64,000 nucleotides of DNA from Apostichopus japonicus (taxonomy: Eukaryota; Echinodermata; Holothuroidea; Aspidochirotida; Stichopodidae), in contig NC_092567.1 of assembly GCF_037975245.1 (NCBI RefSeq), positions 20,678,376-20,742,375 on the forward strand. Reading direction: 5' to 3'. The first letter of the stretch is position 1. Every line of letters begins with the position of its first letter. A program made the translations under genes and the position numbers. Shown in pieces: positions 1-64,000 of this stretch. The notes below the pieces were generated by a model. That model saw nothing but the letters and a program-made list of their open reading frames with translations, made no database searches and was not told the DNA's origin.

Positions 1-236
1 CTTTTCGTTAAACTCAACACCCTCAATATTTACGACATCAACAGTCATCAAACTGCAATTGTTATGTTCCCTATTTTGTAATAGGGCTCTGCCTAAGTGT
101 TTCAACCTCCTTTTTCCAATCCGGCGTTATTCCGCACACTACCACAACACTAGATTCAGCAACTCTCTCAGCATCATCCTGTCAAATCGTGTGAATTGAG
201 TGACCGTTTCATTCAATTGCTAGGCTCTTTTGTTAT

Positions 237-605
237 TTAAAGGGTGTTAAAAGACTCGCGCACAAAGGAACGTCTCATGCCGGTAATCTGACCTAGTTTC
301 GAATGAGGTGTAACAGAAGTGTTAGACACCACCATCGATCCCAGAAAATACATACACAGCTTGCTACCGTCGGTAATTAGACACTAGTGTACAGTCAATA
401 TACATGCAGCGTCGGTCAATACCCACAACACAGTGTGCATAGCAGCGATGGACATCTCAGGTCCAGCTAAAACATAACAAGGTATCACGTTTCATTACTG
501 TCTGCATTTTGTAGCAACAAGAGAAAACCTACACTTGCAAGCAACGGAAAGTTAACTTTTTCAGAGCGCGACACGAAGATTGGGGAGAGTCTTCAATGCC
601 TTTAA
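237..605. mobile_element. TTAA-flanked MITE, copy 1
   Basis: A 369-bp element bounded by TTAA at both ends. Imperfect terminal inverted repeats read AGGGTGTTAAAAGACTC at the left and the complement of GAGTCTTCAATGCCT at the right. Two closely similar copies lie inside the paired hAT elements at 8529-8891 and 13503-13865, which fixes its borders. A TTAA target duplication is typical of piggyBac-type movement, but no transposase is encoded, so the superfamily is inference. Confidence 0.75.
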
Positions 606-1600
606 GTATTCCCAACGTTCCTGTCTTTTATCCCGTCTTTTGTTATCCTTCTAATTCACCGAGTCTGGTTTCTTAGAGATGTGGGCGTATGGTGGGGTGC
701 CGGCGGGTGAGGTGGGTGGGTGGGTCTACTTTGCTTCATTAGCTTGTCAGTTCTTACCTCACACTATTCTCTTTTTCTTGCTCTCCAGTTGACTTCTATT
801 CCAACAAGTCATTCTTTGTTAAACTTTGTTAATATATTCTCCTTCAACAACTATATTGTCACTGTTTATATGTCCGGCTATACTCCGTTTGTAAATTAAA
901 TGCCTATCTCATATTAATTTCTGTTAACATTGGTGTTCTCAATATATGAGGTTTTAACCTCGTTGTATAAAATGCTTGGTTATTATGATTGACTGATTCA
1001 TTGATCGATTGAAATCAAATTGAATGACTATAAATTGAATTGATTACATAGTACGCGTACAAATTCGATTGATCGATTAAGTTTGGGATACAGTTACAGA
1101 CATTTGTTATTACAACCTGTATAATGTAATCATCTTTGGCGATTCCTTCATTGAGAGTTATGTATTTCTTATAGTGTGACAGTCTGTTCAGTCTGTTTAC
1201 TTGTGCTGATTACAAGACTAATTTGCATATATCATCGCGAGTATAAAGTTATATCTGATGTAGCTCATAAAATACCAGGTGGCCTAGGTGCGGTTAGACT
1301 GCAGTTCAACACACTTTCTGATGTGGAAGTGTGCCAAGATCTTTCGCACTTATTTTTTTTTTCTTCTAAATTTATTTCAATTTGGCAGATTTTCCCTCAC
1401 ACTCATTCGTGTCAATAGCTGATGTTGGTATATATCATATCCAGGCTTAAAAGAAATCTATATCTGTATATTCATGAACATTGTCAATTACTGTAGACAA
1501 CAGTATACAGGCAAAGTTACTTCTACAAAATGGCCATCGAAGGTTTCAACAGAAACAAACATACACTATAGAGCGAACTAACTACACACAAGGATGACAC
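606..1600. other. intergenic, no gene seen
   Basis: AT-rich DNA with short direct repeats of TTGATTGA-type words near 985-1080. Small open frames here have no splice sites or recognisable protein similarity. Nothing is supported. Confidence 0.6.
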
Positions 1601-1705
1601 AAGACCCCTTCCCCACCCCACCCCCACCCCCACCCCCCACCCCTCCCCTCCCCTCCCACTCCACTCCCCTCCCACTCCCACTCCCCCTCCCCCTGCCCCA
1701 CCCAT
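1601..1705. repeat. C-rich low-complexity tract
   Basis: About 105 bases of almost pure C with interspersed A and T (CCCCACCCC, CCCTCCCC words). On the minus strand these are repeated G-runs able in principle to form G-quadruplexes. The proline- or glycine-rich frames over it are composition artefacts. Confidence 0.8.
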
Positions 1706-1789
1706 CCCTTCTGGACCTACATATCACCTTTGATATACTTGCTTTACCAAACTCTACAGTTTCATTTAACACAAGTTACAGAACAATTG

Positions 1790-2450
1790 TATGGAAGCTT
1801 GAAAGTGCCATCAACATAAGAAAAAGTTTGCCACATAAGTTGACATTTTTCAGTAAATTGTTAATATAACAAGATAATATGTTATCAAAAAACAGAAAAA
1901 AAAATGGATTGCTCAGTTGCTTTAACTGAGCAATTGAACAACCTTCTGCAAAATGTTTAATTGTTCACTTCATTTCCATCTCAGCAATTGAACAATTTTC
2001 TGCCAAATGTTTAATTGACAACTTATCGTATCTCGTCAATTCAACATTTTTCTACGATTAGTTGTCAATTTATAGTATTTTGCAGAAAAATTCTGAATGG
2101 ACGAGATGTGATAAGTTGTCAATTGAACATTTTGTAGAAAAATGTTGAATTGACGACATGTTATAAGTGGTAAATTGAACATTTTGCAGAAAATTGTTGG
2201 AATGAAGTGAACAATTGAACATTTTTCAGAAAAATATTAAATTGACGAGATCTTATAAGTTGTCAAATAAACATTTTGCAGAAAAATTTTCAATTGCTCA
2301 GTTAAAGCAATTCAGCTATCTAGCATTTTTTTATATTTTTGATAAGATATTATTTTGTTATCTAAATAATTTACTTAAAAATGTTGACTTATTGGGGCAA
2401 AGTTTTCTTATGTTGATGGCACTTTTAAGTTTCCGTACGAGCGGCCTTGT
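1790..2450. repeat. fold-back (inverted repeat) element
   Basis: The left arm, about 1790-1955, contains AGTGCCATCAACATAAGAAA, and its reverse complement recurs at about 2405-2430 in the right arm (about 2290-2450). The arms pair over most of their length, including TTGCTTTAACTGAGCAATTG. Between them a unit of about 45-50 bp carrying CATTTTGCAGAAAA is repeated in both orientations. This is a fold-back or MITE-like structure with no coding capacity. Confidence 0.75.
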
Positions 2451-2734
2451 CCTATACAACACACGAGAGCCCGATTTGGGTGAGAATTCTCCATGTGGAT
2501 CCGACATTGATGTTTGTATATTTTTTGTTGCTGAATCCTGTCCGTGGATATCTGCCCGGGAAAGTGAAGATAACGGAACCCCTGGTAATATTGAACTTGG
2601 ACGAGGGGCTGAACGTTGCCAGGTACATGTTTATAACAGAAGATTGTTACTATTCTCAGGACGTTTAGGTGCTGACGTAGGGTTGGGCAGCAGTCATAGC
2701 ATCATCATCGCATACAACAAACCATATAACCAAA
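2451..2734. other. unassigned stretch with a short open frame
   Basis: A frame at 2447-2668 on the plus strand reads about 70 residues with ordinary composition (contains ITEPLVILNLDEGLN). I do not recognise it and see no clear splice acceptor. It directly abuts the fold-back element and could be a remnant of an exon or of a transposon. Confidence 0.25.
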
Positions 2735-3036
2735 TATTATTATTATAATAATCATAATCATAATAATTATCATAATAATAACTATTATCATAATAATAAT
2801 CATAATCACAATAATAATCATAATCACAAAAATCGTAATCATAATAATCGTAATAATCATAATAATAATAATAATAATATAATCATAATCATAATAATCA
2901 TAATAATTATCATAATAATAAAAATCATAATTATAATAATCATAGTAATCATAATAATCATCATAATAATAATCATAATCATAATTATAATAATCATAAT
3001 AATAATCATAATAATCATAAAAATCATAATCATACA
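2735..3036. repeat. microsatellite (AATCAT/ATAATC)n
   Basis: About 300 bases of degenerate ATAATCATAATAATCAT repeats. The Tyr/Asp- and Ile/Met-rich frames over it are artefacts. Confidence 0.95.
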
Positions 3037-3176
3037 TGCTGTCAACTTATACGAAGACTATGATCCAATTGTCGACATATACTTGTACAATTTCAGCAAT
3101 AACATGTTTTTTTGACGCCATGTACTTGCATATCAAATTATATTAAGGACATGTGAATATGTATATGTATATGTAT

Positions 3177-3476
3177 AAGGGGTGTCCCCCTCCCCTTTGG
3201 AATTTTTTGCATTTCCAGGTGGCCTCAGATGCAATTTGGTGCAATATAGCACACTTCAACACTCACTCCATTTTGTAAACTTAATTTTGTATTTTCACCT
3301 GGCCTTAGATGCAATTTGGTGCTCCAAATGAGATTTTTTTTCTCATTTGGAAATGAAAAAGGGGTTTTCTGACTTGCGAAGCGGGGGGGGGGCGGAATGA
3401 TACTTCCGCCCCTCCACATTTTTCACTGGGGGGGGGGGGCTGGCGCCCCCCCAGCCCCCCGGTTCCTACGCCCTTG
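3177..3476. mobile_element. G-run DNA-transposon remnant
   Basis: Contains two G homopolymers (about 3384-3393 and 3427-3438) and ends in CCCCGGTTCCTACGCCCTTG. That is the style of terminus found on several hAT-like elements elsewhere in this window. AGATGCAATTTGGTGC occurs twice (3228 and 3308). No matching left end or target duplication was found, so the borders are approximate. Confidence 0.45.
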
Positions 3477-4297
3477 TTCATAGGTCTACTTCAGTAGTAC
3501 AGCTAAATATCATTGAGAAAGTGACAAACATCTGGAGGGAGAAAATTCATCTGAATTTTACAGAAGACTACATCGGTTTGTTTACTTGTTGTTTATGTAA
3601 ACAGGTAGCCACACGTTCCTAGCGATAACACCTTTTCACAACCCGAACATGTGTTTATCTTTTTCGATTTTCACATTCTACGATGGAAGTGCAAGTCACT
3701 CAAATCTGAAAGTTATATGTCATTTTCTTAGTCAATTGCTTCTAGTGTAATGTCATTTTTTGGCTCCCTCTATGATAGGCTATTAGAATAGATATACAAT
3801 GCAGTATAGATCACATTTTCTAAGGCGCCAAGTTTATACTGAAGACGTTTGCACGGTAGACAGTATTAAGATTATAATACTCGTTACATATCACCACTAT
3901 CCGGCTGCTTAGTTATATCCTGACAATTTGATCTAGTATTCAGCTCTAACTTTGTATTATAAGAAATAAAACTCCAAGAACAGGATTCATATTTTAAAAT
4001 ATTTAGGGTTCGATCAAAACTGAAATTGAGATTTCCCTACTGGATTCGACTCACTTCATTTGCCCTATCCCAACAGTGTATACGTCCATTTATAGTAAGT
4101 TGTGAATCCTGCAAGTATCCCCAATCAATTGATTCTTTTTCATTCAGTTGGCAATTTCAATATTTATGTTATATTTTCTTCGGTATATACTCTACACTAT
4201 CAAAGATCAAATATTTAGGACACGGACGATACTGCTCTCCTGCTAGATTCTTTCAGGAAATAAATAGATCAGTCTAGGATCTCATATACAAGGTATT

Positions 4298-4300
<3 letters not shown>
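3477..4300. other. intergenic, no gene seen
   Basis: AT-rich sequence without exon-like features, repeats shared with the rest of the window, or RNA genes that I can identify. Confidence 0.5.

Positions 4301-4373
<73 letters not shown>
4301..4373. repeat. (TA)n microsatellite
   Basis: Pure alternating TA of about 73 bp. Confidence 0.98.
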
Positions 4374-4376
<3 letters not shown>

Positions 4377-4386
4377 GCATTTTCAC

Positions 4387-4780
4387 GGTAACTCACGTTA
4401 CATTTTTGATGTTTTTAGTCTTCTTTTTGTACCATATATTTTACTAACACATGAGTTTGATCAATTACTTCTTCTACAGTATTTAACACAATGCTGAGGC
4501 ATACCTCAGCCAAAAAAAAAAAAAAAATTGCTTCTTGTAGATTTTATAAGGCAACAAGATTTGGTAACTCACGTTACATTTCTAAAAGCGCCAAAATTGG
4601 AAAACAAATATTATTCAAAAAGTGTCCTCATACTAAATGAACTCAAAGAAAAGTGAAATATGGTAGCTATACCTTACCTACTAGTAAACATATAGGTTGC
4701 CAAAAAAATCCTATATCATTGTCTAGTTGCATAAAAATGATGCAAGACTCGGTAAGTCACGTTACGGTAACTCACGTTAC
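4387..4780. repeat. cluster of GTAACTCACGTTAC motifs
   Basis: The 15-mer GGTAACTCACGTTAC occurs at 4387, 4563 and 4766, and the variant GGTAAGTCACGTTAC at 4751, in direct contact with the last. The word is an interrupted inverted repeat (GTAAC-TCAC-GTTAC). It could be a protein-binding array or the internal repeats of a transposon. No gene is adjacent. Confidence 0.7.
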
Positions 4781-5365
4781 AATTTGTCCACACATAACAA
4801 TTCATAAAATATAAGTTGCTGACACAATTCAATCTTATTCATTCTTACGTAACAGTTTCAAGCCTTAATAAAAATACTTCTTGTATTCACTTTGTAACAC
4901 AAAGTAACTGTTATAAACTTATTTACAGTTTCAAATACTGTAGGAATCACTACAGTGCTCCATATCATTTAACATTAAAGCCAATGAACACTGGCGGAAA
5001 TGGCCATACAATTGACATCAATGATAAAGATTGTGTGACATTGTTGCAAGTGGTGAGGTTCAAGAGGCCCTGTGATAGTATAGTGTAATATTTCATGGAT
5101 GTATCTATATGGTTATGGGTTACTATGAGAATGGGGTCTTTCACTGTCTAACAGCGTTAGCAGCCCCTGTTTTCATATATATATATACATCTATATACAT
5201 ATATATATATATTTCGAGAACCGGCTTAAGTTGGTTAGCGTCATGTTTGATCTCTAGAGTAAGGCAAAATTTGTCACAAAAAACAGAACTAGTATTGTTC
5301 GATACAGGTGACAAACACCTACAGTGAAATTACGACCTTCCTTAACGGTTTCGAACCTCTGGACA
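4781..5365. other. intergenic, no gene seen
   Basis: Contains a short interrupted (TA) tract near 5176-5212. A 90-codon frame at 4816-5088 has no recognisable similarity and no supporting signals. Confidence 0.4.
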
Positions 5366-5369
5366 TACC

Positions 5370-5488
5370 ATCAGCGTCCATAGCCTACTGGTTAGGGTGT
5401 CCGCGTACAGAGCGGGAGGCCCGGGTTCGAGTCCCGGTGGAGGCTGGAAGTTTTTTCACTGTTTTTGATTTTCCAACTCATTGCGATA

Positions 5489-5519
<31 letters not shown>
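5370..5519 (+). mobile_element. tRNA-derived SINE with (TA)n tail
   Basis: The head, about 5376-5446, resembles a tRNA. It has an A-box-like TAGCCTACTGGTTAGGGTG, a good anticodon-type stem (TCCGC/GCGGG), and a B box GGTTCGAGTCCC. The 7-bp acceptor-like stem has one mismatch. A body containing AAGTTTTTTCACTGTT follows, then (TA)n. The same body and (TA)n junction appears reversed at 16586-16640, which marks it as a dispersed SINE and not a single tRNA gene. The outer hAT element is inserted in its (TA) tail. Confidence 0.65.
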
Positions 5520-5522
<3 letters not shown>

Positions 5523-6070
5523 GTGCGTATCCAGGGGGGGGGGCGTTGGGGGCGCGCGCCCCCCGGGTAAGAAAAAGAGGAGAGAAAAAAAAGAGAAGAA
5601 AAAAGGAAATAAGAGGGGAAAAAAGAGGAGGAGGAGAGGAAGGAAGGGAAAAGAAAAAGAAAGAGAGAAAAAGGAGAAAAGGAGGGAGTAAAAGAAAAAC
5701 GCGAAGATACCGGGAAGAGAAAGAGGAACAGTGACATCATTACAGCGCTGAAGGGTAGCCAGTGACGGATCAATGATTTCGTAAAAGTGTGACTCACCCT
5801 ACCCCTTACACCGACAACTCCATTTTTTGACGTTTCCATTTTCCTCTCTCACTAATGATCTATATATGTACTATATATGGTCTATCATAACGCGTGTGTA
5901 GAATTGTGCTATGAAACCAACTGTGGCTGGTCTCGAACTCGACCGTGTCGTCGGGGAACATGACGCATTTTGGGATGGGGGCGACCGCCCGCCCCCCCCC
6001 CCATTCAGCATTTTTTTAAATGATATCGCTAAGTAATTTCAAAATAGAAAGTGCTTAGAGGCAACTTACA

Positions 6071-6240
6071 AGGCCTGGGAAGTGTCATTTCCAGCGATCT
6101 GGGAGACCAAAATTTGCTTGTACGCTTCGCGCTAACAAATGGTCCTGGGTAGTGCCATTTCCAGCGATCTGGGAGGCATTTTCGGCCAAAATTTTCTTGT
6201 ACGCTTCGCGCCAACCTATGGTGGCGCTACGCTTAGATAA
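6071..6240. repeat. two tandem copies of the ~100-bp CGATCTGGGAG module
   Basis: Each copy has the order TCATTTCC-GCGATCTGGGAG, then TACGCTTCGCGC, with the second copy continuing CAACCTATGGTGGCGCT and CTTAGATA. The same module recurs at about 6857-6962, 16045-16145, 21470-21566, 22090-22192 and 22255-22352, and reversed near 26664-26760, inside otherwise different elements. Confidence 0.7.
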
Positions 6241-8528
6241 TTTGCCTACAGGCTTCGCCCCTCCCTTGGCAAATTCCTCGCTACGCGCCTGTTCGAATTT
6301 GTAACGCAAACAGCAGATATCACATCATATCAATGAGCATGAAAATGGCGTTCCAGGATGAAAAGCCTCAAAACTGTCCGACTTGCCTGAAAAAATAACC
6401 AAAAATTTTCGCGTGCTTAGCGCGCGTTCAACGTGTTCATGTCAATATCATATAAGCAAGCATCGGTTATTACATCGCATGCCATCATGTACCGTACGGT
6501 CCGTTCAAATTGCGCAGTATTTCGCGGGATGCTAATGTAAACAACGACATGTCTCATGTAGATGTATAAAAAGCATGGAGGTCCAATTATGTAAAAACTC
6601 TCTTTTACATTAGTAATGGCGAATTAGGGGCTGCACCCCCGCCGCGCAGTGGCGGAGCGTCCATACGGTCGGGGGGTGGATGCCCCCCCTGACGGACTCA
6701 AATGGACTGCTGGCGCCTTTTCAGCTCTTTACCACTTTTTACTTATTCTAGATTATTAACTTTTTTATTGCGCTCTCATCTACTTATTGACATTTGTCAC
6801 ATTTTGTTGGTGTAATTTGGCGATGACACCTTATTCTTCGTTTATCTGCAAATTAGCCAGGCCCGGAAAGGGTCATTTCCGGCGATCTAGGGAGTATCTT
6901 TATTCAAAAATTTTCTGTACGCTACGCGCCAACCAGTGGTGGCGCTCCGCTTAGATAGTGTCCAGAGCCGTATATAGAGAGAGTTTGGCCAACCATGTAA
7001 CCGATTTGGATTGGTCGAGAGGGAAAACGCCCACACAGGGTGGTAAAATAGGTCCACTTGAACACTTTATAGCAGACGACACGCATACTCACAGTGTATA
7101 GACTATCGTTTTGTACACGAAAAAAGTACGAAATTATGAAAGAAATGGTGCTGGGGATGCTGCAATCGGTCAGAACATGGATATTGTTGTTCGATTATCC
7201 GACTGACCATAAAAGAAGAGGAATTTTTTGGAAGTAGAAAGAACAAGATGGAGATCTAATGAAAAAAAGTCTGTGTAGCCTAGGCCCATACTAGCCATAG
7301 GCCCTAGTGTAATACGAGTAATGTACAAGCAATGCGAGAATTTTACGTTCAGACTGGTTTCTGTAATTACATGAATGGCTATTCTCTCTCGTTTTACGAT
7401 CCACAAATTCGATTTCATTATGCCAGCTCTCCTAATCATAGGCATGGCAGTTTCAGTCGCACATATAGTTATCCTAATTCCTAGTTATTGCATGCCTAGG
7501 CTATGCCTAGCCTAAAAAAGTATCACTTTTAGTTCTATGTAAAAGGGTGGGCTAGCCTCTAGGCATCACGTAAAGCCCTAATCCTTAGTTAAGCCCGAAG
7601 CATAAGTTAAGCCTGGGCTTAGTTAGACCTGGACCATTCTTGCTATTACTACAACTGTTATAGCACATTACATAATATGGCACAGTATAAGGCCCAATTA
7701 AACTAGGTCTAAGGAAAACAAAGTAGCCTAGGCCTAAACTAGTTAGGCTAGGTCTATACTCATTGGCAACTTGTGGGTTGTGTACACATACAGGCCTAAT
7801 TATATAGACCCTTTTAGTATGTCATAAACAAGTGCCCAAATGGTTAAATGATCTTGGTTTGTGTTAATTGTCAGCATTGGCCTAGCCTTTTTAGGCTAAC
7901 ATGAATTCAGCCTAATTTTTTCTTCTTCAAAAGTATAGCCTAGGCCTTGGTTTAATTTGGATGCAGTCAACTATCATTTATCAAAGTTGCATCAGTACCT
8001 CCTTATTCCCTTAATTGACACCCACATTGACGATTGAAGTTAAAAAAAACCTTTTTAAATTATCTTTAGACAGTAAATTTTAACTCCCTGAATTTCAGGA
8101 CTTTTTTTACAAATCAAAGGTGACATGTGCTCTGAAGAAAAACTCCTAACATAAAAAGCCACAGTTAGCAGACTGTGATAATGACAAACCTGGTGAGTGA
8201 CTTCTAGACTGAAATCCAGTTCCTGCAACCACAGCAATAAAGTCTTTGTTTTAATCAATGCACTTGTGTGTTTGAAACTTTCAAATGGACACTCAATGGC
8301 AGTTGGTTAAGATATAAGGTTTTACCTTCATCATGGAGAGTCGAAGGGAATCTGCCTCATCATCTGAATAATGGACTCAAGGATAGCAACAAATCATGAT
8401 TGGATAATGATTTTGAGCAAGTAAATATCTGGCAATTTGAAAGTTTGTATTATTTTTTTACATATTATTTAAGCTGTTTAGCTCACACACAAGCAAATGA
8501 TCAAGTGACAACAACCGATGCAGTATAT

Positions 8529-8891
8529 TTAAAGGTATTGAAGACTTGCCCTAAACCGCATGCCGCGCTCTGAAAAAGTTTACTTTCCGTTGCTTGCAAG
8601 TGAAGTTTTTTTTGTGTCGCTACAAAATGCAGACAGTAATGAAACCCGATACCTTGTTATCTTTTATCTAGACCTGAGATGTCCACGCTGCTATGTGCAC
8701 TGTGTTGTGGGTATTGACAGTGATGTTTGTATTGACTGTACACTAATGTCTATTTACAGATGGTAGCAAGCTGTATGTGTATTTTCTGGGATCAATGGTG
8801 GTGTCTAACACTTCTGTTACACCGCATTCGAATCTAGGTCAGATAACCGGCATGAGACGTTTCTTTGTGCGGGAGTCTCCACACCCTTTAA
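8529..8891. mobile_element. TTAA-flanked MITE, copy 2 (inside E1)
   Basis: 363 bp bounded by TTAA, reverse-complement orientation relative to copy 1. It occupies the corresponding place in E2, so it was present before E1 and E2 diverged. Confidence 0.8.
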
Positions 8892-9040
8892 GGAGAAGTA
8901 TTTATATCCCATTAATAGAGAAAGAATTATGTTTCAATTGGTAGCATGCAACTTAAAATTTTGCAAACATTAGATACAATCAAACAATAACAAGGTTCAT
9001 TTACAAGGTAATCTACTGCCCTTTATTTCACATTAGTCTG

Positions 9041-9420
9041 TCACATCAGAAGGTCACAGCTTTCAATAATTATACAAACAAATTCCCTTGATGGGTGCTT
9101 CGTTAGTTTCCTGCAATTTTCAAGTTTATCAATGTAATAAGTTCTGAATGTGGCAATGTGGAGAAGCTTTGGGATAATCTGTGGATAAGACTGCCAGACT
9201 ATCAACAAGATTCCACATCCATGCAACTCCAACTGCTTCCTTCACCTCCTTGCAGATGTACCACATGTCCAAAAAAAAGTCAGCATTGGTTAATGTAATT
9301 AAAAGCTGGCTTCCTCCTGAGCTGGCAAATACACATGAATTGTCAAGTACAGAGGTCAGTGTGAAACCACTGAGAGATCTTCTCAGCTTTCAAGAAAACA
9401 AAGACTTGAAGCCAAATTGA
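9041..9420. pseudogene. possible coding remnant in E1
   Basis: The 63-codon frame at 9041-9232 (minus) and the 79-codon frame at 9181-9420 (plus) are both kept open in E2 with only two residue changes each, but overlap on opposite strands, so at most one is real. An AATAAA lies shortly after the stop of the minus frame, which favours the minus strand as the 3' end of a transcript. I do not recognise either protein. It may be a worn transposase or captured host exon. Confidence 0.2.
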
Positions 9421-11189
9421 CAGAGGCCACACTGATACCATTCCACTCTCATAAGATGAAGGTATCACACACACTTCATTTTGCTTCTGCGATGCAGTGC
9501 CTGGTAGACTGTGAGGGTCACCCAATGGATGTTTTAACAACTGCCTGGTTTATAGAGCTCTACAACAGATAATTCATCCTAATGTCTAGTCGTTATCCTG
9601 TCATGGCCTTGAGCAAGTTGAACCCACTTCAACACAAAGCAGCTATTGAATTCTTGTCTAGGTACTGTCAAATCCACATCACCATCATTGCTGGTTCCAG
9701 CTTCGCTGACCATGATAAAAGAGTACAATGAGGGTTTTTTACTTCACCCAACAGAGCTTGCATTCCAGTACCATTGGGCAGCTGAAAAGATATTCAGAAA
9801 TTGTTATATATGAGTGTGTTTGTATGCATGCATATGCGTGATTTTCTTGCTTTACAGAACAGCTCCATTTTGATAAGCTACGTAACGTGTAAACCTGCCA
9901 ATCATATGTTTGAAATAGGACACGCTGAAACGATTCTTAAATGAAAAGCTTAACGACTTCATGCATTTTTATACATCACTGTTCAGGTAAGGCCAGTAAG
10001 GGCAGTATGAAGAATAAGTAACAATTAATAATTATCATTATGGCCATTTGCTGTCTGCATAAAAACAAACTGAATGATGTCATCAGCCCTATGCTCAGTT
10101 GACAACACTGACAAGTAGGCACACTATGTCAGTGTGATCCATGAAACCTCATTAAGGACATGACCGTATAGTATATATGTTAATGGAAAATACATAAGCT
10201 ACAACATACACCAGTATTCAGTTGTTGCAGGTTTTTTTTTTCTCGACAGACCCATTCAATCTGTTGCACCTACTATAGCCTAGTACTACATTCCTGAGAA
10301 ATTAACACCACAATATCAGTCTTAGGTTTGCCCACAGACTCCCAACTATTGCTAACTCCTACACTCAAGTATATAGTTTAGTTTAGTAGAAAAAATGACC
10401 AGGAGAGACATTCAAGTCCCCATTAAGGACCCTAAGGCTATATGAGAGGAATAAAACCGAGGACATCAAATGTCATACCCAATTACAATGCTTAATGTAC
10501 TCATCCAAAGTATTCTTAAACCCATACACACTACTTGCAATTCAACCTTCTCAGGCAAACCATTCAATCCATCCAGTATAAGTTGTATTAGACTTTAGAG
10601 AAAAAGTTATGCCGAATATTAATCCTACTATGTAGCTTCTGGAGTTTAATACAATGACCTCTGGTACAACTACTTTTTGGCAAACCTGAAAGATCAGTGA
10701 AGCATAAATTGTCATTTTATGTGTAGGCCTACTTTATTTAATTGAAGGATCTATTAATGTAGGCCTGATGCTATAGTTTTGCGTCTGTAATCTAGCCTAG
10801 CCAGGACTGTGATGTGTGCTTTTCGTTTGTATGACTAAAGTAGGACTAGTAGTATGAGGCGTAAAATAAAACAAGTGTAATGACAGGTTTTCAGCTACTT
10901 TTCTATGCATTTCAGGTGTGAAGATAAACGTAAATGTTATTAACTAACGCATACTCTAATTCATTACCTGATATCCATTTTGTTCCTCGTATGCCTGTCA
11001 AAATCTGACATTCTGAGTCGCTTCGTTTGTTCGCAACGAGCACAGTGTGCAAAGCTGCTATATATTGTGTGTGGTGTTTTTCGTGTTTCGCGCAACTGGT
11101 AACGACAACTGGACCTATTTTGATGCCCATGGTTTGCGTGTGACGTCACAAATCGCCAGTTGGCCAAACTCTCTCTATATACGGCTCTG

Positions 11190-11197
11190 ATAGTGTC
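11190..11197. repeat. shared central target duplication ATAGTGTC
   Basis: The only sequence between E1 and E2. The same octamer lies at 6955-6962 and 15433-15440, giving three copies around two elements. Confidence 0.95.
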
Positions 11198-13161
11198 CAG
11201 AGCCGTATATAGAGAGAGTTTGGCCAACTGGCGATTTGTGACGTCACACGCAAACCATGGGCATCAAAATAGGTCCAGTTGTCGTTACCAGTTGCGCGAA
11301 ACACGAAAAACACCACACACATTATATAGCAGCTTTGCACACTGTGCTCGTTGCGAACAAACGAAGCGACTCAGAATGTCAGATTTTGACAGGCATACGA
11401 GGAACAAAATGGATATCAGGTAATGAATTAGAGTATGCGTTAGTTAATGACATTTACGTTTATCTTCACACCTGAAATGCATAGAAAACTAGCTGAAAAC
11501 CTGTCATTACACTTGTTTTATTTTACGCCTCATACTACTAGTCCTACTTTAGTCATACAAACGAAAAGCACACATCACAGTCCTGGCTAGGCTAGATTAC
11601 AGACGCACAACTATAGCATCAGGCCTACATTAATAGATCCTTCAATTAAATAAAGTAGGCCTACACATAAAATGACAATTTATGCTTCACTGATCTTTTC
11701 AGGTTTGCCAAAAAGTAGTTGTACCAGAGGTCATTGTATTAAACTCCAGAAGTTACATAGTAGGATTAATATTCGGCATAACTTTTTCTCTAAAGTCTAA
11801 TACAACTTATACAAGGGTTGTGAATGGATGGAATGGTTTGCCTGAGAAGGTTGAATTGCAAGTAGTGTGAATGGGTTTAAGAATACTTTGGATGAGTACA
11901 TTAAGCATTGTAATTGGGTATGACATTTGATGTCCTCGGTTTTATTCCTCTCATATAGCCTTAGGGTCCTTAATGGGGACTTGAATGTCTCTCCTGGTCT
12001 TTTTTTCTACTAAACTAAACTATATACTTGAGTGTAGGAGTTAGCAATAGTTGGGAGACTGTGGGCAAACCTAAGACTGATATTGTGGTGTTAATTTCTC
12101 AGGAATGTAGTACTAGGCTATAGTAGGTGCAACAGATTGAATGGGTCTGTCGAGAAAAAAAAACCTGCAACAACTGAATACTGGTGTATGTTGTAGCTTA
12201 TGTATTTTCCATTAACATATATACTATACTGTCATGTCCTTAATAAGGTTTCATGGATCACACTGACATAGTGTGCCTACTTGTCAGTGTTGTCAACTGA
12301 GCACAGGGCTGATGACATCATTCAGTTTGTTATTATGCAGACAGCAAATGGCCATAATGATAATTATTAATTGTTACTTATTCTTCATACTGCCCTTACT
12401 GGCCTTACCTGAACAGTGATGTATAAAAATGCAAGAAGTCGTTAAGCTTTTCATTTAAGAATCGTTTCAGCCTGTCCTATTTCAAACATATGATTGGCAG
12501 GTTTCCACGTTACATAGCTTATCAAAATGGAGCTGTTCTGTAAAGCAAGAAAATCACACATATGCATGCATACAAACACACTCATATATAACAATTTCTG
12601 AATATCTTTTCAGCTGCCCAAAGGTACTGGAATGCAAGCTCTGTTGGGTGAATTAAAAAACCCTCATTGTACTCTTTTATCATGGTCAGCGTAGCTGGAA
12701 CCAGCAATGATGGTGATGTGGATTTGACAGTACCTAGACAAGAATTCAATAGCTGCTTTGTGTTGAAGTGGGTTCAACTTGCTCAAGGCCATGACAGGAT
12801 GACGACTAGACATTAGGATGAATTATCTGTTGCAGAGCTCTATAAACCAGGCAGTTGTTAAAACATCCATTGGGTGACCCTCACAGTCTACCAGGCACTG
12901 CATCGCAGAAGCAAAATAAATTTGTGTGATACCTTCATCTTATGAGAGTGGAATGGTATCAGTGTGGCCTCTGTCAATTTGGCTTCAAGTCTTTGTTTTC
13001 TTGAAAGCTGAGAAGATCTTTCAGTGGTTTCACACTGACCTCTGTACTTGACAATTCATGTGTATTTGCCAGCTCAGGAGGAAGCCAGATTTTAATTACA
13101 TTAACCAATGCTGACTTTTTTTTGGACATGTGGTACATCTGCAAGGAGGTGAAGGAAGCAG

Positions 13162-13373
13162 TTGGAGTTGCATGGATGTGGAATCTTGTTGATAGTCTGG
13201 CAGTCTTATCCACAGATTATCCCAAAGCTTCTCCACATTGCCACATTCAGAACTTATTACATTGATAAACTTGAAAATTGCAGGAATCTAACAAAGCACC
13301 CATCAAGGGAATTTGTTTGTATAATTATTGAAAACTGTGACCTTCTGATGTGACAGACTAATGTGAAATAAAG
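13162..13373 (+). pseudogene. possible 3' coding remnant in E2 with AATAAA
   Basis: A 63-codon frame (13162-13353) beginning MELHGCGILL is followed within about 20 bases by AATAAA. Its counterpart in E1 is 9041-9232. Another frame here reads KEVKEAVGVAWMWNLVDSLA before a stop, so the reading frame is uncertain. Not recognised. Confidence 0.2.
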
Positions 13374-13502
13374 GGCAGTAGATTACCTTGTAAATGAACC
13401 TTGTTATTGTTTGATTGTATCTAATGTTTGCAAAATTTTAAGTTGCATGCTACCAATTGAAACATAAATCTTTCTCTATTAATGGGATATAAATACTTCT
13501 CC

Positions 13503-13865
13503 TTAAAGGGTGTGGAGACTCCCGCACAAAGAAACGTCTCATGCCGGTTATCTGACCTAGTTTCGAATGCGGTGTAACAGAAGTGTTAGACACCACCATT
13601 GATCCCAGAAAATACACATACAGCTTGCTACCATCTGTAAATAGACATTAGTGTACAGTCAATACAAACATCACAGTCAATACCCACAACACAGTGCACA
13701 TAGCAGCGTGGACATCTCAGGTCTAGATATAAGATAACAAGGTATCAGGTTTCATTACTGTCTGCATTTTGTAGCGACACAAAAAAAACTTCACTTGCAA
13801 GCAACGGAAAGTAAACTTTTTCAGAGCGCGGCATGCGGTTTAGGGCAAGTCTTCAATACCTTTAA
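13503..13865. mobile_element. TTAA-flanked MITE, copy 3 (inside E2)
   Basis: Same element as at 237-605 and in the same orientation, bounded by TTAA, in the position corresponding to copy 2 in E1. Confidence 0.8.
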
Positions 13866-16185
13866 ATATACTACATCGGTTGTTGTCACTTGATCATTTG
13901 CTTGTGTGTGAGCTAAACAGCTTAAATAATATGTAAAAAAATAATACAAACTTTCAAATTGCCAGATATTTACTTGCTCAAAATCATTATCCAATCATGA
14001 TTTGTTGCTATCCTTGAGTCCATTATTCAGATGATGAGGCAGATTCCCTTCAACTCTCCATGATGAAGGTAAAACCTTATATCTTAACCAACTGCCATTG
14101 AGTGTCCATTTGAAAGTTTCAAACACACAAGTGCATTGATTAAAACAAAGACTTTATTGCTGTGGTTGCAGGAACTGGATTTCAGTCTAGTAGTCACTCA
14201 CCAGGTTTGTCATTATCACAGTCTGCTAACTGTGGCTTTTTTTGTTAGGAGTTTTTCTTCAGAGCACATGTCACCTTTGATTTGTAAAAAAAAGTCCTGA
14301 AATTCAGGGAGTTAAAATTTACTGTCTAAAGATAATTTAAAAAGATTTTTTTTAACTTCAATCGTCAATGTGGGTGTCAATTAAGGGATAAGGAGGTACT
14401 GATGCAACTTTGATAAATGATAGTTGACTGCATCCAAATTAAACCAAGGCCTAGGCTATACTTTTGAAGAAGAAAAAATTAGGCTGAATTCATGTTAGCC
14501 TAAAAAGGCTAGGCCAATGCTGACAATTAACACAAACCAAGATCATTTAACCATTTGGGCACTTGTTTATGGCATACTAAAAGGGTCTATATAATTAGGC
14601 CTGTATGTGTACACAACCCACAAGTTGCCAATGAGTATAGACCTAGCCTAACTAGTTTAGGCCTAGGCTACTTTGTTTTCCTTAGACCTAGTTTAATTGG
14701 GCCTTATACTGTGTTATATTATGTAATGTGCTATAACAGTTGTAGTAATAGCAAGAATGGTCCAGGTCTAACTAAGCCCAGGCTTAACTTATGCTTCGGG
14801 CTTAACTAAGGATTAGGGCTTTACGTGATGCCTAGAGGCTAGCCCACCCTTTAACATTAAACTAAAAGTGATACTTTTTTAGGCTAGGCATAGCCTAGGC
14901 ATACAATAACTAGGAATTAGGATAACTATATGTGCGACTGAAACTGCCATGCCTATGATTAGGAGAGCTGGCATAATGAAATCGAATTTGTGGATCGTAA
15001 AACGAGAGAGAATAGCCATGCATGTAATTACAGAAACCAGTCTGAACGTAAAATTCTCGCATTGCTTGTACATTACTCGTATTACACTAGGGCCTATGGC
15101 TAGTATGGGCCTAGGCTACACAGACTTTTTTTTCATTAGATCTCCATCTTGTTCTTTCTACTTCCAAAAATTCCTCTTCTTTTATGGTCAGTCGGATAAT
15201 CAAACAACAATATCCATGTTCTGACCGATTGCAGCATCCCCAGCACCATTTCTTTCATAATTTCGTACTTTTTTCGTGTACACAAACGATAGTCTATACA
15301 CTGTGAGTATGCGTGTCGTCTGCTATAAAGTTTTCAAGTGGACCTATTTTACCACCCTGTGTGGGCGTTTTCCCTCTCGACCAATCCAAATCGGTTACAT
15401 GGTTGGCCAAACTCTCTCTATATACGGCTCTGATAGTGTCGAAAGCGCTCCTACAGACCATTCTCGCCACTCCTGACCAATACCCCTAGCTCCGCCACTG
15501 CCGCCGCGCCTCCTACGCCTGTGTGTAGTGTTCGGTTGAAGGAAATATCTGCTATTTTTTCATTTTCTTCAACCAAGTTTTATAATAGCCGTTATAAGAG
15601 GTTTTAATGTTTGTACACCAATATATGAACTGTGTCTGAATTTTCGAAAATTTCTGACCAACATTCTGCATCACACTTCCCTCTACTCGTGCAATTTTGA
15701 CCGGTCTGTTAGGGGTTCAAGGAAGTTTTTCTATATTGGTTGTCCATAGATGAAATTTTGTACAACATTTAGGGTATGTTTTCAAGTGAGTTTATTCACG
15801 AGAAATGTGAATTTTCAAATTCTGAACAAATATGGGGCTTAAAACCTTGAAAAGTGGGGCTGACGGGTATTGTGGGCCGCGACGTAGAATCACCTACAAA
15901 AGCAAAGACCCACAGGAGATGCCATCAGGTCGAACATGATGTGTGCCGGGTTGACAAACTTCAAAAAGGTTATGGATGGAAAAAAAAAACTATTAGGAAA
16001 TACCTGGTTCTCAGGCAAAAAGTGTACATCTGGTTGGTCATTTCAAGCCCGAGAAGTGCCATTTCCGGTGATCTGGGGGGGTTTCAAAACAAGAAATTTT
16101 CTTGTACGCTGCGCGCCAACCGATGGTGGCGCTCCGCTTAGATAGTAATTCGCGCCCCCCGGGTTTGAAAATCCTGGATACGCGC

Positions 16186-16198
<13 letters not shown>

Positions 16199-16224
<26 letters not shown>
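16199..16224. repeat. (TA)n, right flank of outer hAT
   Basis: Continuation of the microsatellite into which the outer hAT element inserted. Its other half is at 5493-5519. Confidence 0.9.
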
Positions 16225-16226
<2 letters not shown>

Positions 16227-16507
16227 AATAACGGAAAAACTGTTAAACAACTATGCTGCATTTAGAGAAAGGCTGGATCTCGAGTGAGATACAATAATCC
16301 GAATTTCTAAAACTTCTGCTCAATTCAGCAGAAATCAGTAAGTCGCTTTGCCTTTACAACCATGCCGACATCTTCTCTATAAAACAGTTTCAATTCCTGC
16401 TACTCCTTGTCACTTTCGGTGATGGTGATCATGCACTGAAGAAGAGCTAGTTTTGCTCGAAAGCTCTGCAAAAACCAAACATTGGCTGTTTTACTTCCAA
16501 TCACTTA

Positions 16508-16509
<2 letters not shown>
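16225..16509. other. intergenic, no gene seen
   Basis: No exon-like signal. The stretch ends at a second (TA)n. Confidence 0.5.

Positions 16510-16588
<79 letters not shown>
16510..16588. repeat. (TA)n microsatellite
   Basis: About 79 bp of pure TA, contiguous with an inverted SINE body. Confidence 0.98.
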
Positions 16589-16590
<2 letters not shown>

Positions 16591-16645
16591 AGAACAGTGA
16601 AAAAACTTTCAGCCTCATATGAATGACGATTGAGTATAGATATTT
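16586..16645 (-). mobile_element. SINE 3' body, inverted
   Basis: AACAGTGAAAAAACTTTCAG is the reverse complement of the body of the SINE at 5440-5480 and likewise abuts (TA)n. The tRNA head is not recognisable. Confidence 0.5.
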
Positions 16646-17189
16646 CCCACAGTTTGTTATACCAAATTTAAATGGAGAAGAAATTGCCATTTCTTCTGCG
16701 TAATCGCTTTCATCATTGAAATAACTCATGTTTTCGAGTTCATGGGAGGTAGGTTTGTGTTTTCAATTGACGGTGTAAATTCGATGTTAATTTCAACGAG
16801 ATATCTCCAATGCAAATAGCGAGTCCTCATGGAAATGGAAAAATATTCGACAATCTTAACAACAATTCAGTCAGAAAATTGGTCATGTTTAAAATATCAA
16901 ATGGGCATGACCTCGTACTTTCTAAACTTGACGTCATCAAACAGAATACATTTCAGCAGACCTGGCGCTTCAGAGAGGTTTCGTACGATGACATAAGTAA
17001 ACCACACACACAATGTGGTGATTGGTAGTAGTCTCATGAATATTTATAACCGTTTTCCAATCAGATCAGATCATCGGTTGTGCATAGTTTCGCCTAGGAT
17101 CTGATATGCTTCCCATCATGAAAGCAGTTTGATCATAACTAAACTGCGCATGCCCAGCAGTTCTACTCAAATAACCCGCCGTCAATCCA
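16646..17189. other. intergenic, no gene seen
   Basis: Unremarkable sequence. A 72-codon frame at 16810-17028 has no recognisable similarity. Confidence 0.4.
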
Positions 17190-17690
17190 TTCGAACATTA
17201 TCTAGCGGCAGTATATAGAATCACGCATATAAGCCACTTCTCGCCAATAGGGTGGCATACTCCTATTAGAGTCTATATCAATCCGCTCGATTGTTCTCCA
17301 TCAGGAAAAGTGCCAAAAAAGCAGCAGGAGAACATCTTTTGTGAGCTGTTATCAATCATAATCTAGTTTTTTTTGTGGCTTGCATGTTGAAGAGCATGAA
17401 TGGAAGTACATGTGGTGAGACAATTGGGTCAATTGAGGCAATTTTAGACCCCCGTTAGGCCTCCCAGGAGCAGCGTAGGAAATTTGTTTACCACTGAGTG
17501 AAAAGGTTTGTTTACAAGTGACGAAAACTTCCGGCTCGGATAGCAAAAAATCTACACGGTCATGATATGGAAAATTGATAATGCCATGAAAGGCCAATTT
17601 GTCAGCTATCCGGTGATGGGTAGCGTTTAGCTAGTGAAAACTTTTATCTAGACTTAGAGACCACATTACTTTTGTGATTTAGTGTGTAAG
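17190..17690 (+). repeat. dispersed repeat, copy 1
   Basis: A roughly 500-bp stretch whose reverse complement, diverged, is at about 58130-58555. Shared landmarks in order include ATATCAATCCGC, GGAAAAGTGCC, the CTCCCAGGAGCAGCGT region and CTAGTGAAAACTT near the end. No coding capacity is evident, so an old transposon family is likely. Confidence 0.6.
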
Positions 17691-18817
17691 TCAATGGGGC
17701 TTTTAATGGGCGTATGCTACCATAGGTCGTAGGCCTGCTACTTTTTTTTTAAGTACAGGTCAAAGGTTAACATTTCTTAGATGTCTGTGTATGTCGATTC
17801 GCCCTCTATTTGGGAATGACAACTCTTAGTCAATAGTTTTGGGCTCGAAATTAAATCGTCCCGAGAAATAGATATTTTTTCGTTGAAGCCCCGAGTAACC
17901 CAATCATAACTTTTACATGTGCATTTTCAGCTAAATATTACATAATTTGCAGAATTTCAAGAACAATGTAGCTAATATTTCGATGGCGATATTTCCTTAA
18001 GAATATCGATAACATAATTTACGAACGTTTTCGACACATTTGAAGGACTAATTGTTAAAATTATCGAAATTCGATTTTCCGAAAAGGTCCAGTTGCCCCA
18101 ACGGAAAAAGTCCAGGCTGTTCCAATGAGCATTTAGTGAACCTAATGTTATAAATTAACACTGATGTTGACTTTTGGCCTTCCATGCTTTATGTTGCTAA
18201 ATTTCTCGGCTTTCGAACGTCTTCATGAAAATAGTTATCTCTAATAATTTGATTCAGCATAGTAGTTAATTAATTCGTTATTCGAATGAAAATTGAAATT
18301 TGCTAAGAAAACGCTGCATTCGACGAGATTTCGAGACATTTTGAATTCTACGGAGGCCAATACAAACCGTTGTTCCTCTCTATAGAACAACTGCGGTAAA
18401 ATAATAGTGTATACGCATCGTTTTTATTATTATACTTTAGTGCAGATTACAGAAAGATTCAAATCTAAGTACCACGCAAACGCTGCCGACTTGGAAAAGA
18501 TATATTTGCCCGTACAAAGTGGGTAGGGTGATTGGGTGTATGGCGGGGGGGGGGGGGTAAATCGGACGAATACCCCCACTTCACAACGCCCAACAAACAT
18601 ATAACAAATAGAGAAAGATAAAACTAGACTAGCTGCAAATGACACAAAACTCAGTCTACCTGGATTGGAATTTATTAGCAACGAACTTACCTTCTGCGTC
18701 CATGGAGATATGAATCCTGACGTAACAAGCATCTGGTAATAGGACAACCTGACATCATATATTATATTAAAGTTTATTTCTACGAAGTTTAAGCCTTTCA
18801 AAACATCGATTCGCCGC
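17691..18817. other. intergenic, no gene seen
   Basis: AT-rich, with a G homopolymer near 18545-18557. A 129-codon minus-strand frame (18430-18819) is partly proline-rich over the G run and is not recognisable. Confidence 0.4.
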
Positions 18818-20480
18818 ACTTAAAAAACGCTTTTCTCAAGACAAAAGTGGCATTCTACGAAGTTTAAGCCTTTTAAATTGATATGAAATGATATCAATAT
18901 ATAATATAAAAATGTTATATATCCATAAAAATCGAATGACTTAAGTACTCTTTTTAGCTCAAATCTAATCAAAAGGGCTCCATCGATCGTATGTATGATT
19001 TTGGGAAGAATTAAAAAAGTCGTCATTTTAGCCCAAAAGTAACAATATCATAAGGAATTGTCCATTTTGAGCTAAAAAAGAATGTTTTTGAAATAATGTC
19101 AGGATGTAGACCACGGATTCCCAGCACTCAGAAAACGCTACTTTCAAGACTAAAGTGGCATTCTACGAAGTTTAAGCCTTTGAAATTGATAGCAATATAT
19201 AATATGAAAATATTATATTTTCATAAAAATCGAGTGAATTTAGTACTATTTACATCTCGAATCTAATCAAAAGGGCGCCATCGATCGTATCTATGATTTT
19301 GGGAATGATTAAAATAGTCGTCATTTTGGCCAAAATTTCACAAAATCATAAGAGGATAGCCTTACAAAATTGTCCATTTTGGGCCAAAAATGAATGTTTT
19401 CAAAATAATGTCAGGATGTAGACCACGGATTCCCAGCACTCAGAAGACGCTACTCTCGAGACAAAAGTGGCATTCTACGAAGTTTAAGCCTTTTAAAATT
19501 GATATGAAATGATAACAATATATAATATGAAAATGTTATATTTTCATAAAAATCGAATGACTTAAGTACTATTTACATCTCGAATCTAATCAAAAGGGCG
19601 CCATCGATCGCATGTATGATTTTGGGAAGAATTAAAAAAGTCGTCATTTTGGCCAAAAATTAACAAAATCATAAGGGTATAGCCTTACAAAATTGTCCAT
19701 TTTGGGCCCAAAATGAATGTTTTCAAAATAATGTCAGGATGTAGACCACGGATTCCCAGCACTCAGAAAACGCTACTCTCGAGACAAAAGTGGCATTCTA
19801 CGAAGTTTAAGCCTTTTAAAATTGATATGAAATGATAACAATATATAATATGAAAATGTTATATTTTCATAAAAATCGAATGACTTAAGTACTATTTACA
19901 TCTCGAATCTAATCAAAAGGGCGCCATCGATCGTATCTATGATTTTGGGAAGGATTAAAAAAGTCGTCATTTTGGCCAAAATTTCACAAAATCATAAGAG
20001 TATAGCCTTACAAAATTGTCCATTTTGGGCCAAAAATGAATGTTTTCAAAATAATGTCAGGATGTAGACCACGGATTCCCAGCACTCAGAAGACGCTACT
20101 CTCGAGACAAAAGTGGCATTCTACGAAGTTTAAGCCTTTTAAAATTGATATGAAATGATAACAATATATAATATGAAAATGTTATATTTTCATAAAAATC
20201 GAATGACTTAAGTACTATTTACATCTCGAATCTAATCAAAAGGGCGCCATCGATCGCATGTATGATTTTGGGAAGAATTAAAAAAGTCTTCATTTTGGCC
20301 AAAAATTAACAAAATCATAAGGGTATTGCCTTACAAAATTGTCCATTTTGGGCCAAAAATGAATGTTTTCAAAATAATTTCAGAATGTAGACCACGGATT
20401 CCCAGCACTCAGGAAACGCTACTCTCAAGACAAAAGTGGCATTCTTCGAAGTTTAAGCCTTTCAAATTGATATGAAATGA
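18818..20480. repeat. tandem satellite array, left part
   Basis: Monomers of about 312-324 bp. The landmark GTAGACCACGGATTCCCAGC starts at 19106, 19418, 19741, 20064 and 20388. Each carries GGCATTCTACGAAGTTTAAG, GCGCCATCGATCG and AATGAATGTTTTCAAAATAA. Adjacent monomers alternate between two variants (see findings). The array is interrupted by a hAT at 20481 and resumes at 22428. Confidence 0.95.
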
Positions 20481-22427
20481 CAGTGGCGGAGAAACAGGGG
20501 GGGTTGGGGGGTTTTAACCCCCCCACTTTTTGAAGAGGGGGGGTTGGCCCACACAATCAACCCCCCCTAGTTTTAGCCAGTAATGTTCTGTTATAGCCTA
20601 TGTTATGTGCTCCAAATGGCATAATAAATCAAATTATTGAATTTGAAATTGTTAAAGTCATTTCAACCTTTTACCTGGTAGGCTACATCAACAATTAACG
20701 ACCGAAAACCGAGTTAGAATTGTCCCACACATTATTTCTAGCCCCTTTCCCCCACCTTGCGCATTGGAACTTGTAGCTCATAGCGCTAACTTCACCCCAC
20801 AACAGACATACACAAAATAACGTTTTGTTGCTGTTGAATAGCTTTGGAACTGTATACACTTGCCAACTTCAACGAGGTGAAGGAAGGAAAAGAAAAAGAA
20901 GAAAGAGAGAAAAGGAGAAAAGGATGGAGTAGAAAATACGGGAAAACGGGAAGAGAAAGAGGAACAGTGACAAAATTATTCGAATTTGTAAAGCAAACAG
21001 CAGATATCACATCATATCAGTGAGCATGAAAATGGCGTTCCACGATAAACAGCCTCCAAACCATGGGCGCAGATCCTGGTGAAGACAGCGGGACGCGTCC
21101 CCACCAACTTTTTCAGTAGTGGGGACATGATATACCGTGTCCCCACCAATTTGTCTTGACCAATAGCTGCATTTCAAGTTCCCCTGTATTGAACTTTGGC
21201 GCAGTTTGATCCAGCATTGTGCAAATGACATGCAGCAGTTCTCATTTTATTGTATTGTATCCACAGTTGTTAAATATAGGACGGAAATCGCATTTGCGGC
21301 AGTCTATATTTGTTTTCTGGGAGAGGACCCCAGACCCATCGTATATACAAAAGTCTACTTGGATTATTTGACCCCTGATTTTCTTTCTGCAGACGCCCAT
21401 GTATTTCTCCAAACCAAATTTCTAAGCCATGAGATCTAAAACTTAAGGAGGTTTAGGAGCATCATTAGGTCTGGGAAGTGTTATTTCCGGCGATCTGGGA
21501 GGTATATTTGCCCAAAAAATCGTACGCTACGCGCGAACCCATGGTCGCGCTCCGCTTAGATAGTATCAGAGAGCATACACGCGTCCCCACCATTATCCAA
21601 CACTGATCTGCGCCCATGCTCAAAACTGTCGATGTGTGTATAGTGTTCGGTTTTGGAAATATCTGGTATATTTTTATTTCCATCAACGAAATGTTTTAAT
21701 TGCGGTCTGAATTTTCGAAAATTCCCTAACCAACATTCTTCATCATACTTCATCATACTCGTGCAATTTTGACCCGTCTGTTAGGGTTTGAAGGAGGTTT
21801 TTTCTATATCGGTTGTCCATAGATGATATTTTGTGCAACATTATGGGTATGTTTTGAAGTGAATTTATTCACGAGAATTGTGAATTTTCAAATTCTGAAC
21901 AGTGGGGCTGACGGATACTGTGGGCCGCGATGAAGAATCACCTACAAAAGCAATGATCCACAGGATATGTGATGAAGTCGAACATGATGTGTGACTGGTG
22001 ACAATCTTCAAAAAGGTTATAGATGAGAAAAAAGGGTATTTGGAAATACTTGGTTCTCAGGCAAAAGTGTACATATGGTTGGTCAGTTTCAAGCCCGAGA
22101 AGTGCCATTTCCGGTGATCTGGGGGTACCAAAACCAGAAATTTGCTTGTACGCTGCGCGCCAACCAATGGTGGCACTCCGCGTAGAAAGTAATACGCGCC
22201 CCCCGGGTTGGAAAATCCTGCATACGCCCCTGGTTAAATGCAGCTTTTCAAGGCCTGGGCAGTGCCATTTACTGCAATCTGGGAGGCAATATTTGCCAAA
22301 AGATTCTTGTGCACTTCGCGCCAACTTATGGTGGCGCTCCACTTAGATAGTGAGCCAGCAGTTATGACTTTTTATTTCATCAATGGCCTGCAACCCCCCC
22401 ACTTCTGACAAGAAATCTCCGCCACTG
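20481..22427. mobile_element. hAT-like element in the satellite array
   Basis: Termini CAGTGGCGGAGA and TCTCCGCCACTG form a perfect inverted repeat. TGAAATGA at 20473-20480 and 22428-22435 is an exact 8-bp target duplication. The 1,947-bp element encodes no recognisable transposase. It carries a C/G-run near each end, a purine-rich stretch (20880-20960), two CGATCTGGGAG modules (22090-22352) and a nested element at 21062-21618. It is related in part to the outer element at 5520-16198. Confidence 0.9.
21062..21618. mobile_element. nested hAT-like MITE
   Basis: 557 bp with inverted ends CATGGGCGCAGATC and GATCTGCGCCCATG. The flanks CTCCAAAC (21054-21061) and CTCAAAAC (21619-21626) are an 8-bp duplication with one mismatch. 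The uninterrupted relative at about 6360-6380 reads CCTCAAAACTGTC, confirming the insertion. It carries one CGATCTGGGAG module just before its right end. Confidence 0.85.
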
Positions 22428-22828
22428 TGAAATGATATCAATAAATGATATGAAAATTGTCATATTTTCATGAAAATCGAATGATTTAAGTACTCTTTTC
22501 AGCTCGAATCTAATCAAAAGGGCGCCATCGATCGTATGTATGATTTTGGGAAGGATTAAAAAAAGTCGTCATTTTGGCCAAAATTTCACAAAATCATAAG
22601 AGTGTAGCCTTAAAAAGTTATCCATTTTTGGCCAAAAATGAATGTTTTCAAAATAATGTCAGGATGTAGACCACGGATTCCCAGCACTCAGAAGACGCTA
22701 CTCTCGAGACAAAAGTGGCATTCTACGAAGTTTAAGCCTTTTAAAATTGATATGAAATGATAACAATATATAATATGAAAATGTTATATTTTCATAAAAA
22801 TCGTGTGACTTTAGTACTCTTTGAAAGT
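22428..22828. repeat. tandem satellite array, right part
   Basis: Continues the monomer interrupted at 20480, with the next GTAGACCACGG landmark at 22666. It ends where the segmental duplication begins. Confidence 0.9.
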
Positions 22829-24897
22829 TAGTTCAATCAGTGACTTTTGGTAGCAGCCTGCAAATTTAGCATTTCTCTTGGGGATTTCCGTGCAGTATAG
22901 AATACCTGGCCATTATCAAAAACGGGAACTCTTTGCTTAATGGAACTTCACATTACAGAAAGTAAATTTACTGATTTTGTGTGTATAGTTCCTTCCTATG
23001 CTGAGACAAAACGGATTAAATTAATGAATTTGATTTGATAAATCGATAGAGTAAATTGCTTTCGATTATGCAATTGGAAGCTTGTTGACAGTTGTTATCA
23101 GTGTTAACTGATCAAAATGAAGTCAAATGATAAAAAAAAAACAGAGTGTTATGTGTTTGTTTTAAAGGAAAAACACATGTGTATGTTTTAGGCCGATTCT
23201 TAGCCCCGTTTAATACTTATTATATGCCTAATGCTTTCTAGTCAATACACAATCTTGTAAAAGAGGGCGCTCGATGCTTTTTAAAGAACTCAAATTATCT
23301 TCGAACAAGATTCTCTGAAACATTTCAGGTACTGATTTTCGTGGCAATGTCAACAACATGATTGGGGTTATTTGCGAAAAGGGTAATACGAAGAAACAAA
23401 CAAGTCGTTAACAAATGTTTGCCTAGTATGTATTAAATTTAGACTTCGGAAGAGTTGGAAACTTTGCAAACACAAGACGCCAATCTGCGTGAAGACCGTT
23501 CGAGATATCCCTCACACTGCTAGACAAATATAAGCTAACTTCAGTGTGTAAACAAAATAGCAGAGGTAAAACCAAAGCCTATTACTTATTTTGAACCTTC
23601 AAATGTTCATATAAAACGATTTTTTTTCTCGTTCAAATGGTCAAAAGGCCGACAACTTATTTTCAGAACCAGTTGATCATGTTATGATTTCCCCCTTTTT
23701 TTCTAGTTTGTTGTGTTGTTCGAGTGCGCGACCAATAAGCGAAATATAATCCAATCATATGCAAGTATAGTTATTGTGACGTCACATATAAATTGTATAT
23801 TCATTAATTACAGATATCGTGTAGAAATACCCTCGCATATAGAAGTGGTAATACAATCATATATAGTAAGTACATACGTATATAAACAATTTATTTTATA
23901 TCTACATATCTTTCAAAATATTATCATATTTGGGGGCCTTCTGGTTTTATGTTTTATGCGCCCACCCACCTTTAAGGAAGAAAATAAAGACTACCACCCC
24001 TTAAAAAAAACTACAACTTACCCCCGCCCCCTCCCCTACCTCCCTCCCACTGGTTGGTACGTCAGTGACTTGTCATGAGGAACAAAAACAGCATATTCTA
24101 CAGACTAAGACCATTTTAAAATTGTGATAAATTGATCATGCAGTCACCGGCTAATCAACTCAAATAAAATCATTAAGAATTTGTAATGAATCATTTGGAT
24201 AAAAAAGTTACAATCAAATCCCATAAAAAGCGATATTTTGCTTTCAGAAAGAACTTGGCATTATTTTATTCTGTGAAAGCCATCCAATGTTTAGACATCA
24301 TAACTGGGTATACCCTTCAGTTCAGATAAAAAATGTAAATGTAAAACAATAAAATTAAAAGTACTGATTTTCGTGGTTAATGTCAATAACATGATCCACG
24401 ACACATAAATAAAACACATACATATTTTGATTGTCATAGCAATCCATTCTAAACCAATCTACTTTGATGTCGTGTGTTAAGCTATGCTAAAATTTGTGAG
24501 TGAATCAATGAATGCACTAGCCCGGGTTCGGATCCGGACTCGAGTCCAATTCTTTCGTGACTCGGACCTGGCTCGGACGTCTTCGGAATCGGCACCACCC
24601 GAACTCGAAGGCCGAGTCCATAATAACACACATGACTACAATTACGAATGAAAACAAATTTATCATCTTGTATTACTGTAATTTGTACCAACAGCTGAAT
24701 TATTTGGTGCACATATATGTCTGATTAAAAGTCTTAAAATTCCCTGCAATGTTCTTTTTCTGAACTTTAGACTGGAAAACATAAATCTAGATGAAACAGA
24801 CTTGAAACGACACAGGATAGACACACTGAATGTCTTGCTATAGTTATTTTTGTACCTTTGTAGGTCTACACACTGATGTTTCATTACGAAGTTTAAC
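22829..24897. other. non-coding part of duplication A
   Basis: Nearly identical to 42180-44010. The stretch 23300-23530 matches 42665-42895 almost base for base. Copy A alone has about 175 bp at 24455-24629 containing CGGATCCGGACTCGAGTCC, probably a small insertion. No gene seen. Confidence 0.6.
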
Positions 24898-24898
24898 T

Positions 24899-25520
24899 TT
24901 ATTCATCCCATAGACTTTCGCTTTGGTCTGGCTGAGTTGCAAAAGCGTCACAGAATGAGGGATGCCACCAATTCAAAAGGGATACACAGATCACCGGCTC
25001 CAGGACCACCACCGTGTAATTCTCTTTGCTACTTCGCTTCTTGAGGTGGTAGTTTCTCACAAATTCCAATTTCAGTTGATTATAACACATACCTTGCCCG
25101 ACGCTCAAGGACATGGAAGCCAGCTGCAGTCCCATAATTTTCTCGCAAGAAAAATGCTGGAAGCCTGGGCACGTCACTTTCAATATGGTCTCGTCCTTGT
25201 TGGGATTCGCCCAGAGGGACGGCGATCTAATCAGGCTGTTCCGTAGATTCTGTTCCTGTGCCGCCGGAAGATGCTGAAATTTTATGAAGTGGTGGAAGTG
25301 GTTGTCGACGGAACCATGAGAGCAAGAGTACAGGCACTTGGACCCTATCAGGCTGCAAGATTCGAGTTCAGAGTCTAACATCACGATGTGATTTCTGTCC
25401 TTGAATGGTGGGTAGAGGTGATAGAGGGCGCTAATCACCCTCGACTGAAGGCCCTCCTGGGTGTCTGCTATATAGTCGGGATAGAGATGGCCCGGCAGGG
25501 ATACCTCCTCTCTGAACCAT
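24899..25520 (-). CDS. TMEM183: TMEM183 copy A, exon 6 and stop
   Basis: 206 codons and TAA after a strong polypyrimidine acceptor (TTTTTCACAG). Starts WFREEVSLPGHL, contains LYHLYPPFKDRN and ends LLNWWHPSFCDAFATQPD... WDE. AATAAA on the minus strand (24898-24903) overlaps the stop, implying a very short 3' untranslated region if used. Confidence 0.9.
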
Positions 25521-28500
25521 CTGTGAAAAAAAAAGAAATAAAAAAACGAATCAAGAAACATGCCATCAAAGGGGGTGCTTACAAAACTTGCAGCTTTTTT
25601 TTAACAAGCCAAATATTGCATGAAAATTCCCAACCCTACCACTTTCAGGGTTGTATTGAAAATGTATCGAACTTGAGCGTAATCCCAGGCCACACGGTAC
25701 GCAAAGAACTGTGACTTCTTCTGACTGGCACCCCCAGCAAGGAAATAGCTATATAGGCATGGCCATCAACTAAGGGCTGGGGTGGGCAACCTAGGGCCAC
25801 ATGCGGCCCACCAGTGATTTTTTTGCGGCCTGTGAGATGTCTCAAGATAAAGAAAAAAAATCAATCTATTTTACATCATCACAAAAAACCAGCTAGCTGC
25901 TTAGAATTTATGGGCACTAATGATGCTGTCAGGTAGGCTATTATCCCCATTAATGATCAACTGTACTGTATTGACATTATGTGTTTTTGAATACAGATTA
26001 GGTACACAAACCTATTTATTGCTTGAAAGTCATCAGAATCAAAGGTTTGAAATCAACAGCAGGTCATTGGTTAGGTGCGGCCCGGTCAATTTATAACTCC
26101 TTACAGTATATCTGGCGATTCATTCAAAAAGGTTGCCCACCACTGAATTACGGGCTAGATGGCTTAGTCGGTGTAACACTGGGCTTTTAACCCGGAGGGT
26201 CGATGGCTCAAATCCTTGCTCTGGTCATAATTTTTTTTTGATCTTTTCCATTGCCTTAAATTTCCAAGTCAGTTTTTTTCTATTATTCATTTACTTATTA
26301 AATGGAAAAGAAAAACACAGAAAGAAGGAAAGAAAGAAAGAAAAGGGACCACAAATTTGACTGAATGTCAAACACCTGCTTGGATTCCTTTGATACTTTT
26401 TAAATGTCAAGATGCAAAGATTAAATGATGGAATATACAAAACAGATCTCCCCCGGTGACATTTGATGGGTTAAATTTTAAGTTTTGAATGATCTGAAAA
26501 GAGAAGGGACAAGGACGACACACTATGCACGTAGATAGGTGATAATTAGCCTTGGAAAAAAATGACTCAAAGAGAAAGAAACAAAGTGAAGCCAAAGAAA
26601 TAGTAATCTACAGCTGCATTCGCTTAGTTATTAAATTTGGGGGGGCCCGTGAGCAGGTGATGACTATCTAAGCGGAGCGCCACCACAGGTTGCCGCAAAG
26701 GAAAAATTTTCGTCTGGCAGACCCCTCAGATTGCAGGAAACGGCCTTTATGGCAGTAAGCAACACACCTAAAATTGATAAAAATTTCTGGCAATTTTTTA
26801 TTTTGGGAAATATTCTCGAAGGAAGTGATCGCCATTTATTCCTCAGTTTACCAATTCCTCGTCTCCCAGAAGCGCCCAAAATTTAAGAAATCGAAACATT
26901 TTTGTGTTGGCTGATCCATGATCGCCGCCCATGCCCGTGAGAAGCGGTGACTGGGTAAAGAAAAAGCTATGCCGTTTGAAAACATGGGCAGAAAAAGCGA
27001 AAGTAGCGAAACCTAAGGTAAAACGTGCGATAACAAAGTGATTATTTTCCAGGTTAATTGTGACTGTATTTGAAATGATTATTATTATTCGTTTTTTTCA
27101 AAACTACCTATCAGATCATGAGGAAAATTTATCCTGGTGGACCTTTTAGCGAACTGATTGCATTGCTTAAGAAGAAGTTCACATGGAGTCCCATAATCTC
27201 TGTTCAGGCTTGGGGTAATCGTAATCGATTACAATCGATTACATTTTTTTAAGTAATCGTAATCGTAATTGATTACTTTTGTGAAAATTACAAAGTAATC
27301 GTAATCGATTACAAGGGCAAAGTAATCGTAATCGTATTACATTTATGATTACAGTGAAATTTGAATGAGAAGGGCAAAATTAGTAGAAATGATTAAAACT
27401 AATTCTTACCATTGGCTTTTAGTGTGACCAAAGAAGTGTTCCTGCTTCTAGAATTCTCTAGCACAATAAACTTATACTAAGAAGTACTGGGGATTTGATC
27501 GCCATATTCAAGGATTTTTTATCACCTGAATTATTCTGTTCAATGCTGCCTCTCAGCGTTCACAATCCTTTTGCATACACAACTGGTTGTCTGTTTAATT
27601 GTCTGTTTAAATTGTATTTTTTACTGGACTTATGGGTTACACATCTTAAACGTGTTAAGGCATAAATGTGTAATGCCTGGTAGGAATTGTAGATATACTT
27701 CCACAATTTTGTCTGTATATACTGTAAATGCCCTTCCTTTGCCCTATTTCATTGCCCTTTTTCCCGGGATAGTTATATTAAACAGATATGCAGAGGATTG
27801 TGCAAGTAACCACAATGTAATCCATGATTGTAATTACGATTACATTACCTGTACAATGTAATCGTAATCGATTACTTCAACTTTAGGCTGTAATCATAAT
27901 CGTAATAATACATTCTCAAGTAATCGTAATCGATTACATTCAGATGTTATCGCCCCAAGCCTGTCTCTGTTCACTACATTTATCTTAACTTTCCGAACTT
28001 TGTTACAGGCTTAGAAAACAATTAAAAAATTTGCCATTTTTTCATGGAAAATTGACTGACTTTGGCAAAGGTAACAGGTTGCACTTACTCTGGGACTACG
28101 TATATATAATATTGTTCAACAATGGCAGCGTTGATGGCACATTTGGTTCATTAGTTATCAACCAGTTATTATTTAACTGTTTCGATTGACTGAATACCAA
28201 CAATTAACAACCATTGACCAAGCAGTCAACAGAAGCCCCATTTCTCGTAGGCCCTACAAGAAATTCAGTTGCTGACACTGTTTGAAAACACTTTTTTTTT
28301 TAAATTATGACATTTTATGACACCTTTGACAAAATTTGGGGGGGCCTGTGCCCCCCGGGCCCAAATGGGCACGACGCCACAGGTTATTCTACGTTAAGAC
28401 ATTAAATTGGTTTGCTGACCTCTTGTAACGCCTCATCCAAAATCCGACCGAGTTGGTGACATGAAAGGTGTCCTTACAGACAGCCGAGTAGCGGCCGACA

Positions 28501-31500
28501 TCTTCCGGATGGATAAAATCAGCTGAAATCAGCAACAGTTGGAGGAAATGATCCCTCCCTTGCGGCTCAGCATCTCTTTGGTTACAACCGTTGCCATTTT
28601 GACCTTCCGAGTGTAATAATAAGTAATACTAAAAAAATTAACATGGTTTTTATTAGCATGGAAAGGAAAATTTAATAAAATAAGAAAAAAAAAGGAATTT
28701 TTTGGCCAGCAATGTGACTAATATCATTACAATAATGACATTTCTGAATGTTTTAAGTATATGTAAGGTGACGTGATGGTAGTTATTTTGTACGTTTACC
28801 GTTCATAATAAATCAAGATATATCGACAAGAAAGGATCGATTTTATACTGTACTATGCATCATATTGTTTTGATTCCAAGCATCTACACAGCTCTGAGAT
28901 ACAGTGAAACATTTTTATCATTTTCTCAATTTCATATTCTAGAGCGTGTGCATTTTGCAAGTGTGGTGCAATCCAGGGTTTGCTGTGGTAATTAATTACA
29001 GAGACGGCCGCCTCGCCGAAAAAATTGTCTTGATTACCGCATCACACTGTTTTTTGTTGTCATGTTAACAATTCTGGAATCCCTTAATACATTGCTTGAC
29101 AATTATTTTTAAAAAGTAGTAGCCCGTCTGGCTTTTTCGTCCTGAGATTTTGGTAGCCCCGGAAACAATTTGAGAAAGCCCGTGAAAAATTTGTGAACAT
29201 TGTCATATCTTTCTCAAACTTTACGCCACCAGGCGGAGTAGAAAGTTGGCAAGTTTGAATGTCGGTGATACGATGGGCTTTTGGGCCATTAAGGTTGGTA
29301 ACCCCAATACAGTGATAAGGACCCCGAGTGAATAGGACTTTATTTTGGTGGAGTGGATGGGTCTCTGCCAACCCTGCACTGTGTCACCTAGAATAGTAAA
29401 GGTCAAAATTATTACTTAGCAGGGGGCAGGACATTAAACTAAATAATCCTGTTTTGGATGTGTAGTGAGTCTAGGCCACAGACAGTAACGCATATTTAAA
29501 TACATCACAGGTAGTAAATTCACCTTCTGTGCTTTTCAACCTCCATCATGCAAAATTCCGAAAAGGGTACCATAATTACTAGGCATAATTAATTTAATAA
29601 ATAAAAAATCAGATAACCTAGGTTGGAAGGGGGTCCACAAACAATATTGGATGTACTTTCAAAAGTTTCAGTCACAGTACTAGTGCAGATATCTAAGAAA
29701 TATCTTTTCCCCAACATTTCCATTCAAAACAGCTCTTCATTCTAATGTCCATAATTTTCTAAAATCCCAGAGCTTCAGGTGTTTTGTCCCCCTGGGCCCC
29801 TACTGGGACATTGCCCGTAGACCACACCAGGCCCCATAAGGCTGACCCCTTGACTCGCCACCAGGGTTGAAGTGCGAAGCGCTCCAATGGCGAAAGATAA
29901 TATAAGATAATATGTGAGAGGAAGTTATCACTATTTTAATCTATTTTTTGAGATAATAATTTAGAGTTAATGCAGAGTGTTTGTGAAACAAGCTCTCCTA
30001 TACATGGGCGTCGGAGCCCAATTTGATTGGGGAGGCTGTAACGATTTCCCCGAAAATGTAACCAATATGGAAGTGGGTACTGATGAGATCCTCCTCATTT
30101 TTGAAATTCGAATTGGTTATAAGGAATGCCAACAGTCAAATATATTGACATGTCTTGGACAGAGAAAGAATGTATGGAGTGCAAACTGTGCCAAAACTCC
30201 ACAACATCAATGTCAGATTAGTCGGGCAAGCATAATTAGAACGTCGAGTCTAATTTTCTGAGGCTGAGGGTTTACGAATTAATGTCATCAAAGAAGATTG
30301 CAGTTTAGTTTTTTATGCAAGACTCGCAACAATATCATGTTGTTTCGAATTTTTAAGAAAATATCTTGTTGGGGGAGGGGGGTTGGAGGTGGTTGGGAGA
30401 TACATTCATGTTCCGCCTCCCTACGCCTGTGTTTCTATGTATACGAAGATACATCTTTGAACTGACAGCATATTTTGCATAACATTTTTGACATGCTGTC
30501 TACAGTACCAGATAAAAATATTCCTTGCATATATTAGCGAGCTCTATATTTCACAATATTTTGGCAACATTTGTGTAATTATCCTCTCACAGGTCAGATA
30601 ATGGGAAACAGCCTCTGCTGATAACTGAAACGTTTTGCTTTCATTCACTACTTCAGGTGTGGTAGTTTGAAGCTTCCCTTATTGTTGACGGATATGCCCT
30701 CATCTACAGTATTTCCAGCGGAATATATTTATGACTATATAATGTGGGTGGAATGAGATTTTATCTGAGAGTTTTCCGCAAAAATGATACCAAGTGTGCG
30801 GTCCCTGACCTTATCCCAGTGGAAGATGGTTCAATTTCCTGTTTTCTCTACTTTTTTTAAATTTTATGTCATATGCTGCATTTTGAGTTTGGTTTTGCTA
30901 TATAATACCTTTATTGGCCAAATTGAAGTTTCTGCTTTCAGCAGTTCAAATGCAAGACCTGTTTTAACATCGTGCATCGATTCCACTCACAGCAGGGTAT
31001 ACTCATAGATTCAGTATAAAATCTCTTGTGTTTGTCTGCCTTCACTTTGTACTGACCTGGGAATATTTGACTGTTTCTTTCAAACACTGGCAAACAACAA
31101 AGTCAATGCAATAACTGAACTTCACATTCTTAAATTTTTTTTTTAAATCTACTTTACCATATATCTGGTCATTCACAGATTGCAACTGCCCGTAGGAATC
31201 AACCTCAGAGTCCGACAGATCTCCGTCGTACCAATCCTCGTCATCTTCGTCCATCGACATGACATCCTCCGATCGCTCAGGAATTTCGTCCACCGCTACG
31301 AGGAAAAGTAGAAGAAAGTCAGTCACCTTGAGAGCAGTCAACAAATATACAAATAGATCTACTTAATGCAATATTAGGCCTTGTAAACTTGTTTTTGTTG
31401 GAGGGGGAGGGTAAGGAGGGGCGGGTGGTGGTGGTGCAAAACTATTCATTCAACCGGTGGGAGACAAATCCAAGAGGTAGTCCATAAATTTTACCAGCAG

Positions 31501-33667
31501 TCCAAACCTAATTTGGACCCACTGCTATGATATGCATGCAATTAAGTCTTTAGAAAGCTTTATTGCCAAGGAGATGCCAAGTGACTTTTCACATATTTTT
31601 CTCATATTTCATTCCTCTGTTGGGAAAATTTGACTGCAAACTTAGACAATGTACAAAGTACATAACAGACTTTGACTCATTGTTGTAAATTGTAAAATAA
31701 ACTTTTTGGAGGTTCTAACTCGTTTCTATTGTGTACACATTGAATTTTTTTCTGAACATTGTATGTGGCGTTTTAATTAAAGCCCCAAGTGTTGCCCCAA
31801 TATAATGTTCAAAATCTAGCAAAAACTTCATTTCCTTGTGAAGGATCCATCTTTCCCAAACTATTTGCAGATGACACCTACATACTTAGAAAAAATGGCT
31901 ATCTTTGACATTCACTATATAGACAATTAACTTCATGTTGGATAATGTATAAATTTGGACAATTTATGCTCACAGTCATACATACACAGAATATGTTGCT
32001 TTGTACATATCAATAGGTGTCAATGGGGAGGGCAAGGGGGAGAAGGGGGGGTAGGTAAGACAGACAACTCTGAAAGGTGTTTGACATGTCAGCATAACGA
32101 GAACAACATGTTAGTTTAGTTCCATGTCTACCATGGTGCTAGGATGGCCAGTATTCTCAGGTACAGTAGAGTAGCATACAATTCCCTTCTTAGCATATAT
32201 CCAGTCCAGGAAACACACTAAATTTCCTTTGTTTTAAGTTGGCAACTTGATTGCAATCCTAGATACCACTGTCAAAAGATAAAAAGTTGTTTAAAGTTTG
32301 TTTTATCTCATGCACTTGATGTAGAACACCCATGTGTAGAACACCCAAGGTAGTGTTAGCTCAGTGGTTTGACCAGTGCCTTTCAATCATAAGGTCCCGA
32401 GTTCGAGTCACTCCCAGATTAATGTATGTCGTCCAGTTACAGAGTTGTTGACAATTGACAAAGCATAATCATGGACGTTAAAGTATGAATCTAAGAGACT
32501 GACTTTGGTCAGCTTGCCGCTTTCATAAGCCAATGATGGCTTCTTTGCCAGTTCTTGCTTGCAGGAGGATCTACAAATAAAACATACATACATACACACA
32601 TGAGTAAAGAATCACACACATACACACAAGCGTACAGTACTGTACCTTGTTTAACAAAGACAGCAGATGAGATGAGAGTTGAATTTTTCTTTCTGTGAAA
32701 CGGTTTTGGATTGTTAGCCACCTCTTGGATTGTAAAATCTGTCATGTAATGTAATGCAAAAGAGAACACAATCAATATAATGAAGTCAAAAAAGAATTAA
32801 ATTTAAAATTTAAAAATATTTATAGAGAGTATTCCTTTTGTAACGTGCTGTATGCATTCAAAGTCAATTGTTTCAATTTCATTTTATTTATATTTCAATT
32901 AGCTAACAGTTGTTTTTCTCAAGTTATCCTGCCTCAAATTATTATGAAACATTCTTACTAATATCTACCGTGGCTTGAATCAATTGATTTCGGCAATTTA
33001 GCGTAACAATATTCCTAGAACTATCTTTCATTTTTGGCCAACTCTGCACTGGAAATATACAGTAACACCACGAAAAGGTTGGCATATAGAAGTAGCCTAC
33101 AGGTAGGTTGCTTAGGCATACCTATGTAATTTCTCCATCACAAAATTAGTTGGAGAAGAGGATGCATTTTGCATCCTGACCTCCGTACACCTGGTATATA
33201 TATGAAAATCGTGGCAATTGGCCCGTTAGTCCATTATCTTTTCTTTACAACTAACCAACGATCTGCACCTTCTTTACTGTACGCATTGGCTATTATCTTC
33301 ACCAATGGCAAAATAAATAAATATAGTTGATAAGAAAATATATATATTGTATTTCATGGTAGCTACAAATACAGTTTTAGAATGGAATTTGGTAGCGGTA
33401 AATCTTTGTGGAGATTCATATTACAATTCGTCTTTAGCAAGTGTTCGTCTTAGGCTGTCACTACGATTTCATTTTTCTTGCGCAACAGGTACCAATGAGT
33501 AACATACATTATGTCAGGCTAGGCTACCAGATGGCGACTTACAAAAATTGAAGCATGATCTTGTATAATGGATTGATAATGAAATTTATATCAAACTAAG
33601 ATAATTAAAGACCTTCATTTTTAGGTATTTTCTTTCTGCCATTTCTTTGCTTCTTCTGTCTGTCCAT
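24899..33667 (-). CDS. TMEM183: TMEM183-like gene, copy A (six coding exons)
   Basis: I assemble six coding exons: 33613-33667, 32641-32738, 32500-32557, 31158-31295, 28420-28603 and 24899-25520, joined on the minus strand. All phases agree, giving 384 codons plus stop, close to my recollection of about 376 for human TMEM183A. The family is recognised from the F-box-like exon (DFIHPEDVGRYSAVCK), LYHLYPPF at the start of the C-terminal region, and the terminal VVVLEPVICVSLLNWWHP. The N-terminus is basic, followed by an acidic stretch (MDEDDEDWYDGDLSD). TMEM183 is poorly characterised; the F-box-like fold suggests protein interaction. The expected membrane segment (around KIMGLQLASMSLSVG) is only weakly hydrophobic. 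Its F-box start reads DHFLQLLL where copy B has the more family-like DYPTDLWF. The splice choice between exons 2 and 3 could shift by three codons (alternative ends 32646 and 32553). The stop codon overlaps AATAAA. Identification rests on remembered family features. Confidence 0.8.
25777..26145. mobile_element. hAT-like MITE in intron 5, copy A only
   Basis: Ends CTGGGGTGGGCAACC and GGTTGCCCACCACTG are inverted, and the interior has GGGCCACATGCGGCCC and GTGCGGCCCGG. Absent at the matching place in copy B (about 45815), so it inserted after the duplication or was lost from B. Target duplication is degenerate (about ACTAAGGG / ATTACGGG). Confidence 0.75.
26153..26226 (+). tRNA. tRNA-Lys(UUU)-like sequence, copy A
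   Basis: The acceptor stem GGCTAGA/TCTGGTC pairs fully if wobbles are allowed. The anticodon arm CTGGG-CTTTTAA-CCCGG is intact with anticodon TTT. The A-box-like TGGCTTAGTCGG is present, but the T arm is poor (GGCTCAAATCC). A T run follows, as for a pol III terminator. Probably a tRNA pseudogene or SINE head lying antisense in intron 5 of TMEM183. The copy B counterpart has lost a pair in the anticodon stem. Confidence 0.45.
26635..28385. mobile_element. intron 5 insertion block, copy A only
   Basis: About 1.75 kb between TTAAATTTGGGGGGGCCCGTG and CCCGGGCCCAAATGGGCACG, with no counterpart in copy B where the intron runs straight from about 46290 to exon 5. It carries an inverted CGATCTGGGAG module at 26664-26760 and a nested hAT MITE at 27205-27963. 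Exact borders are uncertain. Confidence 0.65.
27205..27963. mobile_element. hAT MITE built from GTAATCGATTAC repeats
   Basis: Ends CAGGCTTGGGG and CCCCAAGCCTG are inverted, and TCTCTGTT at 27197-27204 and 27964-27971 is a perfect 8-bp target duplication. Both subterminal zones (27213-27345 and 27800-27945) are packed with TAATCGTAATCGATTAC words, which are palindromic. No coding capacity. Confidence 0.92.
28420..28603 (-). CDS. TMEM183: TMEM183 copy A, exon 5 (F-box-like)
   Basis: 184 nt encoding the F-box-like segment ADFIHPEDVGRYSAVCK to FWMRRYKR. The acceptor is CGGAAG and the donor GTCAGC, phase 2. About 33 of 184 bases differ from copy B, mostly changing residues. Confidence 0.85.
28604..31157. 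other. TMEM183 copy A intron 4
   Basis: 2.55 kb, collinear with 46519-49232. Contains a G-run transposon-like end at 30368-30430 present in both copies. Short open frames at 29084-29371 (minus) and 29977-30261 (plus) are recognisable in both copies but have no known similarity and sit in intron. Confidence 0.6.
31158..31295 (-). CDS. TMEM183: TMEM183 copy A, exon 4 (acidic)
   Basis: Encodes VDEIPERSEDVMSMDEDDED and following acidic residues. The acceptor is CTCGTAG and the donor GTAAAG. Five codons shorter than in copy B. Confidence 0.8.
32346..32430 (+). mobile_element. tRNA-derived SINE fragment in intron 3, copy A
   Basis: A-box-like TTAGCTCAGTGG and B-box-like GAGTTCGAGTCAC, spaced as in a tRNA. 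The copy B counterpart (51168-51225) has lost part of the A-box region. Confidence 0.5.
32500..32557 (-). CDS. TMEM183: TMEM183 copy A, exon 3
   Basis: Encodes QELAKKPSLAYESGKLTKV. The donor GTCTCT keeps phase 1 and gives Thr at the junction in both copies. The acceptor four bases downstream (32553) is the alternative that pairs with the alternative exon 2 end. Confidence 0.6.
32641..32738 (-). CDS. TMEM183: TMEM183 copy A, exon 2
   Basis: The acceptor is ATGACAG, and the exon encodes DFTIQEVANNPKP and ends near VFVKQ. Donor GTACTG (used here) or GTACAG five bases earlier. Confidence 0.65.
33613..33667 (-). CDS. TMEM183: TMEM183 copy A, coding exon 1
   Basis: Starts at ATG (MDRQKKQRNGRKK), ends in phase 1 before GTCTTT, a weak but GT-type donor also used in copy B. 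A possible 5' untranslated exon joins at an acceptor (TTGTTCAG) just upstream of 33711. Confidence 0.7.
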
Positions 33668-34029
33668 CCTTAGATATAGACGTCTTACGTTGCAGTTTTG
33701 CCTCAGGATTCCTGAACAAGGGGGCATAACAATAAATAACATGCTTATTATCTTCCGGGAAACAGTTTTTTTTACGTAAGTGTGAAATCGCTCTTTAAAA
33801 ACTCTGCGTGAGGACAACACAATAATCCTTATTGGCACTGACACCATATTTAAACCTTTCATTGAATAAATTTACATCTAACAAGATGCAATTGATCGCA
33901 GAAACTGAGTCATCAATCTTGTAGCCTGTATTCCCCACCGGCTCCCAACATTGACCTTTTCCTGACATTGTTCAGGTCCGTAGCCGTAAAATCGGCCCTC
34001 ACACGATAACCACATGACAATTTTAAGCA
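33668..34029. promoter_or_regulatory. upstream region of TMEM183 copy A
   Basis: Shared with copy B. Contains one TTCCGGGAA near 33755, and AC|GTAAAA on the minus strand that could be the donor of a 5' untranslated exon. No TATA box is obvious. Function is inference from position. Confidence 0.35.
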
Positions 34030-34065
34030 TCCACACCCGGAAAGATTATTATGAAACAGGAAGTA

Positions 34066-34186
34066 GGGTTAAGGGCTAGGTAGGGAATAGGGTTAGAGAG
34101 TAGGGTTAGGAAGAAGGGTTAGCAAGTAGGGTTAGGAAGTAGGGAATAGGGTTAGGAAGTAGGGTTAGGAAGTAGGGTTAGGAATG
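34066..34186 (+). repeat. telomere-like minisatellite (TAGGGTTAGGAAG)n
   Basis: About 120 bp of TAGGGTTAGG words spaced by AAG or GAAT, for example AGTAGGGTTAGGAAGTAGGG. It resembles degenerate TTAGGG repeats, lies 0.4 kb upstream of TMEM183 copy A, and is absent from copy B. Confidence 0.85.
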
Positions 34187-36430
34187 GTACGGATTCTAAA
34201 TTAGTAACCAAGCGGCTAAATATAGGTGTTAACTTGAGTATAACTAGGTTAGGCCCCTATAAATAAGCTAGGCAACTATAACGTTAGGATATGTCTAACG
34301 TAAGTAAATGTACCAAGTAGGGAACCGGTTTGTTAGGCCTAGCCTATTACTAGGGATTACTAGTCCTAAGCCTAGGCCATAAAGTTTCTGTTCGTTAGGA
34401 TATGTCTCACGTTAGTAATTGTACCATGTGGTATATCTAGTAGGGAACCGGCTTGTTAGGCCTAGCCTATACTATAGTCGTAAGTCACTAGCCTATATAT
34501 AAAGTTTCTGTTCAATTCAAATAGTTATGATAAAGAGCACGTTTACAATGAATTATAACGTTACAAGTATGTGTCAATAATATAAATTTACTGCAAGATC
34601 ACAAAGGAGGGAACTCAGCCGCGGTAATAATTTGAAATTGTTGGTAAAATCGGTTACAAATGCGACTCTGCGAAGCTTCTGTTGGCGTACAGTATGTGGT
34701 CTGCGGATTCGGAATTTTTAATTTCGCGCCAACGCAAGAGAAATGTCAAACTTCAAATTTAGTCGGATCATACCATTTTGCACTAGGAAGGCATTTTGCC
34801 TACCAATTGTTCAAATCGCCAAACAAAGTATAACATAATTTTTTCAAATTTATTAAATAGTTGATACTTAATATTAAACCAATGAAGTACAAAAGTTTAA
34901 TCGTTTAATCATAACTGTGATAAATATGACAAAGATTTATTTTACACCCCCATTTTCAATATTAGTCCATCGGGGCAGGCTCGATATCGTTCACTGTTGT
35001 TGCACATATTTAGTACCAAGGTTTGATCACATATTATGGTGTGTTTTCATATGCTCATTACAATTCTCGATGTTGGATGGTTCAGGAAGGGTTATCTTTA
35101 GAGTAAACAGCAGTTTAAGACAGACACATTTAGTCCGCTTTGCGTTGTTAGGGTTTCTCCGAACGCAGCGATTTTTTCAGTTAAGGGCCAATCAAAATCC
35201 TTATTGTATGGCATGTGATATGTCAGACTATATGTGACTACTGTGTATATGCACAGACTATGTGTATGTAACGTTTGAACGTGTTTACAATTCGTAACGG
35301 ACTGCATAACAAGAGAACGATGGCCTGAAAGTCTAACGAAATTTACAGCCAACAGTTGGCAAACCGACGTCAAATGTGCCGAGATATGAAGCAGTATGGA
35401 GGGTGGCAAATTTTCATGCCTAGATGGTGCTTCCATGATTCAATACACGAACGATGAAGGTAATTCTAGGCCTGTTAATAATCCTCATGTTAGAGCATTA
35501 CTGTGACAAGAAAGTATACATAACTTCCTCAAGTGAAACGAATGCCAACTATGAGTATGAAAATTTAGGACAAGGCTCTTCAATACTATACTACTACTAG
35601 GCCTAGTTTGCCTTAGACTAGAAGTGATTTACGTCGCATCCATGAAGGATAGATTGACAGCTACTATATACTGGTATCTGTTATTTTATGATACCATTTA
35701 TTTCATGTTTATTTTGTCATGAAACAAAGACATGCAATCAACACCAGTGTAGGTTCGATAGGCAGACTAACGTTAGGCCTATCAATATTCAATGTCGGCC
35801 TAGGCCTATGGTCTAGCCCCTAGTCTTGGATTGATTTGTCAAAACAGGGCCTAACTTAGCCCAGAGCATGTCTCTATGGCTGCTGGTAGTACTGGCACAC
35901 ACACACACACACAAATGTAGCCTGTAATGAAGCTTATATACAGGCCACTAAGTATATAGGCCTAGGCAATGCTACAGTATTGCCTAGTCTCAGATCCCTT
36001 CTTGTATTTTGTACACCTAACAAAGCGAGTTGGCATATGCAAGTTCCCAGCTATTTAGCATCAGCATGGCACTCGATTTAGTAGCACCTATAGTCTTATA
36101 ACAGCTCCTTAAAAATTTGGTATAAAATATTTTATATCAAAGCATCTTGCTTGGTTTATTTTACTTTGATGCATGTATGGGGAGGCCTTTTAGTATGGGA
36201 AATCCTGTCAAGTAGGGTTGCATGTGTTCTCAAACCTTTGTAGTGTGTGGGTTTGTAACTATACCCTACCAAGCTCATGGCTCCAGACTTACACTGAAAT
36301 AAATGGAATATCAGATTGCTTATTAGTCGGTTAAGTTCCAGTGTAGACAATTAATGTGAACCACAGTGTGATCAACAGGACAATTCAAAATACTGTATCA
36401 ACCAAACAAATTTGGTTTTGATTTGTTGCA
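34187..36430. other. copy A-specific, no gene supported
   Basis: Rich in TAGGCCTA and AGGCCTAG words (34210-34500, 35590-36010) like the interior of E1/E2. Overlapping frames of about 106-112 codons on both strands at 34917-35436 have no recognisable similarity. Confidence 0.45.
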
Positions 36431-36431
36431 G

Positions 36432-36783
36432 ATGAAAGTGCCGGCCCATCGGTGCCAAAGACAAGGATATTTGCGGTGCTTCCTCTACAGAGATTTCTCT
36501 GGCACAATCAGGACTCAAGTTTTCGAAAGGAAGAAGATCTGTTAGCAGGCAGACAGAACCGCTGTCTCAGTGTCTGACACAAGATGCTGAAAAATGGCTC
36601 AAAGAAGCTGCTGAACAGAGATATGATGACAGGATGAAAATGCTATTGCCCAAAACATTCTGTCTACACATAACAGAGGAAGGCTACTTCTTCCTTAGCA
36701 AGTGGCTTTGGGTGTTGGTCATGTTGACAGTGACGAAGAAGTTTTATAACTCAGAAAGGATTGTTTGTGTAACCAAAGCATAA
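36432..36783 (+). pseudogene. exon-like open frame, unidentified
   Basis: A splice-acceptor-like TTTGATTTGTTGCAG precedes 36432. One frame from the acceptor reads ESAGPSVPKTRIFAV and then about 35 more codons before a stop. Another frame, open from 36436 to TAA at 36781, reads about 115 codons with protein-like composition (DAEKWLKEAAEQRYDDRMK). That pattern suggests a coding exon with a frameshift, or a transposon gene remnant. I do not recognise it. Absent from copy B. Confidence 0.35.
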
Positions 36784-37854
36784 CCTGGTCAATGTTTAGT
36801 TGTTGTTTATGTTGATCATTTTCTTTCATTTTTCCAATTTTTTTTTTTTCAATTGATCTTTTCCGTTCTTTTTCTTATTTTGTTTTATTCATTTGACAAT
36901 GAATAACTTACTTTGGTAGATTGAGGAGTTCCCGAAAGTTTCACTTTTTTGCCAACACTACAGGGCAACAGCTTGTGGTCAGGTGGCCCTGTGTGACCTT
37001 TGTCATTTTTGAATATAGTAATTGTTTTGTGTGGTCCTTGTTTTCTAGGAATACATGTACTGGCTCCAATTCTCTATCACTTTTGAGAACTGTGGGAGAA
37101 ATAGACAGTTTAAAAGCTATTTTGTTTTGGTAGGAATATTCTTGGTGCTGGTTGTGTATCTACAAATTTATTTAAGGACACTAATGAGACCCATTTATAA
37201 GTTTAGATTCGGGTTAAGTAATGTGCCTGGTAATTATTTAGTAACTTAATTGACAGCTGATAGGTCAATGGACCCCAGATACCAGGGAGTGAAGAGCAAG
37301 CTGGTCTAGAGCCGTCCAGAGAGCAAACCTACCCCAGAGACGTCCCATACAGAGTAAACCTGCCCCTGATCGAAGTAACCCAAGAAAGTAATTATATTTC
37401 CCAACTTTTTATTTGGTTGACCGGCGCCACGATTGTGTTCTAAGTTAGGACTTTTAGGCATTTTATTTTCAAATAAGTTCAGTGGATTTCTCTGATAAGA
37501 TCTGTAAGTTACCCATTTATATCATTTACATTTTTCTTTTAGTTTAAGTGTCCCATTGGTTTTAATACAAGATTCATGTGTATAGTAAACCTACTATTTT
37601 CCCTTATGTTTATTTTTGTGTGAGCATTGCGCCTTTTCAAGTTGTCCCAACAATCTCAGAGTCATCCGGTCCTACCCTCATGGGAAGGAGCTACTTGTAA
37701 TTTTCCCAAACCTAAAAACATATATTTTTTACTGCGTTTTTGACCAGCTACATTTGCGTTAAAGGTGAGTCTCGAGGCAGACTTCAGAAGACAGACAGTG
37801 TTTAAAAATGCACTTGTTCAAATTATGTTTAACACAACATAAATTTTTTGTTTT
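36784..37854. other. copy A-specific, no gene seen
   Basis: AT-rich intergenic sequence with a T run near 36838-36850. Nothing supported. Confidence 0.45.
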
Positions 37855-39365
37855 CGAAAAATAACACTGCTTTAAGAATCCAACAACTCTTTAAATATTC
37901 TTCGGACATTACTCTTTTACTTCAGCCAACACATACTGGTTCTTAATATACTGTGATTAATTATTTTATCATCTTGCTGTGACAAGGAACTGCACTGTTT
38001 AATTATCGTACAGTACAACGTATAAGAATGACGTTATTTGTTTACTCTTTACATAACACCTCTCTTAGCACCCAACAACTGTTAAAATGTTCTTCAGACG
38101 TTCCTATATAGCTTTCAACCAACATTACCTGATCCTAAGTACTGTTAGTGCAAGAACATTTAAATTGTGTTATCATCTTGCTGTGACAAGAAACTGCTCT
38201 ATTTTCATTATCTTACAACGTATAAGAGTGACGTCATATGTATATTGTTTACTCGTAAATAACACCACTCCTAGCACCCAACAACTCTTTAAATATCATT
38301 TTGATATCGCTCCATTACTTTCAACCAACACATCCTGTTTCTAAATAAGTGCAAGAACATTTAAATTATGTCGTTTCCATGTTGCTGTTTCAAGGAACTC
38401 CTGAGTTTTAATTGTCGTCCAACCTATAACAGTGACGTCATATGTTTATTGTTTACGCGTAAAGTATTACCTCTTTTAGCATCCAACAACTCTTCAAGTA
38501 TTCTAAGGACATTTCTTTACAACATCCAACCAACAAACCTTGGTTCTAAATAGGTTAAAAACTATTATCATGTTGCTGTGAATAGTCGTTGCTGATTTTC
38601 AATTTAGCCCACACTTCGTAGTGAGGTCATTTGTTGTTTACACGCAAGATAACATCTCTCCAAGCATCCAACAACTCCTAAGATAATCTCAGGACATCCC
38701 TCTATACCTGTCAACAATAACATCTTGGTTCTAATAAGTTCAAATGCATTTAAATGCCGTTTTCGTGTTGCTGTGACAAGGAACTGCTTTGTTGTAATCG
38801 TCGTACACCGTATAAGAGTGACGTCATTTGTTTGTTGTTTACAACAAAATAACACCTCTCCAATCATCCAACATCGCGAAAAATGTTCCCAGGACATCCC
38901 TCTACAACAGGGTTGTCCAACCTTTTGCAGAGGAGGGCCACATGAAATGATTATAATGAATGTGGGGGCCGCATGAACCCTAATCGCTCGATTTTTTGCC
39001 CGAAGCCCAAGGCAACGAAATGTGGGCACTGCGCGCGGAGCGCACTGATTTATTTTCCTTCCTGATAAAACAGATGAATTTAGTTCAGCCGCCCCCCCCC
39101 ACCCCTCCGAGAGAGTGTCACACAAACTGACCTGTATGCATTTTTTGGACCCAGAAGGTTCGAATGATTAATAGCTTCAAATTGTTATCAATAAATCTGC
39201 TCACTAAAATTTTGCACCGTATAGCATCTCTGGCGGGCCGAACGCAACCCTGCGGCGGGCCGGACTGTGGCCCGCGGGCCATAGGTTGGACAACCCTGCT
39301 CTACAACTTCCAAACAACAAACCTTGGCACTAAATATGTGCAACGAAAGTCGTTTTTAAGCACTT
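37855..39365 (+). repeat. tandem repeat of ~200-bp units
   Basis: The word CCAACAACTC or a variant recurs at about 37880, 38071, 38279, 38483, 38669 and 38869. Each unit also carries TGCTGTGACAAGGAACTGC and CGTATAAGAGTGACGTCA or a variant. About six diverged units. The last is interrupted by the MITE at 38908-39298. Confidence 0.85.
38908..39298. mobile_element. hAT MITE in the tandem repeat
   Basis: Ends CAGGGTTGTCCAACCT and AGGTTGGACAACCCTG are inverted. CTCTACAA at 38900-38907 and 39299-39306 is an exact 8-bp duplication. Interior words GGGCCACATGAA and GCGGGCCGGACTGTGGCCC resemble widespread animal hAT non-autonomous elements. Confidence 0.93.
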
Positions 39366-39467
39366 TTTGAAGCCTGCCCCGATGGACTATATATTACGAT
39401 ACGGTTACTGCTTACGAACTTACATTATAATATTCTCGATAATTACGCCTAAAATAAAAGCAGTCAA

Positions 39468-39780
39468 CATAGTCAAATCCCAGTTGGGCCAGTGTGAAAC
39501 CTAGTTCAACCCCAACAGGGCAAGTTCACCAGTAAACATAGTTCAAACCCAGTTGGGCTTGTGCAAACCAGTGAAACCTAGTTAAACCCCAGCTGGGTCA
39601 GTTTAAACATAGTTCAAATTCAGTTGGGCCTGAACAAACCCAGTTGAACATTGTGTAAACCCAGTTGAACCTAGCTCTTGCACAGCATAGTCCAGTTGGA
39701 ACCCAGTTAAACACAGTTAAAACCAATTAAACATAGTAGGCCCTAATAGAACCTAGTTGATTTTTTAACTGGGTTCTACT
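39468..39780 (+). repeat. degenerate CCAGTTGGGC / AACCTAGTT minisatellite
   Basis: Irregularly spaced AAACCCAGTTGGGCC and GAAACCTAGTTCAACCC words, ending with the inverted AACTGGGTTCTACTGG. No coding sense. Confidence 0.75.
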
Positions 39781-39784
39781 GGAA

Positions 39785-40488
39785 TTTCTAAAAAAAAGGC
39801 ACCGTTTTAGAAGTTTATACTTAAAAATAATTTACCACCCGCTTAAAGTTCATTGGATAATGTTAAATACTGGATAATTATTCTGTTGGTTTACACGTTT
39901 TTTTATGTTGTTTTGTTTATTGCTTATTTACTGACGTATAATTTAAACCATTATCGATTTACAATATTTATTATTACATTTGAATTGATTTATTAATTTT
40001 CAATCAGATGTATACTTAATTCCTTAATCTCGTTCCTAACAATCAAGTTCACTTGAATCAAAATTCATCAAAATGAGATTTAAGAGTGTTATACTAATTA
40101 TTCATTGAATTTTAAATCTTAAACATCTACAAGAAAATGGAAAAAAAGGACGAAAAAAAGACCGAAAGAAAATCAAATTTAAATAAAGCCGCAAGTAAAT
40201 CTTTCAATTTAATTGTTTTACGATCTGCTTTTCTCCCCATGTATTACTTTGTCTCCCATTTCATTTTGATAGCTTGTGGCTCATATTAAGACAAATATTG
40301 TATCTTTCAAACTTTCAACACATGTGATGTGTCGCCTGATATAGCTGGATGACTCAATGGTTAGATCATTCCGATCACTTGCAAGTTGATAGTTTAATAT
40401 CAAAGGTTTTGGTTTCGATGATAAATCGTAACCTTTGTAGTCACACATGCGGATGGGTGTATGTATGGGTGGGTGTATGTATGTATGA
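39785..40488. other. duplicated non-coding stretch, copy A
   Basis: Collinear with about 54310-55015. Contains a degenerate tRNA-like word (GATGACTCAATGGTTAGATC at about 40348) present in both copies. No gene seen. Confidence 0.5.
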
Positions 40489-40579
40489 CTTTTTGAAGAC
40501 TCATTTTTTTAAGTTGGCTTTCTATTAGGGTTGTACAGCGCTATTGAATACTTCGTAGATTTTAGCGCTTTATAAGTTC

Positions 40580-40614
<35 letters not shown>
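40489..40614 (+). mobile_element. LINE 3' tail with (ATT)n, copy A only
   Basis: Shares GAAGACTCATTTTTTT, GGGTTGTACAGCGCTATTG and TTTTAGCGCTTTATAAG with the longer LINE fragment at 53104-53660, and likewise ends in (ATT)n. A severely 5'-truncated insertion, not present at the matching place in copy B. Confidence 0.85.
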
Positions 40615-40615
<1 letters not shown>

Positions 40616-41360
40616 GTGTGTATGTATGAATATCTATGTGTGTGTGACGACTTGGTTGTAAACACGATATATATCAAGAAGGGAAGCTTGGACAAATCTC
40701 CATATTTGGTGTGTAGGAGTACCACATTGAGTAGAAGAAGCCTATTGCTTTTGGTGGAGGTCAAATGGGTCAATGTGTGGAAACCTTGTTTTATAAGCTA
40801 CCGTCCCCCGACCAGCCTTTTAGACAACATGTGCGTAGGAGAGGCTGTTGGCAATTGGAAGTTAGCTTAAGAGCATAAGAATCAAAAGTCTCGACCAAAT
40901 CTCCATTGACTTAATTGCGTCGGTAACTTTTGGAGTTGCTATGTAAGTCGCTGCATACATGCCTGTGAACAAAGGTGTGTAATGAACATCGTACTGTTGG
41001 TACATACAACGTTGCTATATTGGAATGGACAATATCATTGTGAATCATCGGTATTACTTTTTTGGCTAAGTTGTTGAAGTTCTACGTCGCATTTCGCAAT
41101 TGTCGAGTTTCAGTGCTAAAGAAAACCTTCAGGTTTGGATGCAGTAACGTTGGGGAAATGACCAGGCGCCGTTTACGAAATTAACTGTCGTCTAGTTAGA
41201 TGTTTTTGAGGCAAACCAGACGAAAATTCTTGGGGACCAGGGGGGGGGGGGTAAAACTCGCCTGGCGCCTGCGTAATGTACGGCTTGTAGGCGTACCACA
41301 CTGAGTAGAAGAAGCCTGTTGTCTTTGTAGAGTTAAATCTGTATGCTGAATTCAAGAAAA
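40615..41360 (-). pseudogene. exon-like duplicated stretch, copy A (disrupted)
   Basis: On the minus strand a frame starts after TTTGTTCACAG and reads toward MEIWSRLLILMLLS before a stop. In copy B the same frame continues. A second exon-like word (GFFYSVWYAYKP on the minus strand, about 41275-41320) echoes one at about 40700-40740. Coding status is doubtful. Confidence 0.25.
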
Positions 41361-42065
41361 GTTTCCATCTCGGTTATCAGCTCCCAATTTGAATATTGTT
41401 CGTCATATCTCAATGCTTTTTGCTGTACTACTTATATTGAAGTACGTTTTTCATCCTTGCTATACCCTATACAGCCAAACTGTGTCACATTCACATAAGA
41501 TTATTCATGTAGCATCATCGAGACCACACTGCAGTTTTGCTGTCTGGTTTATTACTTCTTACTATGTTTTCTGTGGGATAAGGAAATTTAATTAACTAAC
41601 ACGATACAGCAATTTGTTGTTTGAAATGGTTATTGGTTGTAATTGCGTGTCAAGTTAATGAACAGATGAACTATTTTACAACTTGTAGGGGCGGACATAT
41701 TTTAAGACATTTGTGTGCAGTAATGGTTTCAACAATTACAAACATGTATAATTGTCTATTCTTTTACTCGTACATTACAGGGGCACAACTACGTATACTT
41801 CTGGAACCTGCGCTAGATAGAATATCCAAAAATTCCTAGTTTACAGTACAAATAAATATATAACATGTATGTATGCGGTAAAATCTATAAACAGTCGAAA
41901 ATTCTTCACCTTGGTTTAAAAATTTATATCAAAATATATCATCATTTTGCATCGAGCACTCTCTGGTAACGAACTTGGCAATGCCGTTTCTTTGACGTCA
42001 TCAACGAATAGTGCATATATGCATTATTTCGAGGCAGATGGGGGGGGGGGGGGGAGATTACAACA
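41361..42065. other. right end of duplication A, no gene seen
   Basis: Parts match copy B only at 55860-55925 and 56905-57004. Ends in a G homopolymer (42040-42053) and GAGATTACAACA. Confidence 0.5.
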
Positions 42066-42175
42066 GTCGTTGCGTTAACTTCCCTGGATTACCAAACTTA
42101 ATTTGCTATTTTTAAATATATTCGAACGCCTGGTAATGTCATCAAATTGAAAAAGGGCTTTGTGGCTGAAAAGAT
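42066..42175. other. junction between duplication copies
   Basis: About 110 bp not found in either copy. No transposon end or long microhomology was noticed. Confidence 0.5.
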
Positions 42176-42176
42176 G

Positions 42177-44641
42177 AAAGTTACTTCAATCAGTAACCTT
42201 TACGTATAGCAGCCTGCAAATTTAGCACTTCTCTTTGGGATTTCCGTGCAGTATCGAATAACCTGGCCATTATCAAAAACGGAAACTCTTTGCCTAATGG
42301 AACTTCACATTACAGAAAGTTGATTTACTAATTTTGTGTGTATAGTTCTTTCCTATGCTGAGACAAAACGGCTTAAATTAATGAAATTGATTTTAGAAAT
42401 CATTAGAGGAAATTGCTTTCGATTATGCAATTGGACTCTTGTTGACAGTCCTTATTAGTATAAACTGATCAAATAAAGTCAAATGATAAAAAAAACAGAG
42501 TGTTATGTTACTTTTAAAGGAAAAACACATGTGTATGTTTTAGGCCGATCCTTAGCCCCGTTTAATTCTTATTATATGCCTAATGCTGCTAGTCATTACA
42601 CAATCTTGTAAAAGAGGGCGCTCGATGCTTTTTAAAGAACTCAAATTATCTTCGAACAAGATTCTCTGAAACATTTCAGGTACTGATTTTCGTGGCAATG
42701 TCAACAACATGATTGGGGTTATTTGCGAAAAGGGTAATACGAAGAAACAAACAAGTCGTTAACAAATGTTTGCCTAGTATGTATTAAATTTAGACTTCGG
42801 AAGAGTTGGAAACTTTGCAAACACAAGACGCCAATCTGCGTGAAGACCGTTCGAGATATCCCTCACACTGCTAGACAAATATAAGCTAACTTCAGTGTGT
42901 AAACAAAATAGCAGAGGTAAAACCAAAGCCTATTATTTATTTTGAACCTTTAAATGTTCATATAAAACGATTTTTTCTCTCGTTCAATTGGTCAAAACGC
43001 CGACAACTTATTTTCAGAACCAGTTGATCATGTTATGATTTCCCCCTTTTTTCTAGTTTGTGTGTTGTTCGAGTGCGCGACCAATAAGCGAAATATAATC
43101 CAATCATATGCAAGTATAGTTATTGTGACGTCACATATATATTGTATATTCATTAATCACAGATATCGTGTAGAAATACCCTCGCATATAGAAGTGGTAA
43201 TACAATCATATGTAGTAAGTATACATACGTATATAAAGAATTTATTTTATATTTACATATCTTTCAAATTATTATCATATTTGGGGGCCTTCTGGTTTTA
43301 TGTTTTATGCGCCCAGCCCCCTTTAAGGAAGAAAATAAAAACTACCACCCCTTAAAAAAAACTACAACTTACCCCCGCCCCCTCCCCTACCTCCCTCCCA
43401 CTGGTTGGTACGTCACTGACTTGTCATGAGGAACAAAAACAGCATATTCTACAGACTAAGACCGTTTAAAAATTGTGATAAATTGATCATGCAGTCACCG
43501 GCTAATCAACTCAAAATAAAATCAGTAAGATTTTGTAATGAATCATTTGGATAAAATAGTTACAATCAAATCCCATGAAAAGCGATATTTTGCTTTCAGA
43601 AAGAACTTGGCATTATTTTTTTCAAATGTTCAGACAACATAACTGTGTATACTCCTCAGTTCAGATAAAAATGTAAATGTGAAACAATAATTAAAAGTAC
43701 TGATTTTCGTGGTTAATGTCAATAACTTGATCCACGATACATACATAAAACACTTACATATTTTGATCGTCATAGCTATCCATTCTAAAACACATGACTT
43801 CAATGACGAATGAAAACAAATTGATCATGTTGTACTACTGTAATTTGTACCACAGCTTAATTATTTGGTGCACATATATGTCTGCTTACAAGTCTTAACT
43901 TTTCCTGCCATGTTCTTTTCTGAACTTTAGACTGGAAAGCATAAATCTATATGAAACAGACTTGAACGACACAGTAGAATGTTATGTTATTGTTATTTTT
44001 GTACCTTTGTAGGTCTACACACTGAAGATGCTGATAAGGGGTTCATGCAACAATGGTTACGTTGACAGAATGTATCGTAAATGTTTATAGACCGTATAGG
44101 TCCCTCTTCCAACCACTTCACCCTTTGCCTGGATGCCTGATTCTCATTCCCTACCCACCAACCCCCTCCCCCCCACCCCTTCTCCATTCTTGTACGTGGA
44201 GTGCCAAAATATCATTTGATTGTTGTTGTATGATGCAAATAACAATGTGCTAATAAAGTATTCAAAATGAATAGGAATACAAATGCAGAGAACTTTAATT
44301 GATTTTAGGTGACAACTTGAGAATACTTGGAGAATTCTTGCAAAACGGTTCTTCTTGACATTTGATGCATGCAAACATTGATAGACAGAAAAGTATATAT
44401 TTCTGTTGGACTTATTACACAAAGGACTATAGTAGATGTAATTTGTATGAAAACAATATTTTTTAACCAATATCAGATGATGGCAGTAAACGTGTATTGT
44501 GACAGCTACACTAAAGAAAATTAGCCGACCGAGTAGCAGTACTGCCCATAGATAAACGGTCAGCAAAACTATGGGCCTTGACTCAAAAAGTAGGCCTCAA
44601 ACATTTCTTGGTGGTAAGCAAAATTTTTCATATTCCAGAAA

Positions 44642-44688
<47 letters not shown>

Positions 44689-44932
44689 TATATATGATTT
44701 GCACATTATAAAGAAAATACAATACTCTCTTCATTTTTTTTGGCAGTTGAATTGCAATGATGACATCATTCACTTTCACTGCTGTTGCCAGATGCATTAT
44801 CACAAAATATCACCAAATTTGAAGAAAAAAATAAAATAAAATATCTGCAAACAAATTGCTGATGTTTTGGTTTTTAACTTCCAGTATAAAATCACCTTAA
44901 GCAATTAGACTATCCCATCACGGCACTAAACT
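42177..44932. other. non-coding part of duplication B
   Basis: Matches 22829-24897, then holds about 0.9 kb (44032-44920) not in A, including a (TA)n tract at 44645-44692. No gene seen. Confidence 0.55.
44645..44692. repeat. (TA)n microsatellite
   Basis: Near-pure TA, specific to copy B. Confidence 0.95.
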
Positions 44933-45578
44933 TTATACATCCCATAGACTTCCGCCAGTCGACGGAAACCCACTTCTTTGTCCTGACGGAGTCGCAAAAG
45001 TGTCACAGAATGCGGGATGCCACCAATTCAAAAGGGAAACACAGATTACCGGCTCCAGGACCACCACCGTGCGATTCTCTTTGCTACTTCGCCTCTTGAG
45101 GTGGAAGTTACTCACAAATTCCAATTTCAGTCGATTATAACACATATCGTGCCCGACGCTCAACGACATGGAAACCAGCTGCAGTCCCATAATTTCCTCG
45201 CAAGAAAAATGCTGGAAGCCCGGGCACGTCACTTTCAATATGGTCTCGCCCTCGTTGGGATTCGCCCAGAGGGACGGCGACCTGATCAGGCTGTTCCGTA
45301 GATTCTGTTCCTGTGCCAATGGCAGATGCCGAAATTTTATGAAGTGGTGAAAGTGATTGCCGGCGGATCCTTGAGAGCAAGAGTACAGGCACGTCGACCC
45401 TATCAGGCCGATAGATTCCACAAGTTCAAAGTCTAACATCCCGACGTGATTTCTGTCCTTGAATGGTGGGTAGAGGCGATAGAGGGCGCTAATCACTCTT
45501 GACCGAAGGCACCCCTGCGAGTGTTGTATATAGTAGGGATGGAGATGGCCCGGCAGGGATACCTTATCTCTCCACCAT
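44933..45578 (-). CDS. TMEM183: TMEM183 copy B, exon 6 and stop
   Basis: 214 codons and TAA after TTTTTTCACAG. Starts WWRDKVSLPGHL and ends in FPSTGGSLWDV. The AATAAA overlapping the stop in copy A is TATAAA here. Confidence 0.9.
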
Positions 45579-48500
45579 CTGTGAAAAAAGAGAAAAAAAC
45601 GAATCAAGAAACACGGGAGAAGTCATCAAAGGGGCTTACAAAACTTTTGTAACAAGCCAAATATTGCATGAAAATTCCCTACCCTACCACTTTCAGGGTT
45701 GTACAAAAAATGCATCGAATTTGAGCGTAATCCCTGCTCACATGGTACGCAAAGAACTTTGACTTCTGACCGGCGCCCCCAGCAAGGAAATTGCTATATA
45801 GGCATCGCCATCAACTAAGGCCTGGATGGCTTGGTCGGTATAAACACTGGGCTTTTAAGCCGGAGGGACGATGGTTCAAATCCTTGCTCTGGTCATAAAT
45901 TTCTTTTGATCTTTTCCATTGCCTGAAATTTCCAAGTCAGTTTTTTTCTATTATTCATTTACTTATTAAATGGAAAAGAAAAAACAGAAAGAAGGAAAGG
46001 AAGAAAGAAAAGGGACCACAAATTTGACTGAATGTCAAACACCTGCTTGGATTCATTTGATACTTTGAAATGTCAAGATTCAAAGATTAAATGATGGAAT
46101 ATACAAACAGATCTCCCCCAGTGACATTTTATGGGTTAAATTTTAAGTTTTGAATGATCTGAAAAGAGAAGGGACAAGGACGACACACTATGCACGTAGA
46201 TAGGTGATAATTAGCCTTGGAAAAAAATGACTCAAAGAGAAAGAAACAAAGTGAAGCCAAAGAAATAGTAATCTACAGCTGCATTTGGTTAGTAATTCGA
46301 AGTAAAGAGAGAAGCGTTAAGTTTGTTTGCTGACCTCTTGTAAAGCTTCTTCCAGTATCCGGCAGAGTTGGTGACATGAAAGGCACCCTTACAGAGAGCC
46401 GAGAAGCGGCCGACATCTTCCGGATGGATAAAATCAGCTAAGATAAACCACAGGTCTGTGGGATAATCCCTCCCTTGCGACTCGGCATTTCTTTGGTTAC
46501 GACAGTCGTCGTTTTTACCTTCCGAGTAGAATAATCATAAATAATAATAAAAGAATTAACATGGTTTTATTAGCATGGAAAGGAATATCAAAAAAAAAAT
46601 AAGGAAAAGAATGACATTTTGGCCAGAAAAGAGACTAAAATCATTACAATCATGACATTTCTGAATTTTTTTTAGTATATGTAGGTGTCATGATGGTAGT
46701 TTTTTGTACGTTAAAATATTAACATGGTTTTATTAGCATGGAAAAGGAATATAAAAAAAATAAGAAAAAAAAAGCAATTTTTTGCCAGCAAAGAGACTAA
46801 CATCATTACAATCATGACATTTCTGAATGTTTTAAGTATATGTAAGGTGACGTGATGGTAGTTATTTTGTACGTTTACCATTCATAATAAATCAAGATAT
46901 ATCGACAAGAAAGGATTGATTTTATACTGTACTATGCATCATATTGTTTTGATTCCAAGCATCTACACAGCTCTGAGATACAGTGAAACTTTTCATCTTT
47001 TTCTTAATTTCATATTCTGGAGCATGTGCATTTTTCAATGTGTGATGCATATCAGGGTTTGCTGTGGTAATTAATTACAGAGACGGCCGCCTCGCCGAAA
47101 AAATTGTCTTGATTACCGCATCACACTGTGTTTTGTCATGTTTTGTCATGTTAACAATTCTGGAATCCCTTAATACATTGCTTGACAATTATTTTTAAAA
47201 AGTAGTAGCCCGTCTGGCTTTTTCGTCCTGAGATTTTGGTAGCCTGGAAACATTTTGAGAACGCCCGTGAGAAATTTGTGAACATTGTCGTATCTTTCTC
47301 AAACTTTACGCCACCAGGCGGAGTAGAAAGTTGGCAAGTTTGAATGTCGGGGACACGATGGGCTTTTCGGCCATTAAGGTTGGTAACCCCAATACAGTGA
47401 TAAGGGCCTCGAGTGAATAGGATTTTTTTTTTGGTGGAGTGGATGGGTCTCTGCCAACCCTGCACTGTGTCACCTAGAATAGTAAAGGTCAAAATTATTA
47501 CTTAGCAGGGGGCGGGACATTAAACTAAATAATCCTGTTTTGGATGTGTAGTGAGTCTAGGCCACAGACAGTAACGCATATTTAAATACATCACGGTTAG
47601 TAAATTCACCTTCTGTGCTTTTCAACCTCCATCATGCAAAATACCGAAAAGGGTACCATAATTACGTGGCATAATTAATTTAAAAAATAAAAAATCATAT
47701 AACCTAGGTTGGAAGGGGGACCACAAACAAATTTGGATGTACTTTCAAAAGTTTCAGTCACAGTACTAGTGCAGATATCTAAGAATATCTTTTTCCCAAC
47801 ATTTCCTTTCAAAACAGCTCTTCATTCTAATGTCCCATAATTTTCTAAAATCCCAGAGCCTCAGGGGGTTTCGCCCCCCCCCCCTGGGCCTCTACTGGGA
47901 CATTGCCGGTAGACCCCACCAGGGCCCCTAAGGCATCCCTTGACTGGCCACCAGGGTTGAAGTGCGAATCGCTCCAATGGCAAAAGATAATATGTGAGAG
48001 GAAGTGTTCACTATTTTAATCGATATTTTAGGGTTAATGTAGAGCGTTTGTGAAACAAGCTCTCCTATACATGGGCACAAGCGCCTAATTTGATTGGGGG
48101 GGGGGCGGTAATGATTTGCCCGAAAATGTAACCAATATGGAAGCGGGTACTGATGAGATCCTCCTCACCTTTGAAATTCGAATCGGTTATAAGGAATGTC
48201 AACAGTCAAATATATTGACATATCTTGGACAGACAGAGAAGGAAGGTACAGAGTGCCAACTGTGCCAAAACTCCAACATCAATGTCAGATTAGTCGGGTA
48301 AGCTTAGAAAGTCAGAGTCTAATTACCTGAGGCTGAGGTTTTTACCGAATTAATGTAATCAAACAAGATTATTGCAGTTTAGTTTTTTATGCAAGGCTCG
48401 AAACAATATCAGCATGTTGCCCAAATTTTTACGGAAATATCTTGTTAGGTTAGGGCGGTTGGGGTGGTTGGGGGATACATCCCGTCCAGCATCTTACGCC

Positions 48501-51500
48501 TGTGTTTCTTTATATACGAAGATACATCTTTGAACGGACAGCATACAGTATTTTGCATAACATTTTTGACATGCTGTCTACAGTACCAGATAAAATTATT
48601 CCTTGCAAATGTTAGCAAGCTCTATATTTAACCATTTTTTTGGCAATGTGTAATAATCCTCTCACAGCTCCGATAATGGGAAACAGCCCCATGCTGATAA
48701 GTGAAACGATTTGCTTTCATTACTACTTCAGGTGTGGTAGTTTGAAATTTACCTTATTGTTGACAGATATGCCCTCAGCTAAAGTATTTCCAGGGGAATA
48801 TATTTATGACTGCATAATGTGGGTGGAATGAGATTTTATCTGTGAGTTTTCCGCAAAAATGATACCTAGTGTGCGGTCCCTGACATTTTCCCAGTGGAAG
48901 ATGGTTCAATTCCCTGTTTTCTCTACTTTTTTTTAAATTTTATGTCATATGCTGCATTTTGAGTGTGGTTTTGCTATATAATACCTTTTATTGGCCAAAT
49001 TGAAGTTTCTGATTTCAGAAGTTCAAATGCAAGACCTGTTTTAACATCATGCATCTATTCCACTCATAGCAGTGTATACTAATAGCTTCAGTATAAAATC
49101 TCTCGTGTTTTGTCTGCTTTCACTTTGTACTGACCTGGGAATATTTGACTGTTTCTTTCAAATACTGGCAATGCCAGTCAATGCAAGAACTGAAATTCAC
49201 ATTTAAATGTTGTTTTCTTATATCTACTTTACCATATTTCTTTGATCTCTGGTCATTCACCGATTGCAACTGTCCGTAGGAACCAACCTCACAGTCAAAG
49301 TCGGACAGATCTCGGTCGTACCAATTCTCGACGTCTGCATCCATCGACATCACATCCTCCGATCGCTCGGGAATTTCGTCCACAGCTGAGAGGAAAGAAT
49401 AGAAGGAAGTCAGTCACCTTGAGAGCAGTCAACAAATATACAGTATATACAGTACAAGATATATCTACTTAATGCTCTATATTATGCTTTGTAAACTTGT
49501 TTTTGTTGGAGGGGGAGGGTAAGGAGGGGAGGGGGTGGCGGTAGTGGTGCAAAATCATCCATTTAATGGGTAGGAGACAATCTAAGAGGTAGTCCATAAA
49601 TTTGACCAGCAGTCCATACCTACTTTGGACCCACTGCTATGATATGCATGCAATTAAGTCTCTAGAGAGCTTTATTGCCAAGGAGATTTCAAGTGACCTT
49701 TTTTCACATTTTTCTTATATTTCATGCCTTTGTTGGGAAAGTTTGACTGCAAACTTAGACAATGTACGAAGTACGTAACAGACTTTGACTCATTGTTGTA
49801 AACTGTAAAATAAACTTTTTTGAACATATATGGTTCTAACTCCAGTTTCTATTGTGTACACATTGAATTACTTTCTGAACATTGTATATGGCATTTTAAT
49901 TAAAGCCTCAAGTGTTATACCTACAATATAATGTGCAAAAAGAAGCAAAAACTTCATTTCCTTGTGGAGGATCCATCTTTCCAAAACTATTTGCAGATGA
50001 CACTTACATACTAAGTAAAAAGGGCTACCTTAGACATTTACTATAGACAATTAATTTCATGTTGGATAATGTATACAATTTAAAAATTTGGACAATTTAT
50101 GCTAACAGTCATACAGTATATTATGCTTTGTACATATCAATAGGTGTCAATATGGGAGGGCAAGAGGAATGGGGGGGGGGGTAAGACAGACAACTCTTAA
50201 AGCTGTTTGACATGTCAGCATTGATAGAAAAACATGTTAGTTTAGAGGAACAAACTAAAACGAATAACAGTGAATGACCGAATGACAATTGACTTTGTAC
50301 AGGGTTAATTATCATTCGCGAATGACAGCAAATAACAACGAATGACAACGAAGGACGGTGGTGAGAAGAGATTGACGGAGTGGAGTAAATGCGGTTATTG
50401 GTTATTAGTTATAGTTATTAGTTATTATCATTATAATTTAGTAATAAGTTATTACTATAGTTAATTTAATAAGTTATTAGTTATAATTTTCTCCATTTCC
50501 AGTCACTTTTGCACCCCCCCCCAAAAAAAAATCTTTTTTTTTTCATAGAAATGTCCAATATAAGGGCTCTTCCTGAAATTTTTCGCCGTTTCAAGATTAT
50601 AGTATTGTTAATTTGTAACAATTAATATCTGAAAAAATGATGTTAAATTTACTTTTTAAAATCAGACTAACAATTTCGCTTACTACTGTATAAGGTGCGT
50701 TTGTATCTTGTCCTTTACTAGACCTGTAAGCCACCCACTTTGTGTCCACTCGGTTTGCGTGGCTTTGATATACCCACAAAGTCTGAACTGTGATATCCGG
50801 TTGAAGCAAATGTCTGTGCTGTCATTCACTGTCATTTGTTTTAGTCAACGCAATTTTTAAGCGTGTACAACATATTGTCATTCGTTATGTGTAACGCAAT
50901 TGTCATTCGTTTTAGTAGCACCCTTAGTTTAGTTCCATGTCTACCATGGTGCTAGGATGGCCAGTATTCTCAGGTACAGTAGAGTAGCATACAATCCCCT
51001 TCTTAGCATATATCCAGTCCAGGAAACACACTAAAATGTCCCATGCTTTGAGTTGGCAACTTGATTGCAATCATACATACCACTGTCACAAGATAAAAAA
51101 GTTGTTCACAGTGTTTTCTATCTCATGCACTTGATGTAGAACACCCATGTGTAGAACACCCAACGGAGTGTTAGCTTAGTGCCTTTCAATCATAAGGTCC
51201 TGAGTTCGAGTCACACCAAGATTAATGTATGTCGTCCAGTTACAGAGTTGTTGACAATTGACAATTCATAATCATGGACGTTAAATATGAATCTAAGAGA
51301 CTGATTTCGGTCAGCTTGCGGCTTTGATAAGCCCATGATGGCTTCTTCGCGAGTTCCTGCTTGCAGGAGGATCTAAAATACATACATGCATAAATACATG
51401 TGAAAAAAATCACACATATACACACAAGCGTACGGTACCTTGTTTAACAAAGACAGCAGATGAGGTAGTAAAATGTTTCTTTCTGAAAGATGCAAACGGT

Positions 51501-52421
51501 TTTGGATTGTTAGCCACCTCTTGGACCGTGAAATCTGTCATGCAATGTACTGCAAAAGAGAACACAATCAATATACTGAAATCAATCAAGAATGAATTCA
51601 ATCTGCTTGTATGTCATCAGTATTCCTATTGTTATGTGCTGTATGCATTCAAAGTCAATTGTTTCAATTTCATTTGATTTATATTTCAATTAGCTATTTT
51701 TTTAGCTGTTTTTCTCAACTTATCCTGCCTCAAATTATTATGAAACGTTCTTACAAATATCTACCGTGGCTAGAATCAAGTGATTTTGGCAATGTTGCGT
51801 AACAATATTCCTAGACCTATCTTCCATTTTTGGCCAACTCTGCACTGAAAATATATAAAGTAACACCAGGAAAAGAATTGCATACAGAAGTAGCCTAGGT
51901 TGCTTAGGCATACATATGTTATTTCTTCATCACGAAATCATGGTATTTCGCCCGTTAGTCCATTATCTTTTCTTTACAACTAACCATCAATCTGCACTTT
52001 CTTTAACTGTAGCATTGGCTACTACAGTGTCTTCACCAATGGCAAAATAAATAAATATAGTTGATAAGAAAATATATTGTATTTCATGGTAGCTACAAAT
52101 ACAGTTTTAGAATGGAATTTGGTAGCGGTAAATCTTTGTGTCGATGCATATTTCATTTCGTCAAATTGGTTCTGTAGTCTTTAGCAATTGTTCGTGTTGT
52201 ATAGGCTGTCACTACGATTTCATTTTCCTCGCGTAACGGGTACCGATGAGCAACGTACATTATGTCAGGCTAGGCTACCAGATGGTGACTTACAAAATTG
52301 AAGCATGATCTTGTATAATGGGTTGAAATTGAAATTTATATAAAACTTAATAGAATTAAAGACCTTCATTTGTCGGTAATTTCTTATTTCTGCCCTTTCT
52401 TTGCTTCTTCCGTCTGTACAT
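44933..52421 (-). CDS. TMEM183: TMEM183-like gene, copy B (six coding exons)
   Basis: Exons 52364-52421, 51434-51534, 51302-51359, 49233-49385, 46335-46518 and 44933-45578 join in frame to 399 codons plus stop. Architecture equals copy A: basic N-terminus (MYRRKKQRKGRNKK), DFTVQEVANNPKP, acidic exon, F-box-like exon (RDYPTDLWFILADFIHPEDVGRF), LYRLYPPF, and a C-terminal VVVLEPVICVSLLNWWHP. The F-box-like start keeps the YP-D-W pattern I associate with TMEM183 proteins. The C-terminal tail is about seven residues longer than in A. No frameshift or premature stop was found, so both copies may be functional. Only the downstream exon 2 donor (GTACGC) with the upstream exon 3 acceptor (GCAAG) keeps the frame here, which favours the same choice in A. 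Transcription is untested. Confidence 0.8.
45820..45894 (+). tRNA. tRNA-Lys(UUU)-like sequence, copy B
   Basis: Counterpart of 26153-26226 with the same CTTTTAA anticodon loop. GCCGG replaces CCCGG, breaking one anticodon-stem pair, and the acceptor has a C/T mismatch. The B-box-like GGTTCAAATCC is better than in copy A. Likely a pseudogene or SINE head. Confidence 0.4.
46335..46518 (-). CDS. TMEM183: TMEM183 copy B, exon 5 (F-box-like)
   Basis: Encodes GRDYPTDLWFILADFIHPE and VTNSAGYWKKLYKR. Same length and phases as copy A. Confidence 0.88.
46519..49232. other. TMEM183 copy B intron 4
   Basis: Collinear with intron 4 of copy A. The 5' part holds a local duplication (46552-46875) absent from A. 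Confidence 0.6.
46552..46875. repeat. local tandem duplication in intron 4, copy B
   Basis: Two units of about 160 bp beginning TTAACATGGTTTTATTAGCA (46557 and 46718) and ending near GATGGTAGTT. Copy A has one unit at about 28637-28798. Confidence 0.8.
49233..49385 (-). CDS. TMEM183: TMEM183 copy B, exon 4 (acidic)
   Basis: The acceptor is CTCTCAG and the donor GTAAAG. VDEIPERSEDVMSMDADVEN continues to VNDQRSKKYG. Five codons longer than copy A. Confidence 0.8.
50246..50923. mobile_element. MITE in intron 3, copy B only
   Basis: 678 bp with imperfect inverted ends sharing CTAAAACGAAT, flanked by TTAGTTTAG at 50237-50245 and 50924-50932 (8-9 bp duplication). Copy A keeps the empty site GTTAGTTTAGTTCC near 32110. 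Subterminal zones repeat GAATGACA words. The superfamily is uncertain. Confidence 0.8.
51168..51225 (+). mobile_element. tRNA-derived SINE fragment, copy B
   Basis: Counterpart of 32346-32430. B-box-like GAGTTCGAGTCAC is kept and part of the A-box region is deleted. Confidence 0.45.
51302..51359 (-). CDS. TMEM183: TMEM183 copy B, exon 3
   Basis: Encodes QELAKKPSWAYQSRKLTEI. The donor GTCTCT is conserved. Downstream intronic bases have a one-base deletion relative to A, consistent with the exon ending here. Confidence 0.6.
51434..51534 (-). CDS. TMEM183: TMEM183 copy B, exon 2
   Basis: Encodes DFTVQEVANNPKPFASF to VFVKQGT. The donor is GTACGC, and the exon is one codon longer than in copy A. 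Confidence 0.65.
52364..52421 (-). CDS. TMEM183: TMEM183 copy B, coding exon 1
   Basis: 19 codons from ATG plus one base, donor GTCTTT as in copy A. One codon longer than copy A. Confidence 0.7.
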
Positions 52422-52501
52422 CCCTAGATATAGATGTACGTTTTACGTTGCAGCTGTGCCTAAGGGTTCCTGAACAAGGGGGCATAACAATAAACATAAT
52501 G

Positions 52502-52594
52502 CTTACTATCTTCCGGGAAACAGTTTTTTACGTCTTACTATCTTCCGGGAAACAGTTTTTTACGTCTTACTATCTTCCGGGAAACAGTTTTTAC
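52502..52594 (-). promoter_or_regulatory. triplicated 32-bp TTCCGGGAA unit upstream of TMEM183 copy B
   Basis: CTTACTATCTTCCGGGAAAC is repeated three times with a period of 32 bp, about 80-170 bp upstream of the ATG. Copy A has one unit. TTCCGGGAA fits the STAT consensus (TTCN3GAA), and CCCGGAAG on the minus strand fits an ETS site. Each unit also repeats ACGTAAAA, a possible 5' untranslated exon donor. The repeat is seen; the regulatory role is inferred. Confidence 0.55.
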
Positions 52595-53103
52595 GTAAGT
52601 GTGAAATCGCTCTGTAATGAAACAACTCCGCGTGAGGACAACACAGCAATCCTTATTGGCACGGACACCTTTCATTGAATAAATTTACATCAAACAAGCT
52701 GCAATTGATAGCAGAAACTGAGTCATCAAGTTTTTAGCCTGTATTCCTCACCGGCTCCCAATATTGACCTTCTCCTGACACTGTTCAGGTCCGTAGCCAA
52801 TGTTGTTGTTGTGAAGTTAAAAGTTAAAATGTTGCAGGTGTATCGGTCTTTGTGTGCTTGTGTTATAAAAACGTACGCATTTTGGAAAAACAATAATATG
52901 GGGGTCAACCCCCCTCCCCCCTCCCCATATCCGCCTCCACCCCGTAAAATCGGCCCTCACAAGGTAACCACATAACAATGTAAAACATCCACACCCGAAC
53001 GATTATTATGAATCAAAAGAGAGAACTAATGAGCATGTAATTGATATCAATATGGAAGAATTAATTGCCCTCCCCCCCCCCCCAAAAAAATAGAACAGGG
53101 TGA
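52595..53103. other. upstream of TMEM183 copy B, no gene seen
   Basis: Collinear with 33780-34029 but with about 145 bp extra at 52800-52943 containing a C-run (52910-52925). Confidence 0.5.
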
Positions 53104-53589
53104 TACGGAACTTCCAACAATCTCATGTCCTCTTTCTTCTTCTTACTTAACAATTTACATTTTAGGAAAGCTGTAAAACTCAAACGTAAACATGATCTTA
53201 TACAATATATTTATTCTTTGCACTGGTTGCCTGTTGAATTCAGAATTAAGTTCAAAGTACTGCTCCTGGTGTATAAGTGCATTCATGGAATGGCACCCGC
53301 CTATTTGTCAGACGATCTGTCCTTCCAGGTCAATACTCGTTATACCTTACGTTCTAGCAATACACTCACTCTCACTGTTCCCAGAACTAAACTGAAAACC
53401 TATGGCGACCGTGCCTTTCCATCAGCCGGGCCCAAACTCTGGAATGGTCTGCCCATATCTGTGCGGAGTTCTCCCATAGTCTTGTTTGAAGACTCATTTT
53501 TTTTCAAGTTGGCGTTCTATTAGGGTTGTACATGCGCTATTGAATACTTCGTAGATTTTAGCGCTTTATAAGTTCATTTATTATTATTA

Positions 53590-53659
<70 letters not shown>

Positions 53660-53660
53660 G
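53104..53660 (+). mobile_element. 3' end of a LINE (CR1/L2-like) with (ATT)n tail
   Basis: The frame at 53125-53523 encodes a post-reverse-transcriptase C-terminal region typical of these retrotransposons (LHWLPVEFRIKFKVLLLVYK, GDRAFPSAGPKLWNGLP). The catalytic part is missing (5' truncation). The 3' end GCGCTATTGAATACTTCGTA leads into (ATT)n from about 53580. A shorter tail of the same family is at 40489-40614. Confidence 0.9.
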
Positions 53661-53725
53661 GAAGGCAGTCAAGTATTTAACTAACTCCTATATACAAGAA
53701 TGACTGGCGTTCATCAATTCCCTTT

Positions 53726-53830
53726 CAGTGGCGGATCCAGGAAAAAAGGGGTGGGACTGGCGGGGTGGGGTTTGGCCCTCTGTCGTTGAAGTCGACTCCC
53801 CACCTAAGGGAGGGGGTGTGGTCTGGGAGG
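53726..53830 (+). mobile_element. hAT left-end fragment
   Basis: Begins CAGTGGCGGATCCAGG followed by G-rich sequence, like the other CAGTGGCGG elements here. No matching right end was found. Confidence 0.4.
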
Positions 53831-54310
53831 GGGTGTGGTCTGCGAGAAACCTCTGCAGGCTGCGTTTTAAACGTTTTTGCTTCGCAACAACAGGACACTT
53901 TTTTTTTATTTACAGTTTTTTCTTCATTGTGAGCAATACCCACACATTTAAATTACAATTGAATATGACTTTTCAAGAAAAGGTCACTTTTCTATCTTTC
54001 ACTTTCACTTGAATGTATATACATGGTCAAAATGACTTTCATGATGAAGAAATAATTTCACAGTACCGTTTTTATCATTACTTCTAAGTTACGTTACAAC
54101 GTAACAACGGGATAAAGAAACTCAGCCTTAATCATTTCTCAGTGTTCTTCATGATCTATAGAGTTCCTTGACTTCTCTTGGTTAGATATACCTTTGCGCA
54201 AGATAAATCACCGATTAACTTACAAAGTGCTCTCTGTCAGGGACGATTTTTTTCTCTTAGTGGTGAATGAACTTTTGATCAGGTTATTATTCGCGCGTCT
54301 TTCTTTTTTA
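53831..54310. other. copy B-specific, no gene seen
   Basis: Not present in copy A. No recognisable features. Confidence 0.45.
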
Positions 54311-55085
54311 AATAAAAAAAAGCCACCGTTTTAGAAGTTTATACTTAAAAGGTTTATCACCCGCTTAAAGCAAATTTCGTTGGAGAATGTTAAATACTGG
54401 ATAATTATTCTGTTGGTTTACATGTTTTTTTATGTTGTTTTGTTCATTGTTTATTTTACTGGCGTATAATTTAAACCATTATCGATTTACAATGCATATT
54501 TTATTACATTTGAATTTATTTATTAATTTTCAATCAGATGTATACTTAATTCCTTGATCTCGTTCATAACAATCAAGTTTACTTGAACAAAAGAAAATTC
54601 ATGAAAATGAGATTTAAGAGTGTTATTCTAATTATTCATTGAAGTTTAAATTTTTTAAATATCTACAAGAAAAAGGAAGATAGGAAAAGTAAAAAAGGGA
54701 CGAAAAAAAAGACCGAAAGAAAATCAAATTTAAACAAAGCCGCAAACAAATCTCTCAATTTAATTGTTTTACGATCTGCAATTTCCCTCATGTATTACCG
54801 TACTTAGTCTCCAATTTCATTTTGTAAGCCTGTGGATAATATGAAGAAAAATATTGTATCTTTCAAACTTTCAACACATGTGATGTGTCGTCTGATATAA
54901 CTGGATGACTCAATGGTTAGATCATTCCGAACATTTGCAAGTTGATAGTTTAATATCTAAGGTTTTGGTTTCGATGATAAATCGTAACCTTTACAGTCAT
55001 TCATGCGGATCAGTGTATGTATATGTGTATGTAAGTATGTATGTGAATATGCATGTGTGTGTGTGAGGCGACTTACTTGTAAACA
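54311..55085. other. duplicated non-coding stretch, copy B
   Basis: Collinear with 39785-40650. No gene seen. Ends in TG-rich simple sequence. Confidence 0.5.
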
Positions 55086-55420
55086 CGATATATCAAGAAG
55101 GGAAGCTTGGACAAATCTCCATATTTGGTGTGTATAGGAGTACCACATTGAGTAGAAGCCTATTGTTTTTAGGTCAAAGGTCAATTGGAGTTACCATTGG
55201 TCAATGTGTGGAAACCTTGTTTTATAAGCTACCGTCCCACCGATCAGCCTTATTAGACAACATGTGCGTTTCGCCTCATAAGAATAGAAGGGGCTGTTGG
55301 CAATTGGAAGTTTGCTTAAGAGCATAAGAATCAGAAGTCTCGACCACATCTCCATGGACTTAATTGCGTCGGTAACTTTTGGAGTTGTCATGTACGTCGC
55401 TGCATATATGCCTGTGAACA
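55086..55420 (-). CDS. doubtful small secreted-peptide-like frame, copy B
   Basis: After TTTGTTCACAG at about 55420 the minus strand reads through MEMWSRLLILMLLSKLPIAN, which resembles a signal peptide, then a short segment with a Lys-Arg and a Cys-Cys, to a possible donor before GTAGCT. A further stretch ends at CAA|GTAAGT near 55078. Copy A has a stop in the same frame and a deletion. No family recognised, and it may be chance. Confidence 0.2.
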
Positions 55421-57004
55421 AAGGTGTGTAATGAACGTTGTACTGTTGGTACATACAACGTTGCTATTGGAATGGACGGTATCATTGTGAATCATCGGTA
55501 TTACTTTTTTGGTTACGTTGTTGAAGTTCTACGTCGCATGTCGCAATTGTCGAGTTTCATTGCCAAATAAAAACTTCAGGTTTGGATGCAGTAATGTTGG
55601 GGAAATGACCAGGCGCAGTTTACGAAAATTAACTGTCGTCTAGTTAGATGATTTTGAGGCAAACCAGATAGGGGTTAAAATCGCATGATGCCTGCTTAAT
55701 GTACGGCTTGTAGGCGTACCATATTTAGTAGAAGAATCCTGTTGTCTTTGGTAGAGATCAATCTGTATGCTGAATACAAGAAAAGTTTCCATCTCGGTCA
55801 TCAGCTGTCAATGTAAATAGTGTTTGTCATATCTCAATGCTTTTTGCTGTACTACTTATACTTGGTTTAAAAAGTTATATCAAAATATTTTCAACATTTT
55901 GCATCTGAGCACCCTCTATTTTACCTACGACCCCTCCTCTGGATAAAATTACATCTACTGTATAGACTTCTCCCCCCCCCCACCCCCAGCAAAAAGGTGG
56001 TGGTTCGTTACAACATGGATGCTATTATATTATTTTATTTTATAGTACAAGGTCTATTTGTAGTATGAGCTGAGTTGTCAATAATGTCCTGCCTGTAGGA
56101 CCAGAGAGAAAGATTGGTTGGCCATAGCAAACTAAAATATTACGTATAGGCCGCCGTGTAGAGTGCTGAAGGCAATTGCCTATTTATACCCGACTAATGA
56201 AACATTGTGGGCCAGATTAAAATCTTTTGTGGGCCGGATTAGAACCACTGTCTGGCTTTTGAAAACCACATCGACTATAATATTTTGTCTGGTATATAGT
56301 AAAATATTAATATGCTATTGCAATTTAAAGTATAAACGTAAAAAATAAATAAATAAAAACAAAGATATCATGTGAAGAAAGGCCGGAGAGTTTCCCTCTA
56401 ATATACGCGCTTATATAGAAGGCAACGCAGAAATTCATTCACCTCCATTTCATAATGGGCGATACTTTTTTATACCCTCAGTTCATTCAACCAGTCTAGA
56501 GCAAAATGATACATGAAACAGACTATGGATAACTCCTTATATATGCCAATCGGAAATTATCCGGATGTTCACGTGTGCGATGAATAAGTAATTGTGAATA
56601 TTTTATTTTATGCATCTACCTCTATCCTCCCGATTCGCTAACAGTTATGACTTTATAATGGCCATGGAAAAACAGCAGATATATACTCTTCTAATGATTC
56701 ACAGTGCGTTCTACTGCATCAATTGGCCTTTATATCATGGTTCCAATTAGAATCTCGTAATAGGCTACACGGCCTTGCGATTAGAAGCAAGCTTTAATTG
56801 CTTTCTTACGCTTACGTAGCCTATATGATGATTAGCTCATATGTGTTTAAGGATTTACATTTATTTCAGGTATTTTACGATACAAAAGATATTGAGAAAG
56901 AAAAGGTAACGAACTTGGCAATGCCGTTTCTTTGACGTCACCAACGAATAGTGCATATATGCATTATTTCGAGGCAGAGGGAGGGGGGGGGGGAGATTAC
57001 AACA
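55421..57004. other. right part of duplication B, no gene seen
   Basis: About 980 bp (55925-56905) has no counterpart in A. Ends with the same G run and GAGATTACAACA as A. Confidence 0.5.
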
Positions 57005-58129
57005 CGTGAAAATTTAACTCAAGCATGCAATGCCTTGAATATTCCAGAAAAGATTAGAAGAATGAAAGAAAGGAAAAGAAAGGAGTTATCTTTCCGTTAC
57101 AGAATCACGAATTTAATTGTCGATCATGTTTGAGATAATGCGCCAACGAGCCTTAGACAAATGAGTTAATGATACGGAAAAATATCTCACCCGGATGGAT
57201 TGCAGTTTATATTAAGTTTAACGTGACCTGTTTTAAAGTGTATTTCCAGTTAAAGATAAGGCAGCGAATGCATGCATGGGCAATAAGTCGATTTCTTGGG
57301 GGTGGTGTGGGGGGGGAGGGGAGGGGGGTGGTTATTATACGTTTAGAAACTATGTAACTGATTACGACCAAAACAAATGCGATGTTTATAGTATTACTTG
57401 AGGGTGAATTTCGGTTTCGTAACAAGGGAGGTAATATAGGAAGTTACTATGGTAACAGATCACAATGAATAACAAAAATAACAACAAGAATTGGAAGTTG
57501 TCCACGGAGTCGTCGGAAGCGGGTTTCAATCAAAGGGGTGTGGAGGACATAAGTTGCATGTAGTTGCAGTGGGACCTGTGATTTTGAAGGCAACTCACCA
57601 CACAGTTTCATCAAGCTTTCAAACAAAGCCGAATAATCTCTCCATTTCGTAATAAATAAAAGAATAACAGTTTTACGTTTTCTTTCTTCTTCTCTTTTTG
57701 ACAAAAGGACAAATTTTCATTACGATTTTTTTTTTGGTCATATTTTTAACAACAGTTTTATTTACAATTTCATTTAAATTTGCAACGTCAGAGCACTTTC
57801 TTTAGTGAAAAAAAACGGTAACATTTTGATACAACTGGAGGAGCACTTCTTGTTTGTGAAATAAATATTTGCCACCAAACTGTTGATTCGAAGTTGGAGA
57901 TGAGGTAGTAAAGGTAAGACGAATATAATTATGTAACTATATACCAAGCAAAAATGTTCAATCTGGAAAGAATAAATATATTGAAGGGTTAAAAGTTTAA
58001 AAGAGAGGGGGGGTGGATTGGCCCACCCACATACCGGCTCGAAACAGGTACGCCTCCGGGCTTAAGACGCAAAAGGCGCTGCTCGCTTGCATGGTTCAAT
58101 ATGCCAAAGGGATAGCATTCCTCCATATA
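57005..58129. other. intergenic, no gene seen
   Basis: Contains a G-rich stretch at 57297-57331. Small frames lack support. Confidence 0.45.
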
Positions 58130-58555
58130 TGATTTCCCTATTGAATTACGCGCTAAATCGTCAAAGTAACGTGGTCTCTAAGTCCTTGTATAAGTTCTCA
58201 CTAGCTAAACCCTAGCCCCATCACTGGATAGCTGAAAAGTTAGCCATTTTATGACACCATCAATTTGTCATGACCTTGCAAAAGATTTTAATAAACCTCT
58301 TCAATCAGTAGTAAACAATTTTTACACGCTGCTCCTGGGGAGGCTTAAATTGGTCTAAACTTGCATTGACCCAAGGTTGGCTTTACATATTCTTCCATTT
58401 TCCACATAAAAAACAGGTCCTGTTAGATATAACATATATAAAAAGAAAGTGTTCCCCTGTTTGTTTTGTTTTCGGCACCTTTCCTGAGAACACTCGGGCG
58501 GATTGATATCAGCCCCAATTATAGAGTATGTCACAGCTAAAGCGCCGCTTGTTGG
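58130..58555 (-). repeat. dispersed repeat, copy 2 (inverted)
   Basis: Reverse complement resembles 17190-17690, with shared CTAGCTAAAC, GCTGCTCCTGGGGAGG and GGCGGATTGATAT landmarks as read on the plus strand. Diverged, no coding sense. Confidence 0.6.
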
Positions 58556-59790
58556 ATCATTGAACCGAAACTTAATGCCCAAGCCTTCCCCCTCTCCCCT
58601 CCCCATTCTAGAGTGGTAGTTATATGTATGTATATGTAAGTGCGTTCGTGTCTCCGTCGTTTGGTCATCTCTGTGAATGCCTTTCTAGTTTTTATCGCTT
58701 GTAAGTTCTCACAATATTTCTGTGTTTTTCTTTCCTTGAAGTTTTCTTTCCTTCCTTTCTCTTTTTTTTTTGGTAATTTTCTGATCGTACTTTTGTCTTT
58801 ATCCAAATTTTTGAAAGTTTTTAATTTTTGTGAGTGGGAAACAATCTCACTATTTTAGAGCTATCAGGCTTATCAGACTGAAATTTCAATCCGTATATAG
58901 AGCTGCACATTGGTCACCCTACCCCACCACCCCCACAACCCCCCTCATCACCAGCCAAACAAAAGGAACAAAGAGAGAATCGCCATTTGAGATGAAGAGT
59001 ATATGTAAACGGTTGTATATCTCTGACATGTACATTAGGCTATACATATCACCTTGCACATGTTACAACATATAGGTGTTTGTCATTGATTTGGTTGAAC
59101 TAGATTTATCTAGCACAGTTGAGCTAGACCAAAAAAAAAAGGGGGAAAATAAAGACACAAAGCTGAAGGGGAAATGACATAAATAACAGCAATAAGAGAT
59201 TCTTGCTTTTCCTGTTTAGTTATCGCTTCAATCTTCATCCCTGTTTTTTTTTTTTTTTTGGTGGTTGATTCTATTGACTTGAAAATTCAGACACTAATCC
59301 GTGAGAGGCCCATTTAGTGAAGTTTTGTCAAGATTTTGAAAGAAACCACGCGCAAAGGCTCTTCTATTTCACCACACTGAAGATTTTTACGCCCATAGAA
59401 TGTACGCATCCTTAAATTGGTGCTTGAAAAATGCAACTAAAATGAAGCTGTCACGTTGTGGTGTTTTTTCTTGTTTTTTTCTTAGATTTTTCTTTCCTTC
59501 TCTTTTTTTCCACCCTGTTTTATACTTGATCAAAAGTCATGGACGTGACAGTCTTCGTAGGAAACACACAGTCACACGCTATAGGCACTATACGCAAGAG
59601 GTTAAGAGTAAAGGTGGATGTACTCACAGACTGTACTGTGTAGATTGGCAAACTGCTAATGAATAATACAGTCTGTATATTTGTATAAACGGCCACAGAC
59701 ATCGACGATAGAATTATTGCATTGCTATCGGTACGTAATGTGACATTATTAAGTGGAGGCTATAGTAACACAATCATGTCTTAATGTCTG
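58556..59790. other. intergenic, no gene seen
   Basis: T-rich tracts near 58725-58775 and 59238-59260. Nothing supported. Confidence 0.45.
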
Positions 59791-59967
<177 letters not shown>

Positions 59968-60311
59968 TGTATTAGATTCGTGGAAAATAATCCGAGAATC
60001 TAATACACAAATGCGTACATCGGATCAGTGTAATCTCTGCATTGAGGAGAAGGTGGAAATACTTCGGCTGAGAAACCAAAATCTGCTGAAACAAAAGAAC
60101 TGAGCTTTTGTCAAAGTGTCGACACAGAAAAAAACGGAAAAAATAACAGCACCACGCTACAGCCAGACAACCTGATCATATATCTGACGATTGCGAAGAA
60201 GCATGAAACTCGAGTAATAGTGCAAACTTTGTACGAGTGTACATTATTTATATCTATCCAGCTCTATACCCAGGTATATTGAGCACTCTTCACCTGGAAT
60301 TAATGCCATCT

Positions 60312-60316
<5 letters not shown>

Positions 60317-60387
<71 letters not shown>

Positions 60388-60440
60388 TATATAATATATA
60401 TATATATATAGATACATATATATCTATATATGTATATTTG
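60317..60440. repeat. (TA)n microsatellite
   Basis: TA tract grading into (GTAT) words to about 60520. Confidence 0.95.
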
Positions 60441-60520
60441 TGTGTATGTATTTATGTGTGTATGTATATGTCACATACTAGTGTTGTGTATATCTATATG
60501 TGTGTGTTAGGTTGAATGTG

Positions 60521-61200
60521 TATTTTCTAATTGTCATATATATATATGAATATTCAGTGTTTCGTAGCGACGTGCCTGGGCGATACCGTCTCATAATAAT
60601 GAGAGCACCATTTTTCAGTTCCAGTCAAAAAACAAATGTGTATTTTTATTACCTACACTTAAATAATATTAGAGTCCAATACGTGACGAAAGCAATGACA
60701 ACATTCCCATTACTTACTTATATACCTCATTGATACAAAAAAAAAACCAATACGCAAAATAAGATTAACGAACCAATTCTGTGTGATTTTTTACCCTTCT
60801 TTCTTCATTGAGGGAAACCACGGTTCATCATTCCAATTGTCTAGCTCATTTTGCAGCTGCGTTTGTCATTATGCTTTTCAAAAAGACAAAATGAAAGAGC
60901 AAAATGTGTGTTGCAGCTCTTAATTATCAAACAACTTGTTATCCGTCATTTAACTCGTAACCAAGGTCTCTCCGTTGGCATCATATCTGCTCATGCGCAG
61001 TCAAATCTACGCCTTAAAGCTCTGACATGTTGTTCGATGCAAGAAGCAGACGGGTTTTTTTTATATATTTTTTATAGTAGTATGTATGTATTTGACTGCT
61101 GAACGTAGCGTGAACAAATGTACCCTTAATTTTCAAGCTGAACATATAATACAGGGGATTGACTCCGGTATAACACAATATCAAAGTTTCTTTTTTATTA
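60521..61200. other. intergenic, no gene seen
   Basis: No exon-like features recognised. Confidence 0.45.
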
Positions 61201-61217
61201 TGTTTTTAGGGGCAAGA

Positions 61218-61225
61218 TATAAAAG
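61218..61225 (+). promoter_or_regulatory. candidate TATA box (TATAAAAG)
   Basis: GATATAAAAGGAGG lies about 390 bp upstream of the signal-peptide ATG. Transcription would start near 61250. A GAA-rich tract (61370-61395) would fall in the 5' untranslated region. Confidence 0.4.
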
Positions 61226-61613
61226 GAGGAATTGCCGGTGTTATCTTCAGAAGTAGTTTTTTTTATAAGAGGAAAGCTGGAATGGGAATCGTTTCATTTA
61301 AGGATTGATTGAGTTGGGATACTACACCTCCGTGGAAAGAAAAAATAGAGAGACCGAGAAACGCGGAAAGAAGAAGAAGGAGAAGAAGAAGAAGAATATA
61401 TATATATAGGGAGAGGAAATTTTGCAAGAGAATATTTACTTTCAATTTGACTCCTCAACCAATTATCAAATGAAGGAAACTGAAGTTCTTAAGTGAATTT
61501 TTTTGTGAAACCAAGGACAAAACGGGAACATTAACGTGCTTTTGAGAAAGAAAAGGTCACTTAAAGAAGGGTGTTATTTCGAACACTTGTTAACGGTTGT
61601 TACATCAGGAGTA

Positions 61614-61710
61614 ATGGCCAATCAAAAACCAAACAGACTCGTTTGTGTCATCTCAATAGTTATGCTGTCGTTCTTTTTACTCTGTCAAATACCCAGTGCC
61701 AAAGCCGGCC
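61614..61710 (+). CDS. first coding exon of a probable secreted protein
   Basis: ATG GCC opens a 32-codon stretch: MANQKPNRLVC, a hydrophobic core VISIVMLSFFLLC, and a small-residue cleavage region IPSAKAG. It stops in phase 1 directly before GTAAGT, a consensus splice donor. An in-frame upstream ATG at 61536 would add a charged leader and is less likely for secretion. No second exon was found downstream in the window, so the protein cannot be named. A chance hydrophobic frame is possible, but the frame, cleavage region and donor together make an exon plausible. Confidence 0.45.
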
Positions 61711-62324
61711 GTAAGTTTTTTTCTATTTACATTTATTTATTTGGTTTGTTTGTTTGTTGTTTCTTTTTGTAACTGCTGTTGTTGTTGTTAAGTCTTTGAA
61801 TTTAGACCTTTCTTTGCATGAATAAAAGTTACAGTAATCTTATAGTTTGAATTTATTTTTAACTGATCAACGTAGAATTTCGTATAGGAAATTCGACTAC
61901 CTTTTCGACAATTTGATTATTTAGCTCATAGTAATTGTATTTATTTATATTTTCACATTTGATAATCAATGTAATGTTATTCTTATTTCAATTCTGATTT
62001 GCCCCTTACACTAACTTTCCTTAATTCTCATGATCGTAATATTCCAACCCCCCCCCAGCCCCCACCCCAAACCACCACCACCCCGTTCTGTAATGATGCT
62101 AAACAGTAAATATTGAATTGTTTCAGTTTGAAAATCAAATTGATATTGGAAGCAACTAAGATGGTAACACAAATGTGTCATAACGAAAATATTTCATATT
62201 TGCTGGGCGAGCGGGAGGGGAAGAAGGGGGGGGGGTTATAAAAGAACATTTGAAAGGGAAATTTTAAATGATCTCGTAGAATCGTTTAAGCAACGTGTTA
62301 GTATTCATCCAAATAAGATAAAGT
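61711..62324. other. putative intron, no exon recognised
   Basis: AT-rich with a C-rich tract (62048-62085) and a G run near 62226-62236. Confidence 0.4.
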
Positions 62325-62382
62325 TTGGGAGGGGTGGGTGGGTGGGGTGCGGTGCGGTGGGGTGGGGTGGGTGTTGAGGGTG
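62325..62382 (+). repeat. G-rich tract, G-quadruplex-like
   Basis: Successive GGGTGGG, GGTGGGGTGGGG words over about 55 bp. Confidence 0.75.
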
Positions 62383-64000
62383 TTAAGTGAGTGGATTGAT
62401 GGGAGGTAAATTTTGTAAGCTTATCACACACCAGTCATTACAGAGGTTCTAATGGAGGTTGCTAGAATTAAACCATAGGGCAAGAAGTGTGTTAGGTAGC
62501 TCCATGTATTTATTTCGTTTTTGTTTTATACTTTTTCAACGAACAAGAACTGTGGTTATTATTATTCTAACAAAAGAAGGGAAAAACACAGAAGGAAAAA
62601 ATAAGACTTTTTTTTAAATAAAGAATGCAAAAAGTGTTATTTTAACTGAGAGAAACAAGGCTTACAAAAAAAGGTCAATTTTGATCATCAAAGCCATCTC
62701 ATAGATAACGTAGTAACTAATTACTTAAAGCTGATATTTTACCAATGTCAGAACAAGGTCAGTTATTTCTAATTAACCCACTGTATAGCATTGCGACTGT
62801 TGAAAGTTTTGTTTAATTTCTCGAATCAGTCCTACTTTTAAAGAGACAGTTTTGCAAAATGCGTTTTGTTTGCCACAATGTATTTTTTTTTCTCTTTTCA
62901 ATGAAGAAATGGACAATACTTTGAAGGAAATTTCATTTTTTGTTTCGCCTGCACGTTAAAATGTTTTCACAGGCTAAATACCCCCACCCCAACCCAATAA
63001 AAAAAATACTAAAGTTAATATAAGGATAAAAACCAAAAAAAAAACACAAGAGAACGATTAGGGAACTATTGTTTCCTTGTTTTTCTGTTGACGCAATTTC
63101 TTTGTCAATAACAATATGTCAATAACAATATGTTTAAGTGATCTGGATATTTTTTTCTTCAAAATTAATCAATATTTCTCTGTCAAGTCATATGTATCTA
63201 TATGGTATGTCTTTTATTTGTGCTTGTTCGATCGACCATAGCCGTGATACGAAATCAAGGAATTTCCCCCCAAAAAATTCGAATCCATACTGTTCGTACG
63301 GCATTATATAACACGCAAGCAAATTTAAAGCAGAGAAAAAAAAAGGTTTTATCTTTTTTCTCTCTGGTCTCTCACCAAAATAATAGGGAACTTTAGTAAA
63401 ACCTCCCCATGATGATTTTAATCCCTTTTCACATCACCAAAGAGTTTTTTACAGATCTTATCTGCAGAGCAATTCACAGTAGGTAATCCTGTGTCGGTAG
63501 TTAAAGAGATCTCAAGTTATCACTTGTTAAGTGTTACCGGGGGTTGGGGGGGGGGGGAGGCTGAAGTCAAAGTCATCTATGTCTATGACCTATACTAGCG
63601 AACCGAGTGAGGCGTGTTTAAGCTTTTAAGAAATTAAGGAAAGAAATGAGAGAATTTGTAATACATAACAAGGAAGAAGAAGAAGGGAGAAAAAACACAA
63701 TTGTGGAATTTATAAAGCTATCAAATAGTTAATATGAAAAGTAATTAATGAAGTAAATGTCAATTTCTTGACGCCAAAAGAGAAATCAGATGACAAAGGA
63801 TATGTTTATATTGCATAGCCGTCAGTATAATAAAACCAATCTGTTTGACAAAGAACCTATTGTTATATACATGATGCTTCTGATATATATAAAAAAAAGA
63901 ACAATAGAATGCATAATTTGTGATTGAAGAAGGACGGATTGAAAATATTTGGAGTAATGAGTAAGTTTAACAGAAAAATTAGATTGTCGTCTGCAGTTAT
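62383..64000. other. no gene seen to window end
   Basis: AT-rich with homopolymer A and T runs and a G run near 63540-63560. Could be intron of the gene starting at 61614. Confidence 0.4.

Follow-up and report, generated by a model that had tools for sequence, protein, structure and literature searches.

Why do two near-identical transposons lie in mirror orientation around a single 8-bp sequence that also flanks the pair? The pair, E1 and E2, was found in the window, the whole 64,000-nucleotide stretch of Apostichopus japonicus DNA analysed here. The first-pass annotation described inverted near-identical copies, and alignment of E1 with reverse-complemented E2 confirms this, with 98.4% identity (4173 identical positions of 4239 aligned, 16 gaps). 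The terminal inverted repeats (TIRs) are, as also described, perfect and exactly 31 bp long in both elements, and the octamer ATAGTGTC lies between them and on both outer sides, at 6955, 11190 and 15433. This octamer occurs at no other position of the window and has no reverse-complement copy there. A TIR 30-mer with up to 3 mismatches is found 4 times in the window versus 0 in 100 shuffles. The outer flanks of the pair are unrelated to each other. The features of the locus are the following.

6200..6954 (extent approximate), no strand assigned: repeat-derived sequence holding the target
6938..6946, + strand: target motif GGTGGCGCT, separated from the left octamer by 8 bp
6947..6954, + strand: 8-bp spacer CCGCTTAG from motif to octamer
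6955..6962, + strand: octamer ATAGTGTC, copy 1, motif-proximal
6963..11189, + strand: E1 (4227 bp), P-like, apparently non-autonomous; TIRs 6963-6993 and 11159-11189; its outer end is of type L and its inner end of type R
9207..9602, + strand: decayed stretch of E1 that resembles P transposase and contains stops, PHP..DV.H..KMKV..T.F..SR.P
11190..11197, + strand: octamer ATAGTGTC, copy 2, junction
11198..15432, - strand: E2 (4235 bp), in the opposite orientation to E1; TIRs 11198-11228 and 15402-15432
12793..13188, - strand: putative counterpart of the decayed stretch in E2, placed through the E1 alignment, boundaries approximate
15433..15440, + strand: octamer ATAGTGTC, copy 3, motif-distal

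The arrangement is not peculiar to this locus. In the 671.6-Mb genome, ends of this kind meet at 25 two-sided 8-bp junctions, 10 of them read at length; five of the 25 are recognised by 17 bp of TIR alone and may there involve a long remnant. Chance reuse of a random octamer was rejected as incompatible with this number. Common octamers are observed directly: of the 9 doublets whose outer flanks were both read, 7 have three equal copies and the other two an inverted inner copy, and six further doublets agree on the single flank read. Two pairs among the 25 junctions form triplets sharing one octamer, and direct rather than inverted pairs make up 3 of 11 junction loci. At junctions L083 and L084 the partner belongs to a related family with another end, and the octamer is therefore common to different families. 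A few octamers recur among junctions. The loci at 17.53 and 17.71 Mb of C16 have both octamer and right flank in common and represent a segmental duplication.

The new point of the analysis is a target rule: a one-sided motif, GRKGGCGCT, lies at a distance of 8 bp from the insertions. Its GGC starts 14 bp outside the target-site duplication (TSD; position -14) in 20 of 23 sites (binomial 3e-35 assuming independent sites). Ends at the motif offset occupy 405 places genome-wide versus 30 one base further, the latter counted with a looser pattern. The motif logo persists in 21 sites outside recognised repeats, while information on the opposite side nowhere exceeds 0.24 bits (29 sites). The end facing the motif is L or R equally often (10:10 in 20 single copies), and 14 doublets carry the motif on one outer side at the same offset as singles, in a weak form in D2. 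A clear motif is absent at L062 and weakened at L058 and L059. Matrix scores of 32 target sites range from 10.2 to 18.6 in 30 cases and are 6.3 or less in two; the best candidate inside E1 for a transposase binding site of this kind reaches 9.0 bits, below most target sites. The signal being one-sided, a palindromic motif centred on the TSD, of the Drosophila P or Galileo type, was not found. The earlier view that exact retargeting is rare is not supported, given the 25 two-sided junctions and the fixed distance of the octamer from the motif.

The target lies within a dispersed repeat, GGCGCTNCGCTTAGATAGT, present in 12,219 places; its octamer is ATAGTNNN and ATAGTGTC is one variant observed. 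Pieces of the target-holding repeat (6200..6954) are also present in the window at 16044, 20979, 21467, 22090, 22251 and 26663. The first-pass annotation had held that an octamer belonging to a common repeat would refute the double insertion. The target repeat is indeed common, but this accounts for the target without undoing the double insertion.

The family of E1 and E2, earlier labelled hAT, is probably a member of the P superfamily, because its TIR remnants stop at 17-18 nt, a mark of P-type cleavage. The genome contains 355 short excision remnants joined end to end. Among the 50 listed, the longest TIR piece is 18 nt in 13 remnants and longer in none; in 12 of these 13 the last base is common to the other end, hence a length of 17 or 18. 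hAT excision footprints are not known to contain TIR sequence, and hAT membership was rejected since the 50 listed remnants retain 8-18 nt of it per side. Pfam gave no hAT match for the six frames of E1 at E values up to 1, a search that a decayed domain could escape. The 8-bp TSD is perfect in 20 of 20 single copies and the outer octamers are the same in all 29 sites having both sides read. The TIRs start with CA, as in the P superfamily, and their 31 bp equal the length in Drosophila P. The decayed stretch of E1, collinear with P transposase, scores 6.0 bits (matched by 0 of 300 E1 shuffles); that of E2 scores 3.5 bits, equalled by 1 of 300 shuffles and hence weak taken alone. Transposases of the P superfamily combine THAP, split RNaseH and GTP-binding domains; this relic resembles P transposase weakly and may fit the superfamily. 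Pfam was negative for the six frames of E1 and for 6 pieces, and a PDB search by sequence gave three matches at E 0.28-0.39, none of P type. The P-type RNaseH domain (PF21787) has 45 matches in the genome versus 0 in 14 control genomes; none adjoins a family TIR end among the ends listed (two end classes lie outside these), and the same comparison yielded no intact transposase or autonomous copy carrying the E1/E2 TIRs.

We favour, with a probability of roughly 0.8, the explanation as a whole that motif-placed P-superfamily-like transposons stack at a regenerated octamer. The one-sided GRKGGCGCT would position the transposition complex of this apparently non-autonomous family, and insertion would occur into the octamer found past an 8-bp spacer from the motif; that the motif causes the placement is what we infer. 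Duplication of the octamer would restore motif, spacer and octamer on the motif side after every insertion, and since motif-N8-octamer is re-created in this way, reuse of the octamer is expected. A later unrelated copy could then enter the restored octamer in either orientation, building element-octamer-element chains. Excision would leave at most 17-18 nt of each TIR between octamers, and such remnants could stack too.

The motif alone does not account for the frequency of second units. Strict motif sites number 34,600 versus 405 ends at the offset, about 1% occupancy. Among the copies of the repeat, 189 of 12,219 are occupied hot-spots, and at least 6 of the 100 occupied hot-spots listed hold a second unit, about four times more than 189/12,219 predicts. 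Second units exceed motif occupancy, and therefore either the sites differ in attractiveness or the element draws further copies to itself. The latter case, in which the transposase favours an octamer bordered by TIR ends of its own and residents attract copies regardless of the motif, appears rather unlikely to us. The excess of second units speaks for it, although uneven accessibility of sites would yield an equal excess, and dating does not favour motif-proximal entry. However, the 14 doublets keep the motif at its fixed offset just as singles do, and the flank opposite the motif has no TIR-like preference in 29 sites.

The dating compared terminal branch lengths, with the prediction that, in each pair, the member nearer the motif is the younger. 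The prediction failed overall, with 4 of 10 doublets fitting: the window pair, L033 and L040 fit and L032 is mixed, while L034, L036, L038, L039, L042 and L045 are contrary. By class the order fits in 4 of the 5 unflipped pairs with the same ends but in none of the 3 direct and none of the 2 flipped pairs, a split made afterwards in which direct pairs compare different ends. For the window pair we infer that E2 arrived first and E1 second.

It is very improbable that doublets moved or were copied as single units. The C16 segmental duplication and the recurring octamers would agree with such composites, but in all 9 doublets read on both sides the outer octamers match the inner octamer either directly or as its reverse complement, and composites are rejected because a moved unit would bring a new outer TSD. 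Even less credit is due to aberrant or sister-chromatid transposition, reactions known for Ac/Ds, by which the element would have copied itself alongside itself in inverted orientation, as the near-identity of the two neighbours could suggest. Comparison with 21 other copies places E1 nearest to L061 (99.7%), with E2 at only 98.8%; E1 and E2 therefore result from independent insertions and descend separately, not as sister copies. Nor are members mutual nearest relatives in any of the five cleanly aligned same-end junctions (the window pair, L032, L033, L036 and L040), and the direct pairs argue in the same sense. The two origins offered by the first-pass annotation thus part ways: entry of a second copy into the duplicated target of the first is supported, the joining of sister copies is not. 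Long palindromes are a known assembly risk, but a fold-back artefact at E1/E2 appears the least likely reading of the assembled sequence, given arms more than 1% different, different outer flanks, and similar junctions, some direct, across the assembly.

Which protein reads the motif is only a lead, pointing to a CTCF-like factor or a THAP domain. The CTCF-binding consensus is CCASYAGRKGGCRS; its core GRKGGCGCY is matched in the logos of 34 and 21 sites, which at -23 and -22, the place of the upstream CC, do not clearly favour C. Tentatively, a P-type transposase might be tethered to a host chromatin protein bound to the CTCF-like core GRKGGCGCT and insert the element at a single fixed spacing in either orientation. 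Bound sites would then act as landing pads that renew themselves and accumulate chained elements and remnants, and even a related family would use them.

The singed-weak double P insertion of Drosophila is likewise inverted with one 8-bp target in common. It is a single allele, whereas the E1/E2 family displays a genome-wide pattern with a fixed-distance motif, triplets and stacked remnants. The 8-bp TSD is shared with Drosophila P and zebrafish Pdre2/THAP9, Pdre2 being described with an 8-bp TSD and TIRs starting with CA (PMC10983969). In Drosophila P the TIRs measure 31 bp and the 5' cut falls 17 bp inside the TIR (PMC7776569), like the 31-bp TIRs and remnants of at most 17-18 nt found here. 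Unlike the palindromic target-site model, named in a reference title within PMC7776569, the present signal is one-sided and 8 bp outside the TSD. Galileo, of the P superfamily in Drosophila, also has a target-site motif, with TSDs of 7 or 8 bp, but differs in having a palindromic motif of 15 bp and TIRs that can reach kilobases (PMC4168063). Transposon multimers can form by nested transposition or self-insertion (PMC4744444); the passages on these describe no placement by a motif at a fixed TSD distance. Among the titles and abstract beginnings listed in literature searches there was neither a transposon placed at a constant distance from a CTCF-like motif nor a doublet with a common octamer.

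If true, these elements would represent a eukaryotic cut-and-paste transposon placed with near base-pair precision by an external motif, not by the cut site, and exact double insertion would become an expected outcome, no longer a coincidence. The family would provide a natural system for guided placement, and transposon landing may be linked with a motif that a host architectural protein recognises. Palindromic doublets are also a potential source of inversions, the inner octamer being flipped in two doublets.

The pair of elements that the first-pass annotation placed in the window is borne out at its coordinates: E1 and E2 are inverted copies with perfect 31-bp terminal inverted repeats (TIRs), identical at 4173 of 4239 aligned positions (16 gaps). 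Their 8-bp target-site duplication (TSD), the octamer ATAGTGTC, is present in three copies and nowhere else in the window, and the TIR 30-mer has four matches there versus none in 100 shuffles. An assembly fold-back as the source of the doublet is disfavoured because the arms differ by more than 1% and the outer flanks are unrelated.

Features of the window
6938-6946: motif GRKGGCGCT, one-sided, followed by an 8-bp spacer and the octamer
6955, 11190 and 15433: octamer
6963-11189 (+): element E1
11198-15432 (-): element E2
237-609 (-): old piece from the interior of an element of this family, matching E1 positions 1563-1929 at 87% identity
19056-20480: 323-bp unit in tandem, 4.4 copies
22904-30865 and 42261-48940: large duplication, a pair of blocks in direct orientation separated by about 18-20 kb, several pieces 82-100% identical
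53104-53523 (+): 139-aa frame resembling the terminal part of a LINE-type reverse transcriptase

The genome searched comprises 671.6 Mb in 35 contigs, with the window at C7:20678376-20742375. The 28-bp TIR end has 201 + 206 matches with up to 3 mismatches. Junctions made of 12 bp of one end, 8 free bases and 12 bp of the other number 112 when up to 3 mismatches are allowed, excision remnants included, and the reversed control has none. Under tighter conditions, with 17 bp from one end and at most 1 mismatch, there are 79 strand hits, with 25 junctions hit on both strands and 29 on one. The search for pairs across a single octamer, proposed with the annotation, returned 25 two-sided junctions, that of the window among them, and E1/E2 is not unique. 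Long element ends are present on both sides in ten of these (the window, or about 1.5 kb read per side), 19 bp of TIR on each side in eight and a partner with a variant end in two; five are detected by the 17-bp pattern only and are possibly long remnants. Triplets sharing one octamer are found at C14:10606722 + C14:10610922 (CTATTTAC) and at C11:19668052 + C11:19671506 (TTCAGCAC), the C11:19668052 junction being one of those five. Orientation is mixed: in ten two-sided loci and a further one-sided locus the two end types combine as R-R five times, L-L three times and R-L three times. C16:17.49-17.54 and 17.67-17.71 Mb form a duplicated stretch that carries a doublet (octamer GTTTCCGT) and, about 30-40 kb away, a P-type frame.

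The first-pass annotation had offered two readings of the pair, a second insertion into the TSD or aberrant transposition of sister copies. Judged from sequence comparison of the copies, the paired elements are independent insertions. The copy at locus L061 is 99.7% identical to E1, and E2 98.8%. The members are never mutually nearest in five cleanly aligned same-end junctions (window, L032, L033, L036, L040); L034, L037 and L038, left out of this count for alignments disturbed by foreign sequence, likewise have members that are not each other's nearest. Perfect 8-bp TSDs flank all 20 full single copies fetched. At two loci the octamer is shared with a different, related element ending in CAGAGCCTTATATAGAGAGAGTTGCGACAACTC.

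Related family opposite a member of the E1/E2 family, shared octamer
C7:2282990-2283100 (L083): junction at C7:2283059
C11:27029820-27029960 (L084): junction at C11:27029872

The ATAGTGTC target sits within a dispersed repeat, whose sequence GGCGCTNCGCTTAGATAGT is found at 12,219 genome places. An element end follows it at the right spacing in 189 (1.5%), some perhaps inherited with the repeat. Among 100 listed occupied hot-spots, five have a second end or remnant across the octamer (C6:12011412, C7:1551662, C7:2287297, the window, C12:26064833) and C3:5296069 carries a double remnant; a second unit is thus seen at at least 6 of the 100, about four times single occupancy.

The family, taken for hAT in the first-pass annotation, probably belongs to the P superfamily. 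hAT footprints are not known to keep TIR sequence. The remnant pattern CAGAGCCG-N(2-19)-CGGCTCTG occurs at 355 genome places (reversed control 0). Among 50 remnants listed, 13 keep 18 nt of TIR on one side as their longest piece and none keeps more, with a pattern that could admit 27 nt on one side but not 18 on both. The 18th base is common to the other end in 12 of these 13, so the TIR limit is 17 or 18 nt. The chain end at L027 (C3:3654055), with an extra copy of the element's last 18 nt before the octamer, has the same limit. Flanking octamers, examined in a minority of the 355 places, show 0, 1, 1 and 3 mismatches in four 22-nt-form remnants read in loci and 2 in one 30-nt remnant. P transposase is described as cleaving 17 bp inside its 31-bp repeat (PMC7776569).

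At a single collinear position, three P-type proteins encoded in this genome show a weak match to E1 and to other copies (E ≥0.5). Their profile scores 9.1 bits with L048, 8.1 with L052, 7.3 with L059, 6.7 with L047, 6.0 with E1 and 4.1 with L058, each above all 300 E1 shuffles (best 3.7); E2 scores 3.5, equalled or beaten by 1 of 300. With E-values of 0.04-1.9 and seven related copies tried, some longer than E1, this match is taken as supporting evidence only. Pfam (six frames, six pieces) and PDB sequence searches gave no P-type match for the family. The genome holds 45 P-type RNaseH matches with no known TIR partner (e.g. C17:17643182, C21:1210892, C19:10287233), four of them within open frames of 764-789 aa.

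Insertion sites share a motif at a fixed offset. Of 23 sites, 20 have a GGC beginning exactly 14 bp outside the TSD, any other single offset accounting for at most 3. The logo over 34 sites reads GRKGGCGCT, its last base 8 bp before the TSD (G-17 in 33, G-14 33, G-13 34, C-12 30, G-11 32, C-10 25, T-9 27), slightly inflated by taking the better-matching side as the motif side; the opposite flank is flat. Removal of 13 sites that are copies of recognised repeats or of another site leaves the same logo in the other 21, some of which may still lie in unrecognised repeats. The fit is poor in L062 and partial in L058 and L059. GGC-N19-CAGAGCCGTATAT has 405 genome places, remnants included (reversed control 0), and GGC-N20, searched with a TIR word that was shorter and less strict, has 30; in several of these the motif is present and the octamer is displaced by a single base. 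Examples of insertions whose element end lies one base farther from the motif are C11:26285600 and C8:24995761. Either end faces the motif in single copies (L:R = 10:10). Strict matches to the motif number 34,600, versus 1,934 for the reversed pattern; the latter contains one more CpG, which makes the excess look larger than it is.

Two candidate readers of the motif are suggested by sequence likeness. One is a CTCF-like factor: the core of GRKGGCGCT equals that of CTCF sites, but the CC found upstream in such sites is absent from the logo. The other is a THAP domain of the transposase; T occupies -18 in 22 of the 34 sites, compared with TNNGGGCA, the THAP1 site. Double P insertion (PMC7176646) and a palindromic target motif of the superfamily (PMC4168063) are already in print. 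Among the entries listed by our literature searches, none shows a motif on one side only, at constant distance from the TSD, together with genome-wide chains and stacked remnants.

The geometry predicts that E1, adjoining the motif at 6938-6946, arrived after E2. Differences private to one copy (E1, 4 of 2888 positions; E2, 7 of 2900) agree weakly with this. Over ten doublets, terminal branches fit the predicted order in four and not in six, so that the order of arrival is not established. Both outer flanks were read in nine doublets, and seven of these have three equal octamers. In D3 and D4, both of them inverted pairs, the inner octamer is reverse-complemented relative to the outer ones. 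Recombination between the arms would flip the centre in this way and is the suggested origin.

Inverted pairs with a flipped inner octamer
C3:3641669-3654055 (L025, L027, L034): D3, at C3:3641669
C3:9796575-9804963 (L036, L066, L067): D4, at C3:9796575

Lying outside the duplication, the motif with its N8 spacer and octamer would be kept on one side after every insertion, and a new copy could enter the same octamer beside it. Because this arrangement would persist, double insertion is to be expected in this family, not improbable.
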